Source of the DNA: Beijerinckiaceae bacterium
GTDB taxonomy: Bacteria; Pseudomonadota; Alphaproteobacteria; Rhizobiales; Beijerinckiaceae
DNA: 35,612 nucleotides
Direction: 5' to 3'
NCBI GenBank assembly: GCA_031291515.1
Contig: JARLIW010000212.1
Location: 1 to 35,612 of the forward strand
Shown here in pieces: positions 1 through 35,612 of this stretch. The notes beneath the pieces were generated by a model. The model was given only the letters and a program-made list of their open reading frames with translations. It was not told where the DNA came from and searched no databases. A program made the translations under genes and the position numbers. The stretch's first letter is position 1, and each line of letters begins with the position of its first letter.

Positions 1-351
1 GGCAAGAAAATGCTGATGCGCGATCCGCCGCCGCCGCCACTGCGCGCCAAGGAAAATTGGAACGCGGGCCTGCGGTTTTTTGAAAAGGCGCGCAAATCCA
101 ATTTCGTCCACGAGATCATGTTTCCGCTCGCGAAATGGCACCGCGAACGCTGGACGGAGACGTTGGAAAAGGGCGTCGCTTTCCTCCAGCACATCGAAGA
201 CAATGTGCCGGTGTTGCGCGAGGTCTTGGACGACCCGCGCAACGACGAGGCTTTCATCGCCAACCTGCTGCTCAAGCTCGCGCCCGCCGTGGACATGGAG
301 CTGGCCGACGACATGCAAGGCTTTTTGCGCTCGCTTGCGCGCCGGGTTTAG
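1..351 (+). CDS. C-terminal part of an unrecognised protein (5' truncated by window edge)
   Basis: An open frame runs into the window from its left edge and stops at TAG 349-351; an internal ATG at 10 is available but there is no clear ribosome binding site, so the gene probably begins outside. About 116 residues are visible. They are charged and apparently all-helical, with a proline run (PPPPP) near the visible start and Leu-rich helices towards the end (motif LLLKLAP around residue 87). I recognise no domain. It is on the opposite strand to the ABC transporter operon that ends at 610, so it converges on that operon and need not belong to the catabolic region. The 258 bp between its stop and 610 shows no gene I can support. 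Confidence 0.5.
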   Translation, partial: GKKMLMRDPPPPPLRAKENWNAGLRFFEKARKSNFVHEIMFPLAKWHRERWTETLEKGVAFLQHIEDNVPVLREVLDDPRNDEAFIANLLLKLAPAVDMELADDMQGFLRSLARRV

Positions 352-609
352 AGCCTTGCCGCAAGGTGGCGGCGCCAGCGGCGAACATCGCGCGAAGATT
401 CGTCTCCGCGCCAATCAAAACTGGCGTTTGTCATATCGAACCTAGCGCGCCGCGAGAGCGGCCGGGCCTTCCTGAAAGCCGCCGAAATCATTGATCGGAG
501 TGAGCGCTTCGAACCTTCGGCCCCCCTCGGCAAATTGTGCCGGGAGGACGTCGATGGGGCGTAATTTGAAAGCACCAAAGCGAACAAGAGCGCGCGGCCT
601 ATCGGGAGC

Positions 610-1446
610 CTATGCGGAAGCCTTCGAAAGAATTCCACGGGATTCGAAGATCGCGCGGATTTCGCCCATGTAGTTGATGAATTTTTGATCGCCGAGGCTC
701 TTCCAACTGCGCGGTCGCGCGATGTCGATCTTCAAATCCAGATCAATCTTGCCGGGCCGGGGCGACATCACAAGCACACGGTCAGCGAGGAAGACCGCTT
801 CCTCGATGCTATGCGTAATGAACAGCACCGTGTTGCGCAGCGACATCCACATGTCCTGGAGGTCCGCGATCATTTGCTCGCGGGTGAGGGCATCCAGCGC
901 GCCGAATGGCTCATCCATCAAGAGCAACCGTGGCTCCTGCACGAGCGCGCGGCAGATCGCCACGCGTTGGCGCATGCCGCCGGATAATTCGTTCGGGTAT
1001 TTCCCACCAAATCCGGCGAGGCCGACTTGCTCGAGAAGTTGCGTGACTCTGGGCAGATACTTGCGCTTGTCCCAGCCTTTGATTTCGACTGGCAACATGA
1101 TGTTGTCGGTAATCGTGCGCCAATACAGCAGCAGATCGGTTTGGAAGACGACGCCCATCGTCGGATGCGGCCGCCTGACTTCTTCGCCATCGATGGTAAT
1201 CCGGCCCGCCGTTACGCCCGCAAGACCCGCCGTTAGGGATAAGAGCGTGCTCTTGCCGCATCCGCTGGGCCCCACGATCGCAACGAATTCGCCAGGGCTG
1301 ATCGTCAGATCCGTGCGGCCGAGAGCGAGAACCTCGCCGCCCTCGCGCGTCTCGTAGGTTTTGGAAAGGCCATCGAACACGACGTTGACGCCATGGATTT
1401 TTGGCGAGTCCGCCGCGCGATTGACTGTGGAAGCTTGAATGGTCAT
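610..1446 (-). CDS. ABC transporter ATP-binding protein (SsuB/TauB/ThiZ type)
   Basis: ATPase subunit of an importer for small organic molecules, 278 aa, cytoplasmic, working as a dimer on the permease encoded just upstream. All nucleotide-binding motifs are present: Walker A GPSGCGKST (59-67), Q-loop Gln102, ABC signature LSGGMRQRV (154-162), Walker B LLLMDEPFGALD (174-185) and H-loop His in ITHSIEEA (210-217). These match the nitrate/sulfonate/taurine/HMP group of ATPases. The ATG overlaps the permease stop as ATGA, so the two are translationally coupled. It is the last gene of the binding protein-permease-ATPase operon. The substrate cannot be read from the ATPase; context with catabolic genes under the same putative operator suggests import of the compound degraded by the cluster. 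Confidence 0.95.
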   Translation of the reverse strand: MTIQASTVNRAADSPKIHGVNVVFDGLSKTYETREGGEVLALGRTDLTISPGEFVAIVGPSGCGKSTLLSLTAGLAGVTAGRITIDGEEVRRPHPTMGVVFQTDLLLYWRTITDNIMLPVEIKGWDKRKYLPRVTQLLEQVGLAGFGGKYPNELSGGMRQRVAICRALVQEPRLLLMDEPFGALDALTREQMIADLQDMWMSLRNTVLFITHSIEEAVFLADRVLVMSPRPGKIDLDLKIDIARPRSWKSLGDQKFINYMGEIRAIFESRGILSKASA

Positions 1447-2297
1447 TTCGCGGCCTCGCGCTTGAACACGACCTTGCGTTCGACCGCTTCGATCGCGAGA
1501 AAGAGAACCACGCCGATGAGAGCGATCAGCACCATGGCGGCAAAACTCAAGGTCGTATCAAATTGCGAACTCGCCTGCAGTTGCATGTAGCCCAAGCCCG
1601 CCGACGCCGCGACATACTCGCCGATGACGGCGCCTATGACCGCGAGGCTAATCGCGACTTTCAAGCCACTGAAGAGGTTCGGAAGGGCGGCCGGCAAGCG
1701 GATTTTCAGAAAGATCTGCCATTCGGCGGCGCCCATGGAGCGGGCGAGATTGACCATGGCCTTGTCGAGTGCCTGCAATCCGACCACGGTCGACATCACC
1801 ACTGGAAAATAGGCCAAGAGGAGAGCGAGGAAGCATTTGGGCGCGAAGCCATAGCCGAGATAGAGCACCAGAAGTGGAGCCAGAGCTATCTTGGGAATGG
1901 TCTGCAAGGCGACAAGGATTGGATAGACCGCGCGCTCGAATAAAGTGGAATAGAAAATGGCAAGCGCGGTGGCTACGCCACTGACGGCGGCCAATGAAAA
2001 TCCTGCGAGCACCTCGGCTAAAGTGACTCCGGCGTTTGCAAGCAGGAGCTGTGGGTCGACCGCGATACGATGGATGATCTGCCAAGGCGTGGGCAACACG
2101 AACTCGGAAAGACCAAACGCGCCTACTCCGAATTGCCAGATAAGCAGGATGGTTAGGCTGAGGACCGGCGCCGCCAAATTATGGACGATCGCTTGCATTT
2201 GAGCCTTCTTGAGGCGCGACGTTTTTCGTACCGGCACATCAGCTTCCTGGGCGCTTAGATAGAGGCTTCTTTGACTGGGTAGAGGGCCGAAAACCAT
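1443..2297 (-). CDS. ABC transporter permease (SsuC/TauC/ThiX type)
   Basis: Inner-membrane permease, 284 aa, of the BPD_transp_1 family. About six hydrophobic segments are visible, starting with one near residues 40-60 (LTILLIWQFGVGAFG) and ending with one before the basic C-terminus (LFLAIEAVERK). The cytoplasmic EAA-type coupling loop is seen as ARSMGAAEWQIFLKIRLP, ending in the conserved LP. It lies 28 bp after the binding protein gene and overlaps the ATPase by 4 bp. The basic, hydrophilic N-terminus of about 30 residues could be partly an annotation artefact, but the ATG at 2297 is preceded by a GAAAGG element. It forms the transport pore with the ATPase at 610-1446. Confidence 0.93.
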   Translation of the reverse strand: MVFGPLPSQRSLYLSAQEADVPVRKTSRLKKAQMQAIVHNLAAPVLSLTILLIWQFGVGAFGLSEFVLPTPWQIIHRIAVDPQLLLANAGVTLAEVLAGFSLAAVSGVATALAIFYSTLFERAVYPILVALQTIPKIALAPLLVLYLGYGFAPKCFLALLLAYFPVVMSTVVGLQALDKAMVNLARSMGAAEWQIFLKIRLPAALPNLFSGLKVAISLAVIGAVIGEYVAASAGLGYMQLQASSQFDTTLSFAAMVLIALIGVVLFLAIEAVERKVVFKREAAK

Positions 2298-2325
2298 ATA
2301 TCATGCCTTTCTCTTCGGTAAGAAC

Positions 2326-3297
2326 TTACTTGCCCAGTAAGGAGTTGACGTAATATTGGTCGTGCGGCTTGGCTTCGGTAATTTGCCCAGACTCCTGCAG
2401 CAACTGGAGGGCCGCGGTGATGGCCTTATCGTCGATCCATCCCAACGGCTTGCCTTGGCTGCTCACAAAGGTGTCGTTCGACAGTTTGACCTGTGTTTCG
2501 ACGACTTCGGGATTGGGGCCGCCCTGCCAAGCCTGAAGCAGGGCCTTGGTCGCCGCAGTCGGGTCTTGCCGGGCCTCCACGAAGCCCTTGCTCAAGGCCT
2601 GCAGGAATGATGCAAGCCGCTTTGGGCGCTTCTCGATTTCGGCGTTGCTCGCAACGATCGACAGGCCTGGCGCGATGAGGCCATATTTCGCCACGTCGAG
2701 GACGACAAATTTCTGCTTCGCGGTGAACTCGAGCTGGGACACTTCGATATTGCTATAGGTGCTGAGCGCATCGACCTGCCGGGTCATGAATTGCGGAAGC
2801 CGCGCCTGATTGTTCAGCAGAACCAATTTTACCTGGTCGCAGTCGATGTTGTTGATGCGGCAGAAAACTTTCAGGTAAGTTGTCGTTGGATCCCCGATGG
2901 TGCCGATCAGGGATTTGCCGACGAGGTCCTGCGGGGTTTTGATCGGCTTGTCAGGGAAGCTGATGATCACCGCCGGCGCTTGGGGCTGATACAAGGCCAC
3001 AATCTTTACCGGCATGCCCTTGCTGACGGCGGTGAGCGCGTAGATGGCCGGTATGACGACAACATCTTCTTGCCCCTGAATCAGGGCGCCCAGCGCCGCC
3101 TCCGCTCCGGCCCCTTCGCCGATGTGGACATCAAGGCCGACATCTTTGAAAAAACCGCGCTCGCGCGCCAAATAAAAGGGCGCGTACTCGCCCTTAAGCT
3201 TCCATGAGAAGCGGACATTGAAATTATCCTCTGCGCGCGCGCCGTGAACGGCGGCAAAGGTTAGCGCCAGCGCCATGCCGACTACGCGTAAAAACAT
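2326..3297 (-). CDS. periplasmic substrate-binding protein, NMT1/THI5-like
   Basis: Solute receptor of the ABC importer, 323 aa. I take the ATG at 3297 because a GGAG lies 8 bp upstream and because it gives a clean signal peptide (MFLRVVGMALALTFAAVHGARA) cut before EDN. A longer reading from 3354 adds 19 residues that would bury the signal. The mature N-terminus has the family pattern: strand NVRFSWKLKGEYAPFYLARERGFF, then GLDVHIGEG and a glycine/alanine loop. That is typical of NMT1-like receptors for HMP (ThiY), taurine, sulfonates or riboflavin. It does not define the ligand. The gene starts 59 bp downstream of the TGATC-N9-GATCA repeat at 3356-3374, so the importer probably answers to the same regulator as the central cluster. 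Confidence 0.9.
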   Translation of the reverse strand: MFLRVVGMALALTFAAVHGARAEDNFNVRFSWKLKGEYAPFYLARERGFFKDVGLDVHIGEGAGAEAALGALIQGQEDVVVIPAIYALTAVSKGMPVKIVALYQPQAPAVIISFPDKPIKTPQDLVGKSLIGTIGDPTTTYLKVFCRINNIDCDQVKLVLLNNQARLPQFMTRQVDALSTYSNIEVSQLEFTAKQKFVVLDVAKYGLIAPGLSIVASNAEIEKRPKRLASFLQALSKGFVEARQDPTAATKALLQAWQGGPNPEVVETQVKLSNDTFVSSQGKPLGWIDDKAITAALQLLQESGQITEAKPHDQYYVNSLLGK

Positions 3298-3355
3298 CCC
3301 GGAGTCTCCACACAATTCGAGGATGGCTTCGTTATTCAATTTTAGTGCCATCAAT

Positions 3356-3374
3356 TGATCTCAAAGTGTGATCA
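3356..3374. promoter_or_regulatory. putative GntR operator, site 1 (before ABC importer)
   Basis: The sequence TGATCTCAAAGTGTGATCA is a perfect 5-bp inverted repeat with a 9-bp spacer, followed by C. It sits between the reductase stop (3412) and the binding protein start (3297). It matches six other sites in the window with the same spacing; assignment to the GntR at 19666 is inference. Confidence 0.7.
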
Positions 3375-3411
3375 CGGCTGGTCCGGTCTGTCAAGGCGGG
3401 ACCGCTCGGCG

Positions 3412-4371
3412 CTAAATATCGAGTGCGATCGTCGGAGTCAGCGCGCGGGAACAACAGAGGGCCATATGAGAATTGGCGGCCTTCTCGGCATTGGTTTGGA
3501 ACATATCACGATGGTCGGGGATGCCGCTGAGAACTCTGGTCAGGCACGTGCCGCATACGCCCTGTTCGCAGGACAGCGGAACGTCGATGCCATGCGCAAT
3601 CAGGACCTCGGCGGCGGTTTGCCCGGCAGGGACCTTGAAGGTTGCTCCGCTTCGTTTGGCAATCACCTCGAAGGCGTCGCCGCCGCCATCGACGGCGGCG
3701 TTGAAATATTCGGTGTGAATGTTGCTCTCGGCCCACCCGAGCTGCCTCATTTCACCGATGACGCAATCCATGAACCCTTGCGGCCCGCAAACATAAGCAT
3801 GGGTGTCCGGCGTCGGGGCGAAGGCAATTTTCGGCGCGGCGAAATGTTGGGAAGCAGGCCCTTCATCGAAGTGAATGCTCGCGTGGGGTGCCAGACTGCC
3901 TTCTATCTCCGCGAGGAACGCCGCGCGGCTCCGTGCGCGCGTGCAATAATGGAGGTGGAAGGGTCCACCGTGCCGCTTCAGGTGCCGCGCCATGGATAGG
4001 AGCGGCGTGATCCCGATCCCGCCGGCAAGCAGGACTGTCTTGCCGGTGCCGAGCAGGCGGAAATTGTTGCGCGGGAGCCCGATTTTGATCTGCCGACCCT
4101 CGATGAAGGCGCGATGAATCTCGGCGGAGCCGCCGCGCGAATCCGGGGCTTCCAAAATACCGAGGCGGTAGTGCGTGGGGTCGGCCGGATCGTTACAGAT
4201 TGAATATTGCCGGATCAGTCCCGGGCTTACGTGGACGTCGACATGCGCGCCTGCCTCAAAGGGGGGCAGCGGCGTTCCGTCCACCCTTCTGAGTTCCAGG
4301 CCAATAATCCCATCGGCCAGCGCAACGCGTCGCGCGATGACAACGTCCAAGACCGGCGCCGGATCAGACAT
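3412..4371 (-). CDS. oxygenase reductase: flavin/NAD(P)H domain plus [2Fe-2S] ferredoxin (VanB type)
   Basis: Electron-transfer component for the Rieske oxygenase encoded directly upstream, 319 aa, cytoplasmic. Domain order is that of phthalate dioxygenase reductase and VanB. A flavin-binding barrel carries RQYSICN (54-60). A nucleotide-binding domain has GGIGITP (117-123) and CGPQGFM (195-201). A C-terminal plant-type ferredoxin has the cluster cysteines 268, 273, 276 and 306 (CEQGVCGTC plus ALCC). All expected cofactor residues are present, so it should pass electrons from NAD(P)H through flavin to the Rieske centre. There are 39 bp between the oxygenase stop and this ATG, with a GAGGACC ribosome binding site. 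It could in principle serve other oxygenases, but adjacency argues for a dedicated pair. Confidence 0.93.
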   Translation of the reverse strand: MSDPAPVLDVVIARRVALADGIIGLELRRVDGTPLPPFEAGAHVDVHVSPGLIRQYSICNDPADPTHYRLGILEAPDSRGGSAEIHRAFIEGRQIKIGLPRNNFRLLGTGKTVLLAGGIGITPLLSMARHLKRHGGPFHLHYCTRARSRAAFLAEIEGSLAPHASIHFDEGPASQHFAAPKIAFAPTPDTHAYVCGPQGFMDCVIGEMRQLGWAESNIHTEYFNAAVDGGGDAFEVIAKRSGATFKVPAGQTAAEVLIAHGIDVPLSCEQGVCGTCLTRVLSGIPDHRDMFQTNAEKAANSHMALCCSRALTPTIALDI

Positions 4372-4410
4372 GCGCGCAGGTCCTCAATTCGTCTCCGGCA
4401 ACTTTCATGT

Positions 4411-5439
4411 TCACACGCGCTCGTCCTCGACGAGGCGTTGTACGATCCGCCGCGCCCGCACCGATGGGCCATCCGTCGTCAACAGCACCGGCTTGAGCGA
4501 CATCAGATCGGTCGTTTCGCCCATGCCCCTTTGCTGCGCTTCGATCATCGGCTTGTCCTCGTTGTCGAAGATATCGATGCCGACTTGCAGCAGCTTTTTG
4601 CTGAACGCGTCATCCTCGCGCCGAAAGTCGCGCGCCATCCCCCAAAAGTAATGGCTGGTCGTGTCTGTTTCGGGGGTGAGAAGATGCGCGGTCGGAATCG
4701 ATAGGCCGTTTTCGACCGGTTCGCCGACGCCGGTCATGCCGACGTCGAGCAGTAGAACCCCCGGCGGATTCCAGCGCATGACATTGCGATGATCGCCGAG
4801 CTTGTCCTCGGGATAACCAAGGAACTGAAAGTATTTGTTGGGATATTGGCTCCGGCGCATGAACCGTGCCCACACCGTGAATTCATTGGTATCAGGGGAC
4901 GGCTCAAACACCGACGGACCCTTCGCGCTGGTGAACATCGGATGGATGTACTGGCCATGCGTCAAGTCGAGCAGATTGTCGCTGATCAACTGATAGTTCG
5001 CCGCGACACGCAGATAGCCGTAGACGCATGTAAAGCTGGGGTTCCCGCCAAACTGCGGGAACGGTATGATCTTGGCTTCATCCGCCAAAGCTGGATTGCC
5101 CATCCATATCCAAACAATTCCGTCGCGCTCGGCAAGCTGATAACTCTTGACGCGCGCGGCCTTGGGAATCAGGTGATCGCCGTGCGGATTGGTGACGCAT
5201 GCGCCGGTTCCGTCGAAGCAGAGGCCATGATAACCGCACTCCAGCAGACCGTCTTTCAGCTTGCCTTTATGGAGTGGGACAAAGCGGTGCGGACAGCGAT
5301 CCGCCAGCGCGACGACAGCGCCATTCGGCTGCCGGAAAAGCACGACGGGCTCGTTGAGGATCGTGCGCGCAACAAGCGCGGCATCAGTCAGTTCGTGGCA
5401 CCAACCCGCTGCGTACCAAGTATTTCGAACAAACGTCAC
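4411..5439 (-). CDS. Rieske non-heme iron oxygenase, vanillate O-demethylase (VanA)-like
   Basis: Catalytic oxygenase subunit, 342 aa, close to the usual VanA length. The Rieske cluster ligands are C49-P-H51 and C68-x-x-H71 (CPHR and CGYHG). The mononuclear iron site is visible as DNLLDLTHGQYIH, with His161 and His166 as ligands and Asp154/Asp158 on the electron bridge. Enzymes of this group demethylate methoxy-aromatics or N-methyl compounds, or hydroxylate aromatic and heteroaromatic rings. The sequence alone does not choose between them. With the reductase it forms a complete two-component system. The upstream gene is a NodD-type lysR 112 bp away on the same strand. Given the nitrogen-metabolising cluster nearby, an N-demethylation or ring hydroxylation that opens the pathway is a reasonable inference. 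Confidence 0.92.
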   Translation of the reverse strand: MTFVRNTWYAAGWCHELTDAALVARTILNEPVVLFRQPNGAVVALADRCPHRFVPLHKGKLKDGLLECGYHGLCFDGTGACVTNPHGDHLIPKAARVKSYQLAERDGIVWIWMGNPALADEAKIIPFPQFGGNPSFTCVYGYLRVAANYQLISDNLLDLTHGQYIHPMFTSAKGPSVFEPSPDTNEFTVWARFMRRSQYPNKYFQFLGYPEDKLGDHRNVMRWNPPGVLLLDVGMTGVGEPVENGLSIPTAHLLTPETDTTSHYFWGMARDFRREDDAFSKKLLQVGIDIFDNEDKPMIEAQQRGMGETTDLMSLKPVLLTTDGPSVRARRIVQRLVEDERV

Positions 5440-5551
5440 GAGTCCCTCCTGTCAAATCTGTCGACTGGCAGTTTTGTCTATTTCAGGCGCGCGTCATAAT
5501 TGTTTGTATCCATTGTTGGCATTCACCGGGTCGATCGCTGGCCGCCGCGGA

Positions 5552-6451
5552 TTACGGGCCGTCAAATAATCGCGTGGCCGCCCGCTTAAGCAGCGCCCGG
5601 AACCAAGCGAGGCCGGGGTCTTCGTTTTGGTAGGCCTGCCATTGCAAGACATTGACCATCTCGGGGATGTCGAGCGGAGACGGCAGCACGCGGAGCGGCA
5701 AGCGCTCGGCGCTTTGCCACGCCAGTTGCTCCGGCACGATCGCAAGGTAGTTCGTGCCGACGACGGTCTGCGGAATCTGGGTAAAGCTTGGCGCTACGGC
5801 AGCGACCTTCAGGGATTTGCCATGCTGGCTGTAAAGCCATTCTTCAACAAAGGTCCGCCGCTCGGAATAGGCGGTCACATGGCCGAGGGACAGGAGCTGT
5901 TCTCGCGACAGCGTGTCCTCGACCGTCCGATTCCCAGCCCAGACAATGCAGGCATAACCGTCCCGGAAAAGCCGCTCGCAGGGATGCGCCGGCAAGGCAA
6001 ACCGCTCGGGCACGATCAGAACGTCGATGTCGCTCTTTTCGAATTTGACCGATGTGCCGGCATAATAAATTTCAATCGACGGTGCGAGCGCCGCGATCTC
6101 TTTGAGCACCTCGGGAATCAAGACGGCCCACGCGTAATCGGAACAACTCACCGTAAATCGCCGGCTCGAATTTCGCGGCTCGAAGGCGGAGCGTGTTTTC
6201 AAGAACCTCGTGGTCTGGAGAAGAATTTCACGCAGCGGCTGCGCCAGGGTTTCGGCGAGCGGCGTCGGCACCATGCGCCGCCCCCGAGGCGCGATCAGCT
6301 CGTCCTCGAAATGGGTGCGAAGCCGGGCCAGAGCATTGCTCATCGCCGATTGGGAAATGTGGAGCTCCTCGGCTGCGCGGGTGACGTTCTGGTGCCTAAG
6401 CAAAGCGTCGAGCGCCGCCAGAAGGTTCAGATCGAGGCCATGAAAACGCAT
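5552..6451 (-). CDS. LysR-family transcriptional regulator, NodD-like
   Basis: Regulator of 299 aa. The N-terminus MRFHGLDLNLLAALDALL followed by a winged helix (VTRAAEELHISQSAMSNALARLR) is the hallmark of the NodD branch of LysR proteins. The C-terminal part is an effector-binding domain. I chose the ATG at 6451 rather than an upstream in-frame start at 6697, because the extra 82 residues would overlap the neighbouring gene and have no family resemblance. The start overlaps the cobW stop as TAATG, so translation is probably coupled to it. It lies directly before the oxygenase genes on the same strand and probably controls them. The inducer is unknown. Confidence 0.93.
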   Translation of the reverse strand: MRFHGLDLNLLAALDALLRHQNVTRAAEELHISQSAMSNALARLRTHFEDELIAPRGRRMVPTPLAETLAQPLREILLQTTRFLKTRSAFEPRNSSRRFTVSCSDYAWAVLIPEVLKEIAALAPSIEIYYAGTSVKFEKSDIDVLIVPERFALPAHPCERLFRDGYACIVWAGNRTVEDTLSREQLLSLGHVTAYSERRTFVEEWLYSQHGKSLKVAAVAPSFTQIPQTVVGTNYLAIVPEQLAWQSAERLPLRVLPSPLDIPEMVNVLQWQAYQNEDPGLAWFRALLKRAATRLFDGP

Positions 6452-7476
6452 TAAGTCGCGCCGCCATCCATCCACGCGTGAAACGATTTTTCCACGGCCG
6501 ATCGGGGCAAATCGTGGGTAATGAAGACGATCTTGGAACGCCGGTCGGTGTCTGGCCATATCGGCCACTCGACAGGCGGATAGAAAACGTGCTGAACGCC
6601 ATGAACGACGAGCGGCTTGGCGTGGCCATCGCGGTTGAGGATCCCTTTGATCCGTAAAATCTGTTTGCCGCGGTTCACCAGCAGCAGCTCGAGCCATTCG
6701 GCAAAGACCTCCCAGTCGAGCGGCGTTTCGCGAAAAAGGCAGAAGCTGCTTACGAGGTCGTCGTGGCGAGGAGGTGAGGGCGCGTGATGATGATCGTGAT
6801 GCGTGTGGCTGTCATGATGTTCTTCTTCTTCGAGCCAGGCACGCACGTCCGCCGTCTTGTCTCGAGCCTCGAAGCCCGCATCGAATAGTTCGTTCGGGCT
6901 TGGACCAGAGTCGACGGAGGCGGTGAAAAGCGTTGCCGATGGATTGAGCAACACGAGGCGCCGCCGCAATGCGTCGCGCGTCACGCCTATCGCCAAATCG
7001 CTTTTGGTGAGGACGATCCGATCTGCCATCGCCGTCTGTTTGACGGCTTCCCGATGGTCGTCGAGCTGTTGACCGCCATGGGTACTGTCGACAGTTGTCA
7101 CCAGACCGAGCAACCGGTAGTGCCGCGTCAGCGCCTTGTCGATCATCAGCGTGTGCAAGATGGGCGCGGGATCGGCGAGGCCCGTGGTCTCGATCACCAC
7201 GCGCTTGAAAGGCGGGATCGTTCCATCGGCGCGCTTGGCCCGCAGCTCTTCGAGCGTCTCAACGAGGTCGTCGCGGACAGTGCAGCACAGGCACCCCGAA
7301 TTGAGAAGGATGATGTCCTCATCGACCTTGCGGAGGAGAATGTGATCGAGACCGACTTCGCCCAATTCGTTTACGAGCACCGCGGTCTCACCCATGTCTG
7401 GGTGAGCGAGCAGCCGACGCAGCAACGTGGTTTTACCGCTGCCGAGAAATCCGGTGATGATTGAAACTGGCGTCAT
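6451..7476 (-). CDS. CobW/COG0523 family GTPase, putative metal chaperone
   Basis: A G3E-family P-loop GTPase of 341 aa. Visible are Walker A GFLGSGKTT (9-17), the metal-binding CxCC motif (Cys62, 64, 65), ETTGLADP (96-103) as the switch/Walker B region, TKSD (157-160) for guanine recognition, and the C-terminal CobW domain. A histidine-rich linker (about residues 220-238) is typical of members that carry zinc or another divalent metal. I place the start at the ATG at 7476 (MTPVSIITGF); a longer in-frame start at 7512 falls inside the palindrome at 7512-7530. No strong ribosome site is seen. Because several enzymes nearby are metal hydrolases or iron enzymes, delivery of metal to one of them is a plausible role. 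That partner assignment is inference. Confidence 0.92.
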   Translation of the reverse strand: MTPVSIITGFLGSGKTTLLRRLLAHPDMGETAVLVNELGEVGLDHILLRKVDEDIILLNSGCLCCTVRDDLVETLEELRAKRADGTIPPFKRVVIETTGLADPAPILHTLMIDKALTRHYRLLGLVTTVDSTHGGQQLDDHREAVKQTAMADRIVLTKSDLAIGVTRDALRRRLVLLNPSATLFTASVDSGPSPNELFDAGFEARDKTADVRAWLEEEEHHDSHTHHDHHHAPSPPRHDDLVSSFCLFRETPLDWEVFAEWLELLLVNRGKQILRIKGILNRDGHAKPLVVHGVQHVFYPPVEWPIWPDTDRRSKIVFITHDLPRSAVEKSFHAWMDGGAT

Positions 7477-7511
7477 TGCCCGCACTATGGATGCGCGATC
7501 GCCGCGTTGCA

Positions 7512-7530
7512 AGATCGCATAATGCGATCA
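7512..7530. promoter_or_regulatory. putative GntR operator, site 2 (before cobW-lysR-oxygenase genes)
   Basis: AGATCGCATAATGCGATCA: GATC-N9-GATC with a perfect 17-bp palindrome inside (GATCGCAT-A-ATGCGATC, 7513-7529). One outer base deviates from TGATC-N9-GATCA. It ends 36 bp upstream of the chosen cobW start. Confidence 0.6.
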
Positions 7531-8009
7531 CAATCTGAGTTTCAATGCGGAGAGACCAGCCGAACAGGAAGCCTGTTGCCCAGGTTCCGCTTGGCCGCGG
7601 GCACTTCAAAAGCCATGTCTCGCGGCTTAATAAGAACGGCTTCAGCGGCGCCACTCGGGTCCGCACGATCGAGGTATGCCAAGCCTAGGGCCGGCGCGGG
7701 AGGCGGTCGCGAGCAGTCCCAGGCTCTGGATGGGACGTCCCGTTTGAGTTGATCATCTTTCATTTATTCAATTTTTGATGACAAATACATGGCGAAGCCT
7801 GTGGTATTAATGCAACTTGAGGAGAATTCGTCAACAATGCCAAAATTCGCGCATCGCACGACACAGCATGCCTAAGTCGCAGCCGCTTCCTCGTCGATGC
7901 ACAGCGTCGATCTTACTTATCGCTTTGCACAAAAACGCGGCATGGATGCATTCCGACGCCGTCGGCGCGCCACTCCCAGCGCGCAAGCCGATTGACATTG
8001 AAAAATTCG
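7531..8009. other. intergenic region between cobW and porin; no convincing gene
   Basis: About 480 bp between divergent units. A 73-codon minus-strand frame (7542-7763) and a plus-strand frame from 7817 that overlaps the porin start are open, but neither has a ribosome binding site or recognisable domain. The minus frame has a vague resemblance to the C-terminal end of a glycine-cleavage T-type protein (GLAYLDRA...LGNRL) and could be a gene remnant; I give that little weight. A TTGACA hexamer at 7992-7997 could be the -35 element of the porin promoter, but I see no convincing -10. Confidence 0.4.
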
Positions 8010-8028
8010 TGATCTTTTCTCGATATCA
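8010..8028. promoter_or_regulatory. putative GntR operator, site 3 (before porin)
   Basis: TGATCTTTTCTCGATATCA: inverted repeat with one mismatch in the right arm (TATCA for GATCA), spacer 9 bp, followed by C. It lies just downstream of the TTGACA at 7992-7997, where a bound repressor would cover a promoter core. Confidence 0.55.
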
Positions 8029-8035
8029 CAAACTG

Positions 8036-8054
8036 ACATCATCATTCGTGATCA
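8036..8054. promoter_or_regulatory. putative GntR operator, site 4 (tandem half-conserved site before porin)
   Basis: ACATCATCATTCGTGATCA: the right arm is perfect and followed by C, the left arm keeps 3 of 5 bases. It is 26 bp (centre to centre) from site 3, on roughly similar helical faces, so cooperative binding is possible. It ends 21 bp before the porin ATG. Confidence 0.45.
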
Positions 8055-8075
8055 CAGTTTGGGGGAACTCTGTCG

Positions 8076-9611
8076 ATGCGGATGGACAAAGCAATGAAGA
8101 AATTTGGGGCGGCCGCGGCAAGCGTGGCGTTTATATTGATCAGCGGCGCGGGCGGGACATTTGCGGCCGATCTGAATGCTCAACCGCCGAGCCGGCCGGT
8201 GACCATCGCGCCCGCCGGTCCAACAAGCTGCGCATCGATTACCGGTTTCTTTATGACGGACTGTCAGCTGAGTTGGTATGGCGTCCGCTTCTACGGAGCG
8301 CTCGACGGCGGTTTTGGGTACGAAACCAATGGCGCCCGGTTCGATAAATTCGCGAGCAGCAGTGTCAATACCTATATGGGCAAGTCCAATTTGGGCGGAA
8401 AATTTTTGCCGACCCCCAACGTGCTGAGCCTTTCCGTGGCCGGCTTCGACATCAGGGAACAGATTAGCCAGGATTGGGCTTTCGTCGGGCGCATCGAAGT
8501 TCAGTTCGATCCGTATGCCCTCGAAATCCTCAATGGACCGCGATCGGTCTACAACAACATCGGCGTGCCTCTCGCCCGGCAGTCCGCGGCGGGCGATTCC
8601 AACTCGCAAGGCGCGATCTATGATGGCGCCGGTTATGCCGGACTCAGCAACACCACATTGGGCACGTTGACGGCTGGGCGGCAAGGCACATTGGTGGCCG
8701 ATGCGCTCCTCGTCTATGATCCGAACACGCGCGCCTCGATATCGCCGCTCGGCTTCTTCGGGAGCTACGCTGGCGGCGGCGACACGGAGGACAGCAAAGC
8801 GACGACATCGATAAAATACCGGCTCATCCATCAAAATTATCGTTTCGGTTTGTATGGCCAGGTTGGCGGCTACGATCAAGGCAATGCGTCGCGAGGTGCG
8901 TTCCAAGGCGACATCGGCGGTGACTTCAAGGTTGGCCCCGGTCTGCTGACGGCCGACGTTATCGGCGGCTACACGAAGGACGCCGTGACTGTCGGCCTCT
9001 CCGGTCCAACCAATATGTTTGGGTATCCAACCAACCCTTACACGTCCACGAGCGAGGTCATGAGCGCGACGCTCTCCAACAACACCTCGGTGATGGTCGC
9101 GGCGAAGTACACGGTCGATCAGCTCAAACTCTACGCCGGTTATCAGTTCGTCGATTTTGCAAATCCCAGCGATCCGTACACGACCACTGGCACTGGCTTT
9201 ACGAACATTTCCGGCGAATTCCTCTGCTTCAATTGCGGCGCGGTGAACGGCACGAATATCTCCAGCACCGCATACACACACCACAAACTCCAGAATCTCG
9301 CCTGGGTTGGCGCTAAATATCTGATCACCCCGACGCTCGAACTGACCGGTGCTTATTATCACGTGAGCCAGAACGACTTTTCGGGCGGCGGCAAGAACGG
9401 GTCCGGGGGGACATGCGCCTTGGCCTCGACCGCGTTGTTTTCTTGCGCGGGTTCGCTGAATTCCGGCGCGGCGGTGCTCGATTGGACGTTCTCGCCGAAA
9501 TGGGACACGTACGTCACGACTGTCTATGAACGGCTCAACGGCGGCTTGAACAATGGCTACCTCGCGAACAATAACTGGTCGACCATGGCGGGTCTGCGAT
9601 TCCGCTGGTGA
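8076..9611 (+). CDS. outer-membrane porin, alphaproteobacterial type
   Basis: A 511-aa porin. The N-terminus is a signal peptide (MKKFGAAAASVAFILISG with a cut near TFA/ADL). The first mature segment after a disulfide-like pair of cysteines reads WYGVRFYGALDGGFGYETNG, a porin first strand. Many alternating, Gly/Tyr/Thr-rich beta strands follow, and the protein ends in RFRW with the terminal aromatic residue required for outer-membrane assembly. The start at 8076 is supported by a GGGGGAA element about 8 bp upstream. Two putative operators precede it, so it looks co-regulated with the central cluster and probably admits the growth substrate. A strong inverted repeat follows the stop. A long antisense frame over this gene is not a real gene. 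Confidence 0.9.
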   Translation: MRMDKAMKKFGAAAASVAFILISGAGGTFAADLNAQPPSRPVTIAPAGPTSCASITGFFMTDCQLSWYGVRFYGALDGGFGYETNGARFDKFASSSVNTYMGKSNLGGKFLPTPNVLSLSVAGFDIREQISQDWAFVGRIEVQFDPYALEILNGPRSVYNNIGVPLARQSAAGDSNSQGAIYDGAGYAGLSNTTLGTLTAGRQGTLVADALLVYDPNTRASISPLGFFGSYAGGGDTEDSKATTSIKYRLIHQNYRFGLYGQVGGYDQGNASRGAFQGDIGGDFKVGPGLLTADVIGGYTKDAVTVGLSGPTNMFGYPTNPYTSTSEVMSATLSNNTSVMVAAKYTVDQLKLYAGYQFVDFANPSDPYTTTGTGFTNISGEFLCFNCGAVNGTNISSTAYTHHKLQNLAWVGAKYLITPTLELTGAYYHVSQNDFSGGGKNGSGGTCALASTALFSCAGSLNSGAAVLDWTFSPKWDTYVTTVYERLNGGLNNGYLANNNWSTMAGLRFRW

Positions 9612-9630
9612 CCTCGTTGGACTCGCGACG

Positions 9631-9679
9631 ACTCTCTCCACCTCGCGTGGAGAGAGTTCTGTTCCGGAGCGGGCGGAAC
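9631..9679 (+). terminator. tandem hairpins after porin, probable terminator
   Basis: A perfect 11-bp stem (ACTCTCTCCAC, 9631-9641, pairing with 9647-9657, 5-nt loop CTCGC) starts 20 bp after the porin stop. A second 6-bp hairpin follows (GTTCCG 9661-9666 with CGGAAC 9674-9679). There is only a short T-rich step (TTCT) and no long U tract. The position between convergent genes fits transcription termination for both strands. Confidence 0.65.
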
Positions 9680-9713
9680 AAGTTCCGACAGACGGCCGCG
9701 GAGACCTCGCCGT

Positions 9714-10022
9714 TTAGGCTTCGCGTTTGTCTTCGGTGCTGAGATGTCTCTCAAATTTGTCGAGCAAGGTGAGCATCAGTTTGCGTCCGGCCTCGAAATC
9801 TGGAGAAGCCGCTCTTTGCGCGCGGTCGGCCTCATAGGCCTCCATCGACGCAAAATTGCATTCCCAGCGTACGTCAGGGCCGGTCCCTTCTAATTTTACG
9901 AAGATGCGCCCCGGGTCGAGGCCCAATTTGCGTCTGATCTCCGTTGTCATGCGGCGGTGTTTCAAGACCGCCGCCGCCTGGCCCGCTTTGGCAAAGTAAT
10001 TTGTCGTTTCAACGATCATCAT
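9714..10022 (-). CDS. small dimeric alpha/beta-barrel protein (NIPSNAP/ABM-like)
   Basis: A 102-aa protein beginning MMIVETTNYFAKAG and containing the pattern strand-helix-strand-strand-helix of ferredoxin-like dimeric barrel proteins (VETTNYFAKAGQAAAVLKHR, then IFVKLEGTGPDVRWECNF, then SMEAYEADRAQR). NIPSNAP/ABM-type proteins include monooxygenases and small-molecule-binding proteins. No catalytic residue can be singled out here. The start is supported by AGGACGAG just upstream; the second ATG at 10019 is also possible. It is divergent from the enolase-family gene and shares its intergenic region and operator (10096-10114), so it probably belongs to the same regulon. Confidence 0.75.
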   Translation of the reverse strand: MMIVETTNYFAKAGQAAAVLKHRRMTTEIRRKLGLDPGRIFVKLEGTGPDVRWECNFASMEAYEADRAQRAASPDFEAGRKLMLTLLDKFERHLSTEDKREA

Positions 10023-10095
10023 TCTCGTCCTGTCTCAAGTCATGTTTCCGCACGCGGGCGCAGTCGGGGAACGCCGCTTGACTGGATGGTCATTA

Positions 10096-10114
10096 TGATC
10101 ATAGATCGTGATCA
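10096..10114. promoter_or_regulatory. putative GntR operator, site 5 (divergent promoter of barrel protein and enolase-family enzyme)
   Basis: TGATCATAGATCGTGATCA is a perfect TGATC-N9-GATCA repeat followed by C. A TTGACT hexamer lies just to its left (10078-10083). It is placed to control both the minus-strand gene starting at 10022 and the plus-strand operon starting at 10175. Confidence 0.72.
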
Positions 10115-10174
10115 CAGCGTAGGGTCGCATAATTAGCTGGATGCGTTTTAACTGACAACGGGTGATTGAAGCGG

Positions 10175-11335
10175 ATGCCGACGATAAAGTCCATTGAAAC
10201 ACTGATCGTGCAATTGCCGACGCGCCGCGAGCATAAATGGGTCGGACTTACGGAGCGCATTGGCCGCTATCTCATCGTCAAAATGACGGACAGCGACGGG
10301 CGGATCGGTTGGGGCGAAGCTCCCGCGCTCAAGGATTGGGGCGGCGAGTTCGGGCGTTATTTCGGTGAGTCGACGCGCATCTGTAAGACCGTCATCGACT
10401 CCTATCTTGCGCCGGCCGCCACGGGCCTTGAGATCGGCAACTTCGTCGAACTCCACGCCCGCATGGACGCGATCATCCGCGGCTATCCCTATTCAAAAGC
10501 CGCTGTCGAGTTTGCGGCTTACGATATCGCCGGCCGGTGGCTGAATGTCCCGGTTCACACGCTGCTTGGCGGCAAGGCACGCGATCGCGTGCCGATCACC
10601 CATTCGATTGGCTTGATCTCGATCGCGGAAGCGCGAGAGGAAGTGGCCAAGGTCGTCAAGGAAGGGATCAGGACCATCAAGGTCAAGATCGGTTCGGACC
10701 CGGCCCGAGACATTGCGATGGTCGACGCGGTGCGCGAAGCCGCTGGCGATGCCGTTGAAATCTGTGTCGATGCCAACGAGGGCTACAAGACTCCCGGCGA
10801 GGCCGTTCAAACCATTCGCAGGATGGAAAAGAACAGACTGAAATATGTCGAGCAACCGGTCATGGGGATCGAACGCATCGCGGAAGTCGCGTCGCGCATC
10901 GACGCGCCTGTGATGGCCGACGAATCCGCATGGAATGCACATGATTCCATCCAAATCATCCAAGGCGGAAAAGTGCAGATCGTCTCGATCTATACCACCA
11001 AGGCGGGGGGGCTGTACAAAGCCATGGAGATCGGCGCGGTGTGCCGGGCCGCCGGCATCCCCTGCAACGTCAATGGCTCGATCGAAACCGGCATCGGCAA
11101 TCTTGCCAATGTCCAACTTGCCGCGGCGTCGCCGGCGGTGACGCTTTCGTGTGTCATTCCCGTTTCGACGCCGGCGGACGCGCAGCACGGCCAAGCGGCG
11201 GGCATCTATTACGAGGACGATTTGCTGGTCGAGCCTATGCGTTTCGTCGAGGGCTCCATCGTCGTCCCAGGCGGTCCTGGCATGGGTATCGACGTCGATC
11301 TCGCGAAGATCGAGAAATACCGTGTGCACGACTAG
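10175..11335 (+). CDS. enolase-superfamily enzyme, mandelate racemase/muconate lactonizing (MLE) subgroup
   Basis: A 386-aa metal-dependent enzyme that would abstract the proton alpha to a carboxylate, giving racemisation, cycloisomerisation or dehydration. An N-terminal capping domain precedes the (beta/alpha)7 barrel. Active-site residues are all visible: K169-V-K171 as one acid/base, metal ligands Asp199 (CVDANEG), Glu226 (YVEQP) and Asp249 (MADES), and Lys276 (TTKAGG) as the opposite base. Two opposed lysines place it in the MLE group, which includes dipeptide epimerases and N-succinylamino-acid racemases. I use the ATG at 10175; a TTG three codons upstream is possible. It leads the plus-strand operon with the M24 gene 31 bp downstream. 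Substrate unknown. Confidence 0.9.
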   Translation: MPTIKSIETLIVQLPTRREHKWVGLTERIGRYLIVKMTDSDGRIGWGEAPALKDWGGEFGRYFGESTRICKTVIDSYLAPAATGLEIGNFVELHARMDAIIRGYPYSKAAVEFAAYDIAGRWLNVPVHTLLGGKARDRVPITHSIGLISIAEAREEVAKVVKEGIRTIKVKIGSDPARDIAMVDAVREAAGDAVEICVDANEGYKTPGEAVQTIRRMEKNRLKYVEQPVMGIERIAEVASRIDAPVMADESAWNAHDSIQIIQGGKVQIVSIYTTKAGGLYKAMEIGAVCRAAGIPCNVNGSIETGIGNLANVQLAAASPAVTLSCVIPVSTPADAQHGQAAGIYYEDDLLVEPMRFVEGSIVVPGGPGMGIDVDLAKIEKYRVHD

Positions 11336-11366
11336 AGCCGATCAAGAATTTGAGAAGGAAAACGCC

Positions 11367-12539
11367 ATGCGGGCGGAGATTGTCACGAAGCAGGTCAAAG
11401 CCATGGCGGAGCATGGCCTGGATGCCATCATCTGTTCGTCGCCAGAAAACTTCGCCTATACGACGGGCTTCGTGGTTCCGTCACAGCCGCTTATCCGACA
11501 TCGCCATGCCATGACCATTGTCACGGCTGACGGCCGAGCGGCGGTCTTTGGCGTCGACATGGAAGCTTCGACGATCAAACGCCGCCTTCCCGACGTGCCA
11601 ACACGAATCTGGGCCGAATTCTCCGATGATCCGATGCTTGTCCTCGCCGACCAGCTTTCTGGGCTTGGCCTCGGCGATGCGCGCATCGGGCTCGATATGG
11701 ATTATCTGCCAGCGGGTGATTTCGCCCGCCTTGCGGCGGCGATGCCCGGCGCCCGCTTCGAACATGCCGAGCGCATTTTGGCGCGCCTGCGTCAGATCAA
11801 GACGCTCGAAGAGATCGCGCTGCTCAGCAAGCTTTCGCGGATCGCCGATCAAGCCATCACGGACACGTTGGCGATCGTCGATGCCGGCGACTCGGAGATG
11901 GATATCGCTAGCCATCTGACCCGGCACATCTATTCGCTTGGCGCGGATCATTTCAAATTGCTCATCGTTGCCACTGGCGAACGGAGCGTGCTTCCAAATG
12001 TCGGACCTTCCGACCGTATCCTCAAAAACGGCGATGTGTGCCGCGTGGAAATCTTCTCGGTCATCAACGGCTATCACGCGGGCGTCTGCCGGACGGCCGT
12101 CGTCGGCGAGGCTCCGCCCAAGGCCAACGATATCTGGGCGCATCTCGTCGAGTGCAAGTATGAAATCATGGCGAAGGTCAAGCCCGGCGCGAGCTGCCGC
12201 GACATCTACGACGCGTTCATCGCCAAACTGTCCAAACTCAACCTACCGCCGATCTCCTTTGTCGGTCATGGCATTGGCCTGCATTTGCACGAGGACCCCT
12301 ATCTCGGCGTGACGCCGATGCTCGGGAAGCCGGGCACGGATGCGATCATCGAGGAGAACATGGTCCTGGGCTTCGAGCCTCTCTGCTATGATACCGGGCT
12401 CGGTTTCGGCATGCAGAACAAAGATATGTTGGCCGTGACCTCAACCGGATCTAAATTGTTGTCGGATTATGCGGACACCGACAAACTCATTGTCTGCGGC
12501 TCCGCCAAGCATGGCGGCGACGTGAAAGCCGTGGCCTAG
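11367..12539 (+). CDS. M24-family creatinase-like hydrolase lacking most metal ligands
   Basis: A 390-aa two-domain pita-bread protein: creatinase N-terminal domain (about 1-145) and M24 catalytic domain (150-375). The start ATG has GAGAAGGAA just upstream. In metal-dependent aminopeptidases the five ligands are D, D, H, E, E. Here the positions read Glu228 (CRVEIF), Gly239 (YHAGVCRT), His301 (GHGIGLHLHE), Glu337 (GFEPLCYD) and Lys352 (QNKDM). Loss of both aspartates and of the last glutamate is what is known for creatinase and the ectoine hydrolase DoeA/EutD. The likely role is metal-free hydrolysis of an amidino or cyclic-amidine C-N bond rather than peptide cleavage. That role is inference from residues and context. 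Confidence 0.85.
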   Translation: MRAEIVTKQVKAMAEHGLDAIICSSPENFAYTTGFVVPSQPLIRHRHAMTIVTADGRAAVFGVDMEASTIKRRLPDVPTRIWAEFSDDPMLVLADQLSGLGLGDARIGLDMDYLPAGDFARLAAAMPGARFEHAERILARLRQIKTLEEIALLSKLSRIADQAITDTLAIVDAGDSEMDIASHLTRHIYSLGADHFKLLIVATGERSVLPNVGPSDRILKNGDVCRVEIFSVINGYHAGVCRTAVVGEAPPKANDIWAHLVECKYEIMAKVKPGASCRDIYDAFIAKLSKLNLPPISFVGHGIGLHLHEDPYLGVTPMLGKPGTDAIIEENMVLGFEPLCYDTGLGFGMQNKDMLAVTSTGSKLLSDYADTDKLIVCGSAKHGGDVKAVA

Positions 12540-12660
12540 ACGATGGGCCCCGGCGCGTTGTCAGAGTGTACGAAGATGGATTGTCGGGTCTGTCCCCGCG
12601 CTCGATCGGCAGTATCGAACGAACTGAAAAATCTGTTGTGAAACTGTCGGGCGAGCAAAA

Positions 12661-14100
12661 ATGCGCACACTGATCGAACATCTGAATTTTGTTCTTACGG
12701 TCGACAAGTCCGACACGGTCTTGCGCGACGCCAGCATCGTGGTCGAGAACGATAGGATCGCCGGCATCGGCCCGGCGACGGAAATCGCCAAGCAGTATGA
12801 GAATGCCGTCTTCGACAAGGTGATCGACGGTACGATGTTGGGCATGTGCCCGGGTTTCGTCGACAGCCACGTGCATCTTTCGGAAACCCTGTCGCGCGCG
12901 GTCTTCCCCGACAATCTGAATACCCGTGCTTGGGTATTCCATTGGGCCAAACCGTTCTATGCTCATATCACCGAGGAAGACGAATATTGGGGCGCGCTGC
13001 TTGGCATCACCGAGATGTTGCGTTCAGGCACCACCTGCTTCCTCGACATGGGCTCGCAATACGATCCCGGGATCGTCGTGCGCGCGATGGATAAGACGGG
13101 CATCCGCGGCATTACCGGCCGTCATGCCGCCGACAATCCGCCGGCTGAGCTGCCGCGTGGCTGGACACAGGAAATGGCGGACCACCACTTCTTCCCGGAC
13201 GCGCCAACGGCCCTCAAAGTATTGGAAGACTGTGTCCGCCGATACAACAATGTGCTCGATGGCCGCGTCCGTTGTTGGGTCAACATCGAGGGGAAGGAGC
13301 CTTGCAGCCTCGAACTGCATGTCGGGGCCGTCGCTCTCGCCGAGAAGCTGGGAGTTGGCACCACCTATCATCTCGCGACCTCGATCGAAGAAGCCAAGAT
13401 CTGCGAAAGCAAATATGGTTGCTGGCCGGTCACGCGCATCGACCGCGCGGGCGGCATCCGGAAGAACCTCGTGATCGCCCATGGCGTGGCGATCGCCGAC
13501 GCGGAAGTCACGTTGCTTGCCGAACGCGGCGCCAGTGTCGCCTTCTGCCCGTGTTCGTCTTTCAAATTGGGGAAGGGCGCGACATCGATCGGCAAATATC
13601 CGGAAATGGTCAAAGCCGGTGTTGCGGTCGGTCTTGGCACGGATGGTGTCTCCGCCGCCGGCAATATGAATTTGATGCGGCAGATTCTCTTGGTCGCCGG
13701 CATGTTCAAGGATGCTCGCCTCGAGCCCGATATTTTCACCGCGCGCCAAGCCTTGCGCGCCGCGACGATCGAAGGCGCCCGCGCCTTGATGTGGGATGAC
13801 GAGATCGGCTCGCTGGAACCCGGCAAGAAGGCCGATTTCATCCTATTCGATCTCGACCATGTCGAGTGGACGCCCTTCTACGATCCGCTTCAGGCGCTCG
13901 TGTTCTCGGCTTCGACAGGGTCGATCGTCCAAACCTGGGTCGATGGAAAACCGGTTTACGCCGACGGGAAGGTCCAGGGTGTCGACGAGGCGGAAATCCG
14001 CCGCAAGGCGCGTGAGTTGGCGAAAGCCGCCGTCGCGCGTGCGGGCTTGCACGAAGAGGGGATCGAAACGACGACGACGCTTTATCAGGAGGGAAACTGA
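12661..14100 (+). CDS. ATZ/TRZ-type amidohydrolase (deaminase/chlorohydrolase family)
   Basis: A 479-aa metal-dependent hydrolase of the cytosine deaminase/SAH deaminase/TrzA group. The metal site is H70-x-H72 (DSHVHL), His237 (TYHLATS), His274 (IAHGV) and Asp328 (LGTDGVSAAG). In deaminases of this group His237 is normally followed three residues on by a catalytic Glu (HxxE); here that position is Thr240, so the proton-shuttle chemistry may differ. The N- and C-terminal strands form the usual small beta-sandwich domain. It lies 121 bp after the M24 gene on the same strand; the gap shows no operator of the kind seen elsewhere, so it is probably read from the promoter at 10.1 kb. A deamination or ring-opening of a nitrogen heterocycle fits. 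Confidence 0.88.
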   Translation: MRTLIEHLNFVLTVDKSDTVLRDASIVVENDRIAGIGPATEIAKQYENAVFDKVIDGTMLGMCPGFVDSHVHLSETLSRAVFPDNLNTRAWVFHWAKPFYAHITEEDEYWGALLGITEMLRSGTTCFLDMGSQYDPGIVVRAMDKTGIRGITGRHAADNPPAELPRGWTQEMADHHFFPDAPTALKVLEDCVRRYNNVLDGRVRCWVNIEGKEPCSLELHVGAVALAEKLGVGTTYHLATSIEEAKICESKYGCWPVTRIDRAGGIRKNLVIAHGVAIADAEVTLLAERGASVAFCPCSSFKLGKGATSIGKYPEMVKAGVAVGLGTDGVSAAGNMNLMRQILLVAGMFKDARLEPDIFTARQALRAATIEGARALMWDDEIGSLEPGKKADFILFDLDHVEWTPFYDPLQALVFSASTGSIVQTWVDGKPVYADGKVQGVDEAEIRRKARELAKAAVARAGLHEEGIETTTTLYQEGN

Positions 14101-14158
14101 ATCCGGCCGGTTTCGCATCCGATGGCGTCCGCGGTCCCCCAATCCGGATCCTTGTCAG

Positions 14159-14177
14159 TGATCCCAAAACGTGATCA
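14159..14177. promoter_or_regulatory. putative GntR operator, site 6 (before the six-gene operon)
   Basis: TGATCCCAAAACGTGATCA (14159-14177) is a perfect TGATC-N9-GATCA repeat, here followed by A instead of C. It lies in the 167-bp gap between the amidohydrolase and the octopine-dehydrogenase-family gene, 90 bp before the latter's GTG start, indicating an internal promoter of the cluster. Confidence 0.7.
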
Positions 14178-14267
14178 AACTTTATCGGCGTCGAGGTGTC
14201 GGAAGGATGGCCGGCCATGCGACCAAGACCGGACACCGGCACCGGCCGCCAAGCCCCGGAGACAAGC

Positions 14268-15356
14268 GTGAAAGTTGCAGTGTTAGGGGCGGGAGCGGGC
14301 GGCGCGGCCTCGGTTGTCGAATTGGTCCAAGCAGGACACATCGTTCATTTCTGGGGCCGATCGCCCGAGACGCTCGAACCGCATGTCAAACTGGGTGGAG
14401 TCGCCTATGACGGCGTATTCGGTGAGGGCGTCGCGCATCCCGCCTTGATCACGACGGACTTCAAAGCGGCAATCGAAGCCGTCGACGTCGCGGTGGTCGT
14501 GCTGCCAACTTTCTCGCATGCCCCGATCGCCTCCGCGTTGGCAAAGGCTGGCTGGTCCTCGGACAAACTGATTGTTCTCAATCCGGGTCATACGGGGGGC
14601 GCGTTGGAATTTGCGCATGCCTTCGCGCGCGAAGGCGGGGCTGTTCCGCCCGTCGTCGAATTTTCGACGCTTGCCTATGTCGCGCGCAAATACCGTCCCG
14701 ACGGCGTCACCATCAGCGGTCGCGCGAAGGAATTGAAAGCAGCGGCTCTAGGAGGCGGCGGCGCGGCCCTTGAGATCGCGGCGAAATTGTATCGGGGGCT
14801 CAATCCTGTCGCGGATGTTCTCGCGACCGATCTTTCCAACGTCAACATGATCCTGCATCCGCCGGGTGCCGTGCTCGCGGCGGCCTGGGCCGAGGCGAGG
14901 GGCGGCGATTTCACGTTTTACGTCGACGCGATGACTCCCGGCGTCGCGCGCGTCATGAAGCAGTTGGACAACGAACGATTGGCGGTGGCCAAGGCGTTCG
15001 GGCACGAGCTGCCGAATTTGATTCAGGAGATGAAGCTGCTCGGGACCGTCGAGGCCGATGTGACCGACACCAGCGACTTCCGATCCGCAATCGCTGGCGG
15101 CGAAGCCAATAAGCGCATCAAGGGACCAAATTCACTCGATCATCGCTACTACAAGGAAGACTTTGGACACGGGCTGCTGCCATTCCTTGAATTCGCGAAG
15201 ATCGCGGGCGTCGAGACGCCGGTGGCGCAGGCTCTGTTCAATGTGGCGCAAATCGCTGTCGGAATGGATTATCGCAACGGCGGCCGCACCGCGGAGACGA
15301 TGGGTATTGCCGGAATGACCAAGGATCAGGTCATCGAGAAGGTGAGGGCGCTATGA
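14268..15356 (+). CDS. NAD(P)-dependent oxidoreductase of the octopine/nopaline dehydrogenase family
   Basis: A 362-aa two-domain dehydrogenase. The start is GTG at 14268 with GGAG 7 bp upstream; this puts the first beta strand of the Rossmann fold at the N-terminus (VKVAVLGAGAGG, glycine motif 7-12). A longer reading from an upstream ATG would add a Pro/Arg-rich tail. The C-terminal helical domain carries the family signature HPPGAVLAAAW...FTFYVDAMTPGVARVM...DNERLAVAKAFG. Known members oxidise or form opines (secondary amines between an amino acid and a keto acid). In a catabolic operon the oxidative direction, opine-like amine to imine, is the more likely one. Its stop overlaps the next ATG (ATGA). 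Confidence 0.88.
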   Translation: MKVAVLGAGAGGAASVVELVQAGHIVHFWGRSPETLEPHVKLGGVAYDGVFGEGVAHPALITTDFKAAIEAVDVAVVVLPTFSHAPIASALAKAGWSSDKLIVLNPGHTGGALEFAHAFAREGGAVPPVVEFSTLAYVARKYRPDGVTISGRAKELKAAALGGGGAALEIAAKLYRGLNPVADVLATDLSNVNMILHPPGAVLAAAWAEARGGDFTFYVDAMTPGVARVMKQLDNERLAVAKAFGHELPNLIQEMKLLGTVEADVTDTSDFRSAIAGGEANKRIKGPNSLDHRYYKEDFGHGLLPFLEFAKIAGVETPVAQALFNVAQIAVGMDYRNGGRTAETMGIAGMTKDQVIEKVRAL

Positions 15357-16243
15357 GCTGGCGGAAGATCGTTATCGCGATCGTTGCGGGGGATGCCCGC
15401 GAACAGGAGATTGCCCGCTGCGCCGTTCGCGCTGGCGCGACCGTCCGCGCCTACGGCTTCCCGTGGCCGGAGGCGGGCATCGAGGGCGTCTTCCACGCCG
15501 AGAATGCCGCCGAGGCATTGAAGGGCGCCGACATTGCTCTGTTTCCGATTCCAGGAATCTCGGCCGAGGGTGCGTTGTTCGCGCCGAAATGTTCGGAGAA
15601 GATCATCCCGACGCGCGAAGTGCTGGCCGGCATGAACAAACCGGGCCACATCATTTTGGGTTGGGGCGATCCCAATCTGAAGAAGCATTGCGCGGAACTT
15701 GGAATCACGCTGCACGAATATGAATGGGACGTCGATCTGATGTTGCTGCGCGGTCCGGCAATCGTCGAAGGCGTGCTCAAGGTGATTATCGAGAATACCG
15801 AGATCACCATCCATAAGTCCAACATCACATTGGTCGGGCAGGGCACGATTGGTTCGCTTCTGACGAGAACGCTCGTGACGCTCGGCGCGCATGTTCGCGT
15901 TGCCGCGCGCAACCCCGTCCAGCGCGCCGCGGCCTATGCGGCCGGCGCGGACCCCCTGGAACTGGAGCAGTTGCCCGACTGTCTGCCCGAGACGGATATC
16001 GTCATCGGGACCGTCCCCAAGCAGTTGCTCGACCGGGCATTGCTGACGCTTCTGCCCAAGCATGCGCTTCTCGTCGATGTGGCGGCCCCGCCGGGCACGA
16101 TCAATCGCGACGCGGCGGGCGAATTCGGACTGAAGACTATCTGGGCAAGGGGCATGGGCGCGCGCGCGCCCATTACAGTGGGCCGCAGCCAATGGAGCGG
16201 CATCAGCCGCCGGATCGACGGAATCTTGGAGCAAGCCAAATGA
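15353..16243 (+). CDS. dipicolinate synthase subunit A (DpaA/SpoVFA)-like dehydrogenase
   Basis: A 296-aa Rossmann-type protein. Its layout matches DpaA of spore formers. An N-terminal flavodoxin-like domain has GDAREQEIARC (13-23; Bacillus DpaA has a GDARQLEIIR-type motif). A linker PAIVEGVLKVIIENTEITIH (135-154) is followed by an NAD(P)-binding domain with LVGQGTIGSLLTRTL (160-174) and VRVAARN (181-187). DpaA forms dipicolinate from a cyclic dihydrodipicolinate-type intermediate together with DpaB. No DpaB homologue is present here and the host is not a spore former, so a related reaction on a different cyclic imine or amine is likelier. The gene overlaps both neighbours by ATGA. Assignment rests on motif resemblance recalled from the family, not on an alignment. 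Confidence 0.7.
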   Translation: MSWRKIVIAIVAGDAREQEIARCAVRAGATVRAYGFPWPEAGIEGVFHAENAAEALKGADIALFPIPGISAEGALFAPKCSEKIIPTREVLAGMNKPGHIILGWGDPNLKKHCAELGITLHEYEWDVDLMLLRGPAIVEGVLKVIIENTEITIHKSNITLVGQGTIGSLLTRTLVTLGAHVRVAARNPVQRAAAYAAGADPLELEQLPDCLPETDIVIGTVPKQLLDRALLTLLPKHALLVDVAAPPGTINRDAAGEFGLKTIWARGMGARAPITVGRSQWSGISRRIDGILEQAK

Positions 16244-17586
16244 AAGTGGATCTGGCCATCAAAAACGCGCGCGTGATCCGCCATGACGGCGAATTTCACG
16301 GCGGTGTCGCGATCCGCGACGGCAAGATCGTGATGGTCGGCTCGGACGAGGCCCTTCCGGAGGCGACGCGCACCATCGATGCCGAAGGCCGCGTGCTGAT
16401 GCCCGGCGTGATCGATCCGCATTGTCATCTCGGCGTGAAGTACCCTTTTGCCGAAGACATGCGCACCGAGACCGCGGCCGCCGCGTCCGGCGGGGTGACC
16501 ACGGTTCTGCTCTACATCCGCAATCTCAAGGAATCATATCTGCCATTCTATGCGGAGCGGAAAGCGGTCGGCGAAGACAATTCCGTCATCGACTTCGGCT
16601 TTCACTTCGGCATTCAACGCGAAGAGCATATCGCGGAGATTCCGGAGATCGTCGCCAAGACCGGCGTGAAATCCTTCAAGTGCTATTTCGGCTATGAGCC
16701 CGACAATCCCATCGGCATCGTGCCGGCGACCGATGGCTGGGTCTACGCGGCCATGCGCATCCTCTCCAAGATCCCAGGGGGCGTCATCAACGTTCACTGT
16801 GAAAACACGCAGATCGCGTCATGGATCAAGAAGGAAGTCGCGGCGACGGGCCGTCAAGACCTCGGCGCCTACACGGAATCGCGTCCGGCCTTCTGCGAAG
16901 TCGAAACGATCCGGCGCATGATCTTTCTCGCGGAAAAGACCGGTTGCTCCTTGCACCTGGTCCATACTTCCGTGGGCATGGGTCCGGTGCTCGCCGCGGA
17001 AGCCCAGGCGCGCGGCATCCATGTGACCGTCGAGACGTGTCCGCATTATCTCACGCGAACCTGCTATGACGAGGATCTCGATATGCGCGCGAAGATCTCG
17101 CCGCCGTTGCGCGACCGGACCGAGCTCGAAGGACTATGGACAGGGATCGCGAACGGATCGGTCTATAGTCTCGGCACCGACCATGTGCCGTTTCTACCCA
17201 AAAAGCTCGAAGACCTCTGGACCGAGTTTCCCGGCGTCGTCAGCTTTCCGTGGGAATTGCCGCTGATGCTGCACTTTGGCGTTCACCAGCGCGGGCTGTC
17301 GCTCTCGCGATTGGTCGAGCTCAACTCGTTCAACCCGGCGAAGCGCTTCGGTTTGTGGCCGCGCAAGGGTCACATCGACATCGGTTTTGATGCTGACCTC
17401 GTGCTTGTCGATCTTGATGAGGAACGCACCGTCGAGCACAATGGAAAAGGCACCTGCATTTACGAAGGCTGGAAACTCAAGGGCTGGCCGGTGATGACCG
17501 TCGCGCGCGGCGAAGTGGTCTACGAGAACGGCACGGTTGCGGACCGCCATTATGGCCGCGGCCGATGCCTGAGCCTTCCCTCATGA
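16240..17586 (+). CDS. dihydropyrimidinase/hydantoinase-type cyclic amidohydrolase
   Basis: A 448-aa binuclear zinc hydrolase of the hydantoinase/dihydropyrimidinase/allantoinase/dihydroorotase group, which opens cyclic ureides or amides. Every metal-site residue is present: His61 and His63 (DPHCHLG), the carboxylated lysine Lys147 (SFKCYFGY), His186 (VHCEN), His242 (LVHTS) and Asp314 (GTDHVP). The starting ATG at 16240 overlaps the previous stop (ATGA); an upstream in-frame ATG at 16192 would lie inside the dehydrogenase gene. Expected product is an N-carbamoyl or amide acid, which the isochorismatase-type hydrolase encoded 0.9 kb downstream could then split. This order of hydrolases resembles the creatinine/N-methylhydantoin and pyrimidine routes, but the substrate is not known. 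Confidence 0.9.
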   Translation: MKVDLAIKNARVIRHDGEFHGGVAIRDGKIVMVGSDEALPEATRTIDAEGRVLMPGVIDPHCHLGVKYPFAEDMRTETAAAASGGVTTVLLYIRNLKESYLPFYAERKAVGEDNSVIDFGFHFGIQREEHIAEIPEIVAKTGVKSFKCYFGYEPDNPIGIVPATDGWVYAAMRILSKIPGGVINVHCENTQIASWIKKEVAATGRQDLGAYTESRPAFCEVETIRRMIFLAEKTGCSLHLVHTSVGMGPVLAAEAQARGIHVTVETCPHYLTRTCYDEDLDMRAKISPPLRDRTELEGLWTGIANGSVYSLGTDHVPFLPKKLEDLWTEFPGVVSFPWELPLMLHFGVHQRGLSLSRLVELNSFNPAKRFGLWPRKGHIDIGFDADLVLVDLDEERTVEHNGKGTCIYEGWKLKGWPVMTVARGEVVYENGTVADRHYGRGRCLSLPS

Positions 17587-18260
17587 CAGCGGCGCCCAAG
17601 TCCGATTTGGCGGGGAGCATCTCGCTGCTGCCGGCGCGTCGGTCGGTCCGCGAGGTCGTCGCAAGCCTCGTGGAGCGCAAGACGCCGATCCGCCAGGACC
17701 GGCTATCCGGGGTCCACAATCCGTGGGGGCATTGCCTCGACCTGATTGATCCCTGGTCGTTTCTCGACCTGTGCGAGAGTGATCTCGTGATCGAGGCGGC
17801 GCGGAAACTCCTGGGACCGGACATCATCCTGTGGGACAGCGAGTTGTTCGTGGAATCATCTGGCTACGCCTGGTTTCTGCAAGAGACCGGGGAAGGGCGC
17901 TTCTGGCCTGTCACGCCCTTGGCTGGAGCGCTCGTCCTGGTGCCGATTGGCCGTGGAGGCCTCGAGACGAAAGGCGCTCGGCTCGAGACGATCGGCCCGG
18001 CCACGTTGGACGGCTTCGACCCGCGTGAGCCGCTTTACGTCATCAGACTGATGCCCGCGACCAGCCGCTTCGAGCGCGACCTCCGCCATCCCGCGCATCG
18101 CGCCTGCATGGAAGAGCGGGTTCTGACCAACTACGCGAACCGCCCTTTGTGGCTGCTGTCCGGCTCCGACGGGGCTAAAAACGATCTCGTCACCGGTTTT
18201 TCGCCCATTGTGCCGATGTGGGCATCTGGGCTGCCGTTCGGCCAAATCGAGGAGAAATGA
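17583..18260 (+). CDS. PhyH-like protein lacking the usual iron-binding motif
   Basis: A 225-aa protein starting at the ATG that overlaps the hydantoinase stop (ATGA); an ATG 18 bp upstream is less likely. The middle resembles phytanoyl-CoA dioxygenase family proteins: HNPWGHCLDLIDPWSFLDL (45-63) and LLGPDIILWDSELFVE (77-92), where family members carry a similar 'llG.di.lw.s.lf.K' stretch. In active enzymes this is followed by the HxD iron ligands; here the segment reads YAWFLQETGEGRFWPVTP (95-112) with no HxD. It may therefore be a non-enzymatic relative, or a different cupin-fold protein. I recognise no other domain. Position in the middle of a tightly coupled operon argues that it has a role in the pathway. 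Confidence 0.6.
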   Translation: MTAAPKSDLAGSISLLPARRSVREVVASLVERKTPIRQDRLSGVHNPWGHCLDLIDPWSFLDLCESDLVIEAARKLLGPDIILWDSELFVESSGYAWFLQETGEGRFWPVTPLAGALVLVPIGRGGLETKGARLETIGPATLDGFDPREPLYVIRLMPATSRFERDLRHPAHRACMEERVLTNYANRPLWLLSGSDGAKNDLVTGFSPIVPMWASGLPFGQIEEK

Positions 18261-18261
18261 A

Positions 18262-18462
18262 ATGCCGTTCGTAATCGTTGAGATGTGGGAGGGGCGCACG
18301 GTCGAGCAGAAGCGCAGGCTGGTTAAAGCCATAACGAATGCGATGGTCGAAGAAGCCGACTGCAAGCCCGATCATCTCCACGTCGTGATCCACGAAACGC
18401 CGAAAGACAGCTGGGGCCGCAACGGCATCCTCGGCATTGACATGGTAGAGCAAAAGAAATGA
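18262..18462 (+). CDS. 4-oxalocrotonate tautomerase-like protein
   Basis: A 66-aa tautomerase-superfamily monomer starting MPFVIVEMWEGRTVEQKRRLV. After removal of Met, Pro1 becomes the N-terminal catalytic base, the defining residue of the family. The helix TVEQKRRLVKAITNAMVEE and the strand HLHVVIHETPKDSWGRNG fit 4-OT. The ATG at 18262 is preceded by GGAGAAATGA, which also contains the stop of the previous gene. Family members interconvert enols, dienols and ketones or hydrate related acids; in this operon it could tautomerise an enamine/enol released by hydrolysis. Its stop overlaps the next start (ATGA). Confidence 0.9.
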   Translation: MPFVIVEMWEGRTVEQKRRLVKAITNAMVEEADCKPDHLHVVIHETPKDSWGRNGILGIDMVEQKK

Positions 18463-19448
18463 GCCTCGAAACCTTGGACTATCGCAAGTCTGCGCTTCTG
18501 GTCATCGATTTGCAGAATGCCTTTATCCACGAAAAGGGCACGCTCGGCATTTCCGGGGTCGATACGAAACGGCTTGCCTCGATCGTCCCGCCGCTCGCCA
18601 AGCTCATCCAGCGCTGCCAGGACGTCGGCATTCCGGTCATCTGGACGATGCAGGAGCATTTCGCGATCGATCGCAATCGAGCCAAGAAAAAGTTGCTCGG
18701 ACATACCGCGCGCCGCAAGCAGGTCTCGGCGCTCGCGGGCAGTTGGGACGAACAGATCATAGATGAACTGAAGCCGCTGGCGGACTTTGATCCGGCTTTC
18801 GTCATTCGCAAGCACCGGTTTGGCGCCTTCTATGAAACCCGGCTCGAAATGATGCTCAAGATGCTGGGGACCCAGCATCTGTTCATCACCGGCGCCACCA
18901 CGAACGCCTGTGTCGAAACCTCGATCCGAGAAGCCTATTTGCGCGATCTCGACGTCATCGCCGTCGACGACTGTATTTCGGGCGTCAATTCCGACTGGGA
19001 AGCGACCGCGAAGCAGGTCTGGAAGCAGTATTTCTGCGAGATTTCGGCCTCGTCGGACGTGCTGGAATGGATCGGCGAGCAGATCAAGCCGCGCGTCACG
19101 GAATTCGGCCATCAGCTGATCTTGGTCGCCGATATCGAAAAGTCGGTCGATTATTACGTCAACTTGCTCGGTTTTACGATTCGACCGGCGAAGCCCTTGG
19201 CGGACGGGCGTGATTTCACAGCGTTTCATCAAGGTATTGCTTTGGTTCAAGGCAGGTCCGCCGATCACCGCCAAATCGATCATATCGCTTTCGAGGTGAA
19301 TGACGTCCGCGCCATGGACGCCAAGTTGAAGAACGCCGGTGTGCGATATTACCAGGACCTCCATAACGGGCCATATGGTCTGACGATTTACGTCGCGGAT
19401 CCCGATGGCACCAAGGTTGAATTGTACCAGATAGGCGCGACGGCCTGA
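18459..19448 (+). CDS. isochorismatase-family cysteine hydrolase fused to a VOC (glyoxalase-like) domain
   Basis: A 329-aa two-domain protein. Residues 1-205 are a cysteine hydrolase of the nicotinamidase/isochorismatase/N-carbamoylsarcosine amidase superfamily, with the triad Asp17 (VIDLQNAF), Lys118 (RKHRFGAF) and Cys151 (TTNACVETS) intact. Residues 215-326 form a vicinal-oxygen-chelate domain: QLILVADIEKSVDYYVNLLGF, IDHIAFEV and DPDGTKVELYQ, with His218, His275 and Glu321 as possible metal ligands. The frame is continuous across the junction. The hydrolase half fits release of ammonia or carbamate from an N-carbamoyl or primary amide made by the cyclic amidohydrolase upstream. The VOC half could act on the product or bind it. 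Last gene of the coupled operon that starts at 14268. Confidence 0.9.
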   Translation: MSLETLDYRKSALLVIDLQNAFIHEKGTLGISGVDTKRLASIVPPLAKLIQRCQDVGIPVIWTMQEHFAIDRNRAKKKLLGHTARRKQVSALAGSWDEQIIDELKPLADFDPAFVIRKHRFGAFYETRLEMMLKMLGTQHLFITGATTNACVETSIREAYLRDLDVIAVDDCISGVNSDWEATAKQVWKQYFCEISASSDVLEWIGEQIKPRVTEFGHQLILVADIEKSVDYYVNLLGFTIRPAKPLADGRDFTAFHQGIALVQGRSADHRQIDHIAFEVNDVRAMDAKLKNAGVRYYQDLHNGPYGLTIYVADPDGTKVELYQIGATA

Positions 19449-19534
19449 TATTCTCGTATCGGGCTTCGCCGCGGTTGTTTATTTTGTGCCTAATTTCCAT
19501 GCCGGGAGGAGTTGTCGATCGCATATCGTTCCTG

Positions 19535-19556
19535 TATTGATCACGATATGAGATCA
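19535..19556 (+). promoter_or_regulatory. gntR promoter with putative operator, site 7
   Basis: TTGATCACGATATGAGATCA includes the perfect repeat TGATC-N9-GATCA (19538-19556), followed by C. A possible -35 TTGTCG (19512-19517) and -10 TATTGA (19535-19540) are 17 bp apart, and the repeat overlaps the -10. This is a layout expected for autorepression of the gntR gene starting at 19666. Confidence 0.65.
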
Positions 19557-19665
19557 CGGATCGAGCAGTTTCGCGTGGCGCGTGCCCGCATTTTAATCGC
19601 CTAAGATATATTGCGTCCCTGGGCGCCAGTGTAAAATGCAATCCCGGATGAAAGCGTGACACAGA

Positions 19666-20409
19666 ATGCCACCCAAGAAGCTCAATACTGAAATCATCGA
19701 GAAGGATGCCGCCAAACCGGCGCGCGGCCATGTGCACGAACATGTCCAGCGCTATATGCGGCGCGGACTCATGGTGGGCGCTTTTTTGCCAGGCCAAGTG
19801 ATGAGCTTGCGCAAATTGGCCTTCGGGCTCGGGACCAGCCCGATGCCGGTTCGCGAGGTCCTCAGCGGTCTCGTCGCCGCAAATGCGCTCGAGGAGACGA
19901 AGGGGGGCTCGGTGCGTGTTCCGCGGCTCAGTCCGGAGAAGTTGAGCGAGCTGTTTTCCGTCCGCGAAATGCTGGAAGGCGCGGCCACCGAGATCGCCGC
20001 GAAAAAAGCGGAGCCTGATCTGGTCGACAATCTGACGACCATCAATCAGCAGCTTCTCGTTGCGATCGAGAACCGCGATATTATGAAATGCCTCTCCTTC
20101 AACCAGAAATTCCACTTCACGCTCTACGAGGCCGCGGGTTCCGAAGTGCTCATGCCGCTGATCGAATCGCTTTGGCTTCAATCGGGTCCGACCATCTATA
20201 TGTCCTTGCTCATTCCTTCGATGCCGTGGAGCGCCGGGCATCATAAGGAGATCCTTGCCGCGCTCCAGCGCAACGAGCCCGTGGCGGCCAAGAAGGCGAT
20301 CGTCCAGGACATTCGCACGACCGGTAAGGCGCTGCTTGGCATGACCGGATCCCAGGGTCTCGAACTGATGTTCGCGCATAACTTCGAGCTGCAGTTCGAT
20401 TTCGAGTGA
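19666..20409 (+). CDS. GntR-family transcriptional regulator, FadR/FCD subfamily
   Basis: A 247-aa regulator. The N-terminal winged helix spans about 22-88 with the recognition region LAFGLGTSPMPVREVLSGL (51-69), characteristic of FCD GntR proteins (normally 'gvSrtPvReAl'). The C-terminal all-helical FCD domain (about 95-235) has His150 (NQKFHFTLYEAAGS) and His192/193 (GHHKEIL), which in relatives bind a metal and contact a carboxylate effector; the usual Asp ligand appears to be Asn146. It sits between the degradative operon and ridA, and a TGATC-N9-GATCA repeat overlaps its own promoter. I infer that it is the local repressor acting at all sites of this kind in the window. Effector unknown. 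Confidence 0.93.
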   Translation: MPPKKLNTEIIEKDAAKPARGHVHEHVQRYMRRGLMVGAFLPGQVMSLRKLAFGLGTSPMPVREVLSGLVAANALEETKGGSVRVPRLSPEKLSELFSVREMLEGAATEIAAKKAEPDLVDNLTTINQQLLVAIENRDIMKCLSFNQKFHFTLYEAAGSEVLMPLIESLWLQSGPTIYMSLLIPSMPWSAGHHKEILAALQRNEPVAAKKAIVQDIRTTGKALLGMTGSQGLELMFAHNFELQFDFE

Positions 20410-20432
20410 AGAACGCTGGAGGTGATCGGGTC

Positions 20433-20900
20433 ATGGTCGGAAAAGTCGAGCAGACGCTGGCGGGTCTTGGCGTTCATTTGCCCCTGGCGGTCGCGCCGGC
20501 GGCAAATTATGTGCCGGCTCGGAGAGCTGGCAATCACATTTACATCTCGGGCCAGGTTCCGAGTGAAAATGGCAAGGACAAGTATACGGGCAAACTCGGC
20601 TCGGACTTTTCGGTCGAGGAAGGACAAGCGGCCGCGCGTCTTTGCGCGGTGAACATCCTTGCTCAGCTCAAGACCGCTCTGAACGGCGATCTTGATCGCG
20701 TGGTGGGGGTGATACGCCTTGGCGGCTTCGTCAACGCGGAGCCGGATTTCAAGGATCATCCCAAAGTCATCAACGGGGCGTCCGACCTCATGGTCGAGGT
20801 TTTTGGCGAAGCGGGGCGTCACGCCCGCGCGGCCGTAGGCTGCTATTCATTGCCACGCAATGTTCCTGTCGAAGTCGAGGCTCTTTTCGAAGTCGTCTAA
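20433..20900 (+). CDS. RidA/YjgF-family protein
   Basis: A 155-aa member of the Rid family (enamine/imine deaminase), slightly longer than E. coli RidA. The core is HIYISGQVPSENGKDKYTG, then GQAAARLCAVNILAQLKTALNGDLDRV, and Arg132 in ARAAVGCYSLPRNVPVEVEALFEV, the arginine that anchors the substrate carboxylate in RidA. I chose the ATG at 20433 because GGAGGTGAT lies 7 bp upstream; an in-frame GTG at 20406 overlaps the gntR stop and is also possible. It follows gntR on the same strand. Removal of reactive enamine/imine intermediates made by the oxidoreductases upstream would explain its presence. Confidence 0.9.
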   Translation: MVGKVEQTLAGLGVHLPLAVAPAANYVPARRAGNHIYISGQVPSENGKDKYTGKLGSDFSVEEGQAAARLCAVNILAQLKTALNGDLDRVVGVIRLGGFVNAEPDFKDHPKVINGASDLMVEVFGEAGRHARAAVGCYSLPRNVPVEVEALFEVV

Positions 20901-21234
20901 TTTTGCCCCGAACAAGCGGAATAAAGTTCATTTGGCTTATAGCGCCCCAACTCCGCTGTCGCGGCCGCGGGTTCTCGTTTGTGCGCAACAATCGAACCGG
21001 TCGTCGTCGTTCCAATAGCGACAGCGGCCGTCAAAGCTCTTCGGCTTAGCTTCTGGCGCGGAGAGGACAACGAGGACCGGCCGCATGGGGCTATCGGCAA
21101 CAAGCCCCCGGCGGCATTGATGATTCACGATGGCGCTTTCAGCCGCCATCGTGAAAAAAAGCAAGGGCTCTCGGCTCGAGTGCTCCGACGATGGGTATCG
21201 GATCACGCAGCCCTGGGATCGGTCTCGACTTGAC
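20901..21234. other. convergent intergenic region, no gene seen; contains an inverted repeat
   Basis: 334 bp between the stops of ridA (plus) and the OprB-type porin gene (minus). No frame with a ribosome site or recognisable domain was found. A perfect 12-bp inverted repeat lies at 21124-21135/21144-21155 (TTCACGATGGCG, loop 8 nt), followed on the plus strand by a run of A. The run is on the wrong side for a standard intrinsic terminator on either strand, so its function is open; it may still stop transcripts from both sides. Confidence 0.5.
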
Positions 21235-22914
21235 TCAGAGATTGATAAACATCCCCGCAAGGAAATTGAGCGCATGATTTATGTTATATTGCGGGACGAC
21301 CGGAGCGGCCGCGGAGCCGTAGGCCACCGCATTTGGGCTCCAAGTTGACGAAGGGTGATCCACGTAGGCCGCTCCAAACAATACATGCCAGCCGGGAATT
21401 ATCGACGCATTGTAGATTAACGTATATTGGTTTGTAGCATGACGGACGCATTCCAATCCGCTCATACACGTTGCGCTCGCGTCCACGGGATTGGCGACAT
21501 AAGGGCTGTAGACCTGATGCTCCCAGGTCAGAGAGATTTGATCGCGGGGCCGGTTGAATGCGCCGTATGAATAGAGACGAGCTTGGAAGTCTTGAGTTAT
21601 GCTGCTTGCTTCTGGTTTCGCCCAGGCCGCGGTGCCTCCGACATAAAGGCCCTTATAGGCCGTCGCCGAAGAACTTGGTTCGAATTGCCACAATTGTCGA
21701 TCGATGTATAACTGGACCGCGTCATTCGTCGTCTGTTTGGACGTAAACTGCAAGTTTTCATATAATGTTGTATTGTAGTAGCCGGTGACGCGGACCCACG
21801 TATATGGGCTACCTATATCGGCCTCGTTCTTATATCCCAATTCGTCGATGAACAACTCGCGGCTCGTCGGATATTTGACGCCGAAGATAACGGGCGTATT
21901 GGAGAAATTGAACCCGGTTGGATTCGAATAATGTTGCGCTAGAAGATTGCCCACGGGGCCGCCCAACGTCGTCGTTGCGATGGATTTCGAGACGGACGCT
22001 TTGTCATAAATATGATCGGCGATATTCCAGCGCAGAATGGCGGCGGGTGTCGGAGCTCCATCCTGGCTGCCGCCTTCGATCGCATGGATTGTCGAGCCCG
22101 GGCCCAAGACGTTGGCGATGTTCCCGCCGACTTGAGTGCCGACGAACTGTTTGTCGAGTCCAATGTAACCGACGTTGAATTCGAGGGTATGATTGAAGGC
22201 GCTCTGGTAATATGCCAACTGCGCGAGGGTCAGGTCATTGGGGACGTAACCGACCCAAGTGCTGGTTTCTTCGAGGGCGCCGAATTGAAGTTGGCCGTCT
22301 GGAATGCCATAGCGGCTTAGATCGTAGAACAGGAAAATATCCGGATGCTGCGCCGCGGTGGTTCGGTCGCCGACATATTTTTGCAGGTTCGACGCCGGAA
22401 CGTAGTGATTCAACATGTTCGTTTGAAGCAGGGACACATCGTAGATCAACAAACCAAAGCCGGCTTTCGCGAGATTGGTACGCCAGCAATTATCGTCCTG
22501 CGTGAGCGAATCCGCGAATGAAGGAGGAGAAATGACCCATCCCTTTAAATTATATTTTTTATTGAGCGCCGCGGCCGATTCCGCCGAGCATGCCGGAATA
22601 GGCGCGCGCGACGCCACTGGCGTATCGGTAGGGATTTGGACGGCCTGCCCCCGTTTCGGCGCATTCGCGCGACCGGATGCGCTCTTCGTCGGTTTGTGCG
22701 TCTTGAGAACTTGCTTGGTGAACGCTTTGTTTGCGGCGGCGCTCGCGCCGTTGTAGTCGCTCACTTGCGCGAAGGCAGGGTGAGCCACGATGCTGGTGCA
22801 AACCAAACTCGTCAGTCCCACGAGCCGTCCGGCGGTGCCTAGGCGGCCCATGGTTCCGCAAGTGGTCTTGGCGTGGCGGATACGATTCGACGCTATTTTA
22901 CAAAAGTTTTTCAT
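21235..22914 (-). CDS. OprB-like carbohydrate-selective outer-membrane porin
   Basis: A 559-aa outer-membrane protein. The signal peptide ends at AHPAFA before QVSDY (about residue 49); a low-complexity, Lys/Ser/Ala-rich stretch to about residue 100 precedes the barrel. The barrel part begins LNKKYNLKGWVISPPSFADS and shows the extended aromatic strands of OprB porins, including IFLFYDLSRYGIPDGQLQFG, VGYVPNDLTLAQLAYYQSAF and VQLYIDRQLWQFEP. The C-terminal residue is Leu (AGMFINL), not the usual Phe/Trp. The ATG at 22914 has GGAGGA 9 bp upstream. It follows leuD-like gene 1 on the same strand after 95 bp and may be part of that operon, admitting a sugar acid or polycarboxylate. Substrate unknown; the family assignment is from overall pattern. 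Confidence 0.65.
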   Translation of the reverse strand: MKNFCKIASNRIRHAKTTCGTMGRLGTAGRLVGLTSLVCTSIVAHPAFAQVSDYNGASAAANKAFTKQVLKTHKPTKSASGRANAPKRGQAVQIPTDTPVASRAPIPACSAESAAALNKKYNLKGWVISPPSFADSLTQDDNCWRTNLAKAGFGLLIYDVSLLQTNMLNHYVPASNLQKYVGDRTTAAQHPDIFLFYDLSRYGIPDGQLQFGALEETSTWVGYVPNDLTLAQLAYYQSAFNHTLEFNVGYIGLDKQFVGTQVGGNIANVLGPGSTIHAIEGGSQDGAPTPAAILRWNIADHIYDKASVSKSIATTTLGGPVGNLLAQHYSNPTGFNFSNTPVIFGVKYPTSRELFIDELGYKNEADIGSPYTWVRVTGYYNTTLYENLQFTSKQTTNDAVQLYIDRQLWQFEPSSSATAYKGLYVGGTAAWAKPEASSITQDFQARLYSYGAFNRPRDQISLTWEHQVYSPYVANPVDASATCMSGLECVRHATNQYTLIYNASIIPGWHVLFGAAYVDHPSSTWSPNAVAYGSAAAPVVPQYNINHALNFLAGMFINL

Positions 22915-22954
22915 CGCTTAAGTCCTCCCATATATTTTTTGTTTGTGGTGGTGA

Positions 22955-22976
22955 CCGCGCTGCGCGGATTTTTTTT
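22955..22976 (+). terminator. short hairpin plus T8 on the plus strand
   Basis: CCGCG-CTG-CGCGG (22955-22967) is followed by A and eight T residues, the form of an intrinsic terminator reading rightwards. The genes on both sides are on the minus strand, so it has no obvious client; it could stop antisense transcripts. On the minus strand the T run becomes an A run before the hairpin. Confidence 0.35.
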
Positions 22977-23009
22977 GATTTGTCGCGCGGGCGGTTTTAG
23001 TTGTTCAGA

Positions 23010-23633
23010 TCACATGAGCGGGTCTGTATTCACTGACCCGCCCCCCGCGGAATTTGGTATCGCCCACGGGCGCCTGAGCGCATCTTCACGTTGCCAGGCG
23101 GTAATTTGCGTGGCGCTCCGCAGGGTCAAGCCAAGTTCATCGACGCCTTCCAGCAGCATTTCCCGGCGGACCGGGTCGAGGGTGAAGGCGTGTTGCGTCC
23201 CGTCGGGGGCGATCACGATGCATTGGCGTAGATCCACGGTGACATTCGCGCCGCGGGCCGCTTGCTCGGCCAGGGAAACGACCGCCGTTTCGGGCAAGGT
23301 CACTGGCAACATCCCGTTTTGAAAGCAATTGGCGAAGAAAATGTCGCCGTACGAGGATGCGATCACGCAACGGATGCCGAGCCCCTGAAGGGCCCAAACG
23401 GCGTGTTCGCGGGACGAGCCGCAGCCGAAATTGGCTCCCGTCAGCAGGATCGGCGCGCCGCGGAACATCGGCTGGTCGAGGACGAACCCTGGCGCTCGGA
23501 GCGGCTCCAGGGCCCATTGGCCGAGCTCCGCGCGCGGAACGTTGACATGCTCGATGCGAATGATGACATCCGTGTCGATGTCTTGGCGCATCAAAGGAGC
23601 GGCGGGACCGGAAACGATGGAAAAGGGCTGCAT
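23010..23633 (-). CDS. isopropylmalate dehydratase small subunit-like protein (cassette 1)
   Basis: A 207-aa swivelling-domain subunit of a two-part aconitase-type hydratase. The N-terminus RQDIDTDVIIRIEHV corresponds to the LeuD 'NvDTDqIiP' region, with the usual Pro replaced by Arg. The phosphate/carboxylate loop GANFGCGSSREHAVWAL is intact, followed by SSYGDIFFANCFQNGMLPV. It begins 5 bp after the large-subunit stop. In LeuD, changes near the first loop alter substrate size selectivity, so the I-I-R-I reading hints at a substrate other than isopropylmalate. Linkage to a lyase gene and not to leuA/leuB supports a catabolic hydratase. Confidence 0.9.
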   Translation of the reverse strand: MQPFSIVSGPAAPLMRQDIDTDVIIRIEHVNVPRAELGQWALEPLRAPGFVLDQPMFRGAPILLTGANFGCGSSREHAVWALQGLGIRCVIASSYGDIFFANCFQNGMLPVTLPETAVVSLAEQAARGANVTVDLRQCIVIAPDGTQHAFTLDPVRREMLLEGVDELGLTLRSATQITAWQREDALRRPWAIPNSAGGGSVNTDPLM

Positions 23634-23638
23634 CTGAG

Positions 23639-25036
23639 TCAGTACTCCCGCACATCGGCAATGGCGCCGGCTAAGGCCGATGCGGCAGCTGTCGCGGGAC
23701 TTGCGAGATGCGTGCGCGCGCCCGGCCCCTGCCGGCCCACGAAGTTTCGATTGGAGGTGCTGACGGATCGCTGCCCGGGCGGAACGATTTCACCGTTGGC
23801 CGCGACGCACATCGAACAGCCGGGCTCGCGCCATTGAAAGCCCGCCGCGCGGAAGAGACTGGGAAGTCCCTCGCTTTCCGCCGCGTCGCTCACCTCGACC
23901 GAGCCAGGAACCACCCAGGCCTGGACGCCTGGCGACACGTGGCGGCCGCGTATCACCCGCGCCGCGTCCCGCAAGTCCGAGAGGCGGGAATTCGCGCACG
24001 AGCCGATAAACACCCAATCGACCGGTGTGCCCCGCAGCGCCTGTCCGGGACGCAGCCCCATATAATCGAGCGCGTCCTGCCAAGCGTCGCGTGTCGCGGC
24101 GTTCGACGCGGCGCGCGGATCCGGCACGACGCCGTCGACCGCCGCCGTGTGCTCGGGCGAGGTTCCCCACGTGATCGTCGGCGGAACCGCAGCCATGTCA
24201 AAGCGCGCCTCTTTGTCGAAACGGGCATCATCGTCCGTCCGCAGCGCCGCCCAATCTCGGACCGCCATCTCCCAAGCGTCGCCCACCGGGGCGAGCGGCC
24301 TTCCGAAGACGTAATCCGCCGTCGCTTGGTCCGGCGCGCAAAACGCCATTTTGGCGCCGAGTTCGACGGAAAGGTTGCACAGGGTCAGCCGCCCTTCGAC
24401 CGGCATGCTTGCAATCCCCGGCCCGGCATGTTCGATCGCGTGCCCGACGCCGGCGGCGGCGCCCAAGGCCCCGATGACATGCAGGGCCACGTCCTTGACC
24501 GTGACGCCGAAGGGAATGTGGCCGTCGTAAGTGATCCGCATCTGCCGCGGCTTTTGCTGCCGCAGGGTTTGCGTGGCCAGCACATGCACCACCTCCGAGG
24601 AGCCGATGCCGAAGGCAAGCGCGCCGAGGCCACCATTGGTGCACGTATGGCTATCGCCACACACCATCGTCGTTCCCGGCAGGGTAATGCCCAGTTCCGG
24701 CGCCATGACGTGCACGATTCCCTGGCCGCGTCGGCCGAGGTCGAAGAAAGCGATTCCGGCGTCGCGGGTCCGATCGCGCAACGTGGCATAGAGTTTCGCC
24801 CCGTCGGTGTAAGTCTCCCCGTTCCGGCCCGGCGCGCTGCTGACCGCGTGGTCGGGTGTCGCAAAGCAGAGGTCCGGGCGGCTGACGGTCAGGCCGCGGC
24901 TGGCCAGATCAGCCAAAGCCGGGCCGCCCGAAAGGTCATGCAACAAGTGCCGGTCGATGTGCAGGAGCACCCAGCCGCCGCCGAGCTCGGTGACGACATG
25001 CGCGTCCCAGATCCGGTCGAAAAACGTCCGCGCCAT
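23639..25036 (-). CDS. isopropylmalate dehydratase large subunit-like [4Fe-4S] hydratase (cassette 1)
   Basis: A 465-aa LeuC/DmdA-type protein. The three iron-sulfur cysteines are Cys347 (FIGSCANSR), Cys407 and Cys410 (GCSMC). Other signatures include DRIWDAHVV at the N-terminus, HIDRHLLHD (26-34), VCGDSHTCTNG (125-135) and STSNRNFVGRQG (426-437). Start at ATG 25036, 4 bp after the lyase stop; a longer in-frame start would overlap the lyase gene. With the small subunit it should dehydrate/hydrate a substituted malate/maleate. The best functional analogue known to me is dimethylmaleate hydratase (DmdAB), which works before 2,3-dimethylmalate lyase. Biosynthetic LeuC is the alternative, but the gene neighbourhood is wrong for leucine synthesis. 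Confidence 0.9.
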   Translation of the reverse strand: MARTFFDRIWDAHVVTELGGGWVLLHIDRHLLHDLSGGPALADLASRGLTVSRPDLCFATPDHAVSSAPGRNGETYTDGAKLYATLRDRTRDAGIAFFDLGRRGQGIVHVMAPELGITLPGTTMVCGDSHTCTNGGLGALAFGIGSSEVVHVLATQTLRQQKPRQMRITYDGHIPFGVTVKDVALHVIGALGAAAGVGHAIEHAGPGIASMPVEGRLTLCNLSVELGAKMAFCAPDQATADYVFGRPLAPVGDAWEMAVRDWAALRTDDDARFDKEARFDMAAVPPTITWGTSPEHTAAVDGVVPDPRAASNAATRDAWQDALDYMGLRPGQALRGTPVDWVFIGSCANSRLSDLRDAARVIRGRHVSPGVQAWVVPGSVEVSDAAESEGLPSLFRAAGFQWREPGCSMCVAANGEIVPPGQRSVSTSNRNFVGRQGPGARTHLASPATAAASALAGAIADVREY

Positions 25037-25040
25037 GGTA

Positions 25041-25907
25041 TTATTCCGCCGCATGCTGAAGGGGACGACGCAACGCGTCCCACTCATCCGCGCCGAACCG
25101 GCGAAATGTTCCCCGCAGTGACGTTCCGGCGCCTGGCATGGGCGCCACGCCGTCCTTCTTGAGGTCGGACAAGGCGGCGTCGCCGGCATCCAGCACGGCG
25201 AGCAGGAGGAGGCCTGGCAGGATGGCGATCCGGTATCCCATGGCGGCGACGGCGGCGAGCGGGATATTTGGCGTCTTTCCACCGGGAACCAGATTGAGCA
25301 GGCACGGCCCTTTCACCATGCCGGGGAGGGCCGCGATCTCCTCCTCCGATTGCAACGCTTCCACGAAAGCGACGTCGGCCCCCGCCGCCAGAGCCAAATT
25401 TACACGGACCACGGCATCCTGCAGATTCGAAATGGCTCGGGCATCGGTACGGGCGATCAAGACCGTGTCGGGGTCGCGGCGAGCTGCCGCGGCGGCAGCG
25501 ATTTTCGCTACGAATTCTTCCGGAGACACGATTTCCTTGCCATCCAGGTGGCCGCAACGCTTAGGCGCAACCTGGTCCTCGATCTGAATTGCGGCGACGC
25601 CGCGCATCTCGTACTCCCGGATCGTCCGGGTCGTATTGAGTTCGTTCCCGTATCCCGTATCGGCGTCCGCGATGACAGGGATCGCGACAGACCGCGCCAT
25701 GATCCCAGCCGCTTCCGCCATTTCGGTTAGGGTGAGCAGTCCGTAGTCGGGAAATCCATGCGCCGCCGCGACGCCAGCGCCGGTCATGTAAACGGCGCCG
25801 AAGCCGGACTGGGCCACCATCCGGGCCGTAATTCCATCATAGGCGCCGGGCGCGGTGAGCAGGCCGCCGTCCTGGATGTGCGACCGCAAGAGACGAGCTC
25901 GCGTCAT
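25041..25907 (-). CDS. isocitrate lyase/PEP mutase-family C-C lyase (cassette 1)
   Basis: A 288-aa (beta/alpha)8 lyase of the methylisocitrate lyase/2,3-dimethylmalate lyase/oxaloacetate hydrolase group. Magnesium ligands are in IADADTGYGN (Asp81, Asp83) and QIEDQ (Glu110). The active-site loop PKRCGH (115-120) carries Cys118, the catalytic acid of true lyases; PEP mutase and phosphonopyruvate hydrolase lack it. The product should be pyruvate, glyoxylate or another 2-oxo acid plus a carboxylic acid from a 2-alkyl- or 2,3-dialkyl-malate. The ATG at 25907 is preceded by GGAGGAT. It is first in the operon lyase-large-small(-porin), divergent from a HutC-type regulator. Confidence 0.92.
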   Translation of the reverse strand: MTRARLLRSHIQDGGLLTAPGAYDGITARMVAQSGFGAVYMTGAGVAAAHGFPDYGLLTLTEMAEAAGIMARSVAIPVIADADTGYGNELNTTRTIREYEMRGVAAIQIEDQVAPKRCGHLDGKEIVSPEEFVAKIAAAAAARRDPDTVLIARTDARAISNLQDAVVRVNLALAAGADVAFVEALQSEEEIAALPGMVKGPCLLNLVPGGKTPNIPLAAVAAMGYRIAILPGLLLLAVLDAGDAALSDLKKDGVAPMPGAGTSLRGTFRRFGADEWDALRRPLQHAAE

Positions 25908-25953
25908 AATGTTATCCTCCCATCAGGTCGATGCCTGTTACTTATTATTCTAA

Positions 25954-25974
25954 GTTTTATAAACATAGTATAAC
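25954..25974. promoter_or_regulatory. putative operator of the HutC-type regulator
   Basis: An AT-rich imperfect dyad (GTTTTATAA / TAGTATAAC, 6 of 9 arm positions matching) in the 78-bp gap between divergent lyase 1 and gntR. It stands out against the GC-rich surroundings. The dyad could be the regulator's binding site or simply the two overlapping promoters. Confidence 0.4.
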
Positions 25975-25985
25975 AAGAGAGCCGA

Positions 25986-26774
25986 ATGCAAGAGCAAAAC
26001 GAAGACACACCGCTTTACGCCCAGGTCCATGCGGCGCTCCGGCAAGCGATCAAAAGCGGCCGCCTTGCCGCTGGCGCTGTTTTGCCAAGCGAGAAGGAAC
26101 TGGAAGCCGAGCATGGCGTCAGCCGCATTACCGTTCGCCGGGCTCTCGTGGAACTCGAGCGTGAAGGATTGGTGGTTCGAGGCCGCGGCCGCCAGGCGCG
26201 GGTGGTCGAGCCGCTGATTTCCGCGGCGCGCGCCCATATCGACGATGATTTGGCGGCGATGCTCGACTTGGTTCGCGGCACCGAATCCACGGTGCTGGCG
26301 TTCAAATGGCAACTTCCCGACGAAGTGGCCCGAGCGAGGCTCGAGGTGGAGGGGGACGAACCCGTGTTATTGGTCGAACGGCTCCGGAGCAGCGCCGGAC
26401 GCCCGATTCTCCATACCCAGGCGACGGTGCCGGCCTGGGTTGGCGCGAAATTCGACAGGGATACCCTTGGCCAGCAAACCATGATCGACCAATTGGCGCG
26501 CTCTGGCGTGACGATCGCCGAAGCGGTCCAGAGCATGCACGCGGCACCGTGCCCGAAAGCGGTGGCGCCCTTGATCGGCTTATCGAGAGGTGATCCCTGT
26601 TTCATCATTGAGCGCGTGGTCCGAGACGATCGGAGAAGGCCGGTGCAGCATTTGCTGGCAATATTTCGCTGGGACAGCTTCAGCTACCGGATCTCATCGA
26701 CAAGCTCCGGAACCGGGAGGCACGTGGAAATGACCGGCACGGGCCGGGTCGGCATGGGGGATTCTTGCGTTTAG
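25986..26774 (+). CDS. GntR-family regulator, HutC/UTRA subfamily
   Basis: A 262-aa regulator. The N-terminal winged helix (about 8-75) has PLYAQVHAALRQAIKSG, LPSEKELEAEHGVSRITVRRAL and GLVVRGRGRQARV. A UTRA effector domain (about 95-240) follows, with EPVLLVERLRSSAGRPILH and DPCFIIERVVRDDRRRPVQH. Such proteins bind small metabolites and mostly repress their neighbours. It is divergent from the lyase-hydratase cassette 1 by 78 bp, so that operon is its probable target. The last 25 residues are Gly/Ser/Thr-rich and look like an unstructured tail. Confidence 0.92.
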   Translation: MQEQNEDTPLYAQVHAALRQAIKSGRLAAGAVLPSEKELEAEHGVSRITVRRALVELEREGLVVRGRGRQARVVEPLISAARAHIDDDLAAMLDLVRGTESTVLAFKWQLPDEVARARLEVEGDEPVLLVERLRSSAGRPILHTQATVPAWVGAKFDRDTLGQQTMIDQLARSGVTIAEAVQSMHAAPCPKAVAPLIGLSRGDPCFIIERVVRDDRRRPVQHLLAIFRWDSFSYRISSTSSGTGRHVEMTGTGRVGMGDSCV

Positions 26775-26791
26775 GCGGAAAGCTCTCCGCC
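26774..26791. terminator. hairpin between convergent gntR and mmgE/prpD genes
   Basis: GGCGGA (26774-26779) pairs with TCCGCC (26786-26791) over a 6-nt loop; it begins at the last base of the gntR stop codon. No T run follows. The position between convergent stops (26774 and 26825) suggests a bidirectional terminator, with low certainty. Confidence 0.35.
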
Positions 26792-26824
26792 TGGCCCAAC
26801 GATCCCAGGTGGCGTCGATGCGGC

Positions 26825-28264
26825 TCATTCGAAAACCGCCGTCACCGTTGGAGCCAACAGTTCCGTCAGCGCGCCGGTATCGGCGAGGGAGTCGAGGTTC
26901 AACACCGTATCGATAATCGCGGCTCGCCGGCCCTCGCTGATGAGTCCATCCGTCAGGTTGCGGAACTTGGCGATCGTCGCTTGCCGATCGAGAGGGTGCG
27001 CGACCATCGATGGCGCGGCCACGCCGATCGTTCGAACCGTCCCGTTCGCCAGCGTGACGGCCATGCGCATGCCGAGAGCCGCCCCTGGTTTGTCGAGATC
27101 CGGCTCGTGGAACGCTTTGATCTTGGGAATGAGGGCCCAGACGTCGTCCTGGCCGATCCGCGCCGGTGAAAATTGGCGCGCCAAGGCCTGGCCATCGATG
27201 ATCGCCACGGCAATGGCATAGGCGACATTCATCTGCGCCCCAATGGGCGTGGTTGGCCGTTCCAACTCCCACCAACCGTGATGGTAGGCGGCTCCCGACA
27301 GCGTGATGTCGATTTTTACGACATCGGCCGCCGCGATCGGGGTCTCGGCCATGAGGGCGAAAATACCATCGAGCGGAGAATGGAGGGCGCCCATCGCGGC
27401 ATAGGGCTTCAAGACGATGCCCTCCGTCTCCCAGCGCGAGCCGAGATCCGCGGCGATCTCGGCCGGAAGCGGATCATGGCCTTCTCCGAACATCGAGAGG
27501 AAGCCACCGTAACCGCGTTCGAAGACGCGTTTGATCCCGGTATAGCCTCCGGCGGCCATCAGGCTCGAGAACAGGCCGTTGCGAGCCGAGAAGCCGTGAT
27601 GCATTCGCTTGCACATGGCTTCGAACTGGGCCGACATCAAACCCGAGGACTGTGTGCCGGCCATGCCGAACGCGTCCTCGAAGCGAGCCGCGTCGAGCTT
27701 CAGCAGGATGCCCGCCGCCGCCGCCGCGGCATGGGTGCCGAACACGGCGCCAGAGTGCCAGCCGCGCGACAGCATCTGAAGACCACGGAGCGCGAGACCG
27801 ACGCGCGGACCCACCTCGAAACCCGCGATCGCGCCGAGCAGGAACGCTTCGCCGCTCACCCCGCCCAGTTCTTCCGCGCAGGCCAGGAGCGACGGGATGA
27901 CCAGCGAGGCGCTGTGGAGAGGCGCCCGGGGATGAACGTCGTCAAGCTCGAACCCCTGGATGAACGTCCCATTGAGCAGCGCGGCTGTCGTCGCCGGCGC
28001 GGTTCTATTCCACCCGATCACGGTCCGCGATCCCTGACCTTCGAACCTCAAAGCGGTTTCGACGGCAATGCGCGACCAGGGCAGCTGCGCTCCAACGATA
28101 GCGCAGCCGAAACCATCGAGCAAAATATCCTTGGCGCGCTCTCGCGTCGCGACCGGGACGTCCTCCAGCTTGACGTTTTGGAGCCAAGCGCAGAGGCGGC
28201 CGGTCGGTCCCGCTGGGTCGGTTGCTGCTTGTTGGTCGCCTGCCCAGGCGATTGTCGAACTCAT
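26825..28264 (-). CDS. MmgE/PrpD-family protein (2-methylcitrate dehydratase/cis-aconitate decarboxylase fold)
   Basis: A 479-aa protein of the MmgE/PrpD superfamily. It starts WLQNVKLEDVPVATRERAKDILLDGFGCAIVG, then has the conserved GFELDDVHPRAPLHSASLVIP segment (family pattern 'fDDv...HPs'), an all-helical first domain and a smaller C-terminal alpha/beta domain. I use the ATG at 28264 (MSSTIAWAG) with GGAG upstream; ATG 28282 and TTG 28297 are alternatives. Known members dehydrate 2-methylcitrate, decarboxylate cis-aconitate to itaconate or epimerise iminodisuccinate. Divergent placement from the second lyase cassette suggests it supplies or isomerises the unsaturated acid used by the hydratase. 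Which reaction it performs is not clear. Confidence 0.88.
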   Translation of the reverse strand: MSSTIAWAGDQQAATDPAGPTGRLCAWLQNVKLEDVPVATRERAKDILLDGFGCAIVGAQLPWSRIAVETALRFEGQGSRTVIGWNRTAPATTAALLNGTFIQGFELDDVHPRAPLHSASLVIPSLLACAEELGGVSGEAFLLGAIAGFEVGPRVGLALRGLQMLSRGWHSGAVFGTHAAAAAAGILLKLDAARFEDAFGMAGTQSSGLMSAQFEAMCKRMHHGFSARNGLFSSLMAAGGYTGIKRVFERGYGGFLSMFGEGHDPLPAEIAADLGSRWETEGIVLKPYAAMGALHSPLDGIFALMAETPIAAADVVKIDITLSGAAYHHGWWELERPTTPIGAQMNVAYAIAVAIIDGQALARQFSPARIGQDDVWALIPKIKAFHEPDLDKPGAALGMRMAVTLANGTVRTIGVAAPSMVAHPLDRQATIAKFRNLTDGLISEGRRAAIIDTVLNLDSLADTGALTELLAPTVTAVFE

Positions 28265-28755
28265 GACCGTGTTAATCTCCATGTTCGACGGTGCCAATGC
28301 GTCAGGCCGTGCGCCCGAGCCGAATCCGGACGCGACGGGTGCCCAACAAAAGAGAACGTTTGGAAGCGGACGGCGTGCCGCCGCGGGCTTCGTTGGAAAG
28401 CTGGATGTCGCGGCTCGAAGAACGATTTATCGAGTCACGGCGGATGTCATCGCTTTAGCGCGGCGGGCACTCAACGATCCAATATATTGTTTCGTATTAA
28501 ATGATCGTTTTGCATTATGAGAGAGGGAATTTCGAAATGCTTTTGGCTGGCCGCGGGGAGACAATTCGTCCTCGGCCGCGAACCGGCGTCGGGACCGCCC
28601 AGGAAGCACCAATTGATAGGCAGAATCGATGAATCTTCCCAAATCGATATATTGGAAAGCGAGGTTGCCGGCGCGCTATGATCGCGACCTGCCGATGGTC
28701 GCGGTCGGCGCCTAACCAATGAAATTTCAACGGGACGCTCATCAAAGGATCGCTG
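28265..28755. promoter_or_regulatory. divergent promoter region between mmgE/prpD and lyase 2
   Basis: 491 bp with no convincing gene. It holds two AT-rich motifs in opposite orientation: minus-strand AACAATATATTGGATCG (28475-28491) facing mmgE/prpD, and plus-strand AATCGATATATTGGAAAGCG (28642-28661) facing the lyase. The second is nearly identical to a site at 32616-32636. A weak relative of the TGATC-N9-GATCA repeat (28502-28520, right arm TATGA) is also there, but I do not count it as a site. Confidence 0.5.
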
Positions 28756-29625
28756 ATGTCCAAATGCCGTATTCTGCATGAATTGATCCAAGCGCGAACC
28801 GCGTTGCCGGTGCCTGGGGTCTATGACGCGTTTAGTGCTCGCCTGGTCGAGCAAGCTGGATTCAAGGCCTGCCAAGTCAGCGGGTTTGGGGTTGCGGCGG
28901 CGGCTCTGGGTCTTCCCGACATCGGGATTCTGTCCATGCGTGATCAGATCAATGCGGTTCAGTCCATTGCCAATGCCGTCGACATTCCGGTGATGGCGGA
29001 TGGCGACACCGGATTTGGCAATGCCCTCAATACTTATCACACCGTGCGTCTGATGGAGGCCGCGGGAGCGGCCGGAATCAACATCGAGGATCAGGTGTTT
29101 CCGAAACGTTGCGGCCATATGAGCGACAAATCGGTTATTCCGACCGAGGAGATGGTCCAGAAAATTCGCGCCGCGGCGGCCGCCCGGCGCGACCCGTATT
29201 TTGTCATCAACGCCCGCACGGATGCGCTTGCCACGGACGGGGTCGATGTTGCGATCCGGCGCGCCAACGCCTACGTCGATGCGGGAGCCACGCTTGTTTT
29301 TGTCGAAGCGCCGGGCACGAAGGAGGACATCGAAGCGATCGTCCAAGGTGTTCATGGACCGGTCAGCATCAGCATGGTCGGCGCGCCAGGCGGCAAGACG
29401 CCGTCGATCAACCTCGCGGACCTCCGGAACATGGGCGTGGCGCGTGTATCCTATCCAGGCGTCACCCTATCGAGTGCCGGAGCGGCGATGCGCCGGGCCT
29501 TGCGGGCGCTCATGACGCACGGCGATCTCCTCGCCGTCGAACAGGACTTGATGCCGTTTGCCGAGCTGACCGCCGTCGTCGGACTCCAGGCCGAAAGGGC
29601 GCGCGAGCAGGAGTTCGCGTTGTGA
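28756..29625 (+). CDS. isocitrate lyase/PEP mutase-family C-C lyase (cassette 2)
   Basis: A 289-aa lyase, a relative of the cassette 1 enzyme but clearly diverged. Mg-binding ADGDTGFGN (Asp82, Asp84), NIEDQ (109-113) and the catalytic loop PKRCGH (116-121, Cys119) are intact, so it should cleave a 2-hydroxy-3-carboxy acid such as an alkylmalate or alkylisocitrate. The ATG follows a weak ribosome site. The stop TGA overlaps the GTG start of the large hydratase subunit, so lyase and hydratase are translationally coupled. Product prediction: a 2-oxo acid plus a short carboxylate, perhaps the substrate of the acyl-CoA ligase at 33948. Confidence 0.92.
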   Translation: MSKCRILHELIQARTALPVPGVYDAFSARLVEQAGFKACQVSGFGVAAAALGLPDIGILSMRDQINAVQSIANAVDIPVMADGDTGFGNALNTYHTVRLMEAAGAAGINIEDQVFPKRCGHMSDKSVIPTEEMVQKIRAAAAARRDPYFVINARTDALATDGVDVAIRRANAYVDAGATLVFVEAPGTKEDIEAIVQGVHGPVSISMVGAPGGKTPSINLADLRNMGVARVSYPGVTLSSAGAAMRRALRALMTHGDLLAVEQDLMPFAELTAVVGLQAERAREQEFAL

Positions 29626-31040
29626 GCGCCGCCACCCTTTTTGAAAAAATCTGGGCCACGCATCAGGTCAGCGGGTTTCCCGGCGACCGAGCCGCGCTGG
29701 TTATTGATCGCATGACACTTCATGAGCTGAGCGGCGGTTATGCGCTGCGCGACATGCGCCAAGCCGGGGAGACGCCTCGTTTGCAATCTTACCAGATCTT
29801 CGCGGTCGCGGACCATGCCATGAGCACCGCGCCCGATCGCGGGCTCCACGATTCCGTCAGTCCTCGGGGCGGCGAGATGATCGCATCTCTCGAGCAAAGC
29901 TGCGCGGCCTTCGGGTATCGCTATGCCCGGCCGGACGAGGAAGCGCATGGGATCGTCCATGTCGCGGGACCCGAGCAGGGGTTCATTCTGCCGGGCACGA
30001 CGCATGTGTGCGGCGACAGTCATACATGCACGGTCGGCGCTTTCGGAGCATTGGCGTTTGCCGTGGGGGCCAGCGAAGTCTCGACGGTTCTCCGGCACGC
30101 GGCATTGATCGTGCAGCGCCCGAAAAGCCTGCGGATAGTGCTGAACGGCAAGCTCGGTCCGCAGGTTTTCAGCAAGGACGTGGCGCTGCGTATTTTAGCC
30201 GATCACGGTGTCAGCCTCGCGCTGGGCTATGTCATCGAATTCGCCGGTCCATTGGTACGTGCTCTTTCGATGGAGGCACGGATGACCCTTTGCAACATGG
30301 CCGCGGAAATGGGAACGCGTTACGCGCTCATCGCGCCCGACGAGACGACCTTCAACTACCTTCGCCGGACCGTGCCGGCGTCACTCGCAACCATCGAAGA
30401 TGCGGTCATCCGCTGGCGGAAGCTCGAGACGGACGAGGGCGCGGTGTTCGATCGCGAAATTTCAGTCGATGTCGAAGACTTGCCGCCCCAGGTCACCTGG
30501 GGAACAACGCCTCGGCACGCGGTCGCCGTGGACGGAGTCGTGCCCGACCCCCGCGCGTCCGGCGATGCCGCCATGCGGAAATTGGCGCAACGGTCGCTCG
30601 ACTACATGCGGCTGACCCCTGGGGAGCCAATTGCGTCAATCCCGATCGACGCCGCTTTCATTGGGTCCTGCACCAATGCGCGGCTTACCGATTTGCGCGC
30701 CGCCGCCGCAATTTTGAAGGGCCGCAAGGTCGCCCGCGGCGTTCGGGCCATGTGCACGCCGGGATCGATGAAAGTTCGGGCTGACGCCGAAGCGGAGGGC
30801 CTGGACCTCGTATTCAAGGAGGCGGGATTTGCGTGGCGGAAGTCTGGATGTTCCAATTGTGCCGGACGCGAAGGACCGATCTGGGAAAATCTTCGAGTGA
30901 TCAGTTCGACCAACCGCAATTTTGAAAATCGCCAGGGCCCGGGAACCCGCACGCATCTTGCCAGCCCCGCCACCGTCGCCGCCTCGGCGGTGACCGGACG
31001 GATCACGGACCCCCGCACACTCTTGGCCGGAGGTTTCTGA
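29622..31040 (+). CDS. isopropylmalate dehydratase large subunit-like [4Fe-4S] hydratase (cassette 2)
   Basis: A 472-aa LeuC/DmdA-type subunit starting at GTG 29622 (GTGA overlap with lyase 2, AGGAG 8 bp upstream). Iron-sulfur cysteines are Cys350 (FIGSCTNAR), Cys410 and Cys413 (GCSNC). VCGDSHTCTVG (129-139) and SSTNRNFENRQG (428-439) are conserved. The N-terminal part is less like classical LeuC than the cassette 1 copy: IDRMTLHELSGGYALRDM replaces the usual 'IDrHLvHE' His, and the segment QSYQIFAVADHAMST has no 'RPD' motif. These differences suggest a changed substrate. It pairs with the small subunit that begins 1 bp after its stop. Confidence 0.9.
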   Translation: MSAATLFEKIWATHQVSGFPGDRAALVIDRMTLHELSGGYALRDMRQAGETPRLQSYQIFAVADHAMSTAPDRGLHDSVSPRGGEMIASLEQSCAAFGYRYARPDEEAHGIVHVAGPEQGFILPGTTHVCGDSHTCTVGAFGALAFAVGASEVSTVLRHAALIVQRPKSLRIVLNGKLGPQVFSKDVALRILADHGVSLALGYVIEFAGPLVRALSMEARMTLCNMAAEMGTRYALIAPDETTFNYLRRTVPASLATIEDAVIRWRKLETDEGAVFDREISVDVEDLPPQVTWGTTPRHAVAVDGVVPDPRASGDAAMRKLAQRSLDYMRLTPGEPIASIPIDAAFIGSCTNARLTDLRAAAAILKGRKVARGVRAMCTPGSMKVRADAEAEGLDLVFKEAGFAWRKSGCSNCAGREGPIWENLRVISSTNRNFENRQGPGTRTHLASPATVAASAVTGRITDPRTLLAGGF

Positions 31041-31041
31041 C

Positions 31042-31701
31042 ATGCCGCCCGCCCTCACCCGGCTGAAGGCGATCGCCTTGCCATTATTGCGCGATAATAT
31101 CGATACGGATGAACTGATCCCGGTTTCGGAGAATACGCGGGTTTCGATGAGCGGCTGGGGCGACGGGCTCTTTGCGTCCAAACGCTATCTCGACGGTGTC
31201 GGCCGTACACTCGACCCGAGTTTTATCCTAAACCAAGCGCCATTCGACCAAGCGGGGATTTTGATCGCCGGCGACAACTTCGGTTGCGGAAGCTCTCGGG
31301 AAAGCGCGGTCTGGGCGCTGCGTGACTACGGGTTCAGGGCGGTCGTCGCAACCACGTTCAACGAGACGTTCCAACGCAACTGCATCGTGAACGGTGTCGC
31401 GCCGCTTGCGATGAGCCGCGAAGACATCGAGTCTCTCGCCGCCGATGTCATGCGAGACCCGTGGCGCGAAGTCTGCCTCGATTTGAACAGCGGCATGCTG
31501 TTTCGGGACGGCACGGCCGATCCCGGCCAAGCGTTCGCGTTCCGGCTCGATCCATTCTATTGCACATTGTTGACGACTGGCCAAACCGAGGACGATTTGC
31601 TGGAGACCTTGCGCGACGCCATTGACCGTCGCCGCGATTCTCTGGTTTCCGCGGCGCCGTGGCTTCGGTCAGGGGTGCTTCGAAAGGCCGAGCCGGAGTG
31701 A
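31042..31701 (+). CDS. isopropylmalate dehydratase small subunit-like protein (cassette 2)
   Basis: A 219-aa small subunit. NIDTDELIPVSENTRV retains the LeuD 'DTD.IIP' motif including Pro, GLFASKRY follows, and GDNFGCGSSRESAVWAL forms the substrate carboxylate loop. A GGAGG ribosome site lies before the ATG. Its 3' end overlaps the convergent lysR by 33 bp. Compared with the cassette 1 small subunit it has a longer first loop (SENTRVSMSGWGDGLFASK), so the two hydratases probably do not have identical substrates. Confidence 0.9.
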   Translation: MPPALTRLKAIALPLLRDNIDTDELIPVSENTRVSMSGWGDGLFASKRYLDGVGRTLDPSFILNQAPFDQAGILIAGDNFGCGSSRESAVWALRDYGFRAVVATTFNETFQRNCIVNGVAPLAMSREDIESLAADVMRDPWREVCLDLNSGMLFRDGTADPGQAFAFRLDPFYCTLLTTGQTEDDLLETLRDAIDRRRDSLVSAAPWLRSGVLRKAEPE

Positions 31702-32592
31702 TTGCTCCGACGTCAGCGCGATGAAATTGGCTGTGACCGGCGCGGGGTCGCCAGCTCGGGTCACGACGATGATCTCTGTCAACAGAGGCGGCGTGGACCG
31801 CAGGGGCCGGTAGACCACGCCGTTCCGGCGCATGCCGGTCAAGGCAGCGGGAACCACGGAAAGTCCGATTCCCGCCGCGACCAGATTTATCGCCATGATA
31901 TATTCCGGCGTCTCCTGCGCGATTTTTGGCGTACACCCCACCTTCTCAAACGCGGCCGAAATCAGATTTCGCATCGCCCTGTCGCTCGTGCGTCCGCGTG
32001 GCAGAATCAGCGGCTCGGCGCCCAACTCGGAAAGTTCGATCGACCGCCGCGAGGCCAGCGGGTGTGTATCGGGGAGAACGACGACGAGGCCTTCGGTCAA
32101 GAACGGTCGCCATGTCAGCGTGTCGATCTCTGGCGCGGGGGAACGCATGAACGCGACATCGATCCGGCGGTCGACCAGCGCTGGAACGAGATCATTGGAC
32201 CGCGCCTGGATCAAGTTGAATTCCACGCAAGGCCAGCGTTCCCTGGCCTCTTTCAAAACGGCGGTGACCGGCGTGGCAAACGAAGCGGTTTCCGTGAGAC
32301 CGATCGTAATGCGCCCGGCAAATCCACGGCCCGTCTCTTGCGCAATCAGGACGGCGGACCGGACCCGTTCAAGGACCGCTCGCGCTTCCGGCCAAAATGC
32401 CACGCCGGCTTCCGTCAACTCGATGCCCCGGCCGGCGCGACGCAGCAGCGGCGTGTGTAATTCCGCCTCGAGGGCCTTGATCTGTTGCGTTAGAGCCGAT
32501 TGCGCCACGCGGAGCCGTTCGGCGGCGCGTGTGACGTGCATTTCTTCGGCAACGGCGCAAAAATACCGGAGATGACGCAATTCCATATTCAT
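31669..32592 (-). CDS. LysR-family transcriptional regulator
   Basis: A 307-aa regulator with N-terminal winged helix (MELRHLRYFCAVAEEMHVTRAAERLRVAQSALTQQI) and a LysR substrate-binding domain (AGRITIGLTETASFATPV through IGLSVVPAAL). It resembles the CatR/BenM/TsaR-type branch that binds small aromatic or dicarboxylic acids. Start at ATG 32592 or 32586; a longer frame from 32664 runs into the promoter region. It is divergent from the MFS transporter gene by about 110 bp and convergent with cassette 2, a position typical for an activator of both. Confidence 0.92.
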   Translation of the reverse strand: MNMELRHLRYFCAVAEEMHVTRAAERLRVAQSALTQQIKALEAELHTPLLRRAGRGIELTEAGVAFWPEARAVLERVRSAVLIAQETGRGFAGRITIGLTETASFATPVTAVLKEARERWPCVEFNLIQARSNDLVPALVDRRIDVAFMRSPAPEIDTLTWRPFLTEGLVVVLPDTHPLASRRSIELSELGAEPLILPRGRTSDRAMRNLISAAFEKVGCTPKIAQETPEYIMAINLVAAGIGLSVVPAALTGMRRNGVVYRPLRSTPPLLTEIIVVTRAGDPAPVTANFIALTSEQSLRLGLSKHP

Positions 32593-32615
32593 AAGTGTGC
32601 CAGATCGAATCGTCA

Positions 32616-32636
32616 AAATCAATATATTGGACAGCG
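32616..32636 (+). promoter_or_regulatory. shared AT-rich motif before MFS/lysR
   Basis: AATCAATATATTGGACAGCG (from 32617) in the lysR-MFS intergenic region. Over 21 positions it agrees at 19 with the site at 28641-28661 before lyase 2, in the same orientation relative to the downstream gene. Likely a binding site of the adjacent LysR or of a shared regulator; inference. Confidence 0.55.
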
Positions 32637-32702
32637 TATTCGTAAAAATCGATTGTGGAAGCAATACCGCGCATTGAACGTGGGCCGAGGAGGGGAAACG
32701 CA

Positions 32703-33911
32703 GTGGATACGAGGATGAAAGTCGTCGCGGCGGTCTGGTTCTTTCAGACAGCCAACTATTTGGACCGTGTCGCGATGAGTTTTGCCGGTCCGTCGATCAT
32801 GAAATCCCTGTCTATGGAGCCAAATCAGTTCGGGATCGTGCTCTCCGCGTTCGGGGTCGGCTATTTCCTTGCCCAAATCCCCGGCGGGTTGCTTGCCGAT
32901 CGCTGGGGTGCGAAGCCATTGATGGTGATCGCTCCACTCTTTTGGGCCTTGTTTGGCGGAGCAACGGGCTTTGTCGCCACTCTCGCCGGGTTCGTGTTGA
33001 CACGCGCTTGCCTCGGCGTCTCCGAAGGCATGTCGAACGCCTCGTGCTATAAGGTGATCGGCGACAACTTTGAATCCCGCGACCGCGCCAGGGCGGTCGG
33101 CATCTGGGCAACGGCCTTTGCCGTGGCGCCCGCGTTGGCCGGACCGATCGTCGGCACGCTGCTCGTTCATTATGGCTGGCAAGCTGTATTCTTTTTCATG
33201 ATGGCGCCGGCGCTGATTGCCGCCTTCGTGAACTCCCGGTTCATTCCGGCGACCCCTCTCATCGACGCGATCGATCGAACCGCTCCGGACAAGAGCGGGA
33301 GCTTCGTCCGTATTCTGCGCACCCCTAGCCTTTGGGTGTTGTCACTCGCTTATTTCGGCTTCAACATCGCATATTGGGGCTACATCGGCTGGATGCCGAG
33401 CTATTTGGCGCTGGAACGTCATATCGATGTGAAATCGATCGGAGTTTTGGGCGGCATTCCCTATGTTTTCGCTTTTTTCGGAATGCTGCTGGCGGGCTGG
33501 CTCGGCAGTACGGCGCTGTACCGCTATCGCCCGCAACTCGTCGCGGTTTTCTATGTCTGTGGCGCGGTCTCGTTGTATTTCGCCTATGGAGCCGAGACGC
33601 TGCCATCGACCTTGACCGGCCTATCCTTCGCGGCGTTTTTTCTTTACGGGGGATTTGGCCCTTTCGGAGCGATTATCCTCGAATGTGCTCCGGAGGGACA
33701 TCGCGCGGCTTATGCCGGCGTGATCAGCACCGTTGGACAGGTCGCTGGCGCGGTCGCGCCGGCCATCGTCGGGGCTCTTGTCGAAACAACGGGTACCTTC
33801 GCCAGCGGGTTTAGCTTCATGATCGCCGGACTCTGCGTGGCTTCGGCCTGCCTCATGTTTGTGACCTTCTTCCGGTTCGGTACGGCAACTCCGGTCGTCG
33901 CCGCGATATGA
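32703..33911 (+). CDS. MFS transporter, anion:cation symporter (ACS) type
   Basis: A 402-aa inner-membrane carrier with about twelve hydrophobic segments. The N-terminal signature NYLDRVAMSFAG and motif A GGLLADRWGAKPLM are typical of the ACS group, which imports organic anions such as tartrate, phthalate or glucarate with protons. Start: GTG at 32703 has GAGGAGGGG 7 bp upstream; ATG 32715 is the alternative. It is divergent from lysR and 36 bp upstream of the acyl-CoA ligase, so it is probably the uptake system for the acid handled by cassette 2. Confidence 0.9.
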   Translation: MDTRMKVVAAVWFFQTANYLDRVAMSFAGPSIMKSLSMEPNQFGIVLSAFGVGYFLAQIPGGLLADRWGAKPLMVIAPLFWALFGGATGFVATLAGFVLTRACLGVSEGMSNASCYKVIGDNFESRDRARAVGIWATAFAVAPALAGPIVGTLLVHYGWQAVFFFMMAPALIAAFVNSRFIPATPLIDAIDRTAPDKSGSFVRILRTPSLWVLSLAYFGFNIAYWGYIGWMPSYLALERHIDVKSIGVLGGIPYVFAFFGMLLAGWLGSTALYRYRPQLVAVFYVCGAVSLYFAYGAETLPSTLTGLSFAAFFLYGGFGPFGAIILECAPEGHRAAYAGVISTVGQVAGAVAPAIVGALVETTGTFASGFSFMIAGLCVASACLMFVTFFRFGTATPVVAAI

Positions 33912-33947
33912 CCGGCAAAACAAATGCAAACCTCGACGGAGTGACAT

Positions 33948-35567
33948 ATGCGTTCGACGATGATGGACGTCCCACTGCTTGTATCATCGGTCCTGCGCCA
34001 CGCCGCGCAGTATCATGGCGAAACGGAGGTCGTATCCCGGACGGTGGAGGGACCTATTCATCGCACGACATATGCCGAGACGTGGCGCCGTACGCAACGG
34101 CTCGCCAACGCTCTCGCCGGGCGTGGCTTGCATATTGGAGACCGTGTCGGCACGTTGGCTTGGAATGGGTATAGACATCTTGAAATATACTATGCCGCCG
34201 CTGGCGCGGGATATGTGTGTCACACCGTCAATCCCCGCCTTTTTCCGGAGCAGATCGTCTTCATCATCAACCATGCCGCTGACAAAGTGCTGTTCATCGA
34301 ACCGAGTTTTGTCGATTTGCTGCAAACGATCTCCGACAAACTGACGACGGTGGAGGCCGTGGTCGTGATGACCGACGCCGCGCACATGCCGGTATCCTGG
34401 ACGCTTTCGGGACTGCTCTGTTACGAGGCGTTGCTCGCGGAACAGCCGGAGCAATTCGAATGGCCGGTCCTCGATGAGAACGAGGCCGCTGGTCTCTGTT
34501 ACACCTCTGGAACCACTGGCGACCCCAAGGGCGTGCTGTATAGCCATCGCTCGATGGTGCTGCATGCGATCGCCGTATGCTTGCCAGATGTCTTTGCTCT
34601 GAGTGCTTGCTCCACGGTCATGCCCGTTGTGCCGATGTTCCATGTCAACGCTTGGGGGCTGCCTTATGCCGCGGCCATGGTTGGGGCAAAGCTAGTCCTG
34701 CCGGGCCCCAAGCTCGACGGAGCAAGCCTGCACGAACTGATGACGGCCGAGGACGTGACCGTTACCGCCGGAGTGCCGACGATTTGGATGGGGCTCTTGG
34801 ATTGGGTGGAGGCGCAAGGGCAAACATTCGGCAGGCTGCAACGCGTGGGGGTCGGCGGCTCCGCCTGTCCGCCAGTCATGTTTCAGCGGTTTCGCGATCA
34901 AGGCGTCGACGTGGTGCATGCCTGGGGGATGACCGAAACCAGTCCGGTCGGCCTCGTAAACCGTCCCAAGGCGGGCGATGGCGCGCGATCCGCGGTGGAC
35001 GAAGCCGCGTTCTCCGCCAAGCAGGGGCGGCCGATCTTTGGCATGGAGTTCCGGGTTGTGGATGCTGCTGGAAACGAAGTCCCGCATGATGGTGTCGCAT
35101 CCGGTCTCATGCTGGTGCGAGGACCGTGGGTTGCCGCGGGTTATTACAATGCTGAACGCGGCGTCGACGACGCCGGCTCGAGCTGGTTCGAGACCGGTGA
35201 TGTGGTCAACATGGATTCCCGAGGTTACGTGCAGATCGTCGACCGCTCGAAGGACGTCATTAAGTCGGGCGGAGAGTGGATCAGTTCGATCGACCTTGAA
35301 AATATAGCCCTCTCTCACCCCTCCATACAGGAGGCGGCCGTTGTGGGCCGCCCCGACGAACGTTGGACCGAACGCCCTTTACTGGTCGTCGTACGCCGGC
35401 CAAACAGCAATGCCAACGAGGATGAGTTGTTGGCCCATTACGAGGGCAAGGTCGCGCGCTGGTGGGTACCCGACAGCGTGGTTTTCGTCGAAGAACTACC
35501 CCGCACCGCGACTGGCAAATTGTTGAAAACCAGGATCCGCGAGCTCTACGGACCCGAGCCCCGGTAA
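33948..35567 (+). CDS. acyl-CoA ligase (AMP-forming), AlkK/DmdB-like
   Basis: A 539-aa member of the ANL superfamily. Core motifs: A3 phosphate loop YTSGTTGDPKG (185-195), A5 WGMTETSP, A7 WFETGD, A8 DRSKDVIKSGGEWIS and A10 PRTATGK with catalytic Lys524. The early block CHTVNPRLFPEQIVFIINHA (91-110) is characteristic of medium-chain acyl and methylmercaptopropionate (DmdB) CoA ligases. It would activate a short or medium carboxylic acid to its CoA thioester; a carboxylate released by the lyases, or the imported acid, is a plausible substrate. A GGAG lies 6 bp before the ATG. The remaining 45 bp of the window hold no feature I can support. Confidence 0.92.
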   Translation: MRSTMMDVPLLVSSVLRHAAQYHGETEVVSRTVEGPIHRTTYAETWRRTQRLANALAGRGLHIGDRVGTLAWNGYRHLEIYYAAAGAGYVCHTVNPRLFPEQIVFIINHAADKVLFIEPSFVDLLQTISDKLTTVEAVVVMTDAAHMPVSWTLSGLLCYEALLAEQPEQFEWPVLDENEAAGLCYTSGTTGDPKGVLYSHRSMVLHAIAVCLPDVFALSACSTVMPVVPMFHVNAWGLPYAAAMVGAKLVLPGPKLDGASLHELMTAEDVTVTAGVPTIWMGLLDWVEAQGQTFGRLQRVGVGGSACPPVMFQRFRDQGVDVVHAWGMTETSPVGLVNRPKAGDGARSAVDEAAFSAKQGRPIFGMEFRVVDAAGNEVPHDGVASGLMLVRGPWVAAGYYNAERGVDDAGSSWFETGDVVNMDSRGYVQIVDRSKDVIKSGGEWISSIDLENIALSHPSIQEAAVVGRPDERWTERPLLVVVRRPNSNANEDELLAHYEGKVARWWVPDSVVFVEELPRTATGKLLKTRIRELYGPEPR

Positions 35568-35612
35568 CGGCTAAACTCTTGTCGGGGACCCCGTCGTCGT
35601 CTTTTGAAACCC

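Follow-up and report, generated by a model that had tools for sequence, protein, structure and literature searches.

Work on DpaA has treated it as an enzyme of sporulation. Passages in previous studies state that DPA synthesis in Bacillus subtilis requires both DpaA and DpaB (PMC9024752), that dpaAB occurs in some non-sporogenous Firmicutes (PMC3533761) and, in accounts taken together, that dpaAB is absent from some spore formers (PMC9024752, PMC3533761, PMC7985256), while one passage among these sources has EtfA using the product of DpaA activity. The initial annotation of the locus studied here pointed to a DpaA-like protein outside spore formers; given the non-sporogenous Firmicutes described in a passage of PMC3533761, such an occurrence is not in itself novel. 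The DpaA family is already known, and what looks new is a variant of it within a probable catabolic N-heterocycle regulon. Within the open-licence PubMed Central literature, titles and abstract openings yielded no description of the cassette or of a catabolic DpaA, and the pathway is apparently uncharacterised. Since DpaA and DpaB are both required in B. subtilis, a lone DpaA fold might act differently. If DpaA has a separate branch devoted to a conserved catabolic regulon, that branch would reveal how the fold works in the absence of DpaB and might shed light on the origin of dipicolinate synthase.

On the catabolic side, the hydantoin/pyrimidine, creatinine and ectoine utilisation pathways resemble the cassette in having a cyclic amidohydrolase, an isochorismatase-type amidohydrolase, RidA, a deaminase and an M24 protein with replaced metal ligands, but are not known to contain proteins of the DpaA-like, ODH-like, enolase-superfamily or 4-OT kinds. 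In the 35,612-nucleotide stretch of Beijerinckiaceae DNA analysed here (“the window”), the cyclic amidohydrolase (DHP), isochorismatase, ATZ-type, M24 and RidA proteins all score under the cut-offs of the NCBIfam models that they matched, and the 4-OT passes one (Table 1).

Table 1. Genes and operator-like sites of the window that belong to, or resemble parts of, the cassette.
Feature	Positions	Strand	Basis
ABC importer ATPase	610..1446	-	68% identity to cassette ATPase
ABC importer permease	1443..2297	-	61% identity to cassette permease
ABC importer substrate-binding protein (SBP), NMT1 type	2326..3354	-	NMT1 134 bits; 46% identity to cassette SBP
Operator-like site before ABC importer	3356..3374	.	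palindrome
CobW-type GTPase	6451..7512	-	cobW 151 bits; 47% identity to cassette CobW
Operator-like site before enolase-M24-ATZ	10096..10114	.	palindrome
Enolase-superfamily protein, muconate-cycloisomerase/epimerase subgroup	10166..11335	+	MR_MLE_C 169 bits; mucon_cyclo 234 bits, cut-off 335
M24-fold protein, prolidase metal ligands replaced	11367..12539	+	Peptidase_M24 124 bits
TRZ/ATZ-type amidohydrolase, probable deaminase	12661..14100	+	Amidohydro_1 190 bits
Operator-like site before ODH-DpaA-DHP	14159..14177	.	palindrome
Opine/octopine dehydrogenase-family protein (ODH)	14268..15356	+	Octopine_DH 134 bits; earlier GTG at 14196
DpaA-like two-domain NAD(P) oxidoreductase	15353..16243	+	DpaA_N 75.6 bits; AF2 pLDDT 90.4; Foldseek 3d4o
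Hydantoinase/dihydropyrimidinase/allantoinase-like cyclic amidohydrolase (DHP)	16240..17586	+	NCBIfam allantoinase/D-hydantoinase 280-290 bits, below cut-offs
Small protein; ‘resolvase’ annotation in most plasmid relatives read	17583..18260	+	weak phytanoyl-CoA-hydroxylase-like fold
4-oxalocrotonate tautomerase family (4-OT), starts Met-Pro	18262..18462	+	PRK02220 55.9 bits, cut-off 55, passed
Isochorismatase-family amidohydrolase fused to VOC (glyoxalase-fold) domain	18459..19448	+	Isochorismatase 125 bits; Glyoxalase 51 bits
Operator-like site before GntR-RidA	19538..19556	.	palindrome
FCD-type GntR regulator	19666..20409	+	FCD 75 bits; GntR 36 bits
RidA-family protein	20433..20900	+	YjgF_endoribonc 107 bits; alternative ORF start 20406

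The DpaA-like ORF reported by the initial annotation is present where it had been placed and encodes a product of 296 aa, with the motifs GDAREQEIAR, TIH and GQGTIG at residues 13–22, 152–154 and 162–167. The two-domain DpaA layout claimed for it also held up: Pfam DpaA_N covers residues 8–123 above its gathering score (75.6 bits, E 4.6e-21, cut-off 29.2), and the C-terminal half is a Rossmann domain with weaker Pfam matches to several Rossmann families (2-Hacid_dh_C 33.3 bits, Shikimate_DH 30.4, F420_oxidored 29.1, AlaDh_PNT_C 24.1). Because sequence matches to alanine dehydrogenase (AlaDH) or D-2-hydroxyacid dehydrogenase were confined to this Rossmann half, we rejected both identities, and the proposed profile search found DpaA_N rather than placing the protein in another dehydrogenase family. 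Two NCBIfam models match over nearly its full length but fall short of their equivalog cut-offs (DpsA, PRK08306: 195.2 bits against 261; spore_dpaA, TIGR02853: 176.9 bits against 319.65), scores that mark family resemblance without equivalog membership. The protein shares 81–86% identity with relatives in Aminobacter, Shinella and Bradyrhizobium, and across seven pairs the gene has a pN of 0.09–0.19 against a pS of 0.49–0.69; given these homologs and the low pN/pS, we rejected a chance ORF.

The closest solved sequences, 2rir (E 5.7e-28) and 3d4o (E 3.3e-26), are both dipicolinate synthase subunit A (DpaA/SpoVFA), with the same two-domain fold and about 26% full-length identity. The AlphaFold2 model (39 aligned sequences; mean pLDDT 90.4, pTM 0.69) gave the same picture, as Foldseek ranked 3d4o first (E 2.5e-22) and 2rir second (5.4e-22), ahead of transhydrogenase domain I (2e-11), AlaDH 3p2y (6.8e-11) and pyruvate reductase 4zgs (1.3e-9). 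In VIA-align, the model reached Z 31.6 to 3d4o over 288 residues and Z 28.4 to the other DpaA entry, whereas S-adenosylhomocysteine hydrolase (SAHH), AlaDH and transhydrogenase stayed at Z 21.5 or below (AlaDH 21.2). These values clearly favour DpaA, and an ordinary alanine or hydroxyacid dehydrogenase was rejected on them. AlaDH, transhydrogenase domain I and SAHH have the same overall two-domain fold, at only 13–18% identity, and to our knowledge lack Pfam DpaA_N. Judged by sequence and predicted model, the ORF encodes a genuine two-domain DpaA-family protein.

Within this family, the comparison with spore enzymes used four DpaA/DpsA proteins, all from plasmid records, and Bacillota DpaA is sampled by these four only. 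GDxR, GxGxxG, D242 and P-x-T (273–275) are common to the DpaA-like protein and all four, and TIH or TLH to three. Residue by residue, G13, D14, R16, P65, G103, E139 and T152 are shared with 4/4 spore proteins, as are the GxGxxG glycines, R186, P222, D242, G269, P273 and T275, which suggests that the active-site frame is kept. By contrast, E17, D126, R133, P246, R271, Q280 and W281 occur in 26 or 27 of 27 cassette-type rows (L054 and L070 excluded from this count) and not in the spore rows; the cassette type has D126 and R133 where all four spore proteins have R and N, and D126/R133/Q280/W281 replace spore residues. The tree comprised 33 rows (the window, 24 of the 40 genome loci described below, four actinobacterial regions and the four spore proteins, near-duplicates omitted; the alignment of DpaA-like relatives, A2, omits the cut loci L049 and L052). 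It places the four spore proteins on one side of a branch with support 100/99, and the branch to the spore clade is long. The root is arbitrary, the deepest split has support of 46/69, and among several long branches some meet (L070 with the spore rows), with L054 and two clostridial rows also long.

The DpaB partner and the sporulation context were equally absent from what was searched. The spore_dpaB model matched nothing in the window's genome (87.6% complete), and tblastn with four DpaB proteins (E limit 0.01) matched none of 70 non-Bacillota sources (73 loci plus the window, minus four Bacillota loci). Spo0A_C likewise had no match in the window's genome, and the earlier statements that the protein lacks a DpaB partner and lies outside spore formers were borne out in that scope. 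On sequence evidence, the DpaA-like protein is not spore DpaA but a separate branch from it, unlike spore DpaA also in belonging to a catabolic cassette with operator-like sites.

The neighbours of the DpaA-like gene are tightly packed, with overlaps of 4 nt on either side, to the ODH gene upstream and the DHP gene downstream. The ODH has 1bg6 (CENDH) as its nearest solved sequence (183 bits), and DHP has L-hydantoinase 1gkr (221 bits), with motifs that we take to be metal ligands. The small ORF after DHP had no Pfam or NCBIfam match; its AF2 model (pLDDT 80.6) matched 2a1x weakly (Foldseek E 8.5e-5, TM only 0.34). The 4-OT did not pass PRK00745 (65.9 bits, cut-off 80), the isochorismatase domain is RutB/biuret-hydrolase-like, and the ATZ-type protein scored 258 bits against the 5'-deoxyadenosine deaminase model (cut-off 522). 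Prolidases are the best solved matches of the M24 protein (99 bits, with creatinase and ectoine hydrolase at 57 bits). Aligned to 5giu, however, it has D to E, D to G and E to K at what are presumably metal-ligand positions, and it does not keep all five metal ligands of prolidase. Creatinase and ectoine hydrolase likewise replace prolidase metal-ligand positions, and the protein is possibly creatinase/ectoine-hydrolase-like. For the importer SBP, whose true start probably lies about 50 bases inside the ORF, the nearest solved sequences (an exported protein, 47 bits; a thiamine-pyrimidine binding protein, 33.5 bits) are too weak for naming a ligand. Cytosine deaminase, DadA, malate synthase G and transhydrogenase genes, though found in some relatives, had no tblastn match in the window.

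A shared palindrome connects these genes. TGATC-N9-GATCA has four sites in the window where 0.10 would be expected, and none of 100 shuffles reached four. The sites precede four units, namely the importer, the enolase/M24/deaminase genes, the ODH/DpaA/hydantoinase/tautomerase/isochorismatase genes, and the regulator with RidA; no operator-like site precedes the start of the CobW gene. Genome-wide, a loose form of the pattern has 25 sites, 21 of them outside the window, a rate of about 0.23 per window-sized stretch. The reversed pattern gave 0 sites, a weak control since it includes CTAG, a tetranucleotide that many bacterial genomes seldom use. Across relatives (50 loci, 300 bp upstream of each gene), the palindrome precedes GntR in 30/36, SBP in 24/27, ODH in 24/38, enolase in 22/34 and cytosine deaminase in 21/27 cases, the last mostly through sites common with a divergent GntR. 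It is rare before M24 (2/39) and CobW (1/33), and absent over the same span before DpaA-like (0/48), RidA (0/30), ATZ (0/34), 4-OT (0/44) and DadA (0/15) genes. Two gamma loci carry it before both enolase and M24. None was found at the genes examined in the short-type loci L040–L046, the actinobacterial L050 or L071–L073, before ODH in L031, L033, L035–L038 and L053, or before the gene matched as SBP in three Bradyrhizobium loci. As the sampled loci are related, many closely (Aminobacter, Shinella), the operator and cassette counts are not independent. That the four window units form one regulon is nonetheless well supported, and the FCD/GntR protein is the putative binder of TGATC-N9-GATCA. 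The catabolic operon of the initial annotation stands, but its context is wider than had been claimed: it is one of four units in a regulon that includes an importer.

A genome scan for DpaA-like relatives returned 40 loci (L015–L054), and the cassette recurs in Alphaproteobacteria (e.g., Aminobacter, Bradyrhizobium), Variovorax JS1663, two gamma MAGs and Actinomycetota, including three of four further actinobacterial regions picked by DpaA_N match. Its full form, traced by tblastn where contigs extend in alpha-proteobacteria, Variovorax JS1663, the two gamma MAGs and one actinobacterial MAG, comprises enolase, M24, ATZ-type, ODH, DpaA-like, hydantoinase-like, 4-OT and the isochorismatase-VOC fusion; most alpha-proteobacterial loci add GntR, RidA, CobW and an NMT1-type ABC importer. 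ODH lies directly upstream and DHP directly downstream of the DpaA-like gene in 30 of 41 loci (the window plus L015–L054). The octopine-dehydrogenase-family neighbour named by the initial annotation is thus real in the window but not universal, with 11 of the 41 loci having no adjacent ODH (in L043 and L052 the contig breaks off just ahead of the DpaA-like gene).

In a short form (L040–L046, L049, L052), neither ODH nor DHP adjoins the DpaA-like gene. Its core is DpaA-like, 4-OT, VOC, enolase and M24, all five in L040, L042, L045, L046 and L052; DpaA-like, 4-OT and VOC are seen in L041, L043 and L044, and the contig of L049 stops within the DpaA-like gene. In L040 and L042 the VOC domain forms a protein of its own, and spacing suggests as much for the other short-form loci. 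The hosts are a Rhodospirillales MAG (L040), an uncultured bacterium (L042) and otherwise mostly entries titled beta-proteobacteria. Short forms sit among full ones in the tree (two changes for short, three for full), a nesting that suggests they probably lost genes.

The gene is also uncommon. DpaA_N matched in 4 of 385 genomes of the class, two over the cut-off (the window's own and G426), and the two below it (G074, G251) were not counted as relatives. In the phylum, 2 of 398 genomes exceeded the cut-off, the window's own and G501, whose match (29.1 bits, or 29.6 with neighbours in frame; cut-off 29.2) we dropped as a beta-hydroxyacid-dehydrogenase-like ORF by eye. A search with the DpaA-like protein itself matched 4 of 60 genomes, own included; partial Rossmann matches in G006 and G055 were not counted, leaving the window's own and G008. 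For an actinobacterial carrier, DpaA_N matched in 5 of the 296 genomes of its phylum, the carrier among them. On these counts the gene is rare and patchy. Among 18 matching plasmid records, 14 are Aminobacter, Shinella or Phyllobacterium at 80–90% identity and four are Bacillota.

These data and the families involved suggest a conceptual model, about as likely as not, in which the product of the gene is a DpaA-family oxidoreductase that works by itself and serves one step of a regulated N-heterocycle uptake-and-degradation pathway. The degraded compound would be a cyclic ureide- or amidine-type N-heterocycle. Reasoning from family membership, the ABC importer would carry it into the cell, the ATZ-type enzyme (and in relatives also a cytosine-deaminase-type one) would remove amino groups, the hydantoinase-like enzyme would open a cyclic amide or ureide, the isochorismatase-type enzyme would remove a carbamoyl or amide group, and the metal-ligand-poor M24 protein may hydrolyse an amidine-like bond. 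After import, deamination, ring opening and carbamoyl or amide loss, an amino or imino acid would undergo redox steps. In these the opine-dehydrogenase-like enzyme would have an open-chain imino acid as its substrate, and the DpaA-like protein, which probably handles a nitrogen-containing breakdown intermediate, would work before or after it. In the least certain step, the DpaA-like protein would move hydride reversibly between C-N and C=N beside a carboxylate, on a cyclic imino acid or closely related intermediate; the kept DpaA frame points to this transfer, while D126/R133 suggest a different substrate. The shared DpaA motifs, imino-acid-type neighbours (ODH, and DAO in relatives) and ring-opening hydrolases suggest a dehydrogenase or reductase whose substrate would be a cyclic imine or imino acid, and the same features would speak for the degradation of a cyclic imine or amine put forward in the initial annotation. 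NADP(H) would be a guess for the cofactor, prompted by R186 after strand 2, which we take as an NADP indicator, and by transhydrogenase genes near four of five plasmid cassettes.

A broader proposal, which we hold tentatively and regard as possible rather than probable, is that the cassette is an undescribed pathway for a common N-heterocycle, widely transferred among scattered bacteria, in which the DpaA fold without DpaB works as a cyclic imino-acid dehydrogenase/reductase, an older family of imino-acid dehydrogenases having given rise to both this protein and the spore enzyme. With an importer, a regulator, operator-like sites and about nine enzymes defined, the cassette is a ready target for a substrate search.

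Other roles for the protein have to be weighed against the model. Acquisition of a true dipicolinate synthase subunit from a spore former, by a cell that makes dipicolinate, would fit the protein's DpaA family with shared motifs and the two solved DpaA structures as nearest folds, but DpaB was not found in the genome or loci, both equivalog scores are below cut-off, the branch to the spore clade is long, and the regulon is linked to an importer instead of lysine or spore genes. We consider this highly improbable, and rejected dipicolinate biosynthesis on the equivalog scores and the lack of DpaB and Spo0A_C matches. Degradation is a different matter: a ring reductase acting on dipicolinate or another pyridine carboxylate would retain DpaA-type motifs, as seen, and a Mo-hydroxylase adjoins short-type relatives, L042 adding an Amidohydro_2 protein, CMD and alpha/beta hydrolases. 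Such a role is nevertheless improbable, considering the changed D126/R133 and the deaminase and hydantoinase-like enzymes, for which we see no obvious use on a pyridine dicarboxylate.

The ODH could instead replace DpaB, the two proteins forming one two-subunit enzyme, as the 4-nt overlap of their genes in 26 of the 30 full-type loci with both flanking genes might suggest; yet the DpaA-like gene occurs without adjacent ODH in the 11 loci noted above, and we judge this arrangement quite improbable. Finally, the N-domain might be merely a shared fold, with the protein acting in the cassette on non-DpaA chemistry, e.g., hydroxy-acid or transhydrogenase-like hydride transfer. The fold family also holds SAHH, AlaDH and transhydrogenase (Z about 21), so hydride transfer to another group is conceivable, and residues 126 and 133 are changed. 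The clearly higher Z to DpaA and the motif positions common with spore DpaA argue against it, and we regard it as unlikely, if worth keeping in mind. In the structure comparison suggested at the outset, solved DpaA ranked first. The stand-alone DpaA-family oxidoreductase is the reading that we prefer.

Several relatives carry further genes. The Mo-hydroxylase large subunit is a Pfam match in L042 and was read by eye in L040, L045 and L046; the Mo-hydroxylase, CMD and Rieske genes of L042 and L046 fit aromatic catabolism equally with imino-acid chemistry. DAO-family dehydrogenase genes occur in the cassette of 15 of 50 loci, though not in the window; a DAO protein adjoins the DpaA-like gene of L014/L051 and a DHDPS-family protein that of L070. 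An ORF at L048:632-2224 (-), guessed by eye to be a nucleobase permease, had no Pfam or NCBIfam match. Elsewhere there are E1 subunits (L072) and a lipoyl protein (L071) of 2-oxoacid dehydrogenase, and a P450 in L048 and L050. Creatinine, pterin, purine, hydantoin and arginine-derived heterocycles were considered as candidate substrates. In L005, the cytosine deaminase scores above its equivalog cut-off (578.9 bits, cut-off 403).

The cassette, the set of uptake and breakdown genes around the DpaA-like gene, is flanked on either side by TniQ/TniB/Mu-type transposase sets in the Aminobacter aminovorans plasmid (L009), and this placement on both flanks suggests transposition. The TRZ/ATZ-type amidohydrolase gene of this copy is shortened. 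Among five plasmid relatives read, four annotate the counterpart of one cassette protein (window 17583-18260) as “resolvase,” a label that looks wrong; the window protein has no match in Pfam or NCBIfam, and its sole fold match is weak and phytanoyl-CoA-hydroxylase-like.

Elsewhere in the window, a Rieske oxygenase and its likely reductase lie between the ABC importer genes and a LysR gene; neither appears among the genes annotated in the plasmid stretches (L005-L009). Two aconitase-family large/small subunit gene pairs (window 23010-31701) enclose genes for a PEP-mutase/isocitrate-lyase-family protein, a GntR/UTRA regulator and an MmgE/PrpD protein, and this region perhaps represents a methylcitrate-like or tricarboxylate pathway.

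Coordinates of features in the window and compared loci
Feature	Location	Strand
VanA-type Rieske oxygenase	window 4411-5439	-
Likely reductase of the oxygenase	window 3412-4371	-
TniQ/TniB/Mu-type transposase gene sets	L009:4137-7492 and 22444-25799	
DpaA-like genes outside the cassette	L051:9977-10897 and L054:9989-10897	
Distant DpaA-like gene with DHDPS-family neighbor	L070:9336-11823	-

A single alphaproteobacterial MAG carries two more DpaA-like genes outside the cassette (L051, L054), one of which has genes for a DAO-family oxidase and for an ABC importer beside it. An actinobacterial genome (L070) carries a distant DpaA-like gene (34% identity) next to a gene of the DHDPS family; a GntR-like gene and the genes of an NMT1-type importer lie nearby.
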